A stretch of 64,000 nucleotides of DNA. It comes from a virus. Under the pieces are notes generated by a model. The model saw nothing but the letters and a program-made list of their open reading frames with translations. It did not search any database and was not told where the DNA came from. The DNA lies in IMG/VR virus record IMGVR_UViG_3300028908_000005, positions 1 to 64,000 of that record, one strand, 5' to 3'. Shown piece by piece: positions 1 through 64,000 of the stretch (position 1 is its first letter; every line of letters begins with the position of its first letter). The position numbers were made by a program, and so were the translations under genes.

Positions 1-55
1 TGAGTACCGTTACGCCCACTGGTGGTCGTTTTTCGGTAACTTTAGTCCATAACAT
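1..55 (-). CDS. N-terminal fragment of a protein running off the left edge
   Basis: An ATG at 55 reads leftward off the window for 18 codons without a stop, beginning MLWTKVTEKRPP. An AAGGAA Shine-Dalgarno site lies eight bases upstream. Too little is visible to name a product. It would be the next minus-strand gene after the one at 127-471. Confidence 0.4.
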   Translation of the reverse strand, partial: MLWTKVTEKRPPVGVTVL

Positions 56-126
56 ATCGCTTATTCCTTAATTTGTTCTTTATTATCGCCGCAGCGCGAA
101 CACGGTTTTAGTTGTTTACGCGTATG

Positions 127-471
127 CTAATCCTCGTACAGAAGCTCAACATAGAATGTGTTCTTTTTTGTTAGCAACGACATTGCAAACAGTAAATTCT
201 GCAAGAAATATACAAAATCGTATTTCTTTCCTCCGTAGTGGCAAACACCATGCGATCCTTTTGGTAACATTGCGATTCGCACACTGTCTACCGTCGGTTT
301 GTCATAAAAACGAAACCACACATTTTCTACATCTGCCGGAAACGTGAATACGTCGCGCACGATGTCTTCTGGTACGTAACAAAATTCTTCTTTTTGGCAA
401 TGAATGACATATTCACGACGTACATCAGAAGTATCCAAGGTTGCAATAATTTCAGCTATCGCCTTACTCAT
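127..471 (-). CDS. Hypothetical protein, 114 aa
   Basis: I do not recognise the family. The frame is open further upstream, but the ATG at 471 (MSKAIAEIIATL) is preceded by GGGATATATCT, the only good ribosome site, and the upstream extension is Arg/Ala-rich and overlaps the next gene. The protein looks soluble, with many aromatic residues in the second half and an acidic end (LLYED). It overlaps the 3' end of the zinc-motif membrane protein by 8 bases, so the two are probably cotranslated. Confidence 0.6.
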   Translation of the reverse strand: MSKAIAEIIATLDTSDVRREYVIHCQKEEFCYVPEDIVRDVFTFPADVENVWFRFYDKPTVDSVRIAMLPKGSHGVCHYGGKKYDFVYFLQNLLFAMSLLTKKNTFYVELLYED

Positions 472-655
472 AGATATATCCCTTGCCGTGACACGTCCCG
501 CACGTATCCCAGAATCCGCCCCACTGCCCGGAGCGGAACTGGCCCGTGCCTTTGCACGTCGGACAGACACGACGCTTCGTGCCTCGCGGTCTCCCACCAA
601 GCCAGATGCCGAGAATTAGTGCGGCAAGAAATATGAAGCCAAGTAAGTTATTCAT
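464..655 (-). CDS. Small membrane-anchored zinc-motif protein
   Basis: About 63 aa. Residues 4-22 form one hydrophobic helix (NLLGFIFLAALILGIWLG). A basic stretch follows, then two CxxCxGxG-type motifs (CPTCKGTGQ and CGTCHGKGY) like one half of a DnaJ cysteine-rich zinc finger. No J domain is present, so this is not a DnaJ. The basic residues after the helix predict a cytoplasmic zinc knuckle. Start choice is uncertain: the frame also opens at 673, and I chose the ATG at 655 because it overlaps the preceding stop by only 8 bases. Partner and role unknown. Confidence 0.6.
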   Translation of the reverse strand: MNNLLGFIFLAALILGIWLGGRPRGTKRRVCPTCKGTGQFRSGQWGGFWDTCGTCHGKGYIYE

Positions 656-872
656 CTGAATCGCAAAGTCCATCAGATACGCGAAGACACAAACTTAAAC
701 TGATTACGCCACTAACCACACCGAGTATCAACATCGGTGTGGTTATGTAAACTCCGTCACCCGCGAGCAACCACGCCGGTGCAGCAGTTTTCAGATACGC
801 TGTTATCGGAAACAGCGCCAGCATGAACAAAAACAGCAACAGCGAAAAGAAACCGTAAGCGAACCGCTCCAT
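648..872 (-). CDS. Small two-helix membrane protein, paralogue of the 1037-1252 gene
   Basis: 74 aa with two hydrophobic segments (about residues 8-26 and 44-64). The first carries LFLF..A..PITAYLK followed by APAW, a pattern shared with the protein at 1037-1252 (LFLF..ATIPLTAFLK, APAW, then Y, P and LGV in register). The start is fixed by a strong GGAGGAGG site six to eight bases before the ATG. Likely an inner-membrane protein; no function can be assigned. Confidence 0.7.
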   Translation of the reverse strand: MERFAYGFFSLLLFLFMLALFPITAYLKTAAPAWLLAGDGVYITTPMLILGVVSGVISLSLCLRVSDGLCDSDE

Positions 873-887
873 TATTTCCTCCTCCGC

Positions 888-971
888 TTACTCTGTAAAA
901 TATGCCGCTGTAAAGAGGCCAATAACGAAAAACGCAATGCCTACACCAACTAGCAAAATAATGTGTGCCAT
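888..971 (-). CDS. 27-residue single-helix membrane peptide
   Basis: Two adjacent ATGs at 974 and 971 follow a consensus GGAGGT site. The second has the better spacing and gives MAHIILLVGVGIAF..., ending AAYFTE. Nearly the whole peptide is one transmembrane helix. It lies between the two paralogous membrane proteins with its stop 16 bases before the next start, consistent with a cluster of small phage membrane proteins. Confidence 0.55.
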   Translation of the reverse strand: MAHIILLVGVGIAFFVIGLFTAAYFTE

Positions 972-1036
972 CATGTACCTCCAATCGCTTTCAGTAAACG
1001 CTGTAACCTACCCCAAACAATAACCAACTCGACAAC

Positions 1037-1252
1037 TCACGCGTCGTCACACGCTGCTTCTACGAACAGAAGCCAACAAAGTCCACCTGCCGCGACACCA
1101 AGCATCCGCAACGGTGACTCGATATAGTAGTAACCACCGTCAGCGCGCGCCCACGCGGGCGCTGTATGCTTCAGAAAAGCTGTAAGCGGTATCGTTGCAA
1201 CCGCGAACAAAAACAATACAACTGACAAGAAAATGTAAATAGCCTTTCTCAT
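1037..1252 (-). CDS. Small two-helix membrane protein, paralogue of the 648-872 gene
   Basis: 71 aa; AGGAG precedes the ATG by six bases. Two hydrophobic segments, with the LFLFAVATIP.TAFLK and APAW pattern in the first, match the neighbour at 648-872 in order and spacing. The C-terminus is acidic (VEAACDDA). The pair looks like a small gene duplication within the membrane-protein cluster. Function unknown. Confidence 0.7.
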   Translation of the reverse strand: MRKAIYIFLSVVLFLFAVATIPLTAFLKHTAPAWARADGGYYYIESPLRMLGVAAGGLCWLLFVEAACDDA

Positions 1253-1255
1253 ATC

Positions 1256-1480
1256 TCACTCCTGCTGCTGCGAAAGCGGCAGCACGCTCGGCACGCGATA
1301 ACCGATAACAACCGGTTCAAGCTGATCTTCCGCGCGCAGCTCAATGCCTCGCGTGCGGACTACATCCTCTGTGCTCGCCAACGGTTCGCCGCTGTAGCGA
1401 AACATCAAATACAATTGGCTATCGTCGAGCGTACGATGCTGCCATACGTCAACGACTAAGTATCTATCATCTGTACTCAT
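1256..1480 (-). CDS. Hypothetical protein, 74 aa
   Basis: Compact soluble protein starting MSTDDRYLVVDVWQ and ending PLSQQQE. It is mixed alpha/beta by composition and rich in acidic residues, with no motif I recognise. It lies directly downstream of the radical SAM gene (40-base gap) and could be a partner of it, but nothing in the sequence shows that. Confidence 0.55.
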   Translation of the reverse strand: MSTDDRYLVVDVWQHRTLDDSQLYLMFRYSGEPLASTEDVVRTRGIELRAEDQLEPVVIGYRVPSVLPLSQQQE

Positions 1481-1519
1481 ATTGTGTATTGATCCTATAA
1501 CCGAATGTTTTCAAGCCGC

Positions 1520-2167
1520 TTATACAGTCGCTTCCTCAAATGCTTCGGCGAACTCTTTGCTCCGATGACACATAGCTAGAACTGACTCGTATGGCTCTTC
1601 GATACCGGTATCGACATGACCGATCACCGGAGCATCAGCACAACCGCATTGGTAAATAGTGCCGTTCGGTACGACGAAACACTCGTCGCAAACACAACGT
1701 AATCGCATCGACTCGGGCGGTTCGTCCGCGCGATCGAGACCAGATGTCTCCAAGTATCGACCCACCAAAAATGGATCCACTATCGTTCTGACGTTGTTAC
1801 CAAACGCTTCGATCACATCACAAGAAATAGGCTCGTGCCATTCGTCTAAGCTAAGAACACCGGTAATCGCACCGGCTTTTGCCAATCTCGCAATCATCAA
1901 GGCTCGCATTCGCCGTTTGCCGTTCGTCGCAACAAACGGTGATAGCTCGCTATCTGACATCGCAATCGCTTCAAGTAAAAACCGCTCGAACTGCGGATGC
2001 ACCGTCGGCTCGCCGCCGCCCAAACAGATGTACTCACCGTAGTTGGCCGCAAGCCGTAACGCCGCGGCAAACACCCTATGCGGCATGTCTTCGCCAGCAC
2101 CCGGCGCGCACGAAAAACAGCAGTGACCGCAGCGCATGTTACACCGCGTAGTTATCTGCAAATACAC
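1520..2167 (-). CDS. Radical SAM enzyme, compact (215 aa)
   Basis: The cluster-binding CxxxCxxC is at residues 9-16 (TRCNMRCGHC), right at the N-terminus. GGGEPT follows at about residues 50-55, the SAM-binding GGE motif. The C-terminal third holds further cysteines (CVCDEC, then YQCGC), resembling a shortened SPASM/twitch auxiliary-cluster region. Such enzymes use a [4Fe-4S] cluster and SAM to start radical chemistry, often on peptides; the substrate is not evident. The start is GTG, sharing its G with the TAG stop of the upstream paralogue-array gene, with AAGGA nine bases upstream. At 215 aa it is shorter than most peptide-modifying members. Confidence 0.8.
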   Translation of the reverse strand: MYLQITTRCNMRCGHCCFSCAPGAGEDMPHRVFAAALRLAANYGEYICLGGGEPTVHPQFERFLLEAIAMSDSELSPFVATNGKRRMRALMIARLAKAGAITGVLSLDEWHEPISCDVIEAFGNNVRTIVDPFLVGRYLETSGLDRADEPPESMRLRCVCDECFVVPNGTIYQCGCADAPVIGHVDTGIEEPYESVLAMCHRSKEFAEAFEEATV

Positions 2168-2700
2168 TACGACGATTCCTTTGCAGCTATTTCGTAGATA
2201 CGATCTTTATATTCTTGCCATGTTGACGATGATGCTGCCGCCTGCAATGACAACAACACCCACAATGCCCAAGTCTCTCGCGGCACCCAGTACGGTGCGT
2301 AAAGAGCGCCTTTACGCGCGCTGCGATACGCGGTCTCCCATTTACACAGCGTATAGCAATATTGCAGCGTCGCAGTAGGCGTTTCTTGCGTGGGCCATGT
2401 GGGAAATAATAGAAATGTGCCTGAGTCAGACTGCCGCGAAAACTCTTCTGTCAACCCGGCGAGGTCAAATCGCTCTAGAAGCGATACGCCATCGAGAGAC
2501 TCGATATGACTGTAAGACAAGATCTCGCGGGGCGTGAAAATTGTCAATAATGTTTGAATGTCCAAATACCGAGAGCGCAACAGCGCAGCAGTTGCAAGCG
2601 TCAGCACACCAGCAGCCAACCATTCCGGCCCTGGCGGATCAAGCGTATAAACACGTAACTGCCGCGTCGTTAAATCACGCAATGTTAACTGCTCAGCCAT
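2167..2700 (-). CDS. Paralogue array member A1
   Basis: 177 aa. It begins MAEQLTLRDLTTRQLRV, then the family motif EWLAAGVLT near residue 28, a central LSYSHIES segment, and ends with Y.PYW, a helical LWVLLSLQAA segment and TWQEYKDRIYEIA. Subgroup A members A1-A4 are easily alignable by eye throughout. The ATG at 2700 is seven bases after GGAG, and the GTG two codons earlier is too close to it. It overlaps the stop of A2 by 8 bases. No enzyme motif is visible; function unknown. Confidence 0.8.
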   Translation of the reverse strand: MAEQLTLRDLTTRQLRVYTLDPPGPEWLAAGVLTLATAALLRSRYLDIQTLLTIFTPREILSYSHIESLDGVSLLERFDLAGLTEEFSRQSDSGTFLLFPTWPTQETPTATLQYCYTLCKWETAYRSARKGALYAPYWVPRETWALWVLLSLQAAASSSTWQEYKDRIYEIAAKESS

Positions 2701-3238
2701 CGCCACTCTCCAAGCCGTCAGATATCTCGCAAATCCGAGCTTTGTATTCTTGCCATGTTGACGACAATGTTACCGCCTGCAACGACAATAACATCCACAA
2801 CGCCCAAGTCGATGGCCGCGTCCAGAATGGTGCGTAAAGGTAGCCCTCATACGTGTTGTGATACGCTGTCTGCCATTTACACAGCGTATAACGTCTTCGC
2901 ACCTCCAGTGTGGCAAAGTTCTTACGCGTCGGCCATGTGTAAAACAGCAAAAACGTACCCAATTCAGATCGCCGCGAGAACTCTTTTGTCAGCCCGGCAA
3001 AGTCGAACATCTCCACAAGACCTACGCCGTCGGGAGACTCGATACGGCTGTAAGACAAGATCTCGCAGGGCGTGAAAACTGTCAACAATGTTTGAACATC
3101 CAGATAGAGCAGGCGCAAACGCGCAGCAGTCCTACGCGTAAGTACGCCGGCGGCCAGCCATTCTGGCGCTGCCGGGTTCCCTGCCTGAATACGCAACTGC
3201 TGCGGTGTCAAATCTTGCAATGTTAACCGCTCAGCCAT
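2693..3238 (-). CDS. Paralogue array member A2
   Basis: 181 aa, the closest relatives being A1, A3 and A4. It shows EWLAAGVLT, then SYSRIESPDGV, FAGLTKEFSRRSELGTF, and the C-terminal TWQEYKARICEI. Compared with A1 it has a three-residue longer charged segment before YTLCKW. The ATG at 3238 follows GGAG by eight bases, and the stop lies inside the start region of A1, so coupled translation is likely. Confidence 0.8.
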   Translation of the reverse strand: MAERLTLQDLTPQQLRIQAGNPAAPEWLAAGVLTRRTAARLRLLYLDVQTLLTVFTPCEILSYSRIESPDGVGLVEMFDFAGLTKEFSRRSELGTFLLFYTWPTRKNFATLEVRRRYTLCKWQTAYHNTYEGYLYAPFWTRPSTWALWMLLSLQAVTLSSTWQEYKARICEISDGLESGDG

Positions 3239-3770
3239 CACCGCGCTCCAAGCCGTCAGCTATCTCGCAAATCCGAGCTTTGTATTCTTGCCATGCCGCT
3301 GCCGGCACTGCAGCCTGCAACGACAATAACAGCCACAAAACCCAATCCTCCTGCTGCGACCAGTACGGTACGTAAATATACCCTTCGCGAGTGTTGCAAT
3401 ACGCAGTCTCCCATTTGCATAGCGTATAACGTCTTTGCGTCATAGCAAACGGTTCTTGCGTCGGCCATGTGTGGAACACTAGAAACGTACCTAGCTCAGA
3501 CCGCCGCGAGAACTCTTTTGTCAACCCGGCAAAGTCGAACCTCTCCACAAGATCTACGCCATTGGCAGTCTCGATATGGCTGTAAGACAATACCTCGCGC
3601 GCCGCGAAAACTGCCAATATCGTTTGAGCATCCAGATAGAGCCATCGCAACCGTACAGCAGTCGTACGTGTAAGTACGCCGACAGTCAACCATTCCGGCC
3701 CCGGCGGATCAAGCATATAAACACGCAACTGCTGCAGCGTTAAGTCTCGCAATGTTAACTGCTTAGCCAT
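3231..3770 (-). CDS. Paralogue array member A3
   Basis: 179 aa. It keeps EWLTVGVLT, SYSHIETANGV, FAGLTKEFSRRSELGTF and AWQEYKARICEI. The FAGLTKEFSRRSELGTF block is identical to that of A2, whereas flanking parts differ more. That patchiness is what gene conversion or fast divergence between copies would leave. The ATG at 3770 has GGAG eight bases upstream. Confidence 0.8.
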   Translation of the reverse strand: MAKQLTLRDLTLQQLRVYMLDPPGPEWLTVGVLTRTTAVRLRWLYLDAQTILAVFAAREVLSYSHIETANGVDLVERFDFAGLTKEFSRRSELGTFLVFHTWPTQEPFAMTQRRYTLCKWETAYCNTREGYIYVPYWSQQEDWVLWLLLSLQAAVPAAAWQEYKARICEIADGLERGDG

Positions 3771-4308
3771 CACCGCTCTCCAAGCCGTCAGCTATTTCGT
3801 AGATACGATCTTTATATTCCCGCCATGTTGACGATGACATTACTACCTGCAACGACAATAACGACCACAAGGCCCAAGTCTCTGGCCGCGTCCAGGATGG
3901 TACGTAGACGTAGCCTTCATACATGCTGCGGTACGGCGTCTCCCACGGACACAACGTGTATCGCCTCCGCGTCGGCCTTTCCGCGAGGCTACCTTCTGTC
4001 GGCCATGCGTGGAACACCAGAAATGTACCCAAATCAGACCGCCGCGAGAACTCTTTTGTCAGCCCGGCGAGGTCAAATCGCTCTACAAGATCTACGCCGT
4101 CGGGAGACTCGATACGGCTGTAAGACAAGATCTCGCGGGGCGTGAAAACCGATAGTATCACGTAAGTATCCAAGTAGCGGCCGAGCAACCGTACAGCAGT
4201 CGTACGTGTAAGTACGCCGGCAGCAAGCCACGCAGGCTCTGCCGGGTTCGCCGCCCGAACACGTAACTGCTGCGGCGTTAAATCACGCAACGTTAACTGT
4301 TCAGTCAT
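3763..4308 (-). CDS. Paralogue array member A4
   Basis: 181 aa. It carries AWLAAGVLT, SYSRIESPDGV (identical to A2), FDLAGLTKEFSRRSDLGTF and TWREYKDRIYEIA. The segment before YTLCPW is longer than in A1-A3 and rich in Arg/Glu. The ATG at 4308 follows GGAG by seven bases, and an upstream GTG is too close to that site. Function unknown. Confidence 0.8.
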   Translation of the reverse strand: MTEQLTLRDLTPQQLRVRAANPAEPAWLAAGVLTRTTAVRLLGRYLDTYVILSVFTPREILSYSRIESPDGVDLVERFDLAGLTKEFSRRSDLGTFLVFHAWPTEGSLAERPTRRRYTLCPWETPYRSMYEGYVYVPSWTRPETWALWSLLSLQVVMSSSTWREYKDRIYEIADGLESGDG

Positions 4309-4840
4309 CGCCACTCTCCAAGACGCCAGCTATGTTGTATATCTGCGCTTTGTATTCGCGCCACGTCGGCAAAAACGTCGCTTGCCTGACAAGGAGAGCT
4401 ACCAACGGCGACACAAACGCGCGCAAACACATCGGCATCAGCAGCACACCAGTCTGTCGCAACCGCTGCGCAGCCGACCAGTCATACATCTCGTAACGAC
4501 AAAATCTAGCCGCCAACCTGCCTAAAGGCGAACACGCAAAGTCAACCGGCTGCGTATAGAAAGCTCCGCGGGCAGTCCGTACCGAAATCACCCGCATAAC
4601 CTCGTTCACGTCGATCGTCAGCGAAGCAAACTCGCCCTGGACAATGTCCGAATAATGCAGCGGCGGCAACGAAAGCGGACGGAACGCCGCGCGAATATCG
4701 TCAAGCCGCACGCCGTGTGATCGCAACGCCTGCGCGGCCCGCTTCGTCAACACGCCGGCGTTGAACCAATTCGCGTTCGGCATATCCATCGCATGCGCCA
4801 ACAATTGGTCCGGCGTCAAGTGGTCCGCGAGATCGACCAT
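4301..4840 (-). CDS. Paralogue array member A5, divergent
   Basis: 179 aa. Clearly related to A1-A4 at both ends (LTPDQLL, NWFNAGVLT near residue 26, and TWREYKAQIYNIAGVLESGDD), but the centre is almost completely different. That suggests conserved ends scaffold a variable middle. The start ATG at 4840 has GAGGG upstream and overlaps the stop of A6 by 25 bases. Confidence 0.75.
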   Translation of the reverse strand: MVDLADHLTPDQLLAHAMDMPNANWFNAGVLTKRAAQALRSHGVRLDDIRAAFRPLSLPPLHYSDIVQGEFASLTIDVNEVMRVISVRTARGAFYTQPVDFACSPLGRLAARFCRYEMYDWSAAQRLRQTGVLLMPMCLRAFVSPLVALLVRQATFLPTWREYKAQIYNIAGVLESGDD

Positions 4841-5370
4841 CCCAAGCCCTCTTTGTCAGCGAGCTCAATCGCCCTAAGACGTATCGCCGCCGGCGTCGGC
4901 CGCGCGTAAGCTTGTTGTGCCACGTACAACTCTAAGCGAGTACGCGGAAGTATAAATATAGGCACGTACACGTAAGACCGAGAGTAGCCTTCTTCCCCAG
5001 TAACCTCGTGCGCCAAATCCCACCCGACTCGCGTCATATGCCACACCACCTCCCACTCCAAAATCGCGAACATTATCGGTATGTTGCTTGTATCCAGAAA
5101 CGGATCGGCAAAATCATACATACGGAAGGCGCCGTACGGTCCGCGACGCGTAAATACGTCTAAGAATTGCGGCAGTCGCACATACGGCGTAGGAAGCCCG
5201 CCGGAGTTGTCCACTGCGATAAATGTTTTGACCTCCTCCGGCGACATCGTCTCCGCAATCATCGAAGGGCAGAGATCGTGCCGCGAGAGCTGCATCATGC
5301 AATTGGCATACTCGACGCCGACGTTTTGCCAGGCTTGCGTCGCCCGCGAACATACATCTAAAAGCGACAT
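4816..5370 (-). CDS. Paralogue array member A6, most divergent of subgroup A
   Basis: 184 aa. It retains a tryptophan-glycine element (AWQNVGVEY), a YVYVPIF segment where others have VP.W, and a C-terminal helical stretch (AIRLRAIELADKE). It lacks the LTLRDLT opening of A1-A4. The ATG at 5370 has AGGTG upstream. Assignment to the array rests on position, length and these weak end motifs, so it is less certain than A1-A5. Confidence 0.65.
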   Translation of the reverse strand: MSLLDVCSRATQAWQNVGVEYANCMMQLSRHDLCPSMIAETMSPEEVKTFIAVDNSGGLPTPYVRLPQFLDVFTRRGPYGAFRMYDFADPFLDTSNIPIMFAILEWEVVWHMTRVGWDLAHEVTGEEGYSRSYVYVPIFILPRTRLELYVAQQAYARPTPAAIRLRAIELADKEGLGWSISRTT

Positions 5371-5378
5371 ACAATCAC

Positions 5379-6023
5379 CTACGTGTGTATATCCAACACC
5401 ACAATCGTTTGCGGCTCCTCCGAACTCAGGTCAAACGCACGATGGTTATACGGCGAAAAATCGCTCGCGACAAACGGGAAGTATCTGGCGTCCAACACCT
5501 GAGCCGCGCGGTATAGCCGCGACGCTCGGTAGCTCAAATCATCCGTACGCGACTCGTCAACGTTACGCCGAATCCGCTCAGCAATCTCGTTCCGGTCATC
5601 ATACAGTTTGACGATATAATCATCGACGTACTTGCAAAACTGCTCACGCAGCTCGGCAACCGACATCTTCTCAAGCCTCTCAATCTCCGTCTTGAGCGGC
5701 TCTTTCACTTCACCGAAAATGAACGGCGGTATCGGCGACACGTCAGATGAATAAATCGTGGCCATCGCCGCTTGATGCCATGCTACATCGAACGGTGGCC
5801 GCTCCTCAAACTCGTCTGGTTTGATACGCCGCCACTTACGCTTAAGCGATAAGCCGCCTTCAGGATAGTCTGCTACCCACATTTCGTTGTTTCTGTTGAC
5901 GATACTCAACGGGAAAAACCAGTTGTTCTCGTCAAGCGTCAGCTCGTTGATAACGAAGTCGACAGTGTCTTCGAGCCCGTTATAGTCGTTATCGTCGACC
6001 GCGATAAAATAACTACCGTGCAT
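5379..6023 (-). CDS. Hypothetical protein interrupting the paralogue array
   Basis: 214 aa and not an obvious member of the surrounding family: it lacks the W..GV and VP.W motifs. It starts MHGSYFIAVDDNDYNG, is acidic in its first 60 residues, and has a central amphipathic, probably helical, region (IERLEKMSVAELREQF, then DRNEIAERIRRN). The ATG at 6023 follows GGAG by six bases; the frame is open further upstream but overlaps B1 more. Function unknown. Confidence 0.65.
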   Translation of the reverse strand: MHGSYFIAVDDNDYNGLEDTVDFVINELTLDENNWFFPLSIVNRNNEMWVADYPEGGLSLKRKWRRIKPDEFEERPPFDVAWHQAAMATIYSSDVSPIPPFIFGEVKEPLKTEIERLEKMSVAELREQFCKYVDDYIVKLYDDRNEIAERIRRNVDESRTDDLSYRASRLYRAAQVLDARYFPFVASDFSPYNHRAFDLSSEEPQTIVVLDIHT

Positions 6024-6561
6024 TGTTAGCTCCAATGATTTTAGCGACGTCTCGCGACAGCACCGCATTTGCGCCCGCCTGCGCTAACGTCGCTAACGCC
6101 TCAGACCGATCTATCCACTCGTTAAAATCGGCGCTCGTAGAACATATCTGCGCTTGCCGAAGTAGCCATAATTCGTCCATGCCACACCACCGTAACCACG
6201 CAGGTGCCACTGCCGACACTACGGTGGCGTTGCTGTAACACCGCCCGACATTTAAGTCGAGATCGCACAGCGTACACCGCCAAGTGACATTTCCGTGATA
6301 CCACCGCATAAGTCCGCGATCCGCTTCACCAAACACTTCCCGGTAATTGTAATACGCCACTGGGCCGCCTGCGACGTAGATACCTGCCGTGATACCGTAG
6401 TAAAAGTCGACATCGTCCGGATAATATTCGTGGAGCGCACACAAGTTTTCATCGGATAACCAAGGGATCGCTAATTGATGCTGTTCGCCAAAAATGCCCG
6501 CCAGCATACTTAGCGTGCGAGCAGGTATAACCTTGGCATAATCTGCCGATGTGGTACGCAT
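6013..6561 (-). CDS. Paralogue array member B1
   Basis: 182 aa. Subgroup B features: WLS.E.L..L.E.Y.DDV.F..GI.AG.Y.AGGP in the first half, VAPAWLRWCGMDEL..LRQAQIC in the second, then FNEWIDRSE and LSRDVAKII at the end. It resembles B2 along its full length. The ATG at 6561 follows GGAG by six bases. A pair of cysteines (WRCTLCDL) sits mid-protein. Confidence 0.75.
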   Translation of the reverse strand: MRTTSADYAKVIPARTLSMLAGIFGEQHQLAIPWLSDENLCALHEYYPDDVDFYYGITAGIYVAGGPVAYYNYREVFGEADRGLMRWYHGNVTWRCTLCDLDLNVGRCYSNATVVSAVAPAWLRWCGMDELWLLRQAQICSTSADFNEWIDRSEALATLAQAGANAVLSRDVAKIIGANNAR

Positions 6562-6594
6562 TTGTATCTCCAACGAGCAGCCGCCGCACGCAGC

Positions 6595-7119
6595 TTAATT
6601 GCTTATGATTTCGGCAACGTCCCGCGACAGCACCCCATTTTCAGGTACGCCTAGCAGCACTACTAAATCCTCAGACATCGCTACCCACTCATTAAAGTCA
6701 GTACTCACTGCGCATATCTGCGCTTGCCGAAGCAGCCGTAACTCGTCCATGTCACACCATCGCAACCACGCCGGGACCGCCACAGACACCATCATGTATC
6801 CGCGGTACATCGCCGTGCCACGCAATCGCAAATCTTCTAAGCTTCGCTGCCACGACAAGCACGTAAGCGATCGTCGAGAAATCGATAGCTGCTCACTGCC
6901 AAAGACGCACCAATAATCATAAAACGCAGCCGGACCGCCGGCAGCGTAAACGCCGGCCAAGATGCCTTGGCAAAATGACACATCGTCCGTGTAACGTTCG
7001 CGGAGCGTTAGCAAGTCTTCGCGAGACAACCACGAAAGCACCTGCTGTCGCCGCAACGCTGCTTCTGCCAACATGTTCCGCACGCGTTGCGGGACAATTT
7101 CTGTGTAAGATGCAATCAC
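6595..7119 (-). CDS. Paralogue array member B2
   Basis: 174 aa, starting at a GTG inside GTGA that overlaps the stop of B3; GGAG lies eight bases upstream. An earlier TTG in frame lacks a ribosome site. It shares WLSREDLLTLRERY, GVYAAGGPAA, VPAWLRWCDMDELRLLRQAQIC, FNEWV and LSRDVAEII with B1. Percent identity to B1 is visibly highest in the C-terminal half. Confidence 0.75.
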   Translation of the reverse strand: MIASYTEIVPQRVRNMLAEAALRRQQVLSWLSREDLLTLRERYTDDVSFCQGILAGVYAAGGPAAFYDYWCVFGSEQLSISRRSLTCLSWQRSLEDLRLRGTAMYRGYMMVSVAVPAWLRWCDMDELRLLRQAQICAVSTDFNEWVAMSEDLVVLLGVPENGVLSRDVAEIISN

Positions 7120-7619
7120 TTGAGCTTCTCCGGCCAAACCTTTCTAAGCTCTTGCATAACGCGTATTTCGTCATGCTGTGCCGACATAGCAGCAACGCGG
7201 TCGCATGCGTCCAACCAGGCGATATGCTTGCGACAACCTGTTATCGCCTGCATATAACACAACGCTTGGACTGGCGATATATCCGAACCTGAAAGCCAAC
7301 CTGGTAAGACAAACTCAATGTGCAATCGTGTTTCTCCGTCCCACCCCTGCGATGAATACGCATACGTGAGATGCCTAACCTGCCGCAACCACCTCCGCGT
7401 GGAGTCCCAATACCGCCAATTTGTAGAGTCAAACTGCCAGTCGACCTCTAAACAAAGCAAATCGGCGCCGGCAAGATAAGCCGCGCCTATCACCAACGAC
7501 ACTTGATCGCGTACTCGGTATTGCCTAATACGACTCAATACATCTTCCGGCACTCGAGTGTAGTCGACGCCTAAAGACCGCAACGTCAGATCTGCAGCCG
7601 TCCCTAGTCTTAGTTGCAT
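7116..7619 (-). CDS. Paralogue array member B3
   Basis: 167 aa. The C-terminal half carries the array signature (FVLPGWLSGSDISPVQALCYMQAI..., then AWLDACD). The N-terminal half keeps only YLAGADLLC in place of YAAGGP. The ATG at 7619 overlaps the stop of B4 by 10 bases and its own stop overlaps the GTG start of B2. Confidence 0.7.
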   Translation of the reverse strand: MQLRLGTAADLTLRSLGVDYTRVPEDVLSRIRQYRVRDQVSLVIGAAYLAGADLLCLEVDWQFDSTNWRYWDSTRRWLRQVRHLTYAYSSQGWDGETRLHIEFVLPGWLSGSDISPVQALCYMQAITGCRKHIAWLDACDRVAAMSAQHDEIRVMQELRKVWPEKLK

Positions 7620-8134
7620 AAATCACACACCGAATCGCGAAGAATGATAGGTTGCCAATTACCAGTACAAGCCGTTTCCTCGCACGCGTCCAGGAAGTCG
7701 TCGACACGCTTTGCAGCTGTGCAAACCTGTGCCAAACGCAGTACGTCAGCCGGCGATACGATCGCTGGCGTGACCCAAGCAGGCACTGGTGCTACGATCT
7801 CGTGTGTGCCGTCAAACCCGACGGTTACACTACACACCGACTTAATGTCGTTTAACGACTCCGGCGGTGATAAACGTCGCCACGGTCGGATGTTCGGCAA
7901 AGCCTCATAATCGGAAAACACGCAGCGTACCAAACGCAGCGATACTAGGCGGCTTTCAAGATAAAGCAAAGCAGCCAGCGCGCGGCCAAAATACCATGTG
8001 CCGAGCCCGGCATACCGCTGGTCCAACTCCGTAACGTGACTCGACTCCAAGTATCGCTCAAGCACAAGGTCCGGCACAGCAGCTTCTCGCAACACTATCG
8101 TCGCATACCCATGGTCGTATATTTCGTACAACAT
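7610..8134 (-). CDS. Paralogue array member B4
   Basis: 174 aa. Signature: VPAWVTPAIVSPADVLRLAQVC, then DDFLDACEE and a final ILRDSVCDLC. The first half has LYLESRLV, a weak match to the AGGP element. It starts with ATG at 8134, one base after the stop of B5, and has no strong ribosome site, so re-initiation from B5 is plausible. Confidence 0.7.
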   Translation of the reverse strand: MLYEIYDHGYATIVLREAAVPDLVLERYLESSHVTELDQRYAGLGTWYFGRALAALLYLESRLVSLRLVRCVFSDYEALPNIRPWRRLSPPESLNDIKSVCSVTVGFDGTHEIVAPVPAWVTPAIVSPADVLRLAQVCTAAKRVDDFLDACEETACTGNWQPIILRDSVCDLCN

Positions 8135-8135
8135 T

Positions 8136-8672
8136 TTAGTAGTACCACTCGGCGATATTTCGCATAGTCAACACATGATACTGGTCTAACGTCGAACGCG
8201 TCTGAATAATGGCTTCAAGCCCGTCTACCCACTCCGGCACATTCTGTGCGGCAAAACACACTTGGGCCGCTCGCAGCGCCTCCAACCAAGACCACCCGGC
8301 CTCGCATAACCAAATCGGCACCGGGAGCGAGCAAAAGTTAAACGAGTTCACGCACATACAGCGCTGTAACTGTTGTATCTCATCGTCGCGTTCGAGCTTG
8401 GAGTACTGCGTATGCGCCGCATGCACGATGCGCTGGTCAGACATATCTGCCGACATCGACGTGTACACCAGCGGACCTTCAAAACAATACAGCGCAGCAC
8501 AAACATTCCTGAACGCTGCCACAACGCGATCCGAACTGCGATACAACACATAAGCCAACGCGACGCGCGGAATTGTGTCTCGGATAACGTCCTCGCCGAT
8601 GCTGACCGCGCTAAAACGCAGCAACACGCGCGGCGGTATCTCCGGATCAGTGCTCTGTCGCATCATCACCAT
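8136..8672 (-). CDS. Paralogue array member B5
   Basis: 178 aa. It contains LPVPIWLCEAGWSWLEALRAAQVC, then VPEWVDGLE and LTMRNIAEWYY, all in the subgroup B order. The central part has a CFEGPLVY element like CxGGP in B1/B2. Three possible ATGs lie at 8672, 8666 and 8663; the first has GGAG ten bases upstream. It overlaps B6 by 26 bases. Confidence 0.7.
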   Translation of the reverse strand: MVMMRQSTDPEIPPRVLLRFSAVSIGEDVIRDTIPRVALAYVLYRSSDRVVAAFRNVCAALYCFEGPLVYTSMSADMSDQRIVHAAHTQYSKLERDDEIQQLQRCMCVNSFNFCSLPVPIWLCEAGWSWLEALRAAQVCFAAQNVPEWVDGLEAIIQTRSTLDQYHVLTMRNIAEWYY

Positions 8673-9111
8673 TTTGCAAAAACTCCACTAGCCGACCGAC
8701 GAACTCGGTGTTAGAAGCCGATTGCCGCGATAACGAATACCACAGCAAACCAGCCAATATGATGTCCGGAGGCGGAAGCCATATCGGTACCGGAATATAT
8801 ACAACGCTGCCAAGACGAAAAGTTGACGGCGCCGCATCGGCGTCGCCAAACTCGTACTCGCCAATCGGCACCAGATAAGAGATATCCGGCAAAATCGCTA
8901 ACCACCGCCATATAACCGGGCCGCCGCGAGCAAAAATCGCCTCGGCTACCACAGATAACAGCTGATCAGTATCACCGTAATAATCGATCCAGACAAGCAC
9001 TTCGTCGGGTGTCAAATACCGTCCTTGCATGTCCCAATCGTCATCGGCAATCTGCTTACACCAAGCTGCATAATGCGGTGCGACGACAGCGATCTCATGC
9101 AGGTTAGCCAT
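8647..9111 (-). CDS. Paralogue array member B6, shortest
   Basis: 154 aa. It keeps AIFARGGPVIWRWL (the AGGP element), YIPVPIWLPPPDI.LAGLLW and a C-terminal FVGRLVEFL. The ATG at 9111 or a GTG at 9117 are both possible starts; GGAG is better spaced for the GTG. The stop lies 26 bases inside B5. Confidence 0.65.
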   Translation of the reverse strand: MANLHEIAVVAPHYAAWCKQIADDDWDMQGRYLTPDEVLVWIDYYGDTDQLLSVVAEAIFARGGPVIWRWLAILPDISYLVPIGEYEFGDADAAPSTFRLGSVVYIPVPIWLPPPDIILAGLLWYSLSRQSASNTEFVGRLVEFLQNGDDATEH

Positions 9112-9760
9112 CGTCACCGTAATCACTCCACAGTGTTTCCAAGCAGTCCAGCAGCCACGCTTCTGGCGCCGCCGCCGTCTGACATATCTGGTAAAGCCGC
9201 AAACGCTGCAACTCCGCCGGCTGCCGCAGTGTCGGGTAACCTGCTCGCGCGTATTCGCGATCGCTCAGCATCGTTGAAAACGCCGCCGCCAACGACGATG
9301 TAAATCCGGCGTAAAGCGGTCGCCGGTTGATTCCGTCCTCGATGCACCATAGCCGCGAGAACCGCATCGCTATGTTAAGCTGCGAAAGCCTGACAACCGC
9401 CCGCCGCCAATCGAACAGCAACCTGATCGTCCCTTGCACCGCGCGCAATGTGCCGTCAACGTCTGGTACTGCGTAATTGCACAATATCGTTTCGCCATCC
9501 ATGTCGAAACTGTCGAATTGCGTATCCTCAATAACAATACCGGCGTCGCATTCGTACACGACGTTGTACCATGAAAGCAGCGTAGACGTCGACAGCTTGC
9601 TGCTGAGCCTAGTAAAATCTACCAACTCCAACAAACGATACGCCGCTGCCGTAAGTAGGCCGGCGTTAATCGCGCTGTGCCATCCCGGAACTTGCGGATC
9701 TAACGGCACTGCCGGAATATTCCGCTCGTCCAACCAATCTCTGATCTCGGCTGATAACAA
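9104..9760 (-). CDS. Paralogue array member B7, bridging subgroups
   Basis: About 218 aa. The frame is open up to 9907, but that extension runs through a hairpin terminator and a separate small gene, so I chose the TTG at 9760, which has GGAGAG eight bases upstream. It contains GWHSAINAGLLTAAAYRLLEL (the W..AGLLT motif of subgroup A/C) and, near the end, LQRLRLYQICQTAAAPEAWLLDCLE (the LAQIC...EW motif of subgroup B), linking the subgroups into one family. Confidence 0.65.
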   Translation of the reverse strand: MLSAEIRDWLDERNIPAVPLDPQVPGWHSAINAGLLTAAAYRLLELVDFTRLSSKLSTSTLLSWYNVVYECDAGIVIEDTQFDSFDMDGETILCNYAVPDVDGTLRAVQGTIRLLFDWRRAVVRLSQLNIAMRFSRLWCIEDGINRRPLYAGFTSSLAAAFSTMLSDREYARAGYPTLRQPAELQRLRLYQICQTAAAPEAWLLDCLETLWSDYGDDG

Positions 9761-9801
9761 CGGATATTCTCTCCGATAGCTAAAACGCGGTTTTGAAAAG
9801 C

Positions 9802-9835
9802 GCCGGCCAACTGTGTCTCCACACAGCCGGCCGGC
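9802..9835 (-). terminator. Hairpin terminator, possibly bidirectional
   Basis: GCCGGCC at 9802-9808 pairs with GGCCGGC at 9829-9835, with an inner CTGTGT/ACACAG stem and a CTCC loop. It lies just after the stop of the 49-aa gene. In minus-strand reading it is followed by GCTTTTC; in plus-strand reading by a T-rich run. It isolates B7 from the genes upstream. Confidence 0.65.
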
Positions 9836-9842
9836 TAGTTTT

Positions 9843-9992
9843 TTATTTCGCCCTCGCCGAGATCGCCTCGGCGAAGGCGCGTGCCGCCGCAGCCGCAGCT
9901 TCGGCATCCCTGTCTTGGTCGCGGCTGCGGGCTTCGTTCATCTTGGTGCCGAGATAACCCAGCACCAAGATGAAGATAACAAATTCGACCAT
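9843..9992 (-). CDS. 49-residue membrane peptide with Ala-rich tail
   Basis: ATG at 9992 with a consensus AGGAGG five bases upstream, ending at TAA 9843. Residues 1-15 (MVEFVIFILVLGYLG) form a membrane helix, followed by a charged linker (KMNEARSRDQDRD) and an alanine-rich amphipathic helix (AEAAAAAARAFAEAI). Its own terminator follows. It sits inside the paralogue array between subgroups B and C and is unrelated to it. Function unknown. Confidence 0.65.
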   Translation of the reverse strand: MVEFVIFILVLGYLGTKMNEARSRDQDRDAEAAAAAARAFAEAISARAK

Positions 9993-10057
9993 ATCGGCCT
10001 CCTTTTCTAACCGCTAAGCGGCACTTCTTAATGCCCGAAAATCGCCGCCTTCTTAAG

Positions 10058-10651
10058 CTAGCTATAGTTCACGACTACATCTGTCAACGGCAAACAGTGC
10101 GACCGCGTAACCGGAAGCTGCGGGCCGGCTGGAGCGTAGTCGGCGTAAATATCTATAAGCTTATCTATCCACTCGCGATACGTTCCGGACGATACATCCG
10201 CGCGCTTAGCGAGCAAAGCAAGCAGCCGCGAGCCGAGCGTAGACCAATAAGGCACCAGATATACGCCAGAACCGTAACGCTCGCGACGCTCTACCTGCCT
10301 AGACCAATTGTCCTCGGTAATTACCACGGAGCCGTAACGCATCGGCGTAGCGTAACCATAATCTTCGATAGCCACCATGCACAAAGAACACACAACGCGA
10401 CCCGAAAACCACCAAAAATCGCGATAAAACAAGCTCATGTCGAATACGGCAGTCGCGCTTCCGGTAATGTAATGTCGCAGCGTTGGAAGCTCGTAGTACG
10501 TTAAAAGTCCGGGCGTTATGCCTAACGGTACCAGGTAGCTAATCAATTCCCGTGAAACCACTCCGGCTTTTACCCACTCGTCAGACAAACCCCGGCACGG
10601 TACTTTGTAACCGCGGAACTCCAATTCGGCACGAATGTCGGGCTTCGCCAT
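10058..10651 (-). CDS. Paralogue array member C1
   Basis: 197 aa. It starts MAKPDIRAELEFRGYKV with GAGGTGG eight bases upstream of the ATG; a GTG four codons earlier has no site. Motifs: EWVKAGVVSRELISYL, HYITGSATAVFDMSLFYRDFWW, YLVPYWSTLGSRLLALLA, then YREWIDKL. A short CCGCTAAGCGG hairpin (10011-10021) follows the stop. Subgroup C members share the HY.i.G..v..D central element. Confidence 0.7.
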   Translation of the reverse strand: MAKPDIRAELEFRGYKVPCRGLSDEWVKAGVVSRELISYLVPLGITPGLLTYYELPTLRHYITGSATAVFDMSLFYRDFWWFSGRVVCSLCMVAIEDYGYATPMRYGSVVITEDNWSRQVERRERYGSGVYLVPYWSTLGSRLLALLAKRADVSSGTYREWIDKLIDIYADYAPAGPQLPVTRSHCLPLTDVVVNYS

Positions 10652-10653
10652 CG

Positions 10654-11271
10654 TCAATTCCACCTCGGCGGTGGCGGTCCTTGCGGCAGACCGACGCTGA
10701 CGTCAGCTAGCACATAATGCCGTCTGGACGTACACGGGATATCGTCATTCTCGTCGCATCGATCGCACATGCAGTTAATCCACTCAACGAACGTGTCAGA
10801 AACATATGCCGCTTGCGCCACTGCCAAGGCTCGCAAGTCATTTGCGTTAAAATAATACCAACTCGGCACCATCAATATTTCCGGCTCCGGAGGCCCCACC
10901 ACACGATTGCGGACCAACTCGTAATTCACAGCCGTAACTTTAACGCTGTCAAGCGTCACGTAGCAGTCGGCACGCGTAAACGCGAGTATGTTGGTAACTA
11001 CCTCGCTGGTCGCACGCCAGTACGCATAGAAGAATCTCGCCATATTGATGACGACGCCGTGACCGCTGATCCGATAGTGCGAAGCTAACGGCAAATGCGC
11101 CGCTATCAAGTTCGCCGGCGTAATCTGCAACCGCTCTAACGCAGATACCAGCCGCACGCTGATGATGCCGACCGCCGACCACTCGCGAGGAACGCATGAC
11201 GTGATCAAGCACTCGTGCGCCCGCATCAGCTCCCAAATCTCCATCAACCGTTCTTTTTCGCTTAGCGCCAT
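10654..11271 (-). CDS. Paralogue array member C2
   Basis: 205 aa from the ATG at 11271 (MALSEKERLMEIWEL). The frame is open to 11490, but that part overlaps C3 and lacks a ribosome site. Motifs: EWSAVGIISVRLVSAL, HYRISGHGVVINMARFFYAYW, MVPSWYYFNANDLRALAVAQAA, FVEWINCM, plus a terminal CMCDRCDEND pair of cysteines. The 5' end of this gene is duplicated as a dead remnant near 11.95 kb. Confidence 0.75.
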   Translation of the reverse strand: MALSEKERLMEIWELMRAHECLITSCVPREWSAVGIISVRLVSALERLQITPANLIAAHLPLASHYRISGHGVVINMARFFYAYWRATSEVVTNILAFTRADCYVTLDSVKVTAVNYELVRNRVVGPPEPEILMVPSWYYFNANDLRALAVAQAAYVSDTFVEWINCMCDRCDENDDIPCTSRRHYVLADVSVGLPQGPPPPRWN

Positions 11272-11858
11272 CGTCTGAACTCGCTGTGATTTTCGAATCG
11301 CGACAAATCCACCAACCGTAACAAAACCTGTCGCGAAATCGGAATATCGCGATCTTCGCGAGCAAGCGCTTCGCGCAGTAACTCGATCCACTCGACAAAG
11401 CTGGGCGCTGTCGACCACGCCTGTGCGAGTACCAGCGGCAGTAAAGTAGATAATCCGTTGTAGCGAACCCACAGCGGTAACACCACCCACTCCTCGGGAT
11501 CAGTGTATCGCTCAACTAAAGCACGAAAGTTGTACCGTGTCGCACAACTATTTCTCTGACGCGTATCTTCGATACAATACTCCGACACTATGACATTGCC
11601 GCTGCTCTGCCAGTAGTCATAAGCAAGCCGCGCCAAGTCGACGCACACGTCGCTGCCGACAACACAATAATGTTCGCGCGTCGGCAACTCTACCGCTGCC
11701 AAGTCGTCCGGAAAAAGCCCAGCGCCTCTCAACGTTGACGCCAACGCATAACTAACAACGCCAACGTCTAACCACTCGCGCTCCACGACGGCACTAACAC
11801 TGTAACCATCGCGACGCAAGCCGGTGATAATTTCGGCGACTCTATCTGAAGGAGCCAT
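11262..11858 (-). CDS. Paralogue array member C3
   Basis: 198 aa. Starts MAPSDRVAEIITGLRRDGY; motifs REWLDVGVVSYAL, HYCVVGSDVCVDLARLAYDYW, VLPLWVRYNGLSTLLPLVLAQAW and FVEWIELLREA. It is about 70 % identical by eye to C4, with an eight- or nine-residue deletion near residue 103. The duplicated unit that made C3 and C4 is bounded by the scar at 11859-11969. Confidence 0.75.
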   Translation of the reverse strand: MAPSDRVAEIITGLRRDGYSVSAVVEREWLDVGVVSYALASTLRGAGLFPDDLAAVELPTREHYCVVGSDVCVDLARLAYDYWQSSGNVIVSEYCIEDTRQRNSCATRYNFRALVERYTDPEEWVVLPLWVRYNGLSTLLPLVLAQAWSTAPSFVEWIELLREALAREDRDIPISRQVLLRLVDLSRFENHSEFRRWR

Positions 11859-11969
11859 TGCTTAGACTACGAGAACCAGCGTAAGAAAAGCCGTACCAGC
11901 TTGCGCCAGATGCGATACGCCCTCAGATCCCAAATCTCCATCAACCGTTCTTTTTTCGCTTAGCACCAT
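11859..11969 (-). pseudogene. Duplication scar: fused remnants of the C-terminal neighbour and of C2
   Basis: Bases 11845-11922 are identical to 12570-12647, which covers the 3' end of the gene at 12592-13110. Bases from 11923 on closely match the 5' end of C2 from about 11225, with a one-base T insertion and a few substitutions. Reading from the ATG at 11969 gives a frameshifted 35-residue fragment (MVLSEKRTVDGD...). This is the join expected from tandem duplication of a unit running from the start of C2 to the end of the 12592 gene. Confidence 0.8.
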
Positions 11970-12583
11970 CGTCTGAACTCGCTTTGATTTTCGAATCGCA
12001 ACAAATCACGCAGCGTCACTAGAGCCTGTCTCGCAATCGGGATATCGCGATCCTCCCTAGCAAATGCCTCGCGTATCAACTCGACCCACTCGACAAAGCT
12101 AGGCGCTGTCACCCACGCTTGCGCAATTACCAGCGTTAACAAATTAGCTAGGCCATCGTAACGCACCCACAAAGGTAGCACCGCCCGCGCCTCAGTGTCA
12201 GGGTGTCGCTCAACTAAAGCACGAAAGTTACACGGCCTCGCGCAACTAACCGTCTCTAGCATCCTACCGACGTGCAACCCGTGACTCGTCGCAGCGACAC
12301 TATACTTCGACACCATGACATTGCCGCTTTTCCGCCAGTAGTCATAAGCAAGCCGCGCCAAGTCGGCGCACATGTCGCCGCCGGCGACGAGATAATGGTC
12401 GAGCGTTGGTAGCTCCGCCTCCGCCAAATCGCCCGGCGAAATGCCCATGCCCCTCAATACTGTTGACAACGCATAGCTAACAACGCCGACGTCTAACCAT
12501 TCCCGCTCCACGACACCGCTAACACCGTAGCCGTCGCGACGCAAGCCGGTGATTATTTCGGCAATCCTGTCTGAAGGAGCCAT
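11960..12583 (-). CDS. Paralogue array member C4
   Basis: 207 aa. Same opening as C3 (MAPSDRIAEIITGLRRDGY) and same closing region (FENQSEFRRW). Substitutions relative to C3 concentrate in the central half, with an extra segment (GLHVGRMLETV) absent from C3. The stop overlaps the start of the dead C2-like remnant. The ATG has no strong ribosome site, as in C3. Confidence 0.75.
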   Translation of the reverse strand: MAPSDRIAEIITGLRRDGYGVSGVVEREWLDVGVVSYALSTVLRGMGISPGDLAEAELPTLDHYLVAGGDMCADLARLAYDYWRKSGNVMVSKYSVAATSHGLHVGRMLETVSCARPCNFRALVERHPDTEARAVLPLWVRYDGLANLLTLVIAQAWVTAPSFVEWVELIREAFAREDRDIPIARQALVTLRDLLRFENQSEFRRWC

Positions 12584-12591
12584 TGCTTAGA

Positions 12592-13110
12592 CTACGAGAA
12601 CCAGCGTAAGAAAAGCCGTACCAGCTTGCGCCAGATGCGATACGCCCAACGCAAATATCGCGGCCAGCGGTAGTATCTGGCCAGCGTCCGCGAAATAGCT
12701 ATCAGATCGGCAATCGCCGCCGGCGGGTCGTCCTCCGGCGCGTGCGTATCCTTCACGCCGGCCCAAATCCCAGCCAGACATATCTGGCCAAGCTTAGCGT
12801 AAATCGCCATCTGCACTGGCGGCGGCAGCTCCGTAAAACCTACTTCAGCCGCTGCAACCAACGGATTAGGCGTGTCGATAATTCTGTTGGCAAACTGCGC
12901 CAGTTTCTTGGCGCCTTCGATGAACTGCTCGTCAGTTATGTGATGATGCTTTACATAATCTTTGAACCAATCCTCTTGCCACTTAGGTTCGCACGCCCGC
13001 AAAGCCTCCCGTAGCATCGCCGGGCCGATATATGCCAAATCTCGCTCAGGGCTGTACATCGGGTCTCGTTGGCCCGCTCGCGGCTCTTTCCGGCGGTATT
13101 GAAGTCCCAT
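12592..13110 (-). CDS. Hypothetical protein, 172 aa, with basic amphipathic tail
   Basis: Not a member of the array family. ATG at 13110 follows GAGGA by five bases; the frame upstream has no site. The N-terminus is basic, a helical middle follows (FIEGAKKLAQFANRI, PVQMAIYAKLGQI), and the last 35 residues are Arg/Trp-rich (YYRWPRYLRWAYRIWRKLVRLF), likely an amphipathic membrane- or nucleic-acid-binding helix. A copy of the 3' end survives in the scar at 11859. Confidence 0.65.
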   Translation of the reverse strand: MGLQYRRKEPRAGQRDPMYSPERDLAYIGPAMLREALRACEPKWQEDWFKDYVKHHHITDEQFIEGAKKLAQFANRIIDTPNPLVAAAEVGFTELPPPVQMAIYAKLGQICLAGIWAGVKDTHAPEDDPPAAIADLIAISRTLARYYRWPRYLRWAYRIWRKLVRLFLRWFS

Positions 13111-13918
13111 TCGTTTCCTCGCTTTCGCAGTATCCGGATACTGTTTCTCTGTGTGTCGAAGCCGGACAATCCAAGTAGCCGACCTCGCATTCGCAACATG
13201 GGTGCGTATAGTCTCGCGGACACCGCCAAGGCTTTCCATCAAATTGGCGATACCGCATATGCACAATCTGCTTGTTCCATTTTAACAGGCCCGACGAACA
13301 TCGAACGAGATAGAAGCCCGGCTTCTCTTGCGACAACTTCGGGTCTAACAATAGCCAAACCCGCAAATTGACAAGCTCGCTGATATGCCGCATCGGGAAC
13401 GCTCCGCGACCAGTAGAATACCCCAGCCGCGTAGCCAACAACCGCACAAACTGCGACCGCCACCACTGCTGCAAAATCATCGGACACGCAGAACCGGCCA
13501 AAATGCGCAACCGATACAAACCACCCGCTTCACCCCAGCGAGATCGTTTGAAACTGTAGCTGATGATTTGCGCCGGTACCCATTCCTCTTCCGCCTGATG
13601 TACCCAAGGCCCAGCTTCCTTGCCTACCCGCAATTTCGAGATGTTCCCAGCCAAACGCCAAGCTACGGTCCGCGCCAGATCCCGCGTTATCTCCTGCCCC
13701 ACCAAATCCCGCAAGCTCATAAGTAAAACATCGCCGCGAACGCCGCCCAAGACCCGCCGCACTCTCTGCGACAACTGGGCAAACTGCTGGCCGGTCGGCG
13801 TGTACCCGATGTACTCGGCAAACACCTCGTCAAGCAGCTTGTCACGCAACCCGAACACGCGATTAAGCTGAATGTTCGGCAGCGCTACTGCGTGGCGTTC
13901 TTCGACAAGTTGAGCCAT
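13046..13918 (-). CDS. Hypothetical protein, 290 aa, Cys-rich C-terminus
   Basis: I do not recognise the family. The first 90 residues are helical; the centre has W-rich segments (WVPAQIISYSF, LQQWWRSQFVRLL). Residues about 231-255 hold CPRDYTHPCCECEVGYLDCP, a cysteine cluster that could bind zinc, followed by a disordered Ser/Pro tail. Its 3' end overlaps the next gene by 65 bases and contains the palindrome at 13128-13143 in frame. Confidence 0.65.
   Translation of the reverse strand: MAQLVEERHAVALPNIQLNRVFGLRDKLLDEVFAEYIGYTPTGQQFAQLSQRVRRVLGGVRGDVLLMSLRDLVGQEITRDLARTVAWRLAGNISKLRVGKEAGPWVHQAEEEWVPAQIISYSFKRSRWGEAGGLYRLRILAGSACPMILQQWWRSQFVRLLATRLGYSTGRGAFPMRHISELVNLRVWLLLDPKLSQEKPGFYLVRCSSGLLKWNKQIVHMRYRQFDGKPWRCPRDYTHPCCECEVGYLDCPASTHRETVSGYCESEETNGTSIPPERAASGPTRPDVQP
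13128..13143. promoter_or_regulatory. 16-bp palindrome CAGTATCCGGATACTG, copy 1
   Basis: Perfect palindrome 18 bases upstream of the ATG at 13110. The core AGTATCCGGATACT recurs at 34276-34289 and 51072-51085, and a 13-of-14 match is at 35871-35884; copies 1, 2 and 4 lie just upstream of a minus-strand start codon. This copy is inside the coding sequence of the upstream gene. Possible operator or RNA hairpin. Confidence 0.45.
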
Positions 13919-14238
13919 TCTTTAGCCGTCGTGTTTAGATCGTCGACACGTCGCCAGTCCGCTTCCACGCCCTGCGTCAGTACGTTCATGATAGACTGCA
14001 CGATGTGCCCCACGGACTGCCGCATGCTTGGGTCGAGCTTCGCAACATCGATCTCTATTTGAATGTCGCCAGGATAAACAAATCGCAGTACCGGCGCAGT
14101 CGAAGCGTCCCACTGCCCGGTCTCGAACGCTGTCAGCGTCCCTTTCAACAAGCGATAACGCTTGCCGAGTTCGCTAATACTCTTAGCAACCTCGGCAAGC
14201 TCTTCGCCAACGCTCAGAAGATCTTTCGATTCGTCCAT
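13885..14238 (-). CDS. Hypothetical protein, 117 aa, coiled-coil N-terminus
   Basis: ATG at 14238 overlaps the TGA of the upstream gene (TGATG). The N-terminus (LLSVGEELAEVAKSISELGKRYRLL) has heptad spacing typical of a coiled coil; the rest is mixed. A longer open frame upstream lacks a ribosome site. Function unknown; cotranslation with the DUF1016-like gene is likely. Confidence 0.6.
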   Translation of the reverse strand: MDESKDLLSVGEELAEVAKSISELGKRYRLLKGTLTAFETGQWDASTAPVLRFVYPGDIQIEIDVAKLDPSMRQSVGHIVQSIMNVLTQGVEADWRRVDDLNTTAKEWLNLSKNATQ

Positions 14239-15089
14239 CAAACAGCCGCCGGTCTTCGTAGAGGTACACACTGCGCTGGAACGTCGTCAGGCGATCGCTG
14301 ATCGCGAATAATTCGCTGCCGCTGCCGCTCCAACATATCAGCCTTCATATGCGCAGCTACAGCCAGCTCGCGCAACTTGGTTACCAGTTCGTCGAGATTG
14401 TCCAGCAAACCAGTCGGCACTTCCGACGCCCGCATTACCGACAACTCGCGCGATAAGTCGTATCGGTCGCCAAACCATTCGTCGTCGAACTTGACCAGCA
14501 ACTGACCGACCTGTGCATCCATATGTGCTACGCACGCCGCCGGAGATTGCGGTTGGAACGGGCCGACTTCGTTTACCGGAGCACTCGCCGGCGTCAGTTC
14601 AATCGGGTCGGCTTCTGTCTCCAAGCCGTCATCGCCTTGGTCTTCCTCGGCAAGCTCCGCCTCCGCAACGCCGTTACGTCGCTCAAGCTCGTGCAGCAGC
14701 GTCGTACGGTTCCACTTATTGGCCAATGCTTCCTCGGCAAACGCGCGGCGCTCGTCAACGTCAGCAATTCTCGCCATGTACAACAAGTGCCACCAACCGA
14801 ACACGTAACGCCCGTTGCGCTGCGATACGAACCAATTGAACACTTCCTCGGGGTACGCCCCATATACCTGCCGGGCGTGCCGCAACGTCTCACGCGACAA
14901 CCCGAGCTCGTCAGCAAGCTTACCGACAATGTCCTGCCCGTAATAGTTGTCGCACGATTTCGCCTCGCAGATAGCATCCTCGACGCACGCGCCGATCCGG
15001 TAATTGCCAGTCACAGTCGTGCGCGTCATGTCGCGTAATATCTCCGCAATACGCTCAATAGCTCGCGCTTCAATTTCCTGCAGCTCCAT
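14238..15089 (-). CDS. DUF1016/YhcG-N-like helical protein, 283 aa
   Basis: Residues 50-140 show the pattern L..E.GLSRETLRHAR..Y, then FGWWHLLYMARIADVDERRAFAEEALANKW, followed by LLHELER. This matches the family pattern LSW.HY..LL.V.D...R.FY..EA....WS...L from memory. That domain is usually a helical DNA- or partner-binding module in front of a nuclease; no PD-(D/E)XK nuclease follows here. The middle is acidic and disordered (about residues 140-185) and the end is coiled and basic. Role unknown. Confidence 0.55.
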   Translation of the reverse strand: MELQEIEARAIERIAEILRDMTRTTVTGNYRIGACVEDAICEAKSCDNYYGQDIVGKLADELGLSRETLRHARQVYGAYPEEVFNWFVSQRNGRYVFGWWHLLYMARIADVDERRAFAEEALANKWNRTTLLHELERRNGVAEAELAEEDQGDDGLETEADPIELTPASAPVNEVGPFQPQSPAACVAHMDAQVGQLLVKFDDEWFGDRYDLSRELSVMRASEVPTGLLDNLDELVTKLRELAVAAHMKADMLERQRQRIIRDQRSPDDVPAQCVPLRRPAAV

Positions 15090-16185
15090 CGTAATCCCCT
15101 TCGTAACCAGAAAGTAGTAAACGCCCAGCAGCCGCTTCGAAGATGTTACGATGCACAGCCGACTGCCCGTCGGACCGAGACATCATCCGAATGAGAACAT
15201 CAAAAAGCGGCACACGATCACGCCGCGATAGTTCCGTACCCTCGCGGCCGTAGTTTCTCACCTCGTTAAGCGTCTGCCTCAACGTGCCTCGCGGCCAGGT
15301 GCGTGCTATCTGCTCGACAAATAGACGAAACTTGGTGTCCTGCGTATCGACCATCACGCGACGCGATCTATCGAGCTCGTCGCGAACCGTGTCGAAATCA
15401 AGCTGCCGCGAAAACAGTGCCGTCAGGCGACGCATAAAGTATTTCTTGCTGAACGCCCGTTTCGCCGTACGCCAGTTGAAAATCATTCGCCGCGGCTTCT
15501 CCGTAGCCCCACCGACATGCAACGACCAACCAGCCGACGCATGCGGCATCTCGTTTTCACTGTAAACGAAGAAGAACCCCAAACGACCCAGCGTGCCGTC
15601 GTCAAGCGTAAACGATTTCGGCAACAAGTAATCAACCATTAGTTGCCTATCGTGCATCATCGCGCCACCGAATATCGGTTCGAGACCGTGCGCTTTCGCC
15701 GTCTCGACAGCAAGCGAATAAACCTCATATGACGGCACCGGCGCTACATCGCTTCTGGTAAAACCATCAACGCGGCGATCCTGCGTATTCTGTAATATCC
15801 ATGATTCAACGAGCCTACACTCGTCACAAAAACGCAGCTTGATACACTGGTTTAGAATCTTCACTGCTACCGGCACCGACTTCGTATTCGGCGTCATGTA
15901 GCCGCCGCGCGTACGGTTGCCGATATCGTTGACCAACGAAAATAGCGGCCAACTCAACGCGCTGCACAACTGCGTTAACGCCGCTGCTGTCAACGGATAA
16001 CCACAGCAAGACATACAACCGTCCGGGTCGAGCAATAAATCTTCATGCGTACGGATCGGCACCATCAACGTTCGACGGTATAGCAGTTCCAAGTCGGTCA
16101 GCAGCTTGTCGCATTCGTCAACGCTATACATTCGCACAACGCGGTCAGCTGCCAGCTGGTTAGGACTATCCGTTCGTCTCGCCAT
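15070..16185 (-). CDS. Hypothetical protein, 371 aa, possible DUF932-like replication-associated protein
   Basis: ATG at 16185 (MARRTDSPN). CMSCCGY (about residue 58) and CDECRLVE (about 118) could together bind zinc. The second half (DYLLPKSF, LGFFFVYSENEMPHASAGWSLHV, then helical segments) recalls DUF932 proteins of phages and plasmids by order of elements, but the match is weak. It lies between the RecA-like gene and the DUF1016-like gene and overlaps its upstream neighbour by 20 bases. Confidence 0.5.
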   Translation of the reverse strand: MARRTDSPNQLAADRVVRMYSVDECDKLLTDLELLYRRTLMVPIRTHEDLLLDPDGCMSCCGYPLTAAALTQLCSALSWPLFSLVNDIGNRTRGGYMTPNTKSVPVAVKILNQCIKLRFCDECRLVESWILQNTQDRRVDGFTRSDVAPVPSYEVYSLAVETAKAHGLEPIFGGAMMHDRQLMVDYLLPKSFTLDDGTLGRLGFFFVYSENEMPHASAGWSLHVGGATEKPRRMIFNWRTAKRAFSKKYFMRRLTALFSRQLDFDTVRDELDRSRRVMVDTQDTKFRLFVEQIARTWPRGTLRQTLNEVRNYGREGTELSRRDRVPLFDVLIRMMSRSDGQSAVHRNIFEAAAGRLLLSGYEGDYDGAAGN

Positions 16186-16693
16186 CACGCACAACCAATC
16201 CAATAGCCGTTAACAAGGTCAACAAAGGCTGTACGACCAACCGTACGCCGGCAAGGTCCACAAACCAGCCATGCCCGGTTTCGTACTCGCTGCCTCCGTC
16301 ATGGATTACAATGTAACGCCCGTGGTGCGGCCAATCAAACACGACGCCGCGGAAACCGCAACCGGTCGCCGCTAAGTCAATATCGTCACACAACGTACGG
16401 TACGCTTCAACAGCAGCAGATTTCGTCGGGCGGTTCCATAAATCCTGCTCCAGCTTCGCTAGTTTCTGTAATTTAGTCGCCCGCAACCAGCAAGGCAGCT
16501 CGAGGAGCTTGACCAGATCGCTCAAGCGCATGATACGCTCCCCGAGCGCTGCCTCGCTGAGATCCTGCAGCGGTCTAACCAAGTCCGTCCGCTGCGACCA
16601 CTTCAGGATCTGGCGCACTACACTCTGCTCGTACGCGCGAGCTTTAGCCCGCGCTGTCTCGCGAGGGTCAGGAAGTAGACTATCAATATCCAT
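16166..16693 (-). CDS. Hypothetical protein, 175 aa
   Basis: ATG at 16693 overlaps the TGA of the RecA-like gene (TGATG). The first 110 residues are helical and charged; the end is beta-rich (RGVVFDWPHHGRYIVIHDGG, then GHGWFVDLAGVRLVV). No motif I can name. Immediate coupling to the recombinase gene suggests a role in recombination or replication, which is inference only. Confidence 0.6.
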   Translation of the reverse strand: MDIDSLLPDPRETARAKARAYEQSVVRQILKWSQRTDLVRPLQDLSEAALGERIMRLSDLVKLLELPCWLRATKLQKLAKLEQDLWNRPTKSAAVEAYRTLCDDIDLAATGCGFRGVVFDWPHHGRYIVIHDGGSEYETGHGWFVDLAGVRLVVQPLLTLLTAIGLVVRDGETNG

Positions 16694-18000
16694 CAAAGAC
16701 TCTGGGCTCTCGCCAAGGCAGCCTTATTCGCTTCGCCTTGGGCGACTAAGTAATCATACACTTCGCTTTTCGCCAGATGCTGATAAGCTTCAGAAAACAA
16801 CGGTCGTCGCGCGATATGCATAACGCCGTAAAGAGCATCCAACAAATCCGGCCTAAGCTCAAGCGCGTAACCTAGCTCCGTCGCCGACACCGGATCGCTC
16901 GACGGCACGCCCAGCGCGTTCGACCAATATAACTTCCCACGGCTGCCGGCAGCTTTCTCGTGTACGTCGACGATCTCTTTGACCTTCGGCTTGAGCTGCT
17001 CCCAGACCTTTTTCGTCAGCCCAACGCCATCCAGCAACAACAACGTATTCGCTTCGAACCAATCGAACCGGCTGTGCAAACGGTACACGGGCTCGCTGCC
17101 TTCCGGCGCGTCGTTCTGATACCACATGTGCAGTTTGACCTGGACAGACAAACCGTCCTTGCCGTAGCTGCTCTCCATCGTACTGAGTTTCAGTGTGACT
17201 TCAGTACGGTCAGCTTTCTCTACCGACCGCAGCTTGGCGAGCTGCAAAGTCGTTGCCGCGTGGTAACGCAATGCCCGACCACCTGGTATCCGCATCTTCG
17301 GCGCTCCCGGCACCAGCGTAATGTCCGGTTTGATATGGTTAATGCCGACAAACGTGAACGGATAACGTTTGATCTTCTGCGGAAAGTACGCCAAATAATC
17401 CTTGATCAAATTGGCCTCTTTGGCATACCGTGGCGAAGCATAGCCGTCGGTATCGATCTGCTCACCAGTAATGCGGCTGACCTTGCCCATGAGCGAATCG
17501 ACACCCAAACATACCGGCAGTGTAGGCTCGCCGCTGCCGATCTCGCCAAGAGATTTCTTCAAAGACCCGACATAAAACGTCGCTGCTGCCTGCCACGCTT
17601 CCAACCAATCGCACGATTCGACGCGAACCGCTTTCTCGTCCCAATCCAAAATCGAGTTACGCAGCTCCGGCGTCGGTTTCGTCTCCGCTTCGCATATGAT
17701 TCCGAAACCGCCACATATGCGATGCCAACGGATGATCTCAGCTAAAAACGTTGATTTGAATGATTTCTTCTCGCCGACAACCAAGTACACACGACTGAGC
17801 GGCAACCCTTCACTCTGCAAAATGTAGCGCGCCGCTAACGACGGCACCGGAAGCGTCCAGATGATATCGTCCTGCGAATCGCTGATAAAGTTCCGCGTTT
17901 CCATCTTCCTGGAAACAGCGCCAACTGCAGCCTCCAACACGTCGTCTGCCGCAATGTTGCCAACACTAACCGTCTCGTCTTTCTTCTTGCGTTTCGCCAT
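16693..18000 (-). CDS. RecA/UvsX-like recombinase, 435 aa
   Basis: RecA-fold ATPase. Walker A GEKKSFKS at residues 76-83; ICEAETKP follows as in the E-containing beta strand of RecA; a Walker B-like strand CLGVDSL; FVGINHI after the central sheet; and GGRALRYHAATTLQLAK near residue 230, matching the RecA GG.ALkf.a......r. pattern. Phage RecA/UvsX proteins form filaments on single-stranded DNA and drive strand exchange in recombination-dependent replication. The extra 150-residue C-terminal part is helical. It lies between the FG-repeat protein and the helicase/primase block. Confidence 0.8.
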   Translation of the reverse strand: MAKRKKKDETVSVGNIAADDVLEAAVGAVSRKMETRNFISDSQDDIIWTLPVPSLAARYILQSEGLPLSRVYLVVGEKKSFKSTFLAEIIRWHRICGGFGIICEAETKPTPELRNSILDWDEKAVRVESCDWLEAWQAAATFYVGSLKKSLGEIGSGEPTLPVCLGVDSLMGKVSRITGEQIDTDGYASPRYAKEANLIKDYLAYFPQKIKRYPFTFVGINHIKPDITLVPGAPKMRIPGGRALRYHAATTLQLAKLRSVEKADRTEVTLKLSTMESSYGKDGLSVQVKLHMWYQNDAPEGSEPVYRLHSRFDWFEANTLLLLDGVGLTKKVWEQLKPKVKEIVDVHEKAAGSRGKLYWSNALGVPSSDPVSATELGYALELRPDLLDALYGVMHIARRPLFSEAYQHLAKSEVYDYLVAQGEANKAALARAQSL

Positions 18001-18037
18001 TTTGCAACCACCAAATTAGTGTAAATCGAAAAGAAAC

Positions 18038-18055
18038 CGCGGCTTAGTAGCCGCG
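18038..18055 (-). terminator. Intrinsic terminator after the FG-repeat protein gene
   Basis: CGCGGCT (18038-18044) pairs perfectly with AGCCGCG (18049-18055) around a TAGT loop. Read on the minus strand it is followed by GGTTTCTTTTC. It lies 20 bases after the stop of the gene at 18076-19617. Confidence 0.7.
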
Positions 18056-18075
18056 ATCACACATAGGGTCCGAAG

Positions 18076-19617
18076 TCACTGAACCCCGTTCCGTACCCGA
18101 GCTTGTTGCAGCGCCGCTAAAGCTGCTTTCGCTGCGTCCGAGACAGTTTGTCCCGGCTGCGTCGCGTCTTGCGTCGCGTCTTGCGTCACCGCCGCCGCTG
18201 CCGCTTCAGAAACCGCCGGATTCGGCTGTGCTTCTTGCTTTACAGCCGCAGCTGCTGCCTCAGAAGCCGCAGGATTCTGCTGCTCGCCTTGCTTCATCGC
18301 CGCTGCCGCTTCGGCTGCAAGCACGTTCGGCTGAGTTGATGGCGGCTGCGTCCCGCCCGTAACCCAAGGCGCGTCAGCGTCAGGCTCTGGTGGTTGCGGC
18401 GGCCACGTTGGCGCTTGGCCCAATGCCGCCGGGTCGACAAACTGCTGCGCCGGTTGTTGCGGTGCCGCTGGTTGCTGGCCGAATGCCGGTTGCTGCGAGG
18501 CCGCTGGTTGCTGACCGAATACCGGTTGTTGCTGCGCAGGTGGTTGCTGACCGAATGCCGGTTGCTGCTGCGCAGGTGTTTGCTGCGGTGCCGCTGGTTG
18601 CTGGCCGAACCCGAACTGTTGCTGCTGCGGGTAAGTAAACGACGCCTGCGACCGGTTCGGCGAATAAGCCTGCCGCACCGACTCCGGCAACATCTCGCCG
18701 AATCGCTCACGCAACCCGTACGCCAACATATCTGCCGGCAAACCGCACGAGCAAAGCATGCGAACCTGCTCTTCTATCGACAACACGCGAATGGCCGAAT
18801 CCCACGGGAAGATCTGGTCGGTAATACCGGCTATGCCAGCAATAGCCGCGCTCTGCCCGTTGCCGATCGTAACCTCGTAAGCAAACGACGTAGACTGACC
18901 GCCGGTCATCAATGTCGGCTGCACGCCGCCAGCCAGCAGCCCAGTCTGCCCGACCTGCTGCGTCCCGGCCTGATAGAAATCGACAAACTCGCCACCATCG
19001 AGCGCGACAATGTCTTCGTACTTCCGCTTACCCTGCTCGTCCTTCTTCTCAAGCTCGGTAAGCAGAGCCGTGCCAGCTGTCGGCGGCAATACCAACACAC
19101 ATGTCGGCGTGCCGGGGACACCGATCGGCTGCGGCAGTGGTTTCGATCTGTGTCGCGTGAGAATACCCTGTACCAAGAAAATATGCGACGGCTTCGACAA
19201 CGTGCGACGAGAGCCGCCGGTGCCCTTAACGCAGTCGACCCAGTGCGGCGGCGCCTGTCGCGATTTCACCGCCCGCGATACTGCCGTGTACAACTGCCAC
19301 ACCGGCGATTGCTGCTTGTCCTCGTCGTGATTGCGAGGATCGCGATAAATAAACGTTACACCCGGATCGCCCCAGCCGCGCACCGCGTCATAACGGCGAA
19401 TCCAATCGCCGAAATCGAATGGTGCATCGCTTAACCGGAACGGGTCGAGCTCGTCCGGCTTCTCGGGATTTCTCCCAGGAAATATGCGGAACGTCGTGTA
19501 TGTGTAACTCCACGACGGCCTGTATAGGGCTGCGTTCACACCAGGTTTCAGAATGAAAAGCCCTAAATCACTACTCTTATCATCAGTCAAATTTTCGTTA
19601 AGTCGATATCGCGACAT
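18076..19617 (-). CDS. Replication-block protein with FG/Gln/Pro-rich disordered tail, candidate ssDNA-binding protein
   Basis: 513 aa. Residues 1-330 are a folded domain with many aromatics (YRPSWSYTYTTFRIFPG, GVTFIYRDPRN). From about residue 338 the chain becomes low complexity: repeats of FGQQPAAPQQ, PVFGQQPAA and PAFGQQP, then Ala/Gln/Pro blocks to the end. A folded domain plus long disordered tail, encoded between DNA polymerase and RecA, is the expected layout for a single-stranded-DNA-binding protein, but no OB-fold motif is recognisable. ATG at 19617 follows GGAG by seven bases. Confidence 0.6.
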   Translation of the reverse strand: MSRYRLNENLTDDKSSDLGLFILKPGVNAALYRPSWSYTYTTFRIFPGRNPEKPDELDPFRLSDAPFDFGDWIRRYDAVRGWGDPGVTFIYRDPRNHDEDKQQSPVWQLYTAVSRAVKSRQAPPHWVDCVKGTGGSRRTLSKPSHIFLVQGILTRHRSKPLPQPIGVPGTPTCVLVLPPTAGTALLTELEKKDEQGKRKYEDIVALDGGEFVDFYQAGTQQVGQTGLLAGGVQPTLMTGGQSTSFAYEVTIGNGQSAAIAGIAGITDQIFPWDSAIRVLSIEEQVRMLCSCGLPADMLAYGLRERFGEMLPESVRQAYSPNRSQASFTYPQQQQFGFGQQPAAPQQTPAQQQPAFGQQPPAQQQPVFGQQPAASQQPAFGQQPAAPQQPAQQFVDPAALGQAPTWPPQPPEPDADAPWVTGGTQPPSTQPNVLAAEAAAAMKQGEQQNPAASEAAAAAVKQEAQPNPAVSEAAAAAVTQDATQDATQPGQTVSDAAKAALAALQQARVRNGVQ

Positions 19618-19630
19618 CAAAATACTCCAT

Positions 19631-22600
19631 TTACTCCACGCAAAAGCGTTCAGGGATACCTAGTTTCTTGCCAACTTCAAGCGGTATCGACTCGCCCCAA
19701 CGGAGCATCACTTCTTTGTCGACACCAAAATGGTAGACCGGGCTGTCTTTATGAGGCACGCCCTCTACATCGCACGAACGGAAGGATACGTTCTTCGTCA
19801 TACACTCTTCTACCACTTCATCGTAAACCTCCTCTAAACTACGTACAGGAACTTCCAAAATAACCGCATCGTGAATCTGCAACACGATCCGGTAACCCAA
19901 TTCTTCGCGTCGCGGATGCGTCGTGAAGTTATACAATGCGAGACTAATCGCGTCTGCTACGGCGGACTGGCAGATAAAGTTCAAAAACTGCCGTTCAAGT
20001 TCCCCCATCACTTTGTTGTCCGGCGACTTGACAATACGCCGATACCGACCGAAGCAGTTGCGAATCCAGCCCTCGTTCCGAGCACGAGACCGCAACTCTT
20101 CCTGCAACGCGTTCAGTTTGTTGTACCGCGAGAAAATCGTGTCCAACAACTTCTGGGCATCCTCAGTCGTCACCGGCACGCCTTCTTCATTGCACTGCCG
20201 CGCAATCGCTTCGGCGCTACGCCCATACATGCCGCCGAAGATCACGTTCTTCGCCGCAACACGCAGCTCTATCCGATGAATCTCCTTCAAACCGGCTTTC
20301 GTCGGCTGACAGTCCAAACGAAAAGCCTCGACAGCTACGTTACTGTGAATATCGTAAAAGTTCGGATCGTCGTCAGCCAGGAACGATCGCAGCGTATGCT
20401 CGATCATCTGCTCATCCCGCGCCTGTGTCGCCGCCACGAATAACTCAGCACCCTTGAAATCGGACTCCAGCAGCACCATCGGCTCGGGTTTGTTGTCAGC
20501 AATAATAAACGATCGTATTTTGTACTTGTACATGTCGCCGGCAATACGCTCGTAATCGCCCTCGCGACGCTTCGACAACGCCTGCAAGTTCGGTCGCGAA
20601 CTCGACGCTCGACCGGTTTCCTTGTGCTGACTAAAAGCACTCCGCACACGACCGTCTACACATATGAACGATGCAATACCCTTGTCATACACATAGTGCC
20701 CATCGGCATCGCGAACAACTTCGCCGTCGACCACTAACGGCTGAGACAACGCCGACTTGAGTATCTGGTCGATAAAACGGATGTTGCGAAGCTTCAGCAC
20801 GCGCGGATCCTTAGCACCTAGTATGCCACACGTCTCTTTGTCGGTACTCGGAGAGTACTTGGCTTCCTCACCGTCCTCGATCACTTTCTCCCACGGCTTG
20901 CCGCGACGCCCCGTCGATTTGACCGGCATCAAATCGAACGTAATAGCACCGTCGGGTCGCGTACGCTTCGTCGCATACTTGTCGCCGAACAGCAACTCGA
21001 CCGATTGTTGCGAAGACCGCGGATTGAAAGTCGGCCAATGAATCAATTCGCGGAACTCGGCCAATAGCTTCTCGCGTAGATGCATATAAAGATCAACCAA
21101 GTCGTCGACACGACCACGATCGACCTTGATGCCGGTCATGTGCATCTCAAGGAACGCCGCAAACGCCTGCATGGAAATCTGAAACGGTAACCAGTTGTCG
21201 TGCCCGTACTGATCGCAGTCAAGCAACCCCCGCTTACCGTTAACACCAGCATAAATATCTCGCAGCCGATATGTGTACGCCGCATCGCAGGCGCCGTACG
21301 GATACAGTATGTCGCCGGGGCAATCGCCGTACCCCATGAGCTGCTCATTGTCCGCAGCCAGCTTCTTCTTATGCTCGGTACGCCACTGGACCAATTCGTG
21401 ATCCCAGCGCGGCGCGCCGCAGTATCTGACGCCCTGCAGCTCCAATTTGTACTCGGCTGTCTCGTTCACCGCATGCGCGGCCAACGACGTGTCGAACAGT
21501 CCAGCGTACTCGCCGCTGCGGCGATCTGCCAAATCAGTCGGCACAGTGCAGCGGTGTAACAGATTCACACCGAACCAAGCCAACCACGGCAAGTCGGCAG
21601 AGAAAAAGTGGCCGATCAGTTGCACGTCGTCGCGGTCAAGCAACCGCAACAGCTCGCGACGAACAACGTAATCGCCCGGCCTAAATGCCGGCACGCCACC
21701 AGCCTCGTTTACCACGACAACAAAAGCTCGCTTGCCGTCGTCGCTAAACTGCACTGTCCGCAAGTAGGATTCAGGCTCGCCCGGATACCTACCGTGCCAC
21801 TCGGCATCAACTGCGATTTTCTTCAAGCCTGGCCGCGACACGATCTCGTCGACAATGCGAACCAAATCGCTTTCCTTGTAAACAAGAATCGTCTCTACGT
21901 CGGCCTTCCGCGATGCCGTCTCCGTGCCGTGAACCAAGCCCACGAACTGCCCTAGACCGGCAGACATCTCCGGCAGTAGCTCCGTATTGCGATACACTGC
22001 TGCCGGATGGCGAACGGCTACAACACGCATCGTATGCGAGACGTCCCCGATCTCTATCGGAACTTCCTCGACGCGACCGATCATCGCCGTAACCTTGGCA
22101 TGCCTGCCACAAACAGCTTTCGCCGCATCCGAACCTAAGCACAACACGAAGTCAGGCCGCAACAACGCAAATTCAGCATACAAGAACGGCAGACAATCAT
22201 TGATCCAACGCTTCGGTAGTACGCCGCCGCGCGGATCCAAATGCTGCCACCGCACAAGGTTGCAAACATACCAATTCGTCAGCTCTTTCGGCGTCGCACC
22301 GACACGCAAAAGCGTCTCTTGCAAAAGCTGCCCGCTCGGCCCAACGAGGTTCTGCCGCATGCGAGACTCTTCGACGCCGGGGTGCTTGCCGATGACCATA
22401 ACTCGCGGTTGCTGCGACATACGATACGGGCCGTACAACGAATCGCCCCAGTAGTGACCAGGCACAATCATCGCCCGCTCGGTCTGGTTGCCGACAAGTA
22501 CCGGCAGCCAGTCAGGCGTATAAAGCAAACGCTTGTAAACAGCATCCAGCTGCTTAGCTACAGCGTCCGCGTCGTCGCCAGCCAAAGACTGCGACCATTC

Positions 22601-22711
22601 GGTCATGTCCGGCCCAGCCGGCGGCATGCCCGGTGTCTGCAACGCCACGTACGGCCGCGTATCGAGGTCGACCTCGGCAGTCGTTGTATAAGCCGCTAAA
22701 GGATTAAACAT
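19631..22711 (-). CDS. Uracil-DNA glycosylase / 3'-5' exonuclease / family A DNA polymerase fusion
   Basis: 1026 aa in three parts. Residues 103-245: family 4-like uracil-DNA glycosylase, with GKHPGVEE, LVGPSGQLL, LCLGSDAAKAVCG and RHPAAVYRN matching the GE.PG..E, G..G..L, lG..A and HP(S/A) motifs. Residues about 298-480: proofreading exonuclease with VDAEW, a D in HFFSADLPWL and YGACDAAYTY. Residues about 560-1010: PolA polymerase with motif A (SDFKGAELF), motif B (RVAAKNVIFGGMYG) and motif C (LQIHDAVILEV). Motif C has HDA where most PolA enzymes have HDE. This should be the replicative polymerase, able to excise uracil or scan for it. ATG at 22711 overlaps the primase stop. Confidence 0.9.
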   Translation of the reverse strand: MFNPLAAYTTTAEVDLDTRPYVALQTPGMPPAGPDMTEWSQSLAGDDADAVAKQLDAVYKRLLYTPDWLPVLVGNQTERAMIVPGHYWGDSLYGPYRMSQQPRVMVIGKHPGVEESRMRQNLVGPSGQLLQETLLRVGATPKELTNWYVCNLVRWQHLDPRGGVLPKRWINDCLPFLYAEFALLRPDFVLCLGSDAAKAVCGRHAKVTAMIGRVEEVPIEIGDVSHTMRVVAVRHPAAVYRNTELLPEMSAGLGQFVGLVHGTETASRKADVETILVYKESDLVRIVDEIVSRPGLKKIAVDAEWHGRYPGEPESYLRTVQFSDDGKRAFVVVVNEAGGVPAFRPGDYVVRRELLRLLDRDDVQLIGHFFSADLPWLAWFGVNLLHRCTVPTDLADRRSGEYAGLFDTSLAAHAVNETAEYKLELQGVRYCGAPRWDHELVQWRTEHKKKLAADNEQLMGYGDCPGDILYPYGACDAAYTYRLRDIYAGVNGKRGLLDCDQYGHDNWLPFQISMQAFAAFLEMHMTGIKVDRGRVDDLVDLYMHLREKLLAEFRELIHWPTFNPRSSQQSVELLFGDKYATKRTRPDGAITFDLMPVKSTGRRGKPWEKVIEDGEEAKYSPSTDKETCGILGAKDPRVLKLRNIRFIDQILKSALSQPLVVDGEVVRDADGHYVYDKGIASFICVDGRVRSAFSQHKETGRASSSRPNLQALSKRREGDYERIAGDMYKYKIRSFIIADNKPEPMVLLESDFKGAELFVAATQARDEQMIEHTLRSFLADDDPNFYDIHSNVAVEAFRLDCQPTKAGLKEIHRIELRVAAKNVIFGGMYGRSAEAIARQCNEEGVPVTTEDAQKLLDTIFSRYNKLNALQEELRSRARNEGWIRNCFGRYRRIVKSPDNKVMGELERQFLNFICQSAVADAISLALYNFTTHPRREELGYRIVLQIHDAVILEVPVRSLEEVYDEVVEECMTKNVSFRSCDVEGVPHKDSPVYHFGVDKEVMLRWGESIPLEVGKKLGIPERFCVE

Positions 22712-23774
22712 CTACAGTCCCAAAAGACAACAAATCGATGTTCTGCCGCTTGGCACAACCGTCGATGTATGCCCAAAGAAATTCCCTATCGCAGCTCGCC
22801 GGATCCGTTCTCGGCGGTAACTGTACATTCACTGTCGGCATACTTACCGCCAAACGTCCGTAAATATCGTCAGCTGCATCCGCTGCGTCGTGATCGAGCA
22901 AAATCACCGCCGCTTTCCAATGCTGCAAGATCAAACGCTCCTGCACGTACGACAGCGTTTTGCCGCACAATGCAACCGCGCCGCGACCCACAGCCCACAC
23001 GTCGGTAACACCCTCGACAATAAATACCACCGGTGATAACAATGCTCGGTCGTAATCGTAAAGCAGCAGATGCTTCATCATGCCGGGACAAGTGTAATAC
23101 TTGGGCACCATCTTTGGTCGGTGCGAACCGATAAAACGACCTTGCCAACCGACAAGCCTACCGTCTTGGTAAAACGGTATGATTAGGCGGCCGCGTGCCC
23201 GCCACATTCTCGCATCGTCAACACGCGCACAGTAGCGAAGATCGTACAAAGTCGCAACAACATCCGGATCCCACCCGCGCTGCCGTAGATACATACGTGC
23301 CGGGTGGGCGTCAGGCAACTCTTTCAGTGGGATGCTGTCGCCCGGCAGCTGCTTATCTTCGAGCGTTTCAGAAACAATCTCGCCGGGGCGAATCTGCGCT
23401 GTCAAATGTGCGTCACGACCAAAAGCCGAATATACTCGATCGCGAAGCAGCTCGCGATATACCGGCTCGGCCAAACAATCTTCGTTAAAACATTTCGCTG
23501 CCCACCACATGCGGTCCTGGTATCCGTACTCCGGAAAGCCGATACCCCATCTGTGGTTGATCCACAGCCGTGCCCGCGAATCGACAGCGCCGCGGCCAGG
23601 GCAAAACGGACAATCTATCCGATACGACTCGCCGCGGGATCGCAGTATGATCCGCGCCGACGCCGGATTAGGTTGCGGCTCCAAAACCGCAGCCTGGCCC
23701 GGATTCGCGATCAATACGCGACCGTACAACCGCTGCAAGCGGTTGTATAGCATTGGATTCAATGGTTCGATCAT
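22704..23774 (-). CDS. DnaG-type primase, zinc and Toprim domains
   Basis: 356 aa. N-terminal zinc-ribbon region CPFCPGRG ... CFNEDC (about residues 55-100), then a helical linker with GWDPDVV. The Toprim domain follows: VVFIVEGVTDVWAVG (catalytic E) and AVILLDHDAADAADDIY (DxD). It makes RNA primers for the lagging strand with the helicase encoded directly upstream. ATG at 23774 overlaps the helicase TGA (ATGA) with AGGA nine bases upstream, so helicase and primase are probably made in fixed ratio. Confidence 0.85.
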   Translation of the reverse strand: MIEPLNPMLYNRLQRLYGRVLIANPGQAAVLEPQPNPASARIILRSRGESYRIDCPFCPGRGAVDSRARLWINHRWGIGFPEYGYQDRMWWAAKCFNEDCLAEPVYRELLRDRVYSAFGRDAHLTAQIRPGEIVSETLEDKQLPGDSIPLKELPDAHPARMYLRQRGWDPDVVATLYDLRYCARVDDARMWRARGRLIIPFYQDGRLVGWQGRFIGSHRPKMVPKYYTCPGMMKHLLLYDYDRALLSPVVFIVEGVTDVWAVGRGAVALCGKTLSYVQERLILQHWKAAVILLDHDAADAADDIYGRLAVSMPTVNVQLPPRTDPASCDREFLWAYIDGCAKRQNIDLLSFGTVDV

Positions 23775-25351
23775 CAACCGAAATCCTGATCGACTTGCAA
23801 CGGATTCGCTGACGTATCGGCAAACCTACGACTATCTCGTTTTGCTACGATCTTTCTCGTAACCGAATCAATCGTGTACTGAGAATTGACATCTATCAAT
23901 TGGCTGAAATCTCCATCAATCATGCAAATTGTCGGTGCCATGCTCTCAGCGCGTCGAGATTTTGTCACTCGCAATACGCAAGTATTCGTCGCGTGATCCT
24001 TAGTACCTAACACAAAAGCAAACCAAGCATTAACAGCAAAACTCGAACATCCCTCAGCGTCCGCATGCGTCAGTTCCGTTACCGGAGACTTACGATTCAT
24101 CGCTCCGCGAATCTGATGCACGACAAACACGCTGCACTTAAATGGCGCCGCTATTTCGCAGTGGCACGTATCAACGAATTGCGTCAACTCAGCCGTCAAA
24201 GACCGTTCGACGTCGCCACCGCGGGATTGAATATGCCGGCGGGCGCAAGTACCGGCCCAGTCAATCAAAACGAGACCAGGCGACTTGCCGGTCTCGTTCG
24301 TCATAATATCAAGATGTTGTCGGATCTCTGGAATACCGCCAAAGCCTACCGCCGGCGCGCCAGGTCGCGGCCTGCCTGAGAAATCAAATAACTCGAAGTG
24401 CGTATTCAAAGCCTGCGCAGCGACTTCCTTTCTGGCATATTCGCTTGGAATGTCGCCGGCAGGAAAGATCGTCCGCTCGTAAGGGAACTCTCCGCCTACA
24501 CGACTCAGCTCGTCATAACTGGTAATCGCGTCAAGCCGCCTACGCGGTATCTGCGCAGTATTCGCAATCGCCCGCTTACTGATATCGTCGTGACCACCTT
24601 CGTAACAGAAATATGCCGTTACGCGTGACTGCTCGTGCCGTAAGAACGATTGGTACTGCCGGAACGCGTAAGCACAACCTATCTGCACCGCCAGTGTCGT
24701 CTTGCCGACACCAGTCGGGCCGAGCAAAACGTAAACTTCACCAGGCTCGGTACCGCCGTTCAGATAGTCGTCGATAAACCGTAAACCCGTAGGCTCCCGC
24801 GCTACAGCAGTTTCTTGCCAAGCATCGGGCACAACCGGCTGCGCCTCGTAGTTGGCGACCGCACGGATCTGCAGAATCTCATCGTAAGCGCGGCGCAGCA
24901 AGTCAGGCAGTTCGGGTACTTGCCCCTGACCTGACATGAACGCGTGTGCAAGCCGGACACCGACTTGTCGCTGCATTAAAAACTGCCGCAGTACTTCTAC
25001 TGCGGCTTCTGGTGTTAACTGGTCCTCGGCATTCTGTTCGCCATACAGCCAGTCGAGCAACTGCATCGCCAATTGCTGATCGCGTACGGTTGCCGCCGGT
25101 TGCTTCGCTACCTGGCCGGCAATGTAAGCACGCATCAACGACGCCCGAGGCATATCGTTGTAGCGGCGGTAGTACTGCACAGCAGCCCGCCATATCAAGC
25201 TGTGTGCTCCTTCACCTTGCCCTGAGAAAAGCGTCGGATCGACCTTCTCGACAGCGAGACGGAATATCCGCTCGCACCGCAACATATGCGCCAGCAACCA
25301 ATTGACTGTAAATGCGTCAATCGGGATCTGGATTTTCTCAAGTTCAGCCAT
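23774..25351 (-). CDS. DnaB-type replicative helicase, 525 aa
   Basis: N-terminal helical domain (residues 1-165) resembling DnaB-N, linker, then RecA-fold motor from about 185. Walker A GPTGVGKTT at 211-219; YFCYEGGHDD carries the catalytic acidic residue of the YxSxE/E type; LVLIDWAGT is Walker B; VFVVHQIRG and the following segment match motif H3/H4. As a hexamer it would unwind DNA at the phage fork and recruit the primase. It precedes the primase with a 4-base stop/start overlap. Confidence 0.85.
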   Translation of the reverse strand: MAELEKIQIPIDAFTVNWLLAHMLRCERIFRLAVEKVDPTLFSGQGEGAHSLIWRAAVQYYRRYNDMPRASLMRAYIAGQVAKQPAATVRDQQLAMQLLDWLYGEQNAEDQLTPEAAVEVLRQFLMQRQVGVRLAHAFMSGQGQVPELPDLLRRAYDEILQIRAVANYEAQPVVPDAWQETAVAREPTGLRFIDDYLNGGTEPGEVYVLLGPTGVGKTTLAVQIGCAYAFRQYQSFLRHEQSRVTAYFCYEGGHDDISKRAIANTAQIPRRRLDAITSYDELSRVGGEFPYERTIFPAGDIPSEYARKEVAAQALNTHFELFDFSGRPRPGAPAVGFGGIPEIRQHLDIMTNETGKSPGLVLIDWAGTCARRHIQSRGGDVERSLTAELTQFVDTCHCEIAAPFKCSVFVVHQIRGAMNRKSPVTELTHADAEGCSSFAVNAWFAFVLGTKDHATNTCVLRVTKSRRAESMAPTICMIDGDFSQLIDVNSQYTIDSVTRKIVAKRDSRRFADTSANPLQVDQDFG

Positions 25352-26099
25352 CGTTCTTCCTGATATTAAAACTACGCCGGTACGCCTCGGCTCGTTGTAC
25401 TATCTCTTCCGGCAGCTGCTCGCCCCACCCGGTCACGTATCCGTTGGGATCCTGCATGAATTGTTTCAGCGCCAGATCTTCATAGATATCAGCGATGTAG
25501 CGCGCGCCGAACGATAACGCCGTCGCGTAACAAAACAACGCCGACAAATGCCATCGCGGCTGCGATAGCAAGACGTGTTCCCAAAGCTCCTGATCTGTCT
25601 TGTCTGGGAACCAACACCGTGTCGTGTTGACAGCCGCTACGAATTGCTCCAACTCGGCCGCATACTCCCGCTGCCGCTGGCTTTTCGTACCGACCAGATT
25701 GATCATGTAGTTGCGCAGCCGTTGCCGCGACAACAACCAGTTGGGCTCGACTAAAACGCCACCTTCCATGACGAAATTGACGTAACCCTCGGCGTCAAAA
25801 CAGTTCGCTTCGAGTAGCATCAGCGCGATGCGAACCCATATCGACGTATGCCGCCGCCCCGAACTGTCTTCGCCGCCGTCCCACTTCGGCATACGCTGCA
25901 TGCCGTAAGTACTCGGCACACCCTCGAGTGTCGATACAAGCGCACGACGACGAGACACATAAGCCTCCCGCACGCGCGCCGCAAACTCCTCGATGGGGTC
26001 TTGAACAGCCTCTGCAGGGTTAACTGCGAACCGTTCATGCGAATGGGCCACGTTTCCGTGGCCCATGAACGCGCGTAGTTTCCGCTGGACTAGCGCCAT
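25344..26099 (-). CDS. Hypothetical protein of the replication block, 251 aa
   Basis: ATG at 26099 lies one base after the helicase stop (MALVQRKLRAFMGHGN); the frame is open 39 bases further but inside that gene. Helical, with WVRIALMLLEANCFDAEGYVNFVME and QLWEHVLL segments and a final helix rich in Arg. It overlaps the DnaB-type gene by 8 bases. Position suggests a helicase loader or accessory role; there is no P-loop, so not a DnaC-type ATPase. Confidence 0.6.
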   Translation of the reverse strand: MALVQRKLRAFMGHGNVAHSHERFAVNPAEAVQDPIEEFAARVREAYVSRRRALVSTLEGVPSTYGMQRMPKWDGGEDSSGRRHTSIWVRIALMLLEANCFDAEGYVNFVMEGGVLVEPNWLLSRQRLRNYMINLVGTKSQRQREYAAELEQFVAAVNTTRCWFPDKTDQELWEHVLLSQPRWHLSALFCYATALSFGARYIADIYEDLALKQFMQDPNGYVTGWGEQLPEEIVQRAEAYRRSFNIRKNDG

Positions 26100-26100
26100 G

Positions 26101-27621
26101 TTACTTGCCATATCGTTTAGGCGTCCATAATGTTCCATCTGGCATGTACTGCGACCAGCCTTCGCCAGCGTAAATCCGCCGACGCGCTAATGACTGCTGC
26201 AGCATGCCATTATCAAAATAGTCCATGCAATCGACCAAAATGCCAGCCTTCTTACCGGTCTTTTCATCGATACGACCAACACGACCGGGCATCTGAATAC
26301 TGTTCGTTTTGCTGACGCCCCCGGCAGCGCGGATCAGCACTTGCAGGCTGTTAAAGCTTACACCAACAGCCCAAACACCCGTAGCAATAGCTCCAAGTAT
26401 CCGACGTTCTTCGAACGCAACACGCAATGATTCTCGCCGCTGTGCTGTCATTCGCGGCTCGTCGTCAGATAGTAAACCCATACGCCGCCACGTTGCCATG
26501 CGTTCCTGCGATACGCCTTCCGAATAACAGCAGATGAACTCCGGCAGCAAACGGCGCAAAAAGAGCATATGCTCAAACGTATCTACCAAAATCAGCGTTT
26601 GCAAGCCGCGATCAACGAAACTTTTCGCGGCCTCAGCAATTGCCTCGTTTCTCGCCGCATTCCGCCAAATTCCATGCCGCTTTTTAGCTGTCGAAGACTG
26701 CAAATGCGCAATCGGATTACAGTCGGCATCGATGCCCAACCACTTAACGATCATCGGCACGACCAAACCCGCACGCACTGCTTCAGCATGCGATATCTTG
26801 AATATGGTCGGCCCGAAGATCGCTTCCATACGTGCGTGCGCGTTGTCGGCCCGCGTCGCTACAGTCGCCGTAAAACCATACATACGAGCATGTTGGTACC
26901 GCGACAGTAGTTTGACGTAGCGGTCGGTCATCATCTCGTGAACTTCATCGACCAATACGATATCGGCATCGAACAAATTGTGGTGCAAACTGTCAGCAGT
27001 AAAAACTGTTACGCGACCTTCAATCCGCTTACCGCCGCCGATCTGACCCACATTAGGCACCCAACGTATACCCAGATTGCGTATCGATGCCACAACATCA
27101 CGCCGCCGCGTAATGATGTCGATCTTTGCCTTTGGGTAAAGTACGCAGACCATCCAGATGATCCACATTTTCCCAAATGCCGGAACTGCGTCGATTACCC
27201 CACGTTCCGAAGCTGCGATGTTTGCTATACAAACGTCCTGGTATTTTCGAAACTCGAAACCCGCCGCTAGAGCGTCCCAATCCTGCTCGTAGCAGTCCGG
27301 TCGATCTAGCGGCGGATCATCCCTTACCACATCAACTTCGTATCCGCGAAGCTTGAGCGTTCTGACAATACGTTGCAGCCAACCGACCTGGCATATGAGC
27401 CGGCCCTTACCGTCGTACTGAAACATTCGCCGGTTCTCATACCGCACCGACGCGCCTCTACCACGACCGCCATGCTCATAGTGCCTATGCGTATAAACCA
27501 ACTGACCTTCGATCAGCCGCAACACGTCGCGCGGCAACGACTCGCCGTCGCCACCCGACACACACATCAAAGGGCCAGAACGGTGTATGACCGCTGACCG
27601 CGTCGCTATCGCTGTCGCCAT
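26101..27621 (-). CDS. SF2 DNA helicase, UvsW/RecG-like
   Basis: 506 aa. FRKYQDVCIANI is the Q-motif-like entry; PAFGKMW is at the Walker A position; VDEVHEM is the DEAH-type motif II; GFTATVATR is motif III; LVDTFEHMLFLRRLLP starts the second RecA domain; QMPGRVGRIDE is motif VI. T4 UvsW-type helicases of this length unwind branched DNA and R-loops. Walker A is unusual: GKM instead of GKT or GKS, which may weaken nucleotide binding unless Met is tolerated. Confidence 0.8.
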   Translation of the reverse strand: MATAIATRSAVIHRSGPLMCVSGGDGESLPRDVLRLIEGQLVYTHRHYEHGGRGRGASVRYENRRMFQYDGKGRLICQVGWLQRIVRTLKLRGYEVDVVRDDPPLDRPDCYEQDWDALAAGFEFRKYQDVCIANIAASERGVIDAVPAFGKMWIIWMVCVLYPKAKIDIITRRRDVVASIRNLGIRWVPNVGQIGGGKRIEGRVTVFTADSLHHNLFDADIVLVDEVHEMMTDRYVKLLSRYQHARMYGFTATVATRADNAHARMEAIFGPTIFKISHAEAVRAGLVVPMIVKWLGIDADCNPIAHLQSSTAKKRHGIWRNAARNEAIAEAAKSFVDRGLQTLILVDTFEHMLFLRRLLPEFICCYSEGVSQERMATWRRMGLLSDDEPRMTAQRRESLRVAFEERRILGAIATGVWAVGVSFNSLQVLIRAAGGVSKTNSIQMPGRVGRIDEKTGKKAGILVDCMDYFDNGMLQQSLARRRIYAGEGWSQYMPDGTLWTPKRYGK

Positions 27622-27630
27622 AAAATTGCC

Positions 27631-28623
27631 TTATCGCCCCACGCGCAAAGTGTCACGCAAGAACGTCACGAACGCATCAGCCTCTACGTCATACAAAAAG
27701 AATTGCTCGGGGTCAAACAGATCAAAGAATTTTCCTTGCCCCGAAGTGTCGTAAAGCTTGGCCAGCCAAACGAGTCGGATAAATCGTAAAAATTTCTGGC
27801 TCGCCCGCAGATTGCATTTAACGTCAAACATCGGCTGCTGCGCGCCGTCGCTACGCGCATAAACACCAGCCCATGTCCGCCAAATAAAATCAGCCGGTGA
27901 CTCCAGCAACGGCTTTGCCCTATCGCCCATCGCAACCCGTTTGGCGTCCCGCCAAGCATCCAAAATGCGACGACAGCGACGAACACGCAGCGACCGTATG
28001 TTGTACCGCAATGCGTCGGACATGGACTTAGGGTCCAAACCCATATACGCCATCAACTTACTGTCGCGATTCGGACGCAAAAGATCGATAAACCAACGAG
28101 GATCTACGATCTCTGCCAAAACTTTAGCTAACGCGAAACTGTCGTGCGGCACAAAAGAAACCGGCAAATACGCCGGATGTGCGTACAACAAACGCTGCTT
28201 CTGCGACACGAACTCGTCATAACGACAGTTACGCATACCAATGATCAAACTGTAAACTGCGTAATCATCCAGACTAACTTCATGAAATCCCCCTTGTGAC
28301 GGTGCCAGCCGACAATAGTCCATCTCACGCAAAACAATCTCCGGATGCTTGCGATATCGCTTCGGTATCTGCAAATCCGGATTGCAAACCTGCAAGGACT
28401 TGAATTGGCGCCGCTCCCGAGCCACGAATAGCTCGCAAATCATAGCTGCGTTATCCGCTGCACCGACAAGCTGTATCGTCTCGTAACCGTCGATGTGACG
28501 GTCAACGAACTCCGGGATTGTCGCAGTAATAGACACAGCCCGACGCCCCGGCTGCGCTATCCAAATACGCCGCGACGACGATCCGAACGGGTCTACGTAG
28601 ACTTTAAGCTTATCGTGTGACAT
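27631..28623 (-). CDS. Hypothetical protein, 330 aa, between SbcC-like and helicase genes
   Basis: Starts MSHDKLKVYVDPFGSSSRR. The first 90 residues look beta-rich; the remainder is helical with basic patches (RSLRVRRCRRILDAWRDAKRV). No family recognised. Its tight spacing (6 to 10 bases) in the recombination run suggests a replication or repair role, which is inference. Confidence 0.6.
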   Translation of the reverse strand: MSHDKLKVYVDPFGSSSRRIWIAQPGRRAVSITATIPEFVDRHIDGYETIQLVGAADNAAMICELFVARERRQFKSLQVCNPDLQIPKRYRKHPEIVLREMDYCRLAPSQGGFHEVSLDDYAVYSLIIGMRNCRYDEFVSQKQRLLYAHPAYLPVSFVPHDSFALAKVLAEIVDPRWFIDLLRPNRDSKLMAYMGLDPKSMSDALRYNIRSLRVRRCRRILDAWRDAKRVAMGDRAKPLLESPADFIWRTWAGVYARSDGAQQPMFDVKCNLRASQKFLRFIRLVWLAKLYDTSGQGKFFDLFDPEQFFLYDVEADAFVTFLRDTLRVGR

Positions 28624-28628
28624 TTAGG

Positions 28629-30752
28629 TTACACTTCCGAATAAACTACGTTGTCGAACAAGTAAGATAATCGCGGATCGTGCGTTACGAACAACAATTG
28701 CAACCCGTTAGTCGACGCAAGTTTCCGCAGCTGTTTCAACGCATCGGGCAAGCGGGCTAAGTGCTGCTCGTCCAAATACGCCTGCGCCTCGTCGAGCACC
28801 AAAACATCACTGCCAATAAACAGTGTATTCAATGCAATGCGCAACGCAAAAGCCAAAACGACGCGCTGCCCAACGGACAACCGCCGATCCGGTATCCGAC
28901 GCCCATCAGCGAACAAAGCCGTGAAGCCTAAATCTTCAGTCGGCTCAACGCGGAACGGCGCATCGAAAATCTCCAAAGTCTCGTTGATATCTCCCAATAA
29001 CCGTTCCATGTAGGTGTACGTCACAACCCGCTGCAACTCGTCGCGGTGGAAAATGCGTCGCAACTTCGTCATATGCTCCAAAGCTGCTTTAACACGCTCA
29101 CGTTTCGCGATTTGCGCGTCAGCACGTTGCAACACACCTTCCATAACACCGAGCTGCCGCCTCAAATCGGTTAAACTGTCAGTCAAAACGCGGATATTCG
29201 CTTCGATCTCGCTCTGGTCTCGTAACTGCGATTCCATCGCCTCCACGTCGTCACTGACTTCGATCGCATAGGCTTCGGCCAGCTTGCGGCTCGCCATTTC
29301 CTCTTCGTCTTTGATATTCGCTCGCGTCGACTCGTACTCGGTCTTCACTTTCGTCTGCGCCACCAACGTCTCGGAAACACGCAAACCAGCTCGCTGCAAT
29401 TGCTCACGACCGCGCCGCAGCTTGTTCAACTCTTCCTCGTCAGGCGGATCGCCCAACTTCGCCACAGCCTCGTCCAGCCGCTCCTGCAAGCGCCGCAACC
29501 GTTGCAAGCTTTCGTTGTATGACTTGAGCCGCTGCTCATAGTCGTGATACTGCTCGTACCTGGCCTTAACGTCGGCAGCCGCAGCTTCCAACTGCGCAAT
29601 CTCTTGCTGCAAAGACGCCGATAGCGTTTGCTTGTCGACCGGCTGCCCGCATGTCGGGCAGTTCGCTTCATCGACTTGCTGCAGCTTGGCCAATCTGGCA
29701 CGCGCATGTTCCAGCTGCGACGTCAACGAAGCGAACTCGCCGTACAATTCGCGCACTCTGTCGGGTGAATAGTCCACAATCTCGGTCGTCGGCTCGCTTA
29801 TGGTCGACGCCAACGTAATGACCGCCTGCTCCAACGACGCAACTTCATTCGCCCGCTCAGTGTAAAGCTGGGCCGCCGCGTTGAGCTCGGATAAACGCTC
29901 TTCGACATCGCCGTACTCTGCCAACAATTGATCGAACGCACGTTTAGCTTCGTCGTGCTCGGCGACAGCTTCGGCTAACGCTACAGCCAACTCGCCAAAC
30001 CGCTCCGTCTTGGGCAATACCGCGTCAATACGTCGCTGCGCCTCGGCATACAATTGCTGCTGGCGGTCGCGCGCAGCAATCTGCCTACGGTACTCAGCCA
30101 CCGTCTCGGGCGATAAACGGACGGCTTCGAGTCGAGACAATTCGGCCTCGTACTTATCGCGCTTCGCAAACATCTCGGCCAACGTCGACCTGACTTGCTC
30201 GATATCGTCAGGATACGGCGGAATCTCGACACGACTCGTTGCCGTCATAATTGCCTGCCAGATCCGCTCCGCCGTGTCCGTCCCAAAGAGCCGCGCCAGC
30301 TCCTTGGCGCGATCAGCCGGGCGCAGCTCCAACCACGCTGTAATCTGCTGCTGGCGCACGAAAATGTGCTCCTGCAGATAGCGCCGCGAAATGCCCAACC
30401 GCCTTTCGATCTCTTCGTTGACCTCGACGATCGTACGCCCGTAACGCTCGCCGTTGACCGTCAGTAACACTTTGTTCGGCCGCAAACCGCGATAGACCTC
30501 AATCGTGTCGCCGCGATGCTCCAGCGTTAATCGCACATACGCTCGGCTGCCTTCGGGTGCTCCTTGGCGTATGTCGTCGGCCTTCGTACCAGTGCCGCCA
30601 GCATCCCCGGTCAATGCGTAAAGCATCGCCCGAATCATGTTCGATTTGCCGGAGCCGTTCGGGCCGGCAATCAAGTTGAAATGCGGACTGAACTCGACCG
30701 TACGGTCGTCATACTGGCAAAAGTTCACCAGTTCAAGTTTCTGAAGTTTCAC
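28629..30752 (-). CDS. sbcC: SbcC/Rad50-like SMC-type ATPase, 707 aa
   Basis: GTG at 30752 with GAGGAG seven bases upstream; the open frame beyond is not used. Walker A AGPNGSGKS at 29-37; long coiled coil interrupted mid-protein by the zinc hook NCPTCGQP; ABC signature LSVGQRVVLAFALR; Walker B DVLVLDEAQAYL; and a final LFVTHD switch. With the SbcD-like nuclease it would form a Mre11-Rad50 type complex that processes DNA ends and hairpins. The 20-base overlap with the nuclease gene supports joint translation. T4 gp46 is the phage counterpart. Confidence 0.85.
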   Translation of the reverse strand: MKLQKLELVNFCQYDDRTVEFSPHFNLIAGPNGSGKSNMIRAMLYALTGDAGGTGTKADDIRQGAPEGSRAYVRLTLEHRGDTIEVYRGLRPNKVLLTVNGERYGRTIVEVNEEIERRLGISRRYLQEHIFVRQQQITAWLELRPADRAKELARLFGTDTAERIWQAIMTATSRVEIPPYPDDIEQVRSTLAEMFAKRDKYEAELSRLEAVRLSPETVAEYRRQIAARDRQQQLYAEAQRRIDAVLPKTERFGELAVALAEAVAEHDEAKRAFDQLLAEYGDVEERLSELNAAAQLYTERANEVASLEQAVITLASTISEPTTEIVDYSPDRVRELYGEFASLTSQLEHARARLAKLQQVDEANCPTCGQPVDKQTLSASLQQEIAQLEAAAADVKARYEQYHDYEQRLKSYNESLQRLRRLQERLDEAVAKLGDPPDEEELNKLRRGREQLQRAGLRVSETLVAQTKVKTEYESTRANIKDEEEMASRKLAEAYAIEVSDDVEAMESQLRDQSEIEANIRVLTDSLTDLRRQLGVMEGVLQRADAQIAKRERVKAALEHMTKLRRIFHRDELQRVVTYTYMERLLGDINETLEIFDAPFRVEPTEDLGFTALFADGRRIPDRRLSVGQRVVLAFALRIALNTLFIGSDVLVLDEAQAYLDEQHLARLPDALKQLRKLASTNGLQLLFVTHDPRLSYLFDNVVYSEV

Positions 30753-31854
30753 CAACGAGCTCCTCGAAAATAGCCTTCGCTTCGGTAACAGGATCAGCCG
30801 CACGGACCAACCTGACAGCATTCTGGTAAACCGCTTCGTCGTCCCGATAAAGCTCGGCAAGCCCGCGCAACAGCGCTTCTTTACCGCCGCCGGCGACGAT
30901 GTGATCGCGCTTATCCTTCGGAATGGCAACTGCAGGGCCCTGCTCCGGCGGCGACACGCTGATAAACAAATGCACCGAATCGCCCGCCCGCCGCCGAATG
31001 AGTTCGACTGCGTCAGGAATATCCGCACGCACCTGAACCCAAACGATGTTCTTCTCGATCTCCGGCGGTACGTGCGGCTGCGGCTGCGACACTTGCGACT
31101 CGTCCCAACGAGCCAACAAGCTGTCCAAGTCGGCTTCGCTGTTGACGTACCACATGAAACACTGCCGCTCCAATAGCCGCCGAGGCTCCACATGCAAGTC
31201 GTCGTACAGAAGATAAACCCGCTTCGGTGCGTTCTCGTTGATCTTCTGCCGACACAACGGACCAGGCGACACGAAAGGCAAGCATTTGCTGCCAAACTCG
31301 CGATACATCCCGCAGTGGAAATCGCCGGATACGATCAAACGATGCTCCTGGCAAGCATCCAACCAGACGTCGCCCAAGACATCGCCCATCAGATCCTTCC
31401 AAACCTGATGCGTGACGAATACGTCAGCCGCCGCAACCTTCCCGACAGCCTCGACGACTTCGCTCGGATGCTGATAATCCAAACCGGCAAACGCCAGATT
31501 GCCGACCTCGATCGGCGTATCGGTAAGATGCGTTGCCGCATGCGAAAGTGTCGAAATAATCGGCGGTTGCGAAAGTTCGTGCTGGCCTTGGACGTACAAC
31601 ACGCGACAGCTCGCCGCATCAGCCGCTGACAAGAATCGCTGCATCGTCGCCAAAGCAGTCGATCGTTGCAACTTTTCGTTGAATATGTCGCCGGCAAGCA
31701 CCACGGCTCGCGGGGACAGCTGTTCCACGATATTCGCTACTTGACGGATGCCGTAGTCGATATCGCCAACCAAATCGGGGTGGTCAGCCCAAATGTACGG
31801 CATGCGGCGGATATGCCAGTCAGCCGTCAAAACTGCGATAAGCTCGTGTGACAC
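30733..31854 (-). CDS. sbcD: SbcD/Mre11-like metallophosphoesterase nuclease, 373 aa
   Basis: Motifs in order: LTADWHIRR (DxH), VVLAGDIFNE (GD), YVQGQHEL at the GNHD site, VFVTHQVW, and VSGDFHCG (GDxH). These bind two metal ions in the active site of Mre11-type nucleases. The GNHD motif reads GQHE, so the metal-ligand Asn is Gln. The C-terminal 130 residues would be the capping and Rad50-binding part. Partner is the overlapping SbcC-like gene; T4 gp47 is the phage counterpart. Confidence 0.85.
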   Translation of the reverse strand: MSHELIAVLTADWHIRRMPYIWADHPDLVGDIDYGIRQVANIVEQLSPRAVVLAGDIFNEKLQRSTALATMQRFLSAADAASCRVLYVQGQHELSQPPIISTLSHAATHLTDTPIEVGNLAFAGLDYQHPSEVVEAVGKVAAADVFVTHQVWKDLMGDVLGDVWLDACQEHRLIVSGDFHCGMYREFGSKCLPFVSPGPLCRQKINENAPKRVYLLYDDLHVEPRRLLERQCFMWYVNSEADLDSLLARWDESQVSQPQPHVPPEIEKNIVWVQVRADIPDAVELIRRRAGDSVHLFISVSPPEQGPAVAIPKDKRDHIVAGGGKEALLRGLAELYRDDEAVYQNAVRLVRAADPVTEAKAIFEELVGETSET

Positions 31855-32222
31855 TAAATATCCCTCCGTTCAAGAAGCTTGTTGAACTGATCGACCGTCA
31901 ACGGCGGCGCGTCCAGTTGCCGATGACTGTAAAGTTGCACGCCAAAGTTATAAACTGCGTCCTTTTCGGCTTGAGTCGAAATACCCATGCTTTCATAAAG
32001 ACCAGGCGGTACCGCCAGCCGGTGCGTACCGTCACGAACCTGCGACACCAGCGACTCTTTGAAATCGAGCCATAGCTCGTTGAGCTGCCGCCCATGTCGC
32101 ATAGCCAACGAAAACTGCAACGTGCCGGCCTCAGCGCCGTACCAGGCAACCGCATCGGCAGCAGCTGCAAGTTCGCGCTGCAGTGTCTCACGGTAAAGCG
32201 ATGCAAACAGTCTCGCACTCAT
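31854..32222 (-). CDS. Hypothetical protein, 122 aa
   Basis: ATG at 32222 overlaps the TGA of the HldE-like gene (ATGA); an earlier ATG lies inside that gene. Helical first half (FASLYRETLQRELAAAADAV), then mixed. Ends LTVDQFNKLLERRDI. No motif recognised. Its stop overlaps the SbcD-like start. Confidence 0.6.
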   Translation of the reverse strand: MSARLFASLYRETLQRELAAAADAVAWYGAEAGTLQFSLAMRHGRQLNELWLDFKESLVSQVRDGTHRLAVPPGLYESMGISTQAEKDAVYNFGVQLYSHRQLDAPPLTVDQFNKLLERRDI

Positions 32223-33586
32223 AGATCGATCTCCTTTATGCGAGCAACAAGTTCCGTTGTACTGCACGATACGGGCGGCTTCGGCGCTATACTGCAGAAA
32301 TCGCCGCCGCAGGCCGCCACCGTGCTCCCTTCCGGTATCCCCGTCGGCGTATACCCCGGCCCTTTGAAGTACAGCCGCGGCTTGAGTTGCCGCAATATCT
32401 GCTGCGCAGTACGGCTGCTAAACGACGTCACCGCCGCCACGCTCTCCAACGCCGCTAACGAGAACATCCGCTGCTGGAGCGGAATGATCGGTCGCGAATA
32501 ACCCTTGTTCTCCCGCGCTGACGCATCGTCGTTCACCAACACGAACGCCGGTGACATATAGCGATTTCTCGCCTCTGTCAACAAGGCGATATGCCCCACA
32601 TGCATCAAGTCGAAAACGCCGTTGGTCGTCGGAAACACCTTGGCCAGCTGCGGCCCGAACGTCAGCGACAATTTCGGGGACAGAATCTTGCGCTGGATAT
32701 CGCCAGCAATGTACTCGCCCCAGGCATCGAATAGCGATATCGGACACGGACCCACGTTGTCACAAGCTGCCGTCGCTGCAGCCGACGCGAACTCCAAGGC
32801 GGTCTTTGGCTCTAGTCCAAACAACTCAGCCATCACGTACGACGCTGTCAGCACGTCGCCGGCACCGACGGAATCGCATACCTGCCGTTGCCTGGTCAGC
32901 ACGCTCTGCCCGTCGGAAGTAATCGCGCCGCGCGGACTCGTGATGATCAGCCGCTCCGTATTGAGCTGGTAGGCCAAAGTCTCCGTATCCTCAACACCCA
33001 ACCGCAGTTGCATCACCGCCGCTTCGTCGCTATTCGGGAATATCGCCGTCGAGGGCGGATAGCGATGGAAATCGCCTTTGCTGTGCGGATCGATGTAGAT
33101 TGGCGTCGTCACACCGCGAAATGCCACCGCTGCCGCCCCTACGGCGTCACCGCCGTAATCGGCCAGCACGATTGCGTCGTAAGCGTACGCGCCCAGCAAA
33201 TACTCCACCTCATGCCGCAACTCACCTAACGCCGTCGCCGGCAACGCGTGATACTCCCGCGGCGTTATGTCGTGGCGAGCCAGCAAAGCGCCGTCGCGAG
33301 AATAGTATCGCCGGCGGATACGAGGTGGCCGCCGATGCGATATCGCAACGCTCACACCTTCGCCCGGTGCGTACTTGAGTCGCTCGAAGCAAACCAAGTC
33401 GACGTCGGCGCCGTACTTGCCGAGCTGCCGCGCAATCAGCGCCGCACCGCCATATCGGACATCATTCGGGGTCGTCGATATCTGATACACGGGGATCGGT
33501 GTCGTCTGGTCGACTCGGTCGCACTTGATATCGTACCGCTCGTCCGCAACGACATCACCGACCACCAGAATCTTGAAGTTCGCCAT
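32219..33586 (-). CDS. hldE-like: HldE-like bifunctional sugar kinase / nucleotidyltransferase
   Basis: 455 aa in two domains. Residues 1-310: PfkB kinase, with GGAALIARQLGKYGADV near 45, AIVLADYGGDAVG, and the phosphate-binding CDSVGAGDVLTAS near 230. Residues 325-455: cytidylyltransferase-fold domain with TTNGVFDLMHVGHIALL (HxGH), NDDASARENKG, and a C-terminal CSTTELVARI resembling the STS..I tail of HldE. In bacteria HldE phosphorylates heptose 7-phosphate and adds AMP to make ADP-heptose for LPS core. GmhA and GmhB partners are not in the window. ATG at 33586 with TGGAG upstream. Substrate could differ from heptose. Confidence 0.8.
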   Translation of the reverse strand: MANFKILVVGDVVADERYDIKCDRVDQTTPIPVYQISTTPNDVRYGGAALIARQLGKYGADVDLVCFERLKYAPGEGVSVAISHRRPPRIRRRYYSRDGALLARHDITPREYHALPATALGELRHEVEYLLGAYAYDAIVLADYGGDAVGAAAVAFRGVTTPIYIDPHSKGDFHRYPPSTAIFPNSDEAAVMQLRLGVEDTETLAYQLNTERLIITSPRGAITSDGQSVLTRQRQVCDSVGAGDVLTASYVMAELFGLEPKTALEFASAAATAACDNVGPCPISLFDAWGEYIAGDIQRKILSPKLSLTFGPQLAKVFPTTNGVFDLMHVGHIALLTEARNRYMSPAFVLVNDDASARENKGYSRPIIPLQQRMFSLAALESVAAVTSFSSRTAQQILRQLKPRLYFKGPGYTPTGIPEGSTVAACGGDFCSIAPKPPVSCSTTELVARIKEIDL

Positions 33587-33935
33587 TCTGCTGCTCCAAC
33601 GAGAATATGAGCCGCCCATCGCCGTCTATCACGACAGGCTCGGAAAGATCGACGTGCGGCCGTACGCACGATGCTAGAAATTTGCCGTCCCGGTGCCACT
33701 GTATGTCCAGCCACGGGCCGTGCCTGGAATCGTACAGATACAAGTACACGCGGTCGCTCGAATTAGGTAACCCGGCAAGCGTAAGCGTATACAGCAGCGA
33801 ATCTTCTGTCGTCGCTCCTGCGGTCAAAGAAAGCAGCGATGCCAGCGAAGCATACAGCTCCGCTGGCACCACGTAAACTGCCGCAATTACCCCAGGCTGC
33901 TGGTGCAGCGCTGCCGGCAAGATCGGTTCATTCGC
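33555..33935 (-). CDS. Hypothetical protein, 126 aa
   Basis: ATG at 33935 follows GAAGG by five bases and overlaps the stop of the upstream gene. Beta-rich composition (VYLYLYDSRHGPWLDIQW, then VVIDGDGRLIFSLEQ). The 3' end overlaps the HldE-like gene by 32 bases. Family not recognised; could be a partner of either neighbour. Confidence 0.6.
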   Translation of the reverse strand, partial: ANEPILPAALHQQPGVIAAVYVVPAELYASLASLLSLTAGATTEDSLLYTLTLAGLPNSSDRVYLYLYDSRHGPWLDIQWHRDGKFLASCVRPHVDLSEPVVIDGDGRLIFSLEQQNGELQDSGGR

Positions 33936-34257
33936 CATAAGTGCCTTCGACGCCACGCGCTTCGCGGTCAGCAGTCCGCGCTGCGAGCGCTGTCAACGCC
34001 TTGCCGATGTAATCCACCGCCAACGCGTTTTCAGGACACGCCAAACGGCTCTCTTGATACAGTTCCAAGCGATCGAGCACCGCTTGCAACACGTCCTCGA
34101 CGCGCGCTCCGTTCGGCTCGTCGCCGTCCTGGACCGGACCGCGCTGCCACGCGATCGTAAAACCGCAACCCCAACTATGCCCGCCTTCGGGCAGCCCATC
34201 CTGCGTAAACCAATGATGTTGACCGCCTGCCGGCCGCTCAGCTACTGCACTTCCCAT
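33928..34257 (-). CDS. Putative Acb2/Tad1-type signalling-sponge protein, 109 aa
   Basis: Starts MGSAVAERPAGGQHHWF, then GCGFTIAWQRGPV, a linker NGARVEDVLQAVLDRLELYQ, ACPENALAVDYIGKALTALAAR and the tail REARGVEGTY. From memory this pattern (NGxxxEDLL..V..RL..FQ, C.ENA.A...I..AL..L..R...R...GVEGT) is a widespread small phage protein with a helical hairpin that I associate with the Acb2/Tad1 group, which sequester cyclic nucleotides of CBASS or Thoeris defences. The family name is from recall, not search. ATG follows GGAGG; a 14-bp palindrome lies about 20 bases upstream. Confidence 0.5.
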   Translation of the reverse strand: MGSAVAERPAGGQHHWFTQDGLPEGGHSWGCGFTIAWQRGPVQDGDEPNGARVEDVLQAVLDRLELYQESRLACPENALAVDYIGKALTALAARTADREARGVEGTYGE

Positions 34258-34275
34258 AGCAAACCTCCAATAACA

Positions 34276-34289
34276 AGTATCCGGATACT
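34276..34289. promoter_or_regulatory. 14-bp palindrome AGTATCCGGATACT, copy 2
   Basis: Lies between the stop of the gene at 34294-35118 and the ATG at 34257, about 20 bases before that start. Same core as at 13128 and 51071. It could be an operator for the 34257 gene or an RNA hairpin next to its ribosome site. Confidence 0.5.
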
Positions 34290-34293
34290 GATT

Positions 34294-35118
34294 TCAGCGA
34301 AGCAGCTCACCGTATCGCTGCACACGCCGCGGAATGCTTCGGTAAATAATCGCTAGGATCGCCGCCGCATGCGGCGACATCGCATCTGTAAGCCACGATT
34401 TCGGATACCGCGACATGTTGACCACGCCGAACGCGATCTGAAAATCGCTCTGTGGTATCTGCCGCGCTGGAAATTCCAACGGCGGCTGCCAATCAGCCGG
34501 CGCAAGCATCATGTACGAAAACCTCGTTACGACATGCGCTTGCCGTTCGGCAAAACCATTAACCCGCCGCAACACGACGGTAAACCTGTTAGCGGCGGCC
34601 GGTACGTCTGCTGCCACAAGACGTCGAAATTTTCGCCGCAACGGTTTATAAGTCTCTTTCGCTATTTTGTCAAACTGGACCGTCGGCGCCGGCCCGTAAA
34701 GCTCGATCACATTGCTGCCGTCGGTACTGCCAAGGCTCAATGATCCATGAAACACACGCATATTCGTGCTGTTTTCCCAGACACGACGCATCGCGAAGAA
34801 CAACCTGACCACGGATGCGCCGAAACAAAATGGGCAAATTGGGATGTTACATCGCGGACGGGCGCCACGGTAATAAACACCAACCGGCGGACAGACCATC
34901 GCAAGCCGCATCCTCGGGCTCACCGGCAAACCGGTGCGCTCCATGTCGTACAAACGGCGACGCCACAGTTTCTGCACCTGGAGAATCTTCTCGCAGCAAT
35001 TCTTCTGCGTCATCCGACCAACCAAACGATCGAACACGGCGCGACGAGCAGTCCAGCTTGCCTGGTCATTGAACATCGCTACCGGTTCCCAATTCGGGTT
35101 CCACTGCGGTTTCTCCAT
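34294..35118 (-). CDS. Hypothetical protein, 274 aa, Cys-motif
   Basis: ATG at 35118 (MEKPQWNPNW) has GGAG eight bases upstream. A TTG at 35229 would add 37 residues but has no clear site. CNIPICPFCFG near residue 97 is a CxxxxCxxC cysteine motif. The rest has KPLRRKFRRLVAAD and a beta-rich RFTVVLRRV segment. It is read from the far side of the structured non-coding region, so that region may be its leader. Family not recognised; a replication-initiator role is possible but unsupported. Confidence 0.6.
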   Translation of the reverse strand: MEKPQWNPNWEPVAMFNDQASWTARRAVFDRLVGRMTQKNCCEKILQVQKLWRRRLYDMERTGLPVSPRMRLAMVCPPVGVYYRGARPRCNIPICPFCFGASVVRLFFAMRRVWENSTNMRVFHGSLSLGSTDGSNVIELYGPAPTVQFDKIAKETYKPLRRKFRRLVAADVPAAANRFTVVLRRVNGFAERQAHVVTRFSYMMLAPADWQPPLEFPARQIPQSDFQIAFGVVNMSRYPKSWLTDAMSPHAAAILAIIYRSIPRRVQRYGELLR

Positions 35119-35839
35119 CTGATCTTCTCCGTAGTTTGCCGCCTGAGCTCCGTACGCGGCGGCTGAGACGCTGTAACGGTACTTGAGGTGTTCTGAGTCA
35201 TTCGGCGGCTCGAGGCTCTCAGAAGCCAAATATGAGCTTCAATAAACACCACCCAAAAGTATTACGGTTTAGTGGTCCTTCGCATTGGTGTCATAGACAT
35301 CTGTACACTATGGCGGAACTGTCAAAATCGGCGAGTGGAATTGGCTGTAGTCCAGCATCTGTAGGCTAGAGCACCCGCGTGCAAAGTAAAAGCACGCGGG
35401 TGTGCTCTATCCTGGATTACTTAGTAACTTTTACTTTGTTACTAAGTAACCAGCAGGTTACAGAAACCGCATGTGTTAATTTTTTACCTTGTTTTATAGG
35501 CTAAAGTCCACTTTAGAGGCCAATTTCGCCAATTTGTTGTCACAGCAAATTTTGATTTTACACAATAAAAACATACCACCTCTGGGGTTTGAAACGACTA
35601 GCTGCGGAATTTTCCAATCGGGTGGTTTTTACCACCTTTGGATTGAGATTATGTTTCAATAGTCTCTCTCCCTGCCGCCGCCGAACTAAACGTATGACCT
35701 CAAAGGTTGTAGAAAACTCTGTCATTTTGACACACAATCTAGTAGACCTTGGTTGTGTGCTAACAATTTGTCACACTTCTGCCGCCGAAATGCTTGCATT
35801 TGTGCGACCAAAAAAAGAATTATTTGAGCGCAAAAACAA
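35119..35839. other. Structured, locally AT-rich non-coding region
   Basis: About 720 bases with no convincing gene. Contents: the complementary-loop hairpin pair at 35367-35449; CTAAAGT/ACTTTAG at about 35501-35515; GGTGGT/ACCACC at 35621-35636, inside a longer CAATC/GATTG pairing; and CACACAA/TTGTGTG near 35740. A 26-codon minus ORF at 35494-35574 (MFLLCKIKI...) has an AGAGG upstream but is otherwise unsupported. The density of inverted repeats suggests a leader RNA, an origin or a protein-binding region. Confidence 0.55.
35367..35449 (-). ncRNA. Two adjacent hairpins with exactly complementary loops
   Basis: Hairpin 1: 35367-35382 pairs with 35392-35409 (16 pairs, two-base bulge), loop AAAGTAAAA at 35383-35391. 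Hairpin 2: TTACTTAGTAAC at 35417-35428 pairs perfectly with 35438-35449, loop TTTTACTTT at 35429-35437. The two 9-base loops are exact reverse complements, and the match extends to 11 bases (35382-35392 with 35428-35438). This permits a loop-loop kissing interaction or a switch to a long-range helix. Orientation is not proven; minus is given because the flanking genes are read that way. Confidence 0.6.
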
Positions 35840-35863
35840 CGGCCTGAGTCGTAGCTCAGGCCG
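35840..35863 (-). terminator. Intrinsic terminator after the DUF3008-like gene
   Basis: CGGCCTGAG (35840-35848) pairs with CTCAGGCCG (35855-35863) around TCGTAG. Read on the minus strand it is followed by TTGTTTTTGCG. It ends the transcription unit that contains the hairpin array and the DUF3008-like gene. Confidence 0.8.
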
Positions 35864-35870
35864 CCGTTTC

Positions 35871-35884
35871 GGTATCCGGATACT
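35871..35884. promoter_or_regulatory. Palindrome GGTATCCGGATACT, copy 3
   Basis: The 12-bp palindrome GTATCCGGATAC at 35872-35883 lies directly between the stop codon at 35884 and the terminator hairpin. Unlike the other copies it is downstream, not upstream, of a gene. Confidence 0.4.
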
Positions 35885-36303
35885 TATTTCTTGGACTTCT
35901 TGCAGGAGTCGAGTTCTGGATACTTCGCGCACACTTTTGCTTTCACCTTCGCCGGATCAGAAGCGTACCGCCGATAAGCTAGCGCTGCGATAGCTCTTTT
36001 CTTCGTATCGATCGGGAAACTGCCACTCGGCTCATGTTTCTTACTTGGGAATACTTGTTTTGATTTCGGCAGCTTCTCCCGCCGTTCTTGTGTTATTTCG
36101 GAGTACTTCCGAAACATCTTCTCGTGCTTCGCTTTGAGCTTCCGCAGCTTCTTCCTTTTCGTTTCGGCAAACTCTGTCGCCACCGACGGTTTCACCTTCT
36201 TGGCCAGTTGTTTGACCTTCTTGCTTGGCGCTTCGATTTCGCCTTTCTGTACGGCATGGACCATGCCGAACAGCCGCTGCTGCGCCTTCGATTTAGCGGG
36301 CAT
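35884..36303 (-). CDS. DUF3008-like small basic protein, 139 aa
   Basis: ATG at 36303 with AGGAGG nine bases upstream. The opening MPAKSKAQQRLFGMVHAVQKG, followed by PSKKV and AKKVKP, matches the DUF3008 pattern MPAKSKAQQR..G...A..KG that I know from phage genomes. The middle is a very basic, likely helical segment (KRKKLRKLKAKHEKMFRKY). The end has FPIDTKKRAIAALAYRRYA and a C/K-rich tail. Probably binds nucleic acid or the capsid interior. The 1.8-kb hairpin array lies directly upstream, so its transcript may share that leader. Confidence 0.7.
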   Translation of the reverse strand: MPAKSKAQQRLFGMVHAVQKGEIEAPSKKVKQLAKKVKPSVATEFAETKRKKLRKLKAKHEKMFRKYSEITQERREKLPKSKQVFPSKKHEPSGSFPIDTKKRAIAALAYRRYASDPAKVKAKVCAKYPELDSCKKSKK

Positions 36304-36374
36304 AATGTTTAACCTCCTGATTGGTTTGTTGTCCAATCCGGATTATAACACTCTGCCGACATAGAAGAAAATAA

Positions 36375-38200
36375 CCATGCGATGCCTTGCCGAGCAGCGA
36401 CTAGCCGCGCCAAGCCCTACCTAGCCGTGCCAAACCTCGCCGGGCTCTGCCCAGCGTGGCCAAGCCAAGCCAAAAGAAATCCCAGCAGCCGCCGTTAGAC
36501 GACTGCTGGGCAATACCATGCAATACCGTGCCTTGCCCGGCAACGCCGCGCCTGGCCCCGCAGTGACAAGCCTTACCGTGCTCGAGAAGCCTACGAAGTC
36601 CCAGCAGCCGCCGTTAGACGGCTACTGGGCAATACCATGCAATACCGTGCAGTGCCCCGCAACGACTAGCCGAGCCATGTAGTGCCGGACCCCGCAGTGC
36701 CACACCATGCCATACCAGGAGAAATCCCAGCAGCCGCTGCTAAACGGCTACTGGGCAATACCTCACATCGCCGGGCAATACCTCGCATTGCCTCGCCGTA
36801 CCATACCGAGCCCAGCAATGCCTTACACTGCCTAGCGTTACCGTGCCCAGCCGTGCTCGAGAAGCCTACGAAGTCCCAGCAGCCGCCGTTAGACGGCTAC
36901 TGGGCGATGCCAAGCCTTGCTTCGGCAAGCGATGCTCTGCCTGGCCAGGCAACGCCCTGCCCAGCGCAGCCGCGCCTTGCCATAGCTGTTTTGCCACGCA
37001 CGACCCAGCCTTGCCATACTCTGCCAAACCACGGCTTGCCAGCTGAAATCCCAGCAGCCGCTGTCAAACGGCTACTGGGCAATACCTTGCAATACCATGC
37101 AATACCTCGCAATGCCCAGCATTACCTCGCACCGCAGTGCCTTGCCATACCTAACCTTGCGCTGCGCTACCATGCCTCGCCACCCCTCGGCGCGCCGTGC
37201 CGCTCTTGAGAGCAGCAAGCAGAAATCCCAGCAGCCGCCGCTAGACGACTACTGGGCAATACCATGCAATGCCGCGCAGTACGGCGCCATGCCCCGCCCA
37301 GCCTAGCGCAGCCGAGCCAAAAGAAATCCCAGCAGCCGCCGCTAGACGACTACTGGGCAATACCATGCAATGCCGTACACAGCCGTGCCAAACCTAGCCG
37401 AGCCATACCTGGCCTCGAACTGCCCTGCCCTACCGAGCCTAACCAAACCAGGCCGTGCCGTGTAAATCCCAGTAGCCGCCGCTAGACGACTACTGGGCAA
37501 TACCTTGCAATGCCGCGCAGTACGGTGCCATGCCCCGCCCGGCCGAGCCCAGCAAGGCCACGGCTCACCCTGCCGCGCCGAGTAAATCCCAGTAGCCGCG
37601 GTCAAACGGCTACTGGGCAGTACCTTGCATTGCCACGCAGCGCCGTGCAAAGCCGAACAATGCCATACACTGCGTCGCCAAACCCCGCCCCGCATTACCA
37701 AGCCGAACGATACCTAGCCGAACCACGCCCTGCCCATCTTGGCCAAGCCTCGCCGTATGAAGCCTCGGCAGCGGCGATTAAACCGTTGCCGAGTAATTGC
37801 CTTGCACCACCGGGGCAAGCCGAGCCTTGCACTGGCAGGCCGAACCCTGCAAAACCATGCCCATCCGGAGCATGCCGAGCCACGCAAATCCAAGCAGCCG
37901 CCGCTAGACGACTGCTTGGCAATACCTTGCAATGCCTGGCATCGCCAAGCCCAGCCCCGCCGTGCATCGCCATGACGAGCTGCCGCCGTGCCGGGCCACG
38001 CCGATCCGTGCCGTGGGCAAGCCGAGCCTTGCAGTTCCAGGCCGTGCACTACCAAACCTCGCCCTGCCGCGCCGAGTAAATCCCAGCAGCCGCGGTCAAA
38101 CGGCTACTGGGCGATATCATGCAATGCCGGACCTCACCAGACCTCGCCGGGCCTTACCAAACCCCGCCGGACCCGGCCTCGCCACACCTTGGCTTGCATC
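36375..38200 (-). repeat. Array of 12 conserved 30-nt hairpins separated by 5-base-periodic spacers
   Basis: Hairpin cores begin at 36481, 36600, 36726, 36875, 37050, 37227, 37328, 37468, 37588, 37764, 37890 and 38082; each is exactly 30 bases with an 11-bp stem, typically CCCAGCAGCCG / CGGCTACTGGG. Flanks are also conserved (AAATC before, CAATACC after, plus strand). Spacers of 71-162 bases are built of degenerate pentamers, NNRCC on plus, GGYNN on minus. Stem changes compensate (copy 10 has a different stem sequence; copy 11 CCAAG/CTTGG). All frames lack a plausible protein. The array lies between the stop of the 38212 gene and the start of the DUF3008-like gene and is probably transcribed from the minus strand. 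Confidence 0.85.
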
Positions 38201-38211
38201 GAAACTCGGGT

Positions 38212-38805
38212 CTATGCGGCTGCAGACCGGGTCTTCTCGTCGACTTTCCACTTCGTGACGACGAACCGCCCATAAGGGCCTTTCGTGTCCGGGCGGAAAT
38301 CTCCCAAGCCGATTCGTTTACCGGCTGCGTCGACCAACTCGCGCGTCAACCCGAGCGACATAATCTCTTCGTCGAGGTCCAAGGTAAACGCCAATTTCCA
38401 ATCGGTAAAGCATGGACGGTGCCGCAGGATTCGACCGCCTGTCGACGGAATGCGAACCGCGCGGGTGTCTACCATCCACGGTTCCTTGTGGATAATTGGC
38501 AGCTCGATCTCAACAATCGCCAGCGCGCTCGGCACCAGCGACGTCTTTTGCGTTGTGATCTTCGACTTCCCGTTCTTGAAAAACTTTCCGGCGGCGATAA
38601 TGGCGCGGAACAGATTCGGACCGGGGATAATCGGCTTACCGGTCTTTTCGCTGATATACAGGCAATCTTCAGCCTGTTCTTTCGGCGATTTCTGTTCGCC
38701 AACCTGGGCTGCTCTTGTGCCCTTGGTTGCAGCCATCGCAGCCGCATCGGTAAATTTGTGAACCAACAACGGGGAAACGCCTTCGATCTCACAACTGATC
38801 AACAT
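38212..38805 (-). CDS. Hypothetical protein, 197 aa, RAMP-like features
   Basis: ATG at 38805 follows AAGGTG by six bases. Begins MLISCEIEGVSPLLVHKF; then KPIIPGPNLFRAIIAAGKFF; VRIPSTGGRILRHRPCF; and near the end GLGDFRPDTKGPYGRFVVTKWK. The glycine-rich G.GDFRP...G.YGRF segment and the order of elements resemble a single ferredoxin-like RAMP-type domain, and similar proteins occur near phage replication genes. No catalytic residues stand out. The hairpin array starts a few bases after its stop, so it might bind that RNA, but this is speculation. Confidence 0.6.
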   Translation of the reverse strand: MLISCEIEGVSPLLVHKFTDAAAMAATKGTRAAQVGEQKSPKEQAEDCLYISEKTGKPIIPGPNLFRAIIAAGKFFKNGKSKITTQKTSLVPSALAIVEIELPIIHKEPWMVDTRAVRIPSTGGRILRHRPCFTDWKLAFTLDLDEEIMSLGLTRELVDAAGKRIGLGDFRPDTKGPYGRFVVTKWKVDEKTRSAAA

Positions 38806-38837
38806 ACTACACACCTTACAAGAAAATGTCTTCGGTC

Positions 38838-38857
38838 GCGGGCTTAATTACGCCCGC
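38838..38857 (-). terminator. Possible terminator after the 38861 gene
   Basis: GCGGGC (38838-38843) pairs with GCCCGC (38852-38857). It lies four bases after the stop of the upstream gene. The T-rich tract on the minus strand is weak, so termination may be partial. Confidence 0.4.
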
Positions 38858-38860
38858 AGC

Positions 38861-39271
38861 TTATTGAGCCTTATGGCCTTGGGCCGCGTCCTCGCGCGCC
38901 CATTTCAGCAGTAAATCGTAGAGTTCGTCGATCGACGCGACAGTCTCGAAATATGCGTAACTGTCGCTCGGTTCGTCGCCGAAACTCATACCGCCGGTAA
39001 GCAGCATCGCGTAGTCCATTCCCGGAAATCGCACTGCGCTAACATCCCGGCGATCGGGAGCTCCCAGAACGTGCTCGACGGCGTCCATGATCATCGCGCG
39101 GCGTTCTGCCGCTGTGACGTATTCGTCGCCGGCATCGAGCTGTCCTGTAAACTCGGCAATATCTTTAAGATCGCGATCGCTGAACTTGTTTAGCAGTTCG
39201 CGAATCGCCGCCCGCCGCGAGTCCGTCAACTCTGCTTGCGGAACACCCATGAGGATTAAATCAGCGCCCAT
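38861..39271 (-). CDS. Hypothetical protein, 136 aa
   Basis: Helical acidic protein beginning MGADLILMGVPQAELTDSRR. It has a middle segment RRAMIMDAVEHVLG and a final SIDELYDLLLKWAREDA helix. No motif recognised. It is separated from the zinc protein by four bases. Confidence 0.6.
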   Translation of the reverse strand: MGADLILMGVPQAELTDSRRAAIRELLNKFSDRDLKDIAEFTGQLDAGDEYVTAAERRAMIMDAVEHVLGAPDRRDVSAVRFPGMDYAMLLTGGMSFGDEPSDSYAYFETVASIDELYDLLLKWAREDAAQGHKAQ

Positions 39272-39275
39272 AACA

Positions 39276-39500
39276 CTACCTTTTGATTAACGGACATTCA
39301 CGCAGCAACGCTTCGACCGCCTCGTCGCCGCCATGCTCGTGTGCAAACTTTTTGAACTGTTGCGACAATCGCACCACGTTCAAAGTGCGGATACGTCTGC
39401 GGCATTTGCTGCAGGCCAGCAAATAACGCCGCTTGCCAGGTCGCAACCACGCGATCGATGTCAAATGCAATGCGTGGTCATCGTCCTCATACAACAACAT
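39276..39500 (-). CDS. Small CxxC protein, 74 aa
   Basis: Contains YLLACSKCRRRIRTL, one CxxC knuckle followed by basic residues. A second cysteine (LLRECPL) is near the end. Possibly a half zinc ribbon that binds nucleic acid. It overlaps the RNase H-like gene by 14 bases. Confidence 0.6.
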   Translation of the reverse strand: MLLYEDDDHALHLTSIAWLRPGKRRYLLACSKCRRRIRTLNVVRLSQQFKKFAHEHGGDEAVEALLRECPLIKR

Positions 39501-40110
39501 CGGTCATCCCTTCAGGAAAACTCTCTGGAAGAACATCATAAATTGTCGCCTCCTGTGGGAACCCTTTGTAGCGTCTTGCTAGAACAGCGAGGGCGTCATT
39601 TTCGACTCCTTTCGCCTTGAGCCTGGCTTGCCTTGCAATCTCGTCTACGAGAATGTTCATATGAACTACGTTTCGCGGGACATGATGCCACCGCACGCGG
39701 TAGCTATTACTCAAAGCATCTATCATCGCCCAGCTCGTACGGTACTTTTTGCGATAATCCGGCGTGTTGCCGGCTAACGCGACCGCACGATTATCGGTAA
39801 TGATGTCGATCGTCACCAACTCGCCGCGCTGCGCCAACTGTTTGCGAAATTTCGGGCCCTCGGTCTTGACGCCGACGAACCATTCGATCGCATGCAGATA
39901 CGGCCATAGCTCAGTGATCTGCGTATTCGCTACATTGAGCGAGCCGTAAAACAGTTTGCGCTTCTGCGTAAGCCGGTTGATCAGCACGCAGGCCCAGCCG
40001 CCTGCCCGTGCCCAGATGCTCCCGCTACCGTCACCAATCAGAATGATATGCCCATCTTCGATATTCAACCGCCGAACTAATTGACCAACAGTAAAGATCT
40101 GTTGGCTCAT
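39487..40110 (-). CDS. RNase H-fold protein, 207 aa
   Basis: Four acidic positions expected for RNase HI appear in order: IGDGSGS (D), TELWPYLHAIEW (E), IITDNRAV (D), and ILVDEIARQA (D), with GGWACVLI and YGSLN in the first hairpin. The family cuts RNA in RNA-DNA hybrids, here most likely for primer removal. It lacks the basic handle of E. coli RNase HI. It overlaps the upstream gene by four bases. Confidence 0.75.
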   Translation of the reverse strand: MSQQIFTVGQLVRRLNIEDGHIILIGDGSGSIWARAGGWACVLINRLTQKRKLFYGSLNVANTQITELWPYLHAIEWFVGVKTEGPKFRKQLAQRGELVTIDIITDNRAVALAGNTPDYRKKYRTSWAMIDALSNSYRVRWHHVPRNVVHMNILVDEIARQARLKAKGVENDALAVLARRYKGFPQEATIYDVLPESFPEGMTDVVV

Positions 40111-40520
40111 TCCGTTGGCGACTCCTCAGACGAGTTTTCCAGGGCACCGCGTTGTCGCTGCAGCTCTTCGAGCTCTTTGTTGGCAGATTCCAAGATCTCT
40201 GCCGCGACCTGCAAATTGCGAGAGATGCGGTCTGTCACCGCATGCTGCACCCGCGCGATGTTTTCCGATAGTTTTATCGAAAACAGCGGTTCGGACCCGG
40301 TATTTGTCGCAATCAAACCGAAGTCCAAATCGTGTGCCGGCAGATTCCACACGAACGCAATACCTGCGCCCGCAAATTCGGGAATCTCCCGGTTGAGTCT
40401 CTGTGTCACTTCGTCGTACGCCTCTACGACTTTTTCGACAAAAGTCTTCTTGGGGTATTCGACGAAGGTCTTCTCGTCCTGCGACTCCGTAGGAGCCGCT
40501 TGTTCGTTTTCATTGCTCAC
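40107..40520 (-). CDS. Hypothetical protein, 137 aa, coiled-coil C-terminus
   Basis: Disordered polar N-terminus (MSNENEQAAPTESQDEK), a central segment (FVWNLPAHDLDFGLIATN), then a long helix with heptad character (LQVAAEILESANKELEELQRQRGAL). Ends acidic. Function unknown. Confidence 0.55.
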   Translation of the reverse strand: MSNENEQAAPTESQDEKTFVEYPKKTFVEKVVEAYDEVTQRLNREIPEFAGAGIAFVWNLPAHDLDFGLIATNTGSEPLFSIKLSENIARVQHAVTDRISRNLQVAAEILESANKELEELQRQRGALENSSEESPTE

Positions 40521-40539
40521 TGCTTATTACTTTCTGCTG

Positions 40540-40914
40540 CTACTCCATGTTATCTGCTACGTCTCCGCGAATACGTTGCAAGACGTAGCCTAACGCTAAA
40601 CTCAGTCGCGTCGCCGCCATGCTATAGATCGGCAGTTTGACGACAATGTCCCACGGTTCTCGTAACCAGAGACTCGGAAGGTAGAAAAAGACGATGAGCA
40701 ACAGCGGTACCCAATGCGATAGGCAGAAGCGGCAGGTTAAAAGGGTTGCCACTAATTCTCTATATGGCCCGACGCGCCTAGTGCGCGACCCGCCGGGTTC
40801 TCCCCACGCGGACACCCATTCCCGCCAGGCGGCAACGACGGATTGCTCGTACAACCAGGCGTTGATGGGTACACCTGCAGCCAAAGCTATCGCAATTAGG
40901 TCCACTGCGCTCAT
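40540..40914 (-). CDS. DUF1360-like membrane protein, 124 aa
   Basis: Hydrophobic stretches at about residues 3-15, 68-86 and 98-112. LLTCRFCLSHWVPLLL matches the LLTCPWCLGFW-type pattern of DUF1360 membrane proteins. The proteins are of unknown function. Part of a small membrane-protein cluster at 40.5-41.5 kb. Confidence 0.6.
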   Translation of the reverse strand: MSAVDLIAIALAAGVPINAWLYEQSVVAAWREWVSAWGEPGGSRTRRVGPYRELVATLLTCRFCLSHWVPLLLIVFFYLPSLWLREPWDIVVKLPIYSMAATRLSLALGYVLQRIRGDVADNME

Positions 40915-40957
40915 CGTCTCATCGCACGATTTGGGTTGTTTGCTTCGCTAGCGTGCT

Positions 40958-41140
40958 CTAGCGGTTGTTGGCTTCGTCCGCTTCGGCAATGCCCATACAC
41001 ACTTGATAAACCATGTACATGGCAAAGCCAACAGGGATGAACGGCAATAATGAGCCTGCGATCCAAGCAAGCACTGCCGTTCCGCCAAGCCACAATGCTG
41101 CGTAATTGAAATAGAAATCAGCAATACTAAAGTCGTCCAC
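40958..41140 (-). CDS. Small two-helix membrane protein, 60 aa
   Basis: GTG start at 41140 with GGAG about seven bases upstream. Two hydrophobic segments (YAALWLGGTAVLAWIAGSLL and VGFAMYMVYQVCMGIA) connected by a short turn, and a charged end (EADEANNR). Holin-like in size, but there is no lysis gene nearby, so the role is open. Confidence 0.6.
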   Translation of the reverse strand: MDDFSIADFYFNYAALWLGGTAVLAWIAGSLLPFIPVGFAMYMVYQVCMGIAEADEANNR

Positions 41141-41143
41141 GGG

Positions 41144-41353
41144 TCAAGCTCCTTCGCCTCGCGGCCAAGGCTCCAGCGTCGCTCCTCGATCGGCCAATGG
41201 CGGTTTATGCCATAAGGCATCGACGATAGGCAACGGATCTTTCAGTTGCGGTACGCGATGTACCCGAATATCGTCAGGAGAAAGCGTAGGAGCCGGGTTC
41301 CGGTACGTTGCCCGTACACCGTATCGCTCCAAGAACAATTTCGCTGAAGTCAT
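41144..41353 (-). CDS. Hypothetical protein, 69 aa
   Basis: Starts MTSAKLFLERYGVRATYRNPAP. Proline-rich, no hydrophobic helix, ends GEGA. It is three bases from the next gene. No ribosome site better than GACGGG upstream. Weakly supported apart from spacing and coding frame. Confidence 0.5.
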   Translation of the reverse strand: MTSAKLFLERYGVRATYRNPAPTLSPDDIRVHRVPQLKDPLPIVDALWHKPPLADRGATLEPWPRGEGA

Positions 41354-41368
41354 CTCAACCCGTCCTGT

Positions 41369-41397
41369 TTGTAGTTATTGTGGTTAACTCGTATAAT
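41369..41397 (+). promoter_or_regulatory. Possible sigma70-type promoter driving the terminase
   Basis: TTGTAG at 41369-41374 and a perfect TATAAT at 41392-41397 are separated by 17 bases. It points toward the plus-strand terminase start 147 bases away and lies between two minus-strand genes, where a plus-strand promoter is needed. The -35 box is poor (3 of 6). Confidence 0.4.
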
Positions 41398-41416
41398 CTA
41401 TCCGCCTATGCTCATT

Positions 41417-41545
41417 TTACCTGAGAAGCAGCTCGTATAGTACATAAACCACAACAACCACAACAAACAACCCATCCGGTACGGCGTCAGCTACGGCGCC
41501 GCACAGCTTTCCGAACCCTTCAAGACGCTCACGGTCGTTAGCCAT
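41417..41545 (-). CDS. 42-residue membrane peptide, head-to-head with terminase
   Basis: ATG at 41545 has a consensus GGAGG six bases upstream. MANDRERLEGFGKLCGAV is followed by a single strong helix (LFVVVVVVYVLYELLL). Its start codon overlaps the terminase ATG on the other strand (catg at 41543-41546), and the terminase start lacks any such site. Confidence 0.6.
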   Translation of the reverse strand: MANDRERLEGFGKLCGAVADAVPDGLFVVVVVVYVLYELLLR

Positions 41546-44500
41546 GTCAAACCTCCATACAGCTACCCAATTACCCGAAACATTTACACGAGTTTTTGAG
41601 TTGCAGAGAAGTGACGGCACAGCGATCCGCGACGAAGAGCGGCTATCGCGATTCGTTCATCTGATCCAAAACAAGCGTATACACTCTTTCGTCCACGCTT
41701 TGCCGCTCATTCTCAACTTGAAGGGCCGGCCATACACGCTCAAAGATCATGCCCCGTTCGAAGAACTGTTCCGGTTCAAACAGCCGCGGCGGACAACCTA
41801 CAAGACGGGACGGCAAGTAGGTAAGACCGTATCGCAGGCTGCAGCAATCGTAGCTCGACTTGCGTCGATGCCTAACAAGTATCACCCAGAGCCGCATACG
41901 ATGCTGCACATCACGCCGCTCTATGAACAGATCCGGCGTTTCAGCACGATGTTCCTCGGACCGTTCCTGCAAACGTCGCCGATACGACAGCTGCTCGTCG
42001 ACCCGCGCTGCGTCGAAAGTGTGCTGCACCGCACGTTCCGTAACGGCTCGCAAATCCTGCTGTCGTTCACCGGTATCGGCCCGGAACCGAACCGAATACG
42101 TGGTGCTTTCGCAGACGAATTATCGGAAGATGAATCAGTCACCGGTGACACGCTGCTGACGACGCCGTTAGGCCAAATACCGATCAAAGACGCTAGACCC
42201 GGCGACATCGTAAAATGTTTTACCGAAGATAACCACGTACGATGGACGACCGTATCCAAAGTGTGGTACGCTGGCAGACGCCACTGCTACCGCATCACGC
42301 TAGAGGATGGATCTTATGTCGACAGCACATCAGAATCGTACGTGGCCACAGATTCCGGATGCTTTCGAGTATCGCAACTCATCGAAATTGCCGCCGGAAG
42401 CCGCAGCTGCGCAACGCGAAATCGTACTAGCGAACAAGAACAAACCACTGAACCAACAGCAGCTGCAGCTAGTGTACGGGACGATGCTCGGCGACGGGCA
42501 TCTGACGCCGCGAGGTGCCTACGTGGCGACACAGAGCTACGCGTTCAGGGAATACCACTGGGCAAAGTACACGATATTGTCCGATTACGTCTACGGCGTA
42601 CCGTCGAAGCAACAGAAACGCGGAACAGACTTCTGGTCGGTGAAATTCTGGACTGCCGCCACACCGGAATTAGCGTCCCTACGGCAGCTTTGGTACCCGG
42701 ACGGCCACAAACGCGTAAATCGCGAAATCTTGCAGACTATCGACGAACTCGGATTTTTGGACTGCGTAATGTGGTGGATATGCGACGACGGAACCAGATG
42801 GGGTCCGAAGTACTCGCCTACACTAAGCCTTTGTACGCACGCTTTTCCACAAAGCGATGTCGAACTTTTGTCGAACTGGCTGATGGAACACGGCTATCGA
42901 TCATCGATTCGCGAGCAGACCCAGTACAGAAAGCCGTTGTATACCCTGATGTTTGCAACGGAGTCAGCCGTACGGCTGATGCGGAAACTGACACCTTTGG
43001 TACATCCTACTATGCTATACAAGGTGGCTGTTACTGGGAGGAACGACACGGAAATCTGTCTGTTCTGCAAACAACCATTCCAGTTGAAAACGTTGCGGCG
43101 TCGGACCGACCTCGCGTGGTTCCCTTGCTGCGACAACCCCGCGTGCAAGTCTGCCAAGAAGAAGTTCATGCGCCAACGCGAACTGTCCAAGCCCGGCGCC
43201 AAAGCCAAACGGCAGCAAGCAAAAAGAGAATACGTGCAACGAAACAAAGCCGCAATCTACGCCAAAAACGCCGAATGGGCCAGAAACAATCCGGACAAGG
43301 TTCGCGAAATTTGGCGACGCGCCGACGCCAAGAAACGCCGCAAGCAACAAGAAGCTATGCCGCCGTGCGTCATTTGCGGCAAACAAATCAAATTGGAACG
43401 CGGCATGAAACATACGCGAACCGCTTGCGGCGGCTGCCAGCCGGAACTGCTGCGGCGACGGGCCAAGATCGCTTACTACAAGCGCCGCATGCGTACCGCC
43501 AAGACACAGGAACAACGCGAAGCCGCAGCTGCGAAAATGCAAGCCCTGAAAAAGTCGATTGGCGTCGAATAGTCAGCATCGAATACGTCGGCATACGCGA
43601 TGTTTACGACGTTGAAACCGCCGGACCGCATACCGTAATACTCAACGGGCATGCGCGACCGCAATGCCAAGACATCGACCCAAGCCACGAAGGCGTGGTT
43701 GACGAAACCATGTCACACTCTACTTGGGCCGTCAAGAAGAGCACCGGCACGCCAAAGACGCTCGACAACTTGCTGCAGATCAAGTGGGAAGAAAGCAGCC
43801 AAGCGGAGTGGTTCGTGCCGTGCTTTCATTGTACCACAAACGGACATCCGACCTACAACATTCCGTCGATCGAATATCATCTCGACGCTATGATCGGCCC
43901 TTGGCGCGAAGATATATCCGACAAGAGCCCAGCGACGATTTGCTACAAATGCGGTAAGCCGATTTCACCGCGATTCGGTCGTTGGGTGCATCGTTACAAA
44001 GCGCGGCGTTGGACGCATGCCGGCTATCATATACCGCAGATTATTATGCCGATCCACTTCGCTGACCCAAACAAGTGGTCAACGTTATTACTCAAACGAC
44101 GCACATTGCCAGCTTATCTGTTTTACAACGAAGTGCTCGGCGAAGCTTACGATACGGCAGCAAAACTTGTCACGCTCGCCGACCTTAACAAAGCTGCCGT
44201 GCTTTGGCCGAACGACGACCACGAAGCTCTGCAGCGACGTCGGAATTATTCACTCGTCGTCCTCGGCGTAGACTGGGGCGGCGGCGGTAAAGCCGGTGAC
44301 AGCTACACGACACTTGCGCTCGTTGGCGTTCTGCCGACCGGCGAACTGAATGTCATCTGGGGCAAGCGACTGCTCACGCCGCACGATCATATTCGCGAAG
44401 CCAAAGAAATCATACACTACTGCAACATGTTCTCGCCCGATTTCGTTGCACACGACTACACTGGCGGCGGTTCGCTACGCGAAACGATATTGATCCAGTC

Positions 44501-44891
44501 AGGCTATCCGCTGCAGAAGATCATGGCCTGCAGCCTTGTACGCAGCGCTCGGCAGGCTCCGTGCCAGTTCATACCGGCTACGATGCAGCATCCGCGCGAT
44601 CACTACAACGTCGACAAGGCCAGAACGCTGCTGCTTACGTGTGCCATGATCAAACTTGGGCGGCTCAGATTCTTTCAGAACGATTACATCTCGGAATCAG
44701 AGCCGGGGCTTATCCGCGATTTCTTGGCCCTCGTTGAAGATAAAATCAGCTCGCAAGCCGCTGCTGAGATTTACCGAATCACGAAGATCGCGAATAAATC
44801 TGACGATTTTGCGCAAGCCGTCAACTTCGCCTGCGTCGCTATCTGGCACGCCACGCGGTCCTGGCCAAACTTGGCGCTCGGCAACAACTAG
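41544..44891 (+). CDS. terL: Terminase large subunit, intein-containing precursor
   Basis: 1115 aa precursor; extein about 605 aa. ATPase: Walker A TGRQVGKT at 88-95, and Walker B FADELSEDE ending at E197, where the intein interrupts before CQDID. After the intein, SGTPKTLDNLLQIKW is the coupling motif. C-terminal RNase H-like nuclease: LVVLGVDWGGGG, VAHDYTGGG and DDFAQAVNFA. The enzyme cuts and packages phage DNA into the prohead. No clear ribosome site precedes the ATG at 41544, so the exact start is uncertain. Its stop overlaps that of the convergent gene (ctag). Confidence 0.9.
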   Translation: MSNLHTATQLPETFTRVFELQRSDGTAIRDEERLSRFVHLIQNKRIHSFVHALPLILNLKGRPYTLKDHAPFEELFRFKQPRRTTYKTGRQVGKTVSQAAAIVARLASMPNKYHPEPHTMLHITPLYEQIRRFSTMFLGPFLQTSPIRQLLVDPRCVESVLHRTFRNGSQILLSFTGIGPEPNRIRGAFADELSEDESVTGDTLLTTPLGQIPIKDARPGDIVKCFTEDNHVRWTTVSKVWYAGRRHCYRITLEDGSYVDSTSESYVATDSGCFRVSQLIEIAAGSRSCATRNRTSEQEQTTEPTAAAASVRDDARRRASDAARCLRGDTELRVQGIPLGKVHDIVRLRLRRTVEATETRNRLLVGEILDCRHTGISVPTAALVPGRPQTRKSRNLADYRRTRIFGLRNVVDMRRRNQMGSEVLAYTKPLYARFSTKRCRTFVELADGTRLSIIDSRADPVQKAVVYPDVCNGVSRTADAETDTFGTSYYAIQGGCYWEERHGNLSVLQTTIPVENVAASDRPRVVPLLRQPRVQVCQEEVHAPTRTVQARRQSQTAASKKRIRATKQSRNLRQKRRMGQKQSGQGSRNLATRRRQETPQATRSYAAVRHLRQTNQIGTRHETYANRLRRLPAGTAAATGQDRLLQAPHAYRQDTGTTRSRSCENASPEKVDWRRIVSIEYVGIRDVYDVETAGPHTVILNGHARPQCQDIDPSHEGVVDETMSHSTWAVKKSTGTPKTLDNLLQIKWEESSQAEWFVPCFHCTTNGHPTYNIPSIEYHLDAMIGPWREDISDKSPATICYKCGKPISPRFGRWVHRYKARRWTHAGYHIPQIIMPIHFADPNKWSTLLLKRRTLPAYLFYNEVLGEAYDTAAKLVTLADLNKAAVLWPNDDHEALQRRRNYSLVVLGVDWGGGGKAGDSYTTLALVGVLPTGELNVIWGKRLLTPHDHIREAKEIIHYCNMFSPDFVAHDYTGGGSLRETILIQSGYPLQKIMACSLVRSARQAPCQFIPATMQHPRDHYNVDKARTLLLTCAMIKLGRLRFFQNDYISESEPGLIRDFLALVEDKISSQAAAEIYRITKIANKSDDFAQAVNFACVAIWHATRSWPNLALGNN
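42135..43664 (+). other. Intein inserted in the terminase Walker B
   Basis: Precursor residues 198-707. The N-terminal splicing block is SVTGDTLLTTPLGQIPI; the second block is HCYRITLEDGSYVDST, then SESYVATDSGCFRVSQL. The C-terminal blocks are RIVSIEYVGIRDVYDVETAG and HTVILNGHARPQ, followed by Cys+1. Removal would rejoin SEDE to CQDI, the usual DE.QDI of this terminase class. The first residue is Ser, the last Gln, and the penultimate Pro rather than His. The 400 codons between the blocks do not read as protein in this frame but contain no stop. Confidence 0.85.
42316..43572 (+). CDS. LAGLIDADG homing endonuclease nested in the intein, +1 frame
   Basis: 418 aa from the ATG at 42316, eight bases after AGAGGA; an ATG at 42307 overlaps that site. 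Two LAGLIDADG-type motifs: LVYGTMLGDGHLTP (about residue 50) and LDCVMWWICDDGTRW (about 145). C-terminal part has zinc-ribbon pairs: CLFCKQPF with CCDNPACK, and CVICGKQI with CGGC, linked by a very basic helix. It would cut intein-free terminase alleles and spread the intein. It is read in a different frame from the intein and has its own ribosome site. Confidence 0.9.
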   Translation: MSTAHQNRTWPQIPDAFEYRNSSKLPPEAAAAQREIVLANKNKPLNQQQLQLVYGTMLGDGHLTPRGAYVATQSYAFREYHWAKYTILSDYVYGVPSKQQKRGTDFWSVKFWTAATPELASLRQLWYPDGHKRVNREILQTIDELGFLDCVMWWICDDGTRWGPKYSPTLSLCTHAFPQSDVELLSNWLMEHGYRSSIREQTQYRKPLYTLMFATESAVRLMRKLTPLVHPTMLYKVAVTGRNDTEICLFCKQPFQLKTLRRRTDLAWFPCCDNPACKSAKKKFMRQRELSKPGAKAKRQQAKREYVQRNKAAIYAKNAEWARNNPDKVREIWRRADAKKRRKQQEAMPPCVICGKQIKLERGMKHTRTACGGCQPELLRRRAKIAYYKRRMRTAKTQEQREAAAAKMQALKKSIGVE

Positions 44892-47554
44892 CCGTAGACG
44901 CGTAATGTGCTGCTATCGTTCCACCAGCGAAACGATATGAACCAGCCCGGATTCTCCGCGTCGCCGACGCCTACCAGCTTGCTCGCTGCTGCCAGCCGTT
45001 TGGTAACGTCGTCCGGATCCGGGATCGGCACCCGCCACTTGTCGGCAATCAACAGTAGCGTCGCCTGCGGTATGAACACAGTACGCCGAGACGGTTTGTC
45101 TATTTGCAGCAATGACAACTCTCGCCGCCGTTTCTCGTACTTCGGATTGTACAAGGCCAATTTGCCGTCGCTGACCGCCTCTCGCAGCGTATCGCGGAAC
45201 AGCGCTGCCCACTCGGTCGTGTCCGAAGTATCCGTCAACAGCCGTAACGCTGCACGTTCCAAAGCGTCCGCATCGCCTGCAGCCATACTGAGCATGTCAT
45301 GCAAAATGAACCTAACAAACCCCTCTCTAGCGTTAAGCAATCGCTGGGGATCTTTGGCGTACCGCTGCAGCCATGCCACCATGACAGCGCCAGCATGCCG
45401 TAGGAACCGCTCTGCGCCTACGTGACGCGTTTCGTCGCGAATTACGGTCCAGGAGCCCTGTAGGGCCAACCAAGGCGCCCAGGGCCGCGGAAACGCCATA
45501 ACAGCGGCCTTTTCACTCCCGTCTTGGACCCATGTAAGCCGTTTTGCCGTTGGGTAACCGCGGCGGACCTCGACGATTGCCGGCCAACGGCGTCCGCGGA
45601 GCCTGGCCTGCAGCTCACGGGCAAATTCTGCTTCGCTGTAGCTTGCTTGCAGTTTGATCGTATCGCAGCCGCAAGCCGCCGCCGTCAGGCTGCCGATCGT
45701 TTCGGCGCCGGTGCCGGTCAGCGCAACGCCGCGAGGCTTGATGACCCCCAATACCGAAACGACGTTAGCCGCAACGGCTGCCAACGTCGCCCAAAATACG
45801 GGTAGGGCAGGATGAGTGTCTGTCAGCTCATCCCACGGTACGCCTTGCTCGTCCGGGTTAGGAAACGGATCCGACGCGTTTAGCAAAGATTCCGTATCCG
45901 CGCTTACGTCCTTTGCGACAATGCGACCGCCGAGCTCGACTACAAATCGCGGGAAACGGAAGCCTGCAGCATCACCATCCCACCCTATCCGGTTGTCTAT
46001 GTTGCCGGCGCGCGGCGGATGCAGCTGCATGGCGATGTCGATAGCATGCTTCGACAACGTCGGCAAATACCGCATCACACCAAGGCCGGCATCGAGTATC
46101 TTGTCCCGCATCCATCGAAACGTGTTCTGCTCGATCGTTTCGACAAGCTCGCAAAACTCCAGTGTGCTACCGGCATATTCGATATGCCCCGCATAGTACG
46201 TGTCTTGCGTATCTTTACTGTGGATGACGTTCGTTATCCGGAGTTTCGCATCGCATACGCAAGTCATATCTTTCTGCAGGAACCAGCCTGCTGCCGTCTC
46301 GATTACGACACGGTTACCGACAGCCGCGCGCCCGTAGCTCGCCGCTGGTTTGGCAGCTCTTATCGCACGGGAGATCGGGCGTGTCAGCATGTTATGCAAC
46401 GAAATTTCAGCGCTTGGCGGCAGGTCCAGATCCTGTGCGTAAATCTGTATTTGGTCGAGTTTTGCCTCACGCAATTCCCGGTGCAACACGATACGCCATT
46501 CTTTTGCCGTTTTTGAGATGGCTTCGAGAAACGCTACTGGTCGCACCTGTAAATGTCCGCTGCCGCAGTGTACGCGGGCGTCGAGCCTGGCCGCCAAGTT
46601 GAATACTGCCGGTGACGGCTCGCAGCACCAGATTACGTAGTCCTTTCGCGGCAGATTGTCTAATGCGACCCGTGGGAAGCATAGCGGTTGTTTCTTTGTC
46701 CTGAGCCGGCCCAAGTAAGTCGCCAGCAGCGGCAGCGTTGTCGCCGTATCGCGGCTGTGTCGCAGGTGTAACAGCAACGCTGCAGCCGGGTCAGTCGCAA
46801 TCACTGTTGTGTTGCAGTGCAGCGGATGCGGGCGATATTCTGCGTCCCACGTCAAGAAACCGACGTCGGCAGTGTCGCCGCTGACACCGCTTAACGGTAG
46901 GTACGTCGCGAACTCCGGGGCATCCAAGCGGTCTGCTACGAAGAACCCGCAAACATGCTTCGGAGCGTCGAAAACAGGCGATATGATCAGCTCGCTTTTG
47001 GTCATTCCGGTCAGCATCTTAACGACGCCGAAGACCTTCGAATCGCCGTCGCGAAGCTGCTCGACAATCTGGTTTCCGAACATTGTGCCCAATAGCCAAC
47101 CTACACGGCTTCGCCAAACCTCGCTCGGCAACATGTATGCGGCCGCGCCGGAGGCAAACAATGTCCGAAGATTCCGCGTGTGCTGCAGATTAGCTACGGC
47201 ATCGCTGAAGATGTCGAGGGCTTTCGCGTTCTTCCCGACAGCCGCCAGATATTCGCCAAAAGTGTTATGCTCGATAGCCAAATCACGGACAGTCTCGATC
47301 TCTGAACGCCAGTGTAAAATGGCTTTTTCTTGGTCTACATCCAGATATTTGGCCAATAGTGATGTAAAATCACCATAAGAGCCGCAGCGAGAACAATGAT
47401 GCCACGGTACGCCAACTATGGTATCCTGGTAAAGCGTAAGCGTTGTATTACCGCATAAGGGGCATCTGACACGCATCGGCAGTGCTGTGCCTGTCGCAGA
47501 CGTGTCGATTAGCTTAAGTAAGTCATACCACCGCAAATATGAGCCTAATTGCAT
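44888..47554 (-). CDS. Primase/helicase-like protein with degenerate motor, 888 aa
   Basis: N-terminal zinc ribbon CPLCGNTTL ... HHCSRCGSYGDF at about residues 31-60, as in primase CHC2 domains. The middle (residues 180-330) resembles a decayed Toprim-like region with VIATDPAAALLLH. The C-terminal half has DNRIGWDGDAAGFRFPRFVVE like DUF927 helicases, but the expected P-loop reads LTGTGAETIGSL with no Lys. So it may be a structural or regulatory relative of phage primase-helicases rather than an active motor. Start ATG 47554 abuts the divergent plus gene; the stop overlaps the terminase stop. Confidence 0.6.
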   Translation of the reverse strand: MQLGSYLRWYDLLKLIDTSATGTALPMRVRCPLCGNTTLTLYQDTIVGVPWHHCSRCGSYGDFTSLLAKYLDVDQEKAILHWRSEIETVRDLAIEHNTFGEYLAAVGKNAKALDIFSDAVANLQHTRNLRTLFASGAAAYMLPSEVWRSRVGWLLGTMFGNQIVEQLRDGDSKVFGVVKMLTGMTKSELIISPVFDAPKHVCGFFVADRLDAPEFATYLPLSGVSGDTADVGFLTWDAEYRPHPLHCNTTVIATDPAAALLLHLRHSRDTATTLPLLATYLGRLRTKKQPLCFPRVALDNLPRKDYVIWCCEPSPAVFNLAARLDARVHCGSGHLQVRPVAFLEAISKTAKEWRIVLHRELREAKLDQIQIYAQDLDLPPSAEISLHNMLTRPISRAIRAAKPAASYGRAAVGNRVVIETAAGWFLQKDMTCVCDAKLRITNVIHSKDTQDTYYAGHIEYAGSTLEFCELVETIEQNTFRWMRDKILDAGLGVMRYLPTLSKHAIDIAMQLHPPRAGNIDNRIGWDGDAAGFRFPRFVVELGGRIVAKDVSADTESLLNASDPFPNPDEQGVPWDELTDTHPALPVFWATLAAVAANVVSVLGVIKPRGVALTGTGAETIGSLTAAACGCDTIKLQASYSEAEFARELQARLRGRRWPAIVEVRRGYPTAKRLTWVQDGSEKAAVMAFPRPWAPWLALQGSWTVIRDETRHVGAERFLRHAGAVMVAWLQRYAKDPQRLLNAREGFVRFILHDMLSMAAGDADALERAALRLLTDTSDTTEWAALFRDTLREAVSDGKLALYNPKYEKRRRELSLLQIDKPSRRTVFIPQATLLLIADKWRVPIPDPDDVTKRLAAASKLVGVGDAENPGWFISFRWWNDSSTLRVYG

Positions 47555-47566
47555 GAGGGTTTCCCG

Positions 47567-48736
47567 ATGACGCAGCAAAATTCACCTGTTGCCGTACTCC
47601 CTCCGGATGGGAGCAGCCAGCATCTTTACAAATTGGCGCAAGCTTACGGCTTACCGCAATTCGTAAAAGATGCGTCTTTGACAGACGTTCAAGCCGTTGA
47701 CAATCTAGGGTCGCATATGTTCGCAGACCCGCTGCGGCGACGATTTCCATGCCACTCGGCGGCTGCGACTTGGATCAGCGCTGCCGCTTTTGCCGAAAGC
47801 CAAGATAGTGGCGATAGCAAAATCGAGCATCGCATCAAGCAAGCTGCAGCTTATTTCGGCGTGCTGCCAGACGTCGAAAATGTCATGGCCAAAATCGCTG
47901 CCGACAACGTAGTCGACGAAGATGCGCTGCCAGACGACGTATTTGCTATTGTACGCCAATTCGAAGATGGTACCAAGCAGCGACATTACCCGCTGCGTAA
48001 CACTGCCGAGATCCGCAAGGCCGCAGAGTATGTCGTTAAGCATCGCCGTGACCTGCGGTTCGCCGATCGTCACACAATTGCAAGTAAAGTCCTCGAAAAA
48101 GCAGCCGAGTTCGGCGCCGACATCGCCGAGCATCGCGATATGCTCGAAAAGCTTGCTGCCCGCGGTATTTGCGCCAAGAGCGACGCGATCAAGATGATCG
48201 ACAAACGCGTCCGATCGCTACGCGGTCAACAGCCCAAGATAGCAGAGCAACTGCAGAAGCTGGCTGAAACGATCGACAAGATCGAAGATATCCATTTCGC
48301 GCACGAATCGTTTGTCAAACTGGCCGAAATTATCGACGACTTTGACCACCAACATCGGCTCGTCCAAGCATATGGCGATTACTACGAGCCGCCGGAAGAC
48401 GTGCTGTTTGCAGTAACCGAGAAACTAGCAGCCGAGCAATCGAACGCGTTGATCGGTACAGTTACCGGCAATTACTACCGCAAAGACGACCTACGCAATG
48501 TCTCGCCTGGTGTGCTGCGAGATCACCTCGGCGACGACTTCGCCGAAACTGTCAGTGCCGGCCCTTGGTTGAATATCGAGAAGTTCGCCGAAATCGTGCC
48601 GACGCTGCCGCGAGACGACGCCGAAGTGCTTGATATAGCATTGCAAGACGCCGGCATTACGCCATTCGCCCAATCCACCCCGACGCAGCCGCGAAAGAAA
48701 TCGGCTGCGTCAGGGCTGTGGGCCGCGTTTGCTTAA
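47567..48736 (+). CDS. Conserved-looking hypothetical protein on the plus strand, 389 aa
   Basis: ATG at 47567 follows GAGGG by seven bases. N-terminal QHLYKLAQAYGLPQFVKDA, then HMFADPLRRRFPCHSAAATWISAAAFAES, which I have seen as a recurring pattern in phage structural regions. Mostly helical with a Lys/Asp-rich middle, ending in a QPRKKSAASGLWAAFA tail. Not named with confidence; a virion-associated protein is the best guess from its shared orientation with the terminase. Confidence 0.6.
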   Translation: MTQQNSPVAVLPPDGSSQHLYKLAQAYGLPQFVKDASLTDVQAVDNLGSHMFADPLRRRFPCHSAAATWISAAAFAESQDSGDSKIEHRIKQAAAYFGVLPDVENVMAKIAADNVVDEDALPDDVFAIVRQFEDGTKQRHYPLRNTAEIRKAAEYVVKHRRDLRFADRHTIASKVLEKAAEFGADIAEHRDMLEKLAARGICAKSDAIKMIDKRVRSLRGQQPKIAEQLQKLAETIDKIEDIHFAHESFVKLAEIIDDFDHQHRLVQAYGDYYEPPEDVLFAVTEKLAAEQSNALIGTVTGNYYRKDDLRNVSPGVLRDHLGDDFAETVSAGPWLNIEKFAEIVPTLPRDDAEVLDIALQDAGITPFAQSTPTQPRKKSAASGLWAAFA

Positions 48737-49074
48737 CGATCTTCGTTACGCCTGAGCGTCGGCGGCTCCGCGTCGTCGGCGCTTTTTTCGTCAGTGTCCT
48801 CCGTGTTGTCGTCGTTTTCTTCGTCGACAGCTTTTTCGCCTTGCAGCTCTTCTGCTTTGCTTTCTAGCCGCATAAGTGTCAGCTCGATAGCTTGCAGTCT
48901 TGCGTTCAGATGCGCGTAATCGCTAGAGATCGCTTCGACGTCAAGTGCATTATTGAGCAGTTTGTACATCCTGTCGTTGATCGCTGATATCACGTCCAGC
49001 GTGTCTGACGTCAGGATGTAGTTGTAGATCAGAATGGCGACAACAACGAGCCAGGCTACGACTGCTGAAGACAT
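48733..49074 (-). CDS. Membrane-anchored coiled-coil protein, 113 aa
   Basis: AAGGAG five bases before the ATG. N-terminal helix AVVAWLVVVAILIYNYIL, then a heptad region (NARLQAIELTLMRLESKAEEL) and a very acidic tail (DEENDDNTEDTDEKSADDAE). Shape resembles spanin or other lysis/membrane accessory proteins, but no evidence decides. Its stop overlaps the plus-gene stop (ttaa). Confidence 0.6.
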   Translation of the reverse strand: MSSAVVAWLVVVAILIYNYILTSDTLDVISAINDRMYKLLNNALDVEAISSDYAHLNARLQAIELTLMRLESKAEELQGEKAVDEENDDNTEDTDEKSADDAEPPTLRRNEDR

Positions 49075-49745
49075 ATAGGCTCCTTATAGCAAATCCCGCA
49101 CTGTGTGCAGGTTACCTCATGATGTTGGTTGATGCCGTTCTCTGCCGGACATACCGGCTTGCCGGCGACTGTCGTTTGCCGGGTATCTCGCATGACGCGA
49201 AACACGAGATCGACATATGCAGGCACCCTATCGCAGTCTTCCGGTACGAGCATCCATGCCACACGAACATTCTTCCACCGTGGCGGCCTGCCAGATTCGC
49301 GATGCGTTTCGCGGTCGGTCGACCACCAGAGTGACATGTTCGGCAATTCCGCCAGCTCACGTAAGGCTTTACGGAGCCGCGGTAGCCGCCAAGATCGTGT
49401 GTACGCCCAAAACCGCGTTTCGGGGCATGCTTTGATAATGGCAATCCATTTGCGTACATATGCCGCAGAGTAAAAGTCTCCGCTAACGTGAATACGCACT
49501 AAACTGCGGCGACGCAAGCGATTGATAGTTTCAATCATCTCGCGCGCAAATTCGCGACTTTCCGCTCGCGAAAGACGTTTCTCGTTTGCGCTGCTCACAA
49601 TATTGTTGGCAAACCGACGGTGCTTTGCGTAGCAATGCTGGCGACACAGCTCGGTTGCACCGGGGCAGGTAACGTCTGCTGGTATGCTAAAACCGCGGAC
49701 GTTTTTGCCTACCTTGATGTTCGGTTTCGAGAGCAGCAGCGTCAA
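49056..49745 (-). CDS. Gp88-family-like phage protein, 229 aa
   Basis: The pattern GFSIPADVTCPGATELCRQHCYA, then IRVHVSGDFYS-like RIHVSGDFYSAAYVRKWI and FWAYTRSW, then TCTQCGICY near the end, matches the phage 'gene product 88' family as I recall it. Eight or more cysteines in pairs suggest metal binding. Function of the family is not known to me. The TTG at 49745 starts next to the upstream TAG. Confidence 0.6.
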   Translation of the reverse strand: MTLLLSKPNIKVGKNVRGFSIPADVTCPGATELCRQHCYAKHRRFANNIVSSANEKRLSRAESREFAREMIETINRLRRRSLVRIHVSGDFYSAAYVRKWIAIIKACPETRFWAYTRSWRLPRLRKALRELAELPNMSLWWSTDRETHRESGRPPRWKNVRVAWMLVPEDCDRVPAYVDLVFRVMRDTRQTTVAGKPVCPAENGINQHHEVTCTQCGICYKEPICLQQS

Positions 49746-50771
49746 CTAACCGATTCTCCGCAGGCGACGACGCACAGCATGCGTTGTCGCAGCATCGTTG
49801 GCGATGTTGACAACCGGTTCGACGGCTTGTGCTAAAGCATTAGCGGCCGCGCGATCTTCTGCGTTCAGCGCTGCGATGTCCGCGTTGCTGAGCATTTGAT
49901 CGAGACGGGAAACTTGTCGCATAATATCTTCGTCCTGCACGAAGCTGAAACCGCGAAGCAGTTCGACGGCTTCGGCAACCTGCCGTAAAGTTCCTTGTTT
50001 AACTACGCGCCGGCGCCGCAAGCTTTCGAGCAGATTCGCCGTTGCTTCGTGCAGCCGCTGCCGAGGCTCGGCAATGATCTGCTCGACAAGCGTATCAGCG
50101 AACCTGGCGACGCGCTCCCGCAAAGCTTCGGCCAGATGCGGGTTTTGCGTCAACGGTCCGGCGTCGATATCGTCCAGTACCAGCCGTAAGCGTTCGGCCC
50201 GGTCGTTGTCGCCGGCAGCCGCCAACGCGCGGTACGCGTCACGGAGCACCGCTCTGTGCTCCGGCCCGAGGTTGTTGCCGTTGATCGGCACGACCATCGT
50301 CGCGAAATCGAATTTGTTCGCGATCGCGTCGGCACTCGGCAACTTCTCGATAAGCTCGTCTGCCACGATAATCGAGATTCGCTGCAACCGTTGCCGAATA
50401 TTGTGCAAAATATCCGGATATGCGGCGACAAACGAATCGCGGTGCGCAAGGAAGTCATGCCGAATCTCTTCAAGCTGCCTGAACACGTCGTCAGCTCGTG
50501 TTGCCGGCAACAGTGACAGCTTGCTATGGCTGATCGCGTGGCGATGCAGCACTTTTCTCGCTAAGTACTCATCGGTGCGAAACGTCTTGCTCCACCGCTC
50601 AGGCATCAGATGCCACTGCGGGTCGGTGCAAAAGTCGTCACGTACCGGCACGGTCTCATTGCCAGCCGATACGTTGACGACAGCATCTCGCATATGCCGA
50701 CGCAGCCGCGGCCAGCGGATCGTCAGATCCACGACCACGACGTTCTGCTTGATCGTATCAAGTGTTGGCAT
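49746..50771 (-). CDS. Hypothetical helical protein, 341 aa
   Basis: ATG at 50771 (MPTLDTIKQNVVVVDLTIRWPRLRRH) overlaps the upstream stop by 14 bases; the frame upstream has no site. Mostly long amphipathic helices with many Arg/Ala/Asp. The context next to an AAA+ ATPase and the opening recall DUF3150-type phage proteins, but this is not firm. Confidence 0.55.
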   Translation of the reverse strand: MPTLDTIKQNVVVVDLTIRWPRLRRHMRDAVVNVSAGNETVPVRDDFCTDPQWHLMPERWSKTFRTDEYLARKVLHRHAISHSKLSLLPATRADDVFRQLEEIRHDFLAHRDSFVAAYPDILHNIRQRLQRISIIVADELIEKLPSADAIANKFDFATMVVPINGNNLGPEHRAVLRDAYRALAAAGDNDRAERLRLVLDDIDAGPLTQNPHLAEALRERVARFADTLVEQIIAEPRQRLHEATANLLESLRRRRVVKQGTLRQVAEAVELLRGFSFVQDEDIMRQVSRLDQMLSNADIAALNAEDRAAANALAQAVEPVVNIANDAATTHAVRRRLRRIG

Positions 50772-51066
50772 ACTTCGTGTTTTCTCGCATGTATTCGAGT
50801 TCAGCAGCGATAGCTGCATCCTTCGTCGGATAAGGCCCAAGTACCGGGCCGCCGACGGGCAACATGTCTGCCCACCACATCTCTGGTCGTATCCGTACCT
50901 GACAGTGTTTCTGCAGGTACGCACGAGCTTCCGGGCTCAACGAGTCCCGTGTTTCGACGTGTGAATTTCGCGTAATCGCCGCTACCTCGCCAATCGCGTT
51001 AAGCCACGGCTGCTCGTCTTCCAACAAGTTAACAATGGTCCCGTCAGCTTTGACTACAAATTCCAT
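50758..51066 (-). CDS. Hypothetical protein, 102 aa
   Basis: Starts MEFVVKADGTIVNLLEDEQ. Contains VRIRPEMWWADMLPVGG and ends MRENTKYANT. The palindrome at 51071-51086 takes the place of the ribosome site (GGATAC nine bases from ATG). Function unknown. Confidence 0.6.
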   Translation of the reverse strand: MEFVVKADGTIVNLLEDEQPWLNAIGEVAAITRNSHVETRDSLSPEARAYLQKHCQVRIRPEMWWADMLPVGGPVLGPYPTKDAAIAAELEYMRENTKYANT

Positions 51067-51070
51067 GATG

Positions 51071-51086
51071 CAGTATCCGGATACTG
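51071..51086. promoter_or_regulatory. 16-bp palindrome CAGTATCCGGATACTG, copy 4
   Basis: Four bases upstream of the ATG at 51066 and just downstream of a terminator, overlapping the expected ribosome site. A protein or an RNA fold here would block translation of the 50758 gene, so an operator is plausible. Confidence 0.5.
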
Positions 51087-51105
51087 GGTTTGTGTGAAAA
51101 ACAAA

Positions 51106-51132
51106 CCGCTGCGGATTGTGTATCCGCAGCGG
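51106..51132 (-). terminator. Intrinsic terminator after the DUF2997 gene
   Basis: CCGCTGCGGAT (51106-51116) pairs perfectly with ATCCGCAGCGG (51122-51132) around TGTGT. The minus strand then reads GGTTTGTTTTTC. It closes the Ycf46-DUF1257-DUF2997 unit. Confidence 0.85.
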
Positions 51133-51152
51133 CCCAGGAGAAGGAGGAACCG

Positions 51153-51350
51153 CTAGTTGCGGTTCTCAGCTTGGATTTTCGCAGATTCGCCGTGAGCATA
51201 AAACTCCGGTTTCAGCTGCCGCTCCCCAAGCTGCTCGCCGAAAATGTTTTCAAACGGCGCCGACAGATCGGTGCACGACGCGCCCTTGGCGCCGTCGACG
51301 CTCACTTCGACGGTGCCGTCACGTTTTGCTGTAATGATGATTTTAGCCAA
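51153..51350 (-). CDS. DUF2997 family protein, 65 aa
   Basis: TTG start at 51350 with GAAGGAGG eight bases upstream, overlapping the DUF1257 stop by eight bases. The longer frame to 51674 is a shadow of DUF1257. Sequence KIIITAKRDGTVEVSVDGAKGASC, then APFENIFGEQLGERQLKPEFY, matches DUF2997 (K..I..DG...E..GV.G.SC). This family is usually found next to DUF1257, as here. Confidence 0.75.
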   Translation of the reverse strand: MAKIIITAKRDGTVEVSVDGAKGASCTDLSAPFENIFGEQLGERQLKPEFYAHGESAKIQAENRN

Positions 51351-51762
51351 CTGCGTACCCTCCTTCGCCAGCCTGCTCGTCGCCGCCGTCGACACCATAG
51401 CCGCCGACATTAACAGTAATTTTGATGTCGCCGTTATCCAGCGTAGCCACTTCGTAATTGGCCCCAAGCGCTTCGGCCTGCATGGTAGCTGCCTCGACGG
51501 CATACTTTTGCAGCATGTTGTCGAGATCGTGCTGATCGCCCCAGCGGCCCTCGTAGTTGTCGAACGCGACCTCGCCGGTCTGCGTATCGACGACGATGGG
51601 ATACCGCCAATTCGGCAATGAGATGCCGATGCCGGTAGCCGAACCGCTGTAAAATTGATAACGGTCGTTGCCAAGCAGCTTGGCGCCGGCGATCTTGCTC
51701 AAGGCGCGCTTCAGCGCCGTGAGATTCTTGACTGTTGTTTTACGCTTCACAGTATGCGACAT
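51343..51762 (-). CDS. DUF1257/Ycf35-like protein, 139 aa
   Basis: ATG at 51762 with AGGAGG nine bases upstream. Family signature: MSHTVKRKTTVKNLTALKRAL, YPIVVDTQTGEVAFDNYEGRWG, then LDNMLQKYAVEAA. The family occurs in plastids and cyanobacteria as Ycf35 and in phages. Biochemical function is not established. The gene lies between the Ycf46-like ATPase and DUF2997, its usual partners. Confidence 0.8.
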   Translation of the reverse strand: MSHTVKRKTTVKNLTALKRALSKIAGAKLLGNDRYQFYSGSATGIGISLPNWRYPIVVDTQTGEVAFDNYEGRWGDQHDLDNMLQKYAVEAATMQAEALGANYEVATLDNGDIKITVNVGGYGVDGGDEQAGEGGYAVG

Positions 51763-51775
51763 TAGCAACTTCCTC

Positions 51776-53746
51776 CTAGTTCGCACTAGCGGTTACGTCG
51801 GTAAATACGCCATTACCGACATTCTTCTTGGCCCGCCGCTTCGGCTTCTGCGGCGACGTAACTGGCACCGTACGTTTACGGCAAAAGTCTTCTACGGTCG
51901 CGATTTCCTGACTGTCGAGCTTCGCCAGGATCGGCAAAGTGTCGACTTCTGCCAGCAAATCGTCGATAGTCGGCCACAGCGATTCGCCCGATGGCGGCTC
52001 GCCAGGCTTTCCGGCGGCTTCCCATTTGCCGAGCTCGCGATCATACGCAGCATGCCGCGCCGAGATCACGATTTCTTCGATTTCCGAGCCGGTGAATCGA
52101 TCCAGCGCTGTTGCCACCGTAGCCAACGCCTTCTCATTATAATGCGACGGATCGACGCCGTAGCGCTGCAACTGGATGCGAAGATGCTGAATCCGTTCTT
52201 CCTTGCTCGGCAGCCCAACGCCGAACACGCGGTCGAATCGCCCAGCACGCAGCATTTCCGGCGGAATGCCGTCGGTTCGATTCATCGTTACGATCACGAA
52301 TGTACGATCGTCCTTACCGCGTTCAGTCAGCCATTTCAAGAAATAGCTGACCAAGCGGCTTGAAACACCACTGTCAGTCGACGCATTCTGGTGCGCGCCA
52401 GCAAACGCTTTGTCGATTTCATCGATCATCAACACGCAGTTCTTCAGCGAACTGACGATGCTGAGCGCTTGCCGCATCCGTCGCTCGGATGCGCCGACCA
52501 AACTGTCGTACATCGACCCGATATCCATCGTAACAAGATCGAGCCCAAGAATCCTCGCCGTGATCTGGCCGATCATCGTCTTACCCGTACCCGGCGTACC
52601 GATCAGCGCGCATCCGCGAGGAGTCGGAATACCGGCTTCCTGCGCATGCCGGCTGTACGCCCGCGACCGCCGCCGAATGAACTTGATGTACTGATCGTAA
52701 CCCGCAACCGTTGAAACGTCGCGGATATTACGATACGGAATGTACTCCAAGCCTTCGATCTTGCGAAAGATCACTGACTTAGCGTCAGCGATCTGCGGCA
52801 GCATAGCTTCGCTGAACTGTCCGGAGAACGCAATCAGCTCGGCTAAAAGCTGAATCGCTTCTTCTACGGTCAGCCCAAGCATCGCATGTGCTAGCTTGTC
52901 ACGGAGCTCGTCGCTGCACTCCACCGGTTCGCCAACCGTCGCTTCGCGAGACTCGACGATGTAATCGACGACTTCTTCGCGAAGTTCCTGTGCGTCCGGC
53001 AGTTCGAAATCGATAACGGTGCAGTAATCTTTGATCGCCGGATGTGGCGTCGGCGAATCGGCCAAGATGACCAACGGCGTCATCCGGCTACGGTTGCTCA
53101 ATTTGCTGTACTTAGCAAGGTTGAGCAGCGATCTCCGCAAACGCCAGTTCGCTTGCGCGTTCAGCAGCAAGTGAATGTCGCGTACGATGATCAAGCCGCG
53201 CGCCACGTTCAGATTCTCCAACGAATCCAGCATCGCCGTCGGATCCTTCAGTTCAGGATCCCACGATGCGCCCGCTTGGCAATCCCACATCAGCAGTTCC
53301 AGCCGAACATCCTTGCCGAACTCCGGCGGCGAATAGTCGTCCACCAGCGATGCCGCAAGTTGCGGTATGTCGTCGCTGATCGGCGTAGTCTCGACGATAA
53401 ACTCCGGCTCGTCGTCGCTCTGTCGAAACTCGTTGATCGAAATAGCCACGAGCCAGCTGCTGCCGACAGGTACTTTATCAGTCGGCCATGTTAACCGCAG
53501 CTTCCCTGCGATCTCTGACGACTCGCCTGCTGCATACGGCAGCTCGTGCGTATCGCCGCTAGTCCCGCGGACAGTCACCACGTCTTCGGCTGTCCGCTCG
53601 ACGCGGTACACTTCGACGTTATTACACACCGAGGCGATGCTACGTTCGCATCGTCCCTCGTCGCCAGCCATCGATATCCAGATGATATCGGTACCGGCGG
53701 TGATTTTCTGCCGCAACTGCGCTTTGAATCGTTCCCCTGGTCTCAT
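51776..53746 (-). CDS. Ycf46-like AAA+ ATPase, 656 aa
   Basis: N-terminal part (residues 130-310) is a degenerate ATPase-like domain with GLIIVRDIHLLLN and ILADSP, typical of Ycf46. The AAA+ core has Walker A IGTPGTGKT at 381-389, DIGSMYDSLVGASERRMRQA, Walker B LMIDEIDKA at about 437, and MLRAGRFDRVF (arginine finger/sensor). ATP hydrolysis likely remodels a partner, perhaps DUF1257. FtsH-like zinc protease residues are absent. Confidence 0.8.
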   Translation of the reverse strand: MRPGERFKAQLRQKITAGTDIIWISMAGDEGRCERSIASVCNNVEVYRVERTAEDVVTVRGTSGDTHELPYAAGESSEIAGKLRLTWPTDKVPVGSSWLVAISINEFRQSDDEPEFIVETTPISDDIPQLAASLVDDYSPPEFGKDVRLELLMWDCQAGASWDPELKDPTAMLDSLENLNVARGLIIVRDIHLLLNAQANWRLRRSLLNLAKYSKLSNRSRMTPLVILADSPTPHPAIKDYCTVIDFELPDAQELREEVVDYIVESREATVGEPVECSDELRDKLAHAMLGLTVEEAIQLLAELIAFSGQFSEAMLPQIADAKSVIFRKIEGLEYIPYRNIRDVSTVAGYDQYIKFIRRRSRAYSRHAQEAGIPTPRGCALIGTPGTGKTMIGQITARILGLDLVTMDIGSMYDSLVGASERRMRQALSIVSSLKNCVLMIDEIDKAFAGAHQNASTDSGVSSRLVSYFLKWLTERGKDDRTFVIVTMNRTDGIPPEMLRAGRFDRVFGVGLPSKEERIQHLRIQLQRYGVDPSHYNEKALATVATALDRFTGSEIEEIVISARHAAYDRELGKWEAAGKPGEPPSGESLWPTIDDLLAEVDTLPILAKLDSQEIATVEDFCRKRTVPVTSPQKPKRRAKKNVGNGVFTDVTASAN

Positions 53747-53787
53747 AACGTACTACTCCCTGAAAAAGTGAGAAATTCTGCGATTGC

Positions 53788-54279
53788 CTAGACCGTCAAC
53801 AACCGCACGAAGGTCGCCAAATCAGCATGCACGCTCTGGTGCGTCTTCGGCTTGATCAACTTACCGTGCTCGTCGATGCTGTGGCCCGGTCCGAACTTGG
53901 TCAAATTGTTCCAATCGACCAGCTGCATCGGGTAGCTGTCTGGTATGCCAGCAGCCGACAAAGAACCGGTCGTTACGACCAGCGTGTCGCAACAGCCGTC
54001 AACAAATTCGACCAAATCGAACTCGTGCGTACGTTCGCACGAGAAGTCCGTTATATGGTTTGTAACCGGCGAGTTGAGTTTGCACTCGCCGTGAAACGTG
54101 ACGGTAACGCCAGCGGCGTTCGCCGTCTCCAGCACCTCTTCCAGCATCAGCCTGATACGCAGCTCTGCTGTAGCCGCATCGAGGTCTTTCGGTTTGCTCG
54201 GCACGTTTTGCCCGGCCAAACCCATAAAATCCTCGACAGCTTGCTGATGCCACGACTTCCTTTTGATTTCTTCCAACAT
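53788..54279 (-). CDS. MazG/PRA-PH-like nucleotide pyrophosphohydrolase, 163 aa
   Basis: HQQAVEDFMGLAGQNVPSKP, then RLMLEEVLETANA (the ExxE motif) and EFVDGCCDTLVVTTGSLSA (ExxD-like), followed by LVDWNNLTKFG and DEHGKLIKP. This is the layout of all-alpha NTP pyrophosphatases, which hydrolyse non-canonical or regulatory nucleotides. An insertion of about 35 residues separates the two metal motifs. Confidence 0.7.
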   Translation of the reverse strand: MLEEIKRKSWHQQAVEDFMGLAGQNVPSKPKDLDAATAELRIRLMLEEVLETANAAGVTVTFHGECKLNSPVTNHITDFSCERTHEFDLVEFVDGCCDTLVVTTGSLSAAGIPDSYPMQLVDWNNLTKFGPGHSIDEHGKLIKPKTHQSVHADLATFVRLLTV

Positions 54280-54291
54280 GGTGTTCTCCAG

Positions 54292-55116
54292 CTACTGAAT
54301 ATGTTTCAGCTCACGCGACAAATCTTTCGCTGTCGTACGCTCAGAATGCACTGGCGTCCAACAGTGTTTGGCGATCGTTTTATCGAGCGGCCGCCGCAGC
54401 GAAGCATCCATTCGTAACGACGTCATCGCCCGCGGTGCCAGATGCAGCGCCGGAATCAGCCGCGACAGCTGCGAATCGCCAAGCAGCCGCACCTGCAGGT
54501 AAGCCGATCCGAACACCAGATACGATGCCGGCGACTCCAGATGCGAAAACCACTGGCGATGCAGCCGCACCGCAGCGTAACCGAACATATCGCTCGAGTT
54601 ATCTACGATGACTTGGTACGTACCGAACGCTGACGTATCGAGAGTAGCCAGCGGTAGGTCGCGATCGCCGGTAATCGTCAGCACGACACGCCACGACGTC
54701 GACGATGCGCTATTGCGGATCACTTTAAGACACCAGCTAGCGTCGGTGTCGCGGGATGCCACATATCGCCGCGGCGGTTCGGTGTGGTAATCCAAAACCC
54801 ACTCCGGCGGCCCTTCAGTAGCTGTGTCATAAATCAAACCGTAACGCCAACCGGCAATACAAGCGCGATCGGTAGCCGCGCAGCGCGCTTTTAGATGGCG
54901 AACGATTCGCCAAAACGTTGGATCACCAGCGTCGATCGTCGCCTTGCGGTTAACACGCCGCGAGAAGTGTGCGCCGCTAAACGGTGTAGTGACAATCGCA
55001 ACTGCCGGCAGCGCCGGATAGTACAGTTGTAGCAGTTTCGCGACAACCTCGTGGATCGGTTCTGTCTTTGACTGTTCGACTAATTCATACTTCGCGTCGA
55101 TATTCGCATCTGCCAT
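54292..55116 (-). CDS. Hypothetical protein, 274 aa
   Basis: Starts MADANIDAKYELVEQSK. Beta-rich middle (WRVVLTITGDRDLPLATL, TYQVIVDNSSDMFGYAAVRL). It ends with SRELKHIQ, echoing RQLKNIQ at the end of the upstream protein at 55128, the only visible link between them. Not recognised. Confidence 0.6.
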   Translation of the reverse strand: MADANIDAKYELVEQSKTEPIHEVVAKLLQLYYPALPAVAIVTTPFSGAHFSRRVNRKATIDAGDPTFWRIVRHLKARCAATDRACIAGWRYGLIYDTATEGPPEWVLDYHTEPPRRYVASRDTDASWCLKVIRNSASSTSWRVVLTITGDRDLPLATLDTSAFGTYQVIVDNSSDMFGYAAVRLHRQWFSHLESPASYLVFGSAYLQVRLLGDSQLSRLIPALHLAPRAMTSLRMDASLRRPLDKTIAKHCWTPVHSERTTAKDLSRELKHIQ

Positions 55117-55127
55117 CGCATCACCCC

Positions 55128-55862
55128 TTACTGTATGTTTTTCAGCTGTCTTGCGCCGCGACGCTTCGCGTCTTGTTGCATATCTGTCGGCGGCGACACG
55201 AACCTACTTTCGCAGGTCCATACCACGTTGCCGATCGAGCTCGATACGCTGCAGGTGTACATAAGCAACGATGTATCGCCCGAAACTGACGGTCGCAACG
55301 TTTGCAGCAACTGCTCGTATGCTGTCACAGCCGCGTCTGTTGGACTATCGGCAGCCACATCGTTTGTTGTGTACGTGCCGCGAGGGTCGGCGAAAATGTC
55401 GCTGCTTGAAAAGGTGCCGTGTACTGTGAACGTCACATTATACAGTAACGGCAAGCGAGCAGCTGCAGCCGCTTCGTAAACAGCGTGCCCGGAAACGAAA
55501 GGTCGCGCATCCGGCACCGAAAAGCGCTGCGTTACCACGCCGTCTTCGCCGTGTTGCTTTATGTACAGCATGCCGTCTCGCGTCCAAAGCGCGGCCGTTG
55601 CTGTACTTAGCCGCGTTTCCTCCCTGACCATCATCTCTAACGCGCGGTTACAGAGCTCCAGGTACTCCTGGTCCTGCGTTTGCGGCGAGATATGCCGGAT
55701 TTCCACGTCGTTGCTGTTGGCCATACGCTTACCGTCTTTGGCCACCACAAGCGTCGCGTCGAAGTTTTCGGCGCCCTCGAGCACCGTATAATACTGCGAC
55801 CAGAACCACCAATGAGGGGTGCCGTCTAGATATAATTTCAACAACCGTAGGTTGACCGCCAT
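55128..55862 (-). CDS. Hypothetical protein, 244 aa
   Basis: Starts MAVNLRLLKLYLDGTPHWWFWSQYY. Beta-rich with VTFTVHGTFSSSDIF and LMYTCSVSSSIGN segments. Short distances to both neighbours (2 and 12 bases). Family not recognised. Confidence 0.6.
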   Translation of the reverse strand: MAVNLRLLKLYLDGTPHWWFWSQYYTVLEGAENFDATLVVAKDGKRMANSNDVEIRHISPQTQDQEYLELCNRALEMMVREETRLSTATAALWTRDGMLYIKQHGEDGVVTQRFSVPDARPFVSGHAVYEAAAAARLPLLYNVTFTVHGTFSSSDIFADPRGTYTTNDVAADSPTDAAVTAYEQLLQTLRPSVSGDTSLLMYTCSVSSSIGNVVWTCESRFVSPPTDMQQDAKRRGARQLKNIQ

Positions 55863-55863
55863 A

Positions 55864-56202
55864 CTAATCGACCTTTTCTAAACGTTTACGAATTTCGTCG
55901 ACATTCGGATTGTCCAAATAATCGGCAAGACCTTCGGCCAAGTCATCCAAATCGTCGTCTTCCGGGTCGAAGAAGACCGGCGTACCCAGCTGCAACACCC
56001 AAGTGTCGTCAGCTGCCGATTTGATCGTGACAAAACCGACAACGCGCTCGCCGCAGCTAGTGTCGTAACCGAGCGACACTTCGTCAAACCGGATATTTGT
56101 GTTCGGATCGATCGCGCACACTTCGCGTATCTTTTCGACTAACTCTTTGCCGAACTCGTCAATGAACCGTTCGGCTCGACTGATTCTCGCTATCTGACCC
56201 AT
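55864..56202 (-). CDS. Hypothetical acidic protein, 112 aa
   Basis: MGQIARISRAERFIDEFGKEL, a central beta-rich part (VVGFVTIKSAADDTWVLQL), then DPEDDDLDDLAEGLADYL. Overlaps the upstream gene by 44 bases in another frame. No motif known to me. Confidence 0.6.
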   Translation of the reverse strand: MGQIARISRAERFIDEFGKELVEKIREVCAIDPNTNIRFDEVSLGYDTSCGERVVGFVTIKSAADDTWVLQLGTPVFFDPEDDDLDDLAEGLADYLDNPNVDEIRKRLEKVD

Positions 56203-56470
56203 CGCGGTCCTCCACTGGTTCTGTAATCACTACCGCCGTAACGTTTTGCACGCGACCTGCCGGCAGCATTAACGCTTCCCGCAAGTTGACCGCTTCTGCA
56301 TTCTTCACTGCTAATTCCTCCCGCAACGCTTTGGCCCGCTGATGGCACCTGACGAGCGCTGTCGCATCCTTGTCAGGGTTCGGAAACGTCACAAGCGGAT
56401 CAAGCACGAACATCGTTTTATCGTTGCGCTTGATCCTAAACATGCAAACGCAATAGCGGTTACTGAACAT
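56159..56470 (-). CDS. Hypothetical protein, 103 aa
   Basis: ATG at 56470 follows AAAGGA by eight bases; the longer frame overlaps the 56484 gene. Begins MFSNRYCVCMFRIKRNDK, has a likely helical segment (RCHQRAKALREELAVKNAEAV) and an acidic end. Function unknown. Confidence 0.55.
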   Translation of the reverse strand: MFSNRYCVCMFRIKRNDKTMFVLDPLVTFPNPDKDATALVRCHQRAKALREELAVKNAEAVNLREALMLPAGRVQNVTAVVITEPVEDRDGSDSENQSSRTVH

Positions 56471-56483
56471 GTCGCAAATCCTT

Positions 56484-57125
56484 TCAACTGTACACGCGAT
56501 AGCGCCGCAACTCGCCCACGCTACCGTGGCTGAATATCGCAAACGGAACCTGTTCGAAATATCGCGGCAGCTTTCCGCGGTGTCCTTTGATCTCCACGTT
56601 AAATGTTGTATCTAACGCGTCTTTCCCAAACGCGTCTTGCAACCCGCGAGCAATCTCGCGTAGCTGGCTAACACCTACCGGCACAGCCAACTGTATGTTA
56701 TTGTTCGCGACTCTGATCCAGTGTTTCTCTCGGATGATCCAGTCGCGGATATCGTCTGCCGCACCGTCGGCATCGTTGTCGATCAGCATGCTAAACTGCT
56801 TCTCCGGCCATGCGATAATATTTCGCAGCGTCGCGTAACAGTCGACAAGGCTCGCCGGCGACGTGTCATAGATCACGCCGCGAAGCGCCACCGGATCGCC
56901 GGTATCGGCGACTAACCAAGTCGCAACCTCCCTGGCGATCGCTTTGAGCCACTCGCAGTTCACCTCCGGCTCTCGCCACCGCGCAGTCTGCAGATCCGTA
57001 AGAAATTCTTCGAGAAGATAATTCCAAGCCTGCGACGCATGATTGTCGTCGCCACTGTCACCGGCTGGTATAAGCAGGCCATTGGCGAGCCAAAACTCGC
57101 CACAGAGCGTGTTGTTAGTTGTCAT
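56484..57125 (-). CDS. Hypothetical protein, 213 aa
   Basis: Begins MTTNNTLCGEFWLANGLL. Helical with a tryptophan-rich first half (WNYLLEEFLTDLQTARWREP, CEWLKAIAREVATWLV), then LREIARGLQDAFG and a beta-rich end. No family recognised. Confidence 0.6.
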   Translation of the reverse strand: MTTNNTLCGEFWLANGLLIPAGDSGDDNHASQAWNYLLEEFLTDLQTARWREPEVNCEWLKAIAREVATWLVADTGDPVALRGVIYDTSPASLVDCYATLRNIIAWPEKQFSMLIDNDADGAADDIRDWIIREKHWIRVANNNIQLAVPVGVSQLREIARGLQDAFGKDALDTTFNVEIKGHRGKLPRYFEQVPFAIFSHGSVGELRRYRVYS

Positions 57126-57146
57126 GCGTGTCTGCCGTAGAAAGCG

Positions 57147-57800
57147 TCAAGCCACGTCGGCGCCGATGATACGATCGTACATCGATGTAACGATCTCTTC
57201 GGCACTGCGGCGGCCGCCTGAGCGCAAAGAAGCAGGGATGACCGTCCACGGCCATCCCTGCGAAGCCATCGCAAGATACGCCTCGCGTACCCGCTTGAGG
57301 TACGCTTTCGTCCACCCAAGCTTGCGGCCTGGGTGCGTCGCCGTAATACGCTTGAATGCGTGTTCGGCCGGCATATCGAGATAAAAGATGTGCTTTGGCT
57401 TCCTTGCCTTGAAGATCTTATATTCGATAACCGCAATCTGTGCGGCTACCCGTTCGCGGTCCCGATCGCGGTAGTAACCGCTCTGGAACGCGATATTACG
57501 TTCGACATACGAAGCGCAGACGACGACGCGACCGCGATTGATATTCATCGTGATCTCGTCCTGCATCTCGTAATGGTCGCCAACGGAAAGCATCGCAGCC
57601 AGCAGCGGATCAGACTTTTTGAACTTGCCGGCCTGCAGTTTGGCTGCGAGGTTCCCGAAGAATGTCCGATCTTTCGCTGGGAAAGTCAGCAATCTCGCAT
57701 CGCACTCGTAGACACCTTCGCCCGTATTCAGGCGACCGCACAGCAAGCGAGCTTCCAACTCACAGAGGGCCCAATCCAAGCTCTCTACCGTGATCAACAT
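57147..57800 (-). CDS. Thymidylate-kinase-fold protein lacking the P-loop, 217 aa
   Basis: Order of elements follows thymidylate kinase: LLTFPAKDRTFFGNLAAKLQAG, DPLLAAMLSVGDHYE, GRVVVCASYVERNIAFQ and KHIFYLDMPAEHAFKRI. But the P-loop position reads TVESLDWALCELEARLL where active enzymes have EGxDGSGKTT, so Gly and Lys are gone, and the DRY motif reads ASY. I read it as a catalytically dead relative with a binding or regulatory role. GGAG precedes the ATG at 57800. Confidence 0.65.
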   Translation of the reverse strand: MLITVESLDWALCELEARLLCGRLNTGEGVYECDARLLTFPAKDRTFFGNLAAKLQAGKFKKSDPLLAAMLSVGDHYEMQDEITMNINRGRVVVCASYVERNIAFQSGYYRDRDRERVAAQIAVIEYKIFKARKPKHIFYLDMPAEHAFKRITATHPGRKLGWTKAYLKRVREAYLAMASQGWPWTVIPASLRSGGRRSAEEIVTSMYDRIIGADVA

Positions 57801-57821
57801 CACGCGCTCCGTCGAGAAATG

Positions 57822-58067
57822 CTAGCTCCGAGATTCTGCTTTACGTCGCTTTCGGCGTCTTAGTGCAGCAATCGCCCGCCGCAACTTGCCGTCGACAATA
57901 CGTTGCACACTCTCAGGTAGATTATCGTAGTCCCTGATTTGTGCAAGTACTTCGTCCGACAACTGCGGCAAGTCACGGAACTCGTCGTGGTCCAAAACGA
58001 TCTTGCTTTTGTGCTGCGTCAGCGCTATCGACGTCGGCGCAGCTACCCGGTATCGTTGCCTTCGCAT
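57822..58067 (-). CDS. Hypothetical basic protein, 81 aa
   Basis: Ends with a strongly basic helix (GKLRRAIAALRRRKRRKAESRS), suggesting nucleic acid binding. Middle acidic helix (SDEVLAQIRDYDNLPESVQ). Overlaps the CsrA gene by 25 bases. Not recognised. Confidence 0.55.
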   Translation of the reverse strand: MRRQRYRVAAPTSIALTQHKSKIVLDHDEFRDLPQLSDEVLAQIRDYDNLPESVQRIVDGKLRRAIAALRRRKRRKAESRS

Positions 58068-58234
58068 CGCGGCGTCTCGTTGTCAAAAAGTTGCAACTCC
58101 CCGCGAACGACGCGTACGCTTTTCGGCGCCGAGATGCCAAGCTTAACGCGGTTCGCGTCAATCCGTACGACATCGACGTAGATGTTTTTGCCGATACGCA
58201 CGCGCTCTCCCTGCTTTCTTGTTAATACTAACAT
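58043..58234 (-). CDS. csrA: CsrA-family RNA-binding regulator, 63 aa
   Basis: MLVLTRKQGERVRIGKNIYV, VVRIDANRVKLGISAP and VRVVRGEL are the beta strands of CsrA in order, with L4 and R44-type RNA-contact residues present. CsrA dimers bind GGA motifs in mRNA leaders and control translation or stability. ATG at 58234 follows GGAG by six bases. A phage copy could control its own late genes or override host regulation. The tail after residue 48 is longer than in short CsrAs. Confidence 0.85.
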   Translation of the reverse strand: MLVLTRKQGERVRIGKNIYVDVVRIDANRVKLGISAPKSVRVVRGELQLFDNETPRCEGNDTG

Positions 58235-58248
58235 CAGCTTCTCCAAAA

Positions 58249-59217
58249 TTAGCCGAAAATTTGTTTACCTTCGTCGGGCATCGGACGTTTGTTCTGCGTG
58301 AACAAATTGACAGACGTGTCGATAATCTCGGGCTGCTGCGGCGGTGTATAGGCCGCCGGCAGCAACACTTGAGTTACCGACGTGAAACCGGCTGCATGCT
58401 TGTGCCCGCCGCCGCCATATCGCGTAGCGATCACCGAAACGTCAGCGCCGCCCTTGCTTCGCAGCTCGTAGGCGAAGCCGCCGCTGGCCAGTTCACGCCA
58501 GACGACAGCCATTTTGGCGCCGCCTTCAAGCAGCCGCTCGGCAATATCGCTGCTCAACTCTTTGATCGTGCAGTTTACAGCTGGCACTTTCTCGCCGTCA
58601 AACAGCATGTCGCGAGCATCAGCTACAGCTGCATCGACAAGCCGCGTGCGGTAACGCAATATGGCCGTACCTTCGGCGGCCAACGCATCCGGACCTTTTT
58701 CGGCCATCGCGTCCCACGCTTCAATCGTGTACGGATAGCTCCGAATGGCCGCGTTTACTTCACGAGAGTTTTCGAGTTTCCAGCGCCAAAGGTCGCGGTC
58801 TTCCGTGAAGACGACTAGCCACGGCGGCAGATTCTGCAAATGCTCGTCGGGCGAAATCGTCAATTCTGCGATGCTTACGAGGTTATCCTCGTTCACGTCA
58901 GATCGCTTGCACACGTACTCCCACATTAGACGCGCGCCCGACCGTTCGATATCGAACACGCAGAATGGGAGCCCGCTCAGCTTCGCTTCAGCCGATTCGT
59001 GATGATCCAATACGATCAACGAATTTGCGGCAGCGTGCATTGTTGTCAGCGTTTCGCGATCGTATGAGAAGTCGGCGATTATTACGTCTTCGCCAGCAAC
59101 GTTCGGCGCCGGCTCGCCGTGTTTTGCTGGGTACAGCTTAGCTTCTGGCCACGCCTTCTTGGCGATCCAAGCAGCACAGAAACCGTCTGAACAGTTTGCA
59201 TGGTAGATAATCAGCAT
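58249..59217 (-). CDS. DHH/DHHA1 phosphoesterase, 322 aa
   Basis: ATG at 59217 with AGAGGGA upstream; the longer frame is not supported. IIYHANCSDGFCAAW, DVIIADFSYD and LIVLDHHES are DHH motifs I-III; RSGARLMWEYV follows; C-terminal RYGGGGHKHAAGF is the DHHA1 substrate loop. Family members hydrolyse nano-RNA, pAp or cyclic dinucleotides. Substrate not determinable; a role in nucleotide recycling or in degrading defence signals is possible. Confidence 0.8.
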   Translation of the reverse strand: MLIIYHANCSDGFCAAWIAKKAWPEAKLYPAKHGEPAPNVAGEDVIIADFSYDRETLTTMHAAANSLIVLDHHESAEAKLSGLPFCVFDIERSGARLMWEYVCKRSDVNEDNLVSIAELTISPDEHLQNLPPWLVVFTEDRDLWRWKLENSREVNAAIRSYPYTIEAWDAMAEKGPDALAAEGTAILRYRTRLVDAAVADARDMLFDGEKVPAVNCTIKELSSDIAERLLEGGAKMAVVWRELASGGFAYELRSKGGADVSVIATRYGGGGHKHAAGFTSVTQVLLPAAYTPPQQPEIIDTSVNLFTQNKRPMPDEGKQIFG

Positions 59218-59227
59218 TGTCTTCCCT

Positions 59228-59437
59228 CTATTTAGTTTTCGCTTTCGTTTGACGCAGTTGCGTAATCGCAGCTTGCAAACACTCTTCGCAAATCGACTCA
59301 AAACCGTAAGCTTCGTTGTCGAGAAAAACGAAGCACCACCGCCGCTCCCTGCAAAAGATGCATGTCGCCGGGAGGAATCGTATGTCGCGGAAATTGTCTT
59401 TGTATAACCGCGATACGTCAATCTCGTCTGTTGTCAT
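59228..59437 (-). CDS. Small two-CxxC zinc protein, 69 aa
   Basis: CIFCRERRWC and SICEECLQA provide two CxxC pairs, about 23 residues apart, as in a zinc ribbon. The last residues are basic (KAKTK). It is ten bases upstream of the DHH gene. Function unknown. Confidence 0.6.
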   Translation of the reverse strand: MTTDEIDVSRLYKDNFRDIRFLPATCIFCRERRWCFVFLDNEAYGFESICEECLQAAITQLRQTKAKTK

Positions 59438-59639
59438 GGTTACCGCCTATAGGCACTCCGCAAATTCGGCATTTCGGCATTTGCTGCAGCTGCCGCTTTG
59501 CTTCGGCAGTCGTCGTCTCCCAGTCGAGCAAGATTTGCCGCAAAGCGAACAGTATCGTTACTGCTACGCCGAACAGGAATCCGACAACCAATCCAGCGAT
59601 CATACCCACCGTAACCCAAATCCCGATATTGCTTTGCAT
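59418..59639 (-). CDS. Membrane protein with cytoplasmic CxxC, 73 aa
   Basis: A long hydrophobic segment (IWVTVGMIAGLVVGFLFGVAV, then TILFAL) followed by a coiled stretch and CRICGVPIGG. ATG at 59639 overlaps the stop of the next gene upstream. Function unknown. Confidence 0.6.
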   Translation of the reverse strand: MQSNIGIWVTVGMIAGLVVGFLFGVAVTILFALRQILLDWETTTAEAKRQLQQMPKCRICGVPIGGNHDNRRD

Positions 59640-60127
59640 CACTTCCAGCTCGCTTCCAAATTTGCGGCAAATTCTTGTGCTTGTTCGTACTGTACGAAAC
59701 GTTTAAGAATCTTACCTTCATCATTTAATACTGCCCAATGCTGATCGGCTTCAATCCACGCTACACAGCAGCCGTAGTCCAAGCCGTACAGCTCGCTCAA
59801 CGCGCGGCAGCCGTCTTCGTCGATGCGCCACCGCTGACCGTCGGCGCTTCCGTGAGCCACTATCACACCATCGCAACGAACTAACATTTCGTCGCCACGC
59901 TGCGCAATCTGCCCACGTATTTCTTCCGGCATGCCTGGCGGCGGTTCTTGCGACCAGCTCCACCACGCCAGCACGACGCGGTCTGTCCGCTCGAGCCACC
60001 AAGCGCCGTTGCTGTAACACAACGCAATCGCCAATGGTAATTTGGGTTGCCCCGCATCCGGCAAAGAATGCAGCAACCATTTCGCGGCTTTTGCTATTCC
60101 GCGACTCAGCTTATCTAGCGCTTTCAT
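59639..60127 (-). CDS. Hypothetical protein, 162 aa
   Basis: ATG at 60127 follows GGAGGGAG by five bases. Helical start (LDKLSRGIAKAAKWLLHSL), then a beta-rich part (WWLERTDRVVLAWWSW, ALSELYGLDYGCCVAW). Family not recognised. Confidence 0.6.
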   Translation of the reverse strand: MKALDKLSRGIAKAAKWLLHSLPDAGQPKLPLAIALCYSNGAWWLERTDRVVLAWWSWSQEPPPGMPEEIRGQIAQRGDEMLVRCDGVIVAHGSADGQRWRIDEDGCRALSELYGLDYGCCVAWIEADQHWAVLNDEGKILKRFVQYEQAQEFAANLEASWK

Positions 60128-60179
60128 CGTCGCTCCCTCCGAATCCAATCCGGTTAAATTAACGACAAATTAAAAGCAA

Positions 60180-60205
60180 GGCCGGCTGCATCAGCACAGC
60201 CGGCC
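60180..60205 (-). terminator. Intrinsic terminator after the Pro/Glu-repeat gene
   Basis: GGCCGGCTG (60180-60188) pairs with CAGCCGGCC (60197-60205). The minus strand then has TTGCTTTTAATTT. It lies 28 bases after the stop at 60233. Confidence 0.8.
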
Positions 60206-60232
60206 CAAGTTACGATCAGTTTCGTAACGCCG

Positions 60233-60493
60233 CTACTCAGCCGGCGATGCTTTCTCTGATTCGACTGGCGGTTCGGGTTCGGGTTCCGGAGCTGTCTCTG
60301 CTTCCGCCTCTGCTACCGCCTCCGGTTCAGGTGCTGTCTCCGGAGCTGGTTCGGGTTCAGGTGCCGGTTCAGGTGCCGGTTCAGGTTCGGGTACAGTCGG
60401 AGCTTCCGCTATCAGCTCCGCATCCGTACCAGCCGTTGCCTCCGCCTTTGCTGCTTCTTCACGTACTCGTTGTCGCCATTCGATTGAACTCAT
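60233..60493 (-). CDS. Pro/Glu-repeat protein, 86 aa
   Basis: ATG at 60493 follows GGAG by eight bases. After MSSIEWRQRVREEAAKAEAT the protein is repeats of PEPAPEP and PEPE separated by Ala/Glu. Extended, acidic and disordered, with a possible linker or charge role. Overlaps the glycosyltransferase start by four bases. Confidence 0.65.
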   Translation of the reverse strand: MSSIEWRQRVREEAAKAEATAGTDAELIAEAPTVPEPEPAPEPAPEPEPAPETAPEPEAVAEAEAETAPEPEPEPPVESEKASPAE

Positions 60494-61197
60494 ACTACTG
60501 TCTCCGATTTGAAATAGTTTACGGTAACACACTTTGGTTCTGGCATTTCGGCATCGTTTTTACCGAGCAGATACCGCGATTTCCAAGCGCGGCTATTCGG
60601 ATGCCACGTATGGAAAAACCCTTGCAAACGTTCGCGGACAAGCTCAAGGCCGCCGCGTTTAGCACGCCAATAGACGTAATCATCGTTGCCGCCGTACGTC
60701 AGCCCGGAAGCAACGCTCCAACCGCCGATTACGCGATTATAGTCTGCCGCTAGGAACGCACAGTTGCCGCGACCAGACGACCGCCACCAGCCGTTGCCTC
60801 GCTTCGCTTCCATCGGCTTATACCGATATAGCGAAAAGCATATCGGAAACCAGGATACGCCTGGCTCGACCACTTCTCTCGCTCTGGCTACATACGTCGT
60901 CGGCAGCCGCATATCGGCATCGACGAACAATACGATATCGTCATCAGCGATATCCGTATGCGACACGCCGATATTCAGGCACAGTGGCTTATTGAACGGG
61001 ATGCCGCAAACAGTGATTAGTTTCGTCGGCACCGTTGTCGCCGCTACGGCCGCTTTGACGTCGCCGTCGGTCGACTCGTTATCGATAACGGTAAGGTCGT
61101 AAAGGCCGGCATCCTGCTGTCGCCCGATGTCGCCGACTAGATCGGCTACCTTAGCCGTGCGATTTTTCGTGCTTATGAAAATATGTGCAGTACTCAA
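60490..61197 (-). CDS. GT-A fold glycosyltransferase 1, 235 aa
   Basis: HIFISTKNRTAKVADLVGDI and LTVIDNESTDGDV are the nucleotide-sugar binding start; IVLFVDADMRLP holds DxD; GNGWWRSSGRGNCAFLA and YGGNDDYVYWRAKRGG match the acceptor-side pattern of the chondroitin-polymerase-like GT7/GT27 group. Probably transfers a sugar to DNA bases, a virion protein or host envelope. Overlaps the second glycosyltransferase by four bases. Confidence 0.75.
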   Translation of the reverse strand: MSTAHIFISTKNRTAKVADLVGDIGRQQDAGLYDLTVIDNESTDGDVKAAVAATTVPTKLITVCGIPFNKPLCLNIGVSHTDIADDDIVLFVDADMRLPTTYVARAREVVEPGVSWFPICFSLYRYKPMEAKRGNGWWRSSGRGNCAFLAADYNRVIGGWSVASGLTYGGNDDYVYWRAKRGGLELVRERLQGFFHTWHPNSRAWKSRYLLGKNDAEMPEPKCVTVNYFKSETVV

Positions 61198-61886
61198 TCT
61201 GGGAACGTCCTTATGTCGACTCGCGTAGGCTTCGCAACGAAACCGCGTTTACCGGACATATAGCGCGATTTCCATTGCTTGTCGTTGCGGTGCCATGAAT
61301 GGTAAAAGCCGTTAACGCGTTTCCGTATAATCCGTAACCCTGCCCGCTTAGCTCGCTTGAATATATCCGTATCCTCACCGCCCCAACGCCAGCAAAGTTT
61401 TGCGTTCCACTGCCTGATGTTGCAAAAATCAGTTTTAACAAAACCACAGTTACCGTATCCGCGATCTCGCCACCAACCGTTTCCGGCTTTGACAACCATC
61501 GGCTTGTCGCGGTGTAACGAGTAGCAAATGGGAAACCATGCAGTGCCGGGAGTTATAACAGAAAAGGCTAAAACCGCAAAGTCTTCCGGCAATCGCACAT
61601 CCGCATCCGCAAAGAATACTATATCCTGTTTGCGGATATTGGCAGAAGCGACGCCGGTGTTGAGGCATTGTCCCCTGTTAAACGGCACACCATGCAGTGT
61701 CACGAGCGTCGCCGGTATCGCAGCCGCTTTGACGACCTCGGCGACATCCGCATCGTCTGACTGGCAGTCGACAACCACGACACGGCATCGCTCGACCTTT
61801 TGCAATCTGCGTATATCTTGCAGCAACGCGGCAACGTGCTGTGTACGGTTTTTGTTCGCTACGACGAACGTCAAATGCGGTATCAT
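61194..61886 (-). CDS. GT-A fold glycosyltransferase 2, 230 aa
   Basis: Paralogue of the adjacent enzyme: VVANKNRTQHVAALLQDI, VVVDCQSDDADV, IVFFADADVRLP (DxD), GNGWWRDRGYGNCGFV and WGGEDTDIFKRAKRAG line up along the full length. FYHSWHRNDKQWKSRYM near the end corresponds to FFHTWHPNSRAWKSRYL in the other. The duplicated pair presumably uses different acceptors or donors. Confidence 0.75.
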   Translation of the reverse strand: MIPHLTFVVANKNRTQHVAALLQDIRRLQKVERCRVVVVDCQSDDADVAEVVKAAAIPATLVTLHGVPFNRGQCLNTGVASANIRKQDIVFFADADVRLPEDFAVLAFSVITPGTAWFPICYSLHRDKPMVVKAGNGWWRDRGYGNCGFVKTDFCNIRQWNAKLCWRWGGEDTDIFKRAKRAGLRIIRKRVNGFYHSWHRNDKQWKSRYMSGKRGFVAKPTRVDIRTFPD

Positions 61887-61899
61887 GATTTCGCTGCAA

Positions 61900-63777
61900 T
61901 CATTGCATTTGGCCGACGACCTGCTGCTGTGCCATCGCTACGCCCTGGCGCGCCGCGTCTTGGCGAATTGCGTCAAGCTGATCGCGGATTATCGGGTGTA
62001 AACTTGGTGCCCGCTGTTTGATCTGCCGCAACGCGCTGTCCTTCATCGTTTCCGGAAGCTGGAACAGCTGCTGCGCAATGTTCTGGGCTATTTGCATTGC
62101 TTCTTCAGGTGTGAGTTTTTCGAATTGCCCTTGCGGTAGTTGCGCCAAAATCGCGGCTATCGGGTCGCCGGCGGCTTGCGCTGCTGGGCCGCCGCCGGCA
62201 GGAGCCGCACCGCCGGCTGGCGCTGCTGCGGGTGCGCCGCCAGGAGCAGCACCAGCGGCTGCGTCCTGCTGCCCTGGCGTAATGCCAGCAGCCAAAATAT
62301 CGCCAAGGCCGCCGGCTTCCAACTCTTCTTGCGTCTCTTTGCTCTTCTCGGCCACGAACTTCTCTTCTTCGAGCAGCCGCGATTGCTCTTCCTCGAAATC
62401 GAGTCCAATACCTTTGAGTCCGGTAGTTTGGCTGATTTGCCGCTGCATCATCAGCTGCAGTTTTGCCAGCTGGCGGTTCATGTCGTCGACGTGCGACGGG
62501 CGTTGCAGCTTCGGTTTGACCGATTCCCAACGCAACAGCTCGCTGACACGATCGCAAAGCCAATGCAGGAAACGATTCATCATATGAATCAAATGACCCC
62601 AATGGCTTTCCATAAGCCGCAATGAAACGTTAGCTGACTGGATCGTCATCGAACCGCGGTAAAACTCGACCGGAATGCCGGTAGCATTCAGCAGCGTGTC
62701 GATCGCTTGATCCATTAGCTGGTACGGTGCCAACTGCGAAGCTTCGCCGCCAAGCACCTGATAACGCACCGGGAACGGCAGCGTGTGCCACGTTGTCGGA
62801 TCTTGCCGCCGTTGCCGCAGCATACTTTGCACTTGGCCAGTAAAGCCGGCCAGGTCCGCAGTGAACATTGGATCTGCAAACTCGGCGCCAGCCCCTGACG
62901 GGCGCGGCTCGGGCGTAATAACGCGGAAAGGAATGATGTAATCCAGTCCGATCGCTTCGTTGTACCGGTGCAACACTTGGACGTACCAAGCATGGCGGAA
63001 GTTCGTCAGTGTTCGGCTGATTCCCCAACCGCGATTAACGATACCCGCCAGTGTATCTTCCTTGGCGTGGTAGATCACGCCAGGGTTGAATTTGAAATAC
63101 GCATTCTCTTTTACCGCTTGTATGATCTCCCACGGAGCGCGCTCCAACACATGCGGAACGCCGCGTGTGATCAATTCGCGGTAATACTGAGGGATTCGCC
63201 AGATATACTCGACTTCGTGCGTATACGGATCCCAGACGAGCTCGATATGCTTCGGGTTTCGCCGGAGTACCTGCAATCTGGACGAGTCGGTTGACCGCCT
63301 ATCAACACGCGACCACACACCGGTATATCCGCACAGCGGGCATGTAGCGTTGAACTGCATATCCCACTTGAATCTGAACTTCTGGTTGTCCACAACCGTT
63401 CGCATAGGCGCTTCGAAGCCGCATTTGCGGCAGCGAAGATACCGGTGCTGCGGCATGACTACCGTCGTAAAGCTATTGCCGTACGTGATGTAATCAAGGC
63501 CGAGTTGCCGCAGTACCGGCATGATTCCGATTTCGTCGTAGAGAAAATCCAAATACTGTCGCTTCAGATCGTGGTCAGCATCAGTGATATCGATGTCGGT
63601 TATGAAATAACTGATGATCCGTTCAATCGCCGTACGGTAGATCCCGTTCGCCATGACGACTTGTTCGCACAGCTCCAAGGCATCTGCTATCGACGCCGGC
63701 ATCGACATCGAAGCATAATCGTAAAACGGATCGGGAAACGGCTCGATACCAGCCTTCTGCGACCATCGATCTAACAT
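61900..63777 (-). CDS. Portal protein with zinc-ribbon insertion, 625 aa
   Basis: N-terminal ASIADALELCEQVVMANGIYRTAIERIISYF and IGIMPVLRQLGLDYITYGNSF suit a phage portal clip/wing. Residues 114-150 insert CRKCGF ... CPLCGYTG, a zinc ribbon. RNPKHIELVWDPYTHEV, QLMDQAIDTLLNATGIPVEFY and SANVSLRLMESHWGHL follow. The C-terminal 200 residues are helical with an Ala/Gly/Pro-rich linker. The portal forms the dodecameric ring for packaging with TerL. I rank the call high but not certain. Confidence 0.8.
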   Translation of the reverse strand: MLDRWSQKAGIEPFPDPFYDYASMSMPASIADALELCEQVVMANGIYRTAIERIISYFITDIDITDADHDLKRQYLDFLYDEIGIMPVLRQLGLDYITYGNSFTTVVMPQHRYLRCRKCGFEAPMRTVVDNQKFRFKWDMQFNATCPLCGYTGVWSRVDRRSTDSSRLQVLRRNPKHIELVWDPYTHEVEYIWRIPQYYRELITRGVPHVLERAPWEIIQAVKENAYFKFNPGVIYHAKEDTLAGIVNRGWGISRTLTNFRHAWYVQVLHRYNEAIGLDYIIPFRVITPEPRPSGAGAEFADPMFTADLAGFTGQVQSMLRQRRQDPTTWHTLPFPVRYQVLGGEASQLAPYQLMDQAIDTLLNATGIPVEFYRGSMTIQSANVSLRLMESHWGHLIHMMNRFLHWLCDRVSELLRWESVKPKLQRPSHVDDMNRQLAKLQLMMQRQISQTTGLKGIGLDFEEEQSRLLEEEKFVAEKSKETQEELEAGGLGDILAAGITPGQQDAAAGAAPGGAPAAAPAGGAAPAGGGPAAQAAGDPIAAILAQLPQGQFEKLTPEEAMQIAQNIAQQLFQLPETMKDSALRQIKQRAPSLHPIIRDQLDAIRQDAARQGVAMAQQQVVGQMQ

Positions 63778-63795
63778 TTTTCGGCCTTCGACAAA

Positions 63796-63981
63796 TTAAG
63801 ATTTCGTTGGCGTTTCTGCAGTTTCCGCAGCTTCCGCAGCTTTCGCCAACTTGCTAAGCGCCCAATCCTCAAGCTCTCTGCTAGCATCAAATGCTGACGC
63901 CTGCTTCTTCTGCTTAGCGTCATCCTCGAATGCCGCTACCGGTTTGGTACGCCCAGGCTCTACGACGTTGCGTTTCTCCAT
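63796..63981 (-). CDS. Small charged protein, 61 aa
   Basis: MEKRNVVEPGRTKPVAAFEDDAK, then a helical Ala/Glu-rich part (LSKLAKAAEAAETAE). It precedes the portal by 18 bases. At the right edge GAC TGG GAT TGA (63989-64000) could be the end (DWD) of the next upstream gene, seen only in part. Confidence 0.5.
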   Translation of the reverse strand: MEKRNVVEPGRTKPVAAFEDDAKQKKQASAFDASRELEDWALSKLAKAAEAAETAETPTKS

Positions 63982-64000
63982 CATTGGATCAATCCCAGTC

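Follow-up and report, generated by a model that had tools for sequence, protein, structure and literature searches.

We find that 17 minus-strand genes, which fill roughly one-tenth of the sequence known for a large tailed phage and are missing from its relatives, almost certainly constitute, as a group, a single diverged protein family, although the assignment is less secure for B7 and B3. Comparison of the sequences indicates that the array arose through tandem duplication and segment swapping. The evidence supports a lineage-specific accessory locus, and counter-defence or host interaction is the most likely reading of its role. Having 17 natural variants in one genome makes their targets, the value of copy number and the value of segment exchange directly testable.

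The window, that is, the whole stretch of DNA analysed, covers bases 1-64000 of a virus record 91,976 bases long. An earlier sequence-only reading had described a tandem array of 17 related minus-strand genes here, and all of these ORFs (A1-A6, B1-B7, C1-C4) are present and intact where it had placed them. The tandem arrangement stands for the 17 members but not as an uninterrupted run, in that an unrelated gene, X, intervenes. Transcription runs from C4 to A1; the members and their immediate neighbours are given here in that order, and scores are those of the leave-one-out HMM comparison described below.

13046-13918, minus strand: conserved anchor gene, present in array-less related phages; its end overlaps the longest D ORF.
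12592-13266, minus strand: D, unrelated, upstream of the array; the C4-C3 gap contains a copy of its 3' end; start codon uncertain.
11960-12583, minus strand: C4, 207 aa, first transcribed array member; score 124.5; 68% identity to C3.
11859-11959, minus strand: C4-C3 duplication scar, from DNA alignments, with a relay ORF inside read from the sequence.
11262-11858, minus strand: C3, array member by leave-one-out HMM; AlphaFold2 model with pLDDT 81.5 and pTM 0.79.
10654-11271, minus strand: C2, array member by leave-one-out HMM; start overlapping the C3 stop (ATGGCGCTAA).
10058-10651, minus strand: C1, array member; score 37.9.
9104-9760, minus strand: B7, weak member; score 11.0, reached by 1 of 1000 shuffles; start probably TTG, with SD GGAG ahead.
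8647-9111, minus strand: B6, weak member; score 10.7; start overlapping the B7 stop (ATGGCTAA).
8136-8672, minus strand: B5, array member; score 28.7.
7610-8134, minus strand: B4, array member; score 26.4.
7116-7619, minus strand: B3, weak member; score 12.5, against 12.1 for the best shuffle.
6595-7119, minus strand: B2, array member; score 52.8; start probably GTG, overlapping the B3 stop (GTGA).
6013-6561, minus strand: B1, array member; score 72.3.
5379-6023, minus strand: X, non-member within the array; score -1.5, equalled or exceeded by 576 of 1000 shuffles; start placed by its SD GGAG and ATG.
4816-5370, minus strand: A6, weak member; score 13.2; profile-profile comparison with A (hhalign) E 4e-4.
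4301-4840, minus strand: A5, array member by leave-one-out HMM and DNA alignment; body diverged.
3763-4308, minus strand: A4, array member, mosaic with A1-A3; leave-one-out HMM and site-topology test.
3231-3770, minus strand: A3, array member, mosaic; same two tests.
2693-3238, minus strand: A2, array member, mosaic; same two tests.
2167-2700, minus strand: A1, last array member, mosaic; same two tests.
1520-2167, minus strand: short radical SAM protein (PF04055, E 2.6e-13); GTG start, 1-nt overlap with the A1 stop.

The C-terminal tail of D (YYRWPRYLRWAYRIWRKLVRLFLRWFS), partly copied into the C4-C3 gap, is strongly cationic, aromatic and amphipathic-looking. Downstream of the array and the radical SAM gene are two small membrane-like proteins (648-872 and 1037-1252, minus strand) that by eye are tandem paralogs, a second and smaller duplication. 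In a 69-aa protein at 464-673 (minus strand), an N-terminal segment is hydrophobic and paired CxxCxGxG-type motifs resemble those of the DnaJ zinc finger.

The proposal of one diverged family held up, each of the 17 members being recognised by a profile of the remaining ones. To avoid circularity the profile was rebuilt 17 times, each time omitting the tested member, and the comparators were 95 other predicted phage genes and 1000 shuffles of the tested member. All 17 members scored above all 95 other genes, and 16 scored above all of their own shuffles, the exception being B7. For the weak members (A6, B3, B6 and B7) a fold shared with the others is suggested by weak sequence evidence. We also tried X and D as family members and rejected them, since their control scores were noise. 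Pairwise BLASTP similarity is clear within A1-A5, within C1-C4 and within B1/B2/B5, with identities of 65-71% among A1-A4, 68% for C3/C4, 49% for B1/B2 and much less for other pairs. Common origin was further upheld by profile-profile comparison, which linked A with C (E 3.7e-10, prob 96.7) and B with C (E 2e-4, prob 46, confined to the C-terminal VP.W-AQ.C-EW part). B7 had been described as a bridge between the subgroups, a role that its BLAST matches support weakly (E 0.009 to A1 on the N-terminal side, 0.028 to B4 on the C-terminal side); its N-terminal part is A-like and its C-terminal part B-like. No 18th member was found in the other 80 kb of the phage.

Most junctions in the array have a 4-26 nt overlap or a spacing of a few bases, the larger gaps being 33 nt before B1, 101 nt before C3 and 297 nt before B7; this overlapping gene order suggests translational coupling. 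For several genes the true start is probably a little downstream of the one first listed. For A1-A4 the better starts are the ATGs at 2700, 3238, 3770 and 4308, which follow an SD GGAG embedded in the preceding gene and lie 3-6 bases inside the longest ORF. Members of A, B and C alike have junctions with the stop/start overlap GATGG(C/T)(GC)T(A/G)A, which occurs at six places in the array (the C4 scar included) and at three elsewhere on the same strand; this pattern is consistent with a single coupled unit having been duplicated head to tail.

In the C4-C3 gap, the first codons of a C2-like gene, with one extra A, are joined to a 64-nt piece that matches the 3' end of D plus spacer exactly. 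A relay ORF of 35 codons starts on the C4 stop and stops 3 nt short of the C3 ATG. This scar has the structure of the joint that a tandemly duplicated D-tail/C/C2-start unit would be expected to leave. The stretch of identity reaches 14 nt into the coding part, and ~43% of synonymous sites differ between C3 and C4; either the joint formed after the two gene bodies had diverged, through recombination with a diverged copy, or the stretch has been constrained or homogenised. Among A1-A4, sites that divide the four members two against two cluster by topology (34 adjacent agreements versus 18.4 expected, p=0.0001), showing that segments have been exchanged. A5 combines an old body with an A-type 3' end, its last 60 nt being ~88% DNA-identical to the A2 end, and similarity among members drops with distance along the array (p=0.014).

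The 91,976-base record, in which no end repeats were found, may be a fragment. It encodes a DNA polymerase, a DnaB-like helicase and a terminase. Among 50,697 phage records the helicase had 0 matches and the terminase had matches at 20-30% only; the DNA polymerase leads to a metagenomic phage group at 33-54% identity, with contigs up to 229 kb. We conclude that the array is carried by a large tailed phage, a bacterial virus previously unsampled. The polymerase scan of GTDB gave a single weak match (25% identity), on a Bacteroidales MAG contig, too little to name a host. Elsewhere on the record, the terminase large subunit ORF (41544-44891, plus strand, 1115 aa) is recognisable as a terminase only at residues 709-1103 and has a long unexplained N-terminal extension; the relative L002 matches upstream too (query residues 11-933). 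A DUF3150 protein (49746-53746, minus strand) lies near an ATPase (phrog_8638) that related phages retain. The PHROG match of 32219-33619 (minus strand) is a bifunctional heptose kinase/adenylyltransferase, and PfkB and cytidylyltransferase domains appear in a pooled Pfam scan, which does not assign them to individual proteins.

In the related phages (those with the 33-54% identical DNA polymerase) the anchor gene is kept and the array is absent. The anchor is 28-41% identical in seven related contigs and 41% identical in G003; several of the related contigs that carry it are of the same species. No array member was found by profile search of the related phages' whole contigs, nor, with all filters off, in the fetched sequence of G003, G007, L001 and L002 or in the anchor-downstream stretches of six contigs. 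What follows the anchor in these phages is a variable gene set and then, in most, homologs of the genes at 70203, 64917, 63989 and 61900. Since array-less relatives have the anchor followed by variable genes, we place the array, itself located downstream of replication genes, in a slot whose content varies from phage to phage in this group. One related phage (L032, contig IMGVR_UViG_3300017992_000015) has at 6034-15337 five large genes in tandem that are paralogs of one another, with 29-57% identity over parts of their length, and that possibly encode tail-fibre or baseplate proteins; no similarity to the 17-gene array was seen.

More widely, no array homologs were found in IMG/VR with the A, B and C profiles and pairs (the mixed B alignment, too diverged, was left out), in GTDB genomes with the A profile, or in INPHARED by tblastn of A2 and C4. 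These scans depend on exact matches to short conserved stretches and on confirmation by tblastn, and distant relatives could escape them; more sensitive profile searches covered the selected related contigs. The expectation of matches in other phages at different copy number was thus disappointed: no relative was found, and the related phages are without the array. Pfam and PHROGs (8 of 17 members each), NCBIfam (3 of 17) and PADLOC (all 17) gave chance-level matches only. The lack of an enzyme motif noted in the sequence-only reading is borne out, as no enzyme or known domain was matched, and no virion family either. No reverse transcriptase, as would accompany the template repeat and adenine-specific variable repeat of a diversity-generating retroelement, was found among the proteins scanned, which were part of the ORFs.

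AlphaFold2 gave a confident model for C3 with the 17-row alignment, C3 alone among the 17 members having such a model. It has helices at the N-terminal end, strands that surround a central hairpin, and a C-terminal pair of helices bearing the L..LA.AQ and EW landmarks. The run for A2 with five A rows was not confident (pLDDT 41.8). The C3 model is compatible with homology of the added alignment rows and does not prove it, because the two runs differ in query as well as in alignment. Searched with Foldseek against PDB and BFVD, the C3 model returned nothing below E 2. The array proteins form a new family, and the fold confidently predicted for C3 is without a known match.

Pairwise dN/dS values (Nei-Gojobori) are 0.26-0.44, indicating purifying selection on average and hence no general positive selection. 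The earlier idea that these proteins are under pressure to vary fails in this respect, if taken as general diversifying selection; the source of variation is duplication and segment exchange. Within B1/B2 and within C3/C4, variability is highest in the central hairpin (C3 coordinates 88-123); in A1-A4 the block of lowest identity is the middle of this hairpin (101-110). The hairpin is also where most of the length variation lies (35-66 residues), with further variation at the ends, and in the A group segment 124-139 changes about as much as the hairpin. Because loops vary in most proteins, this variability is suggestive only as a sign of a contact surface.

We give an even chance to the host-directed reading, in which this lineage-specific recombining family acts on the host rather than in the virion, because these are small soluble proteins encoded near replication genes, lineage-specific, recombining, maintained, and with no virion or enzyme signature. 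The absence of matches is itself no demonstration of a host-directed role. In the mechanism that we propose, the array grew by head-to-tail duplication and its members exchanged segments; each member keeps a common scaffold and varies most, in sequence and length, at one central hairpin, the putative contact surface. Members, expressed early or in the middle phase, would inhibit or bind host factors, acting in counter-defence or host takeover, and extra copies would first increase dosage and later diverge toward different target variants. The full version of this proposal, in which 17 recombining coupled cassettes with a lysine-poor constant scaffold of new fold and a variable hairpin supply a simultaneous panel of host-factor binders, is doubtful.

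A different possibility is that the paralogs, as position-specialised subunits, build a single hetero-oligomeric assembly inside the cell (a shell, ring or scaffold), with coupling setting their stoichiometry. A single operon with 4-26 nt overlaps at many junctions would suit such an assembly, as would soluble, mostly acidic proteins with a conserved scaffold and variable surface parts. We nevertheless consider it improbable, given that the array is wholly absent from related phages with homologous replication and neighbour genes, that 17 subunits at 15-20% identity would be extreme, and that mosaicism and the copy-number scar suggest tolerance of copy change.

The composition of the array proteins (soluble, mostly acidic, ~155-220 aa) raises a special case of the host-directed role. 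Lysine is at 1.3%, versus 4.0% in the other phage genes of >=140 aa, a threefold depletion, and is <=2.5% in all 17 members, X and D being ordinary; K/(K+R) is ~0.13 versus 0.34 in the phage's other genes, and tryptophan is twice that of other genes. Lysine poverty could be a selected trait that allows escape from host lysine-directed tagging or degradation of a pupylation-like kind, for example in proteins acting on that system. Among phages whose mycobacterial hosts pupylate, lysine deserts are enriched, and they have been linked to pupylation escape (PMC10665810), an analogy that makes pupylation a lead. Yet the 17 low values are not independent, given shared ancestry, some other genes of the phage are also lysine-low, and the idea would apply only to a host with such a system; this explanation too is improbable.

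Returning to the host-directed reading, we weighed against it the chance that the array reflects dosage amplification, or the passive expansion of a repeat, most of whose copies have little function. The tandem duplication scar, the recombination among copies, and several members that barely resemble the rest would all be expected of such a repeat. Nonetheless none of the 17 ORFs is disrupted, dN/dS is well under 1 in all measured pairs, and ~10 kb would be costly in a packaging-limited genome, which makes a passive repeat quite improbable. It is highly improbable that the radical SAM protein at the operon end has the array proteins as its substrates or partners: its start overlaps the A1 stop and its core is similar to peptide maturases such as YydG, but the array proteins are of folded-domain size with no obvious precursor peptide or shared modifiable tail, one related phage has a radical SAM gene without the array, and the NCBIfam matches are all far below curated cut-offs. 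A RiPP precursor/maturase system was likewise rejected, the array proteins (~155-220 aa) lacking a shared core.

Viral paralog expansions have repeatedly been markers of host-directed genes. The MGFs of African swine fever virus and the 'gene accordions' of poxviruses are tandem paralogs in a variable part of the genome, many of them host-directed; these are unrelated viruses and proteins, and the likeness is an analogy only. For phage tandem paralog arrays we found no direct match in the literature. An AcrID1-type identity of the array proteins is not supported, as the PDB sequence search gave no match at E<=1 and Foldseek nothing below E 2, in solved-structure sets that presumably include AcrID1. 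SIRV2 has 12 AcrID1 homologs, five of which are without an early promoter, and there likewise many small diverged paralogs lie close together in one viral genome; they are concentrated in few relatives, and the founding protein is an anti-CRISPR (PMC11065993). SIRV2 is an archaeal rudivirus, whereas our array is one overlapping operon with SD-type starts in a phage. In T4, tandem amplification of tifA overcame toxIN, the copy number of a counter-defence gene being raised via recombination at short matches to give head-to-tail repeats (PMC9391042). Those copies arose within laboratory selection (PMC9391042), in contrast to the array copies, which are old, at 15-20% identity and under purifying selection. 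We take both AcrID1 and tifA as analogies for the array, which documents the growth of such a locus in a tailed phage.
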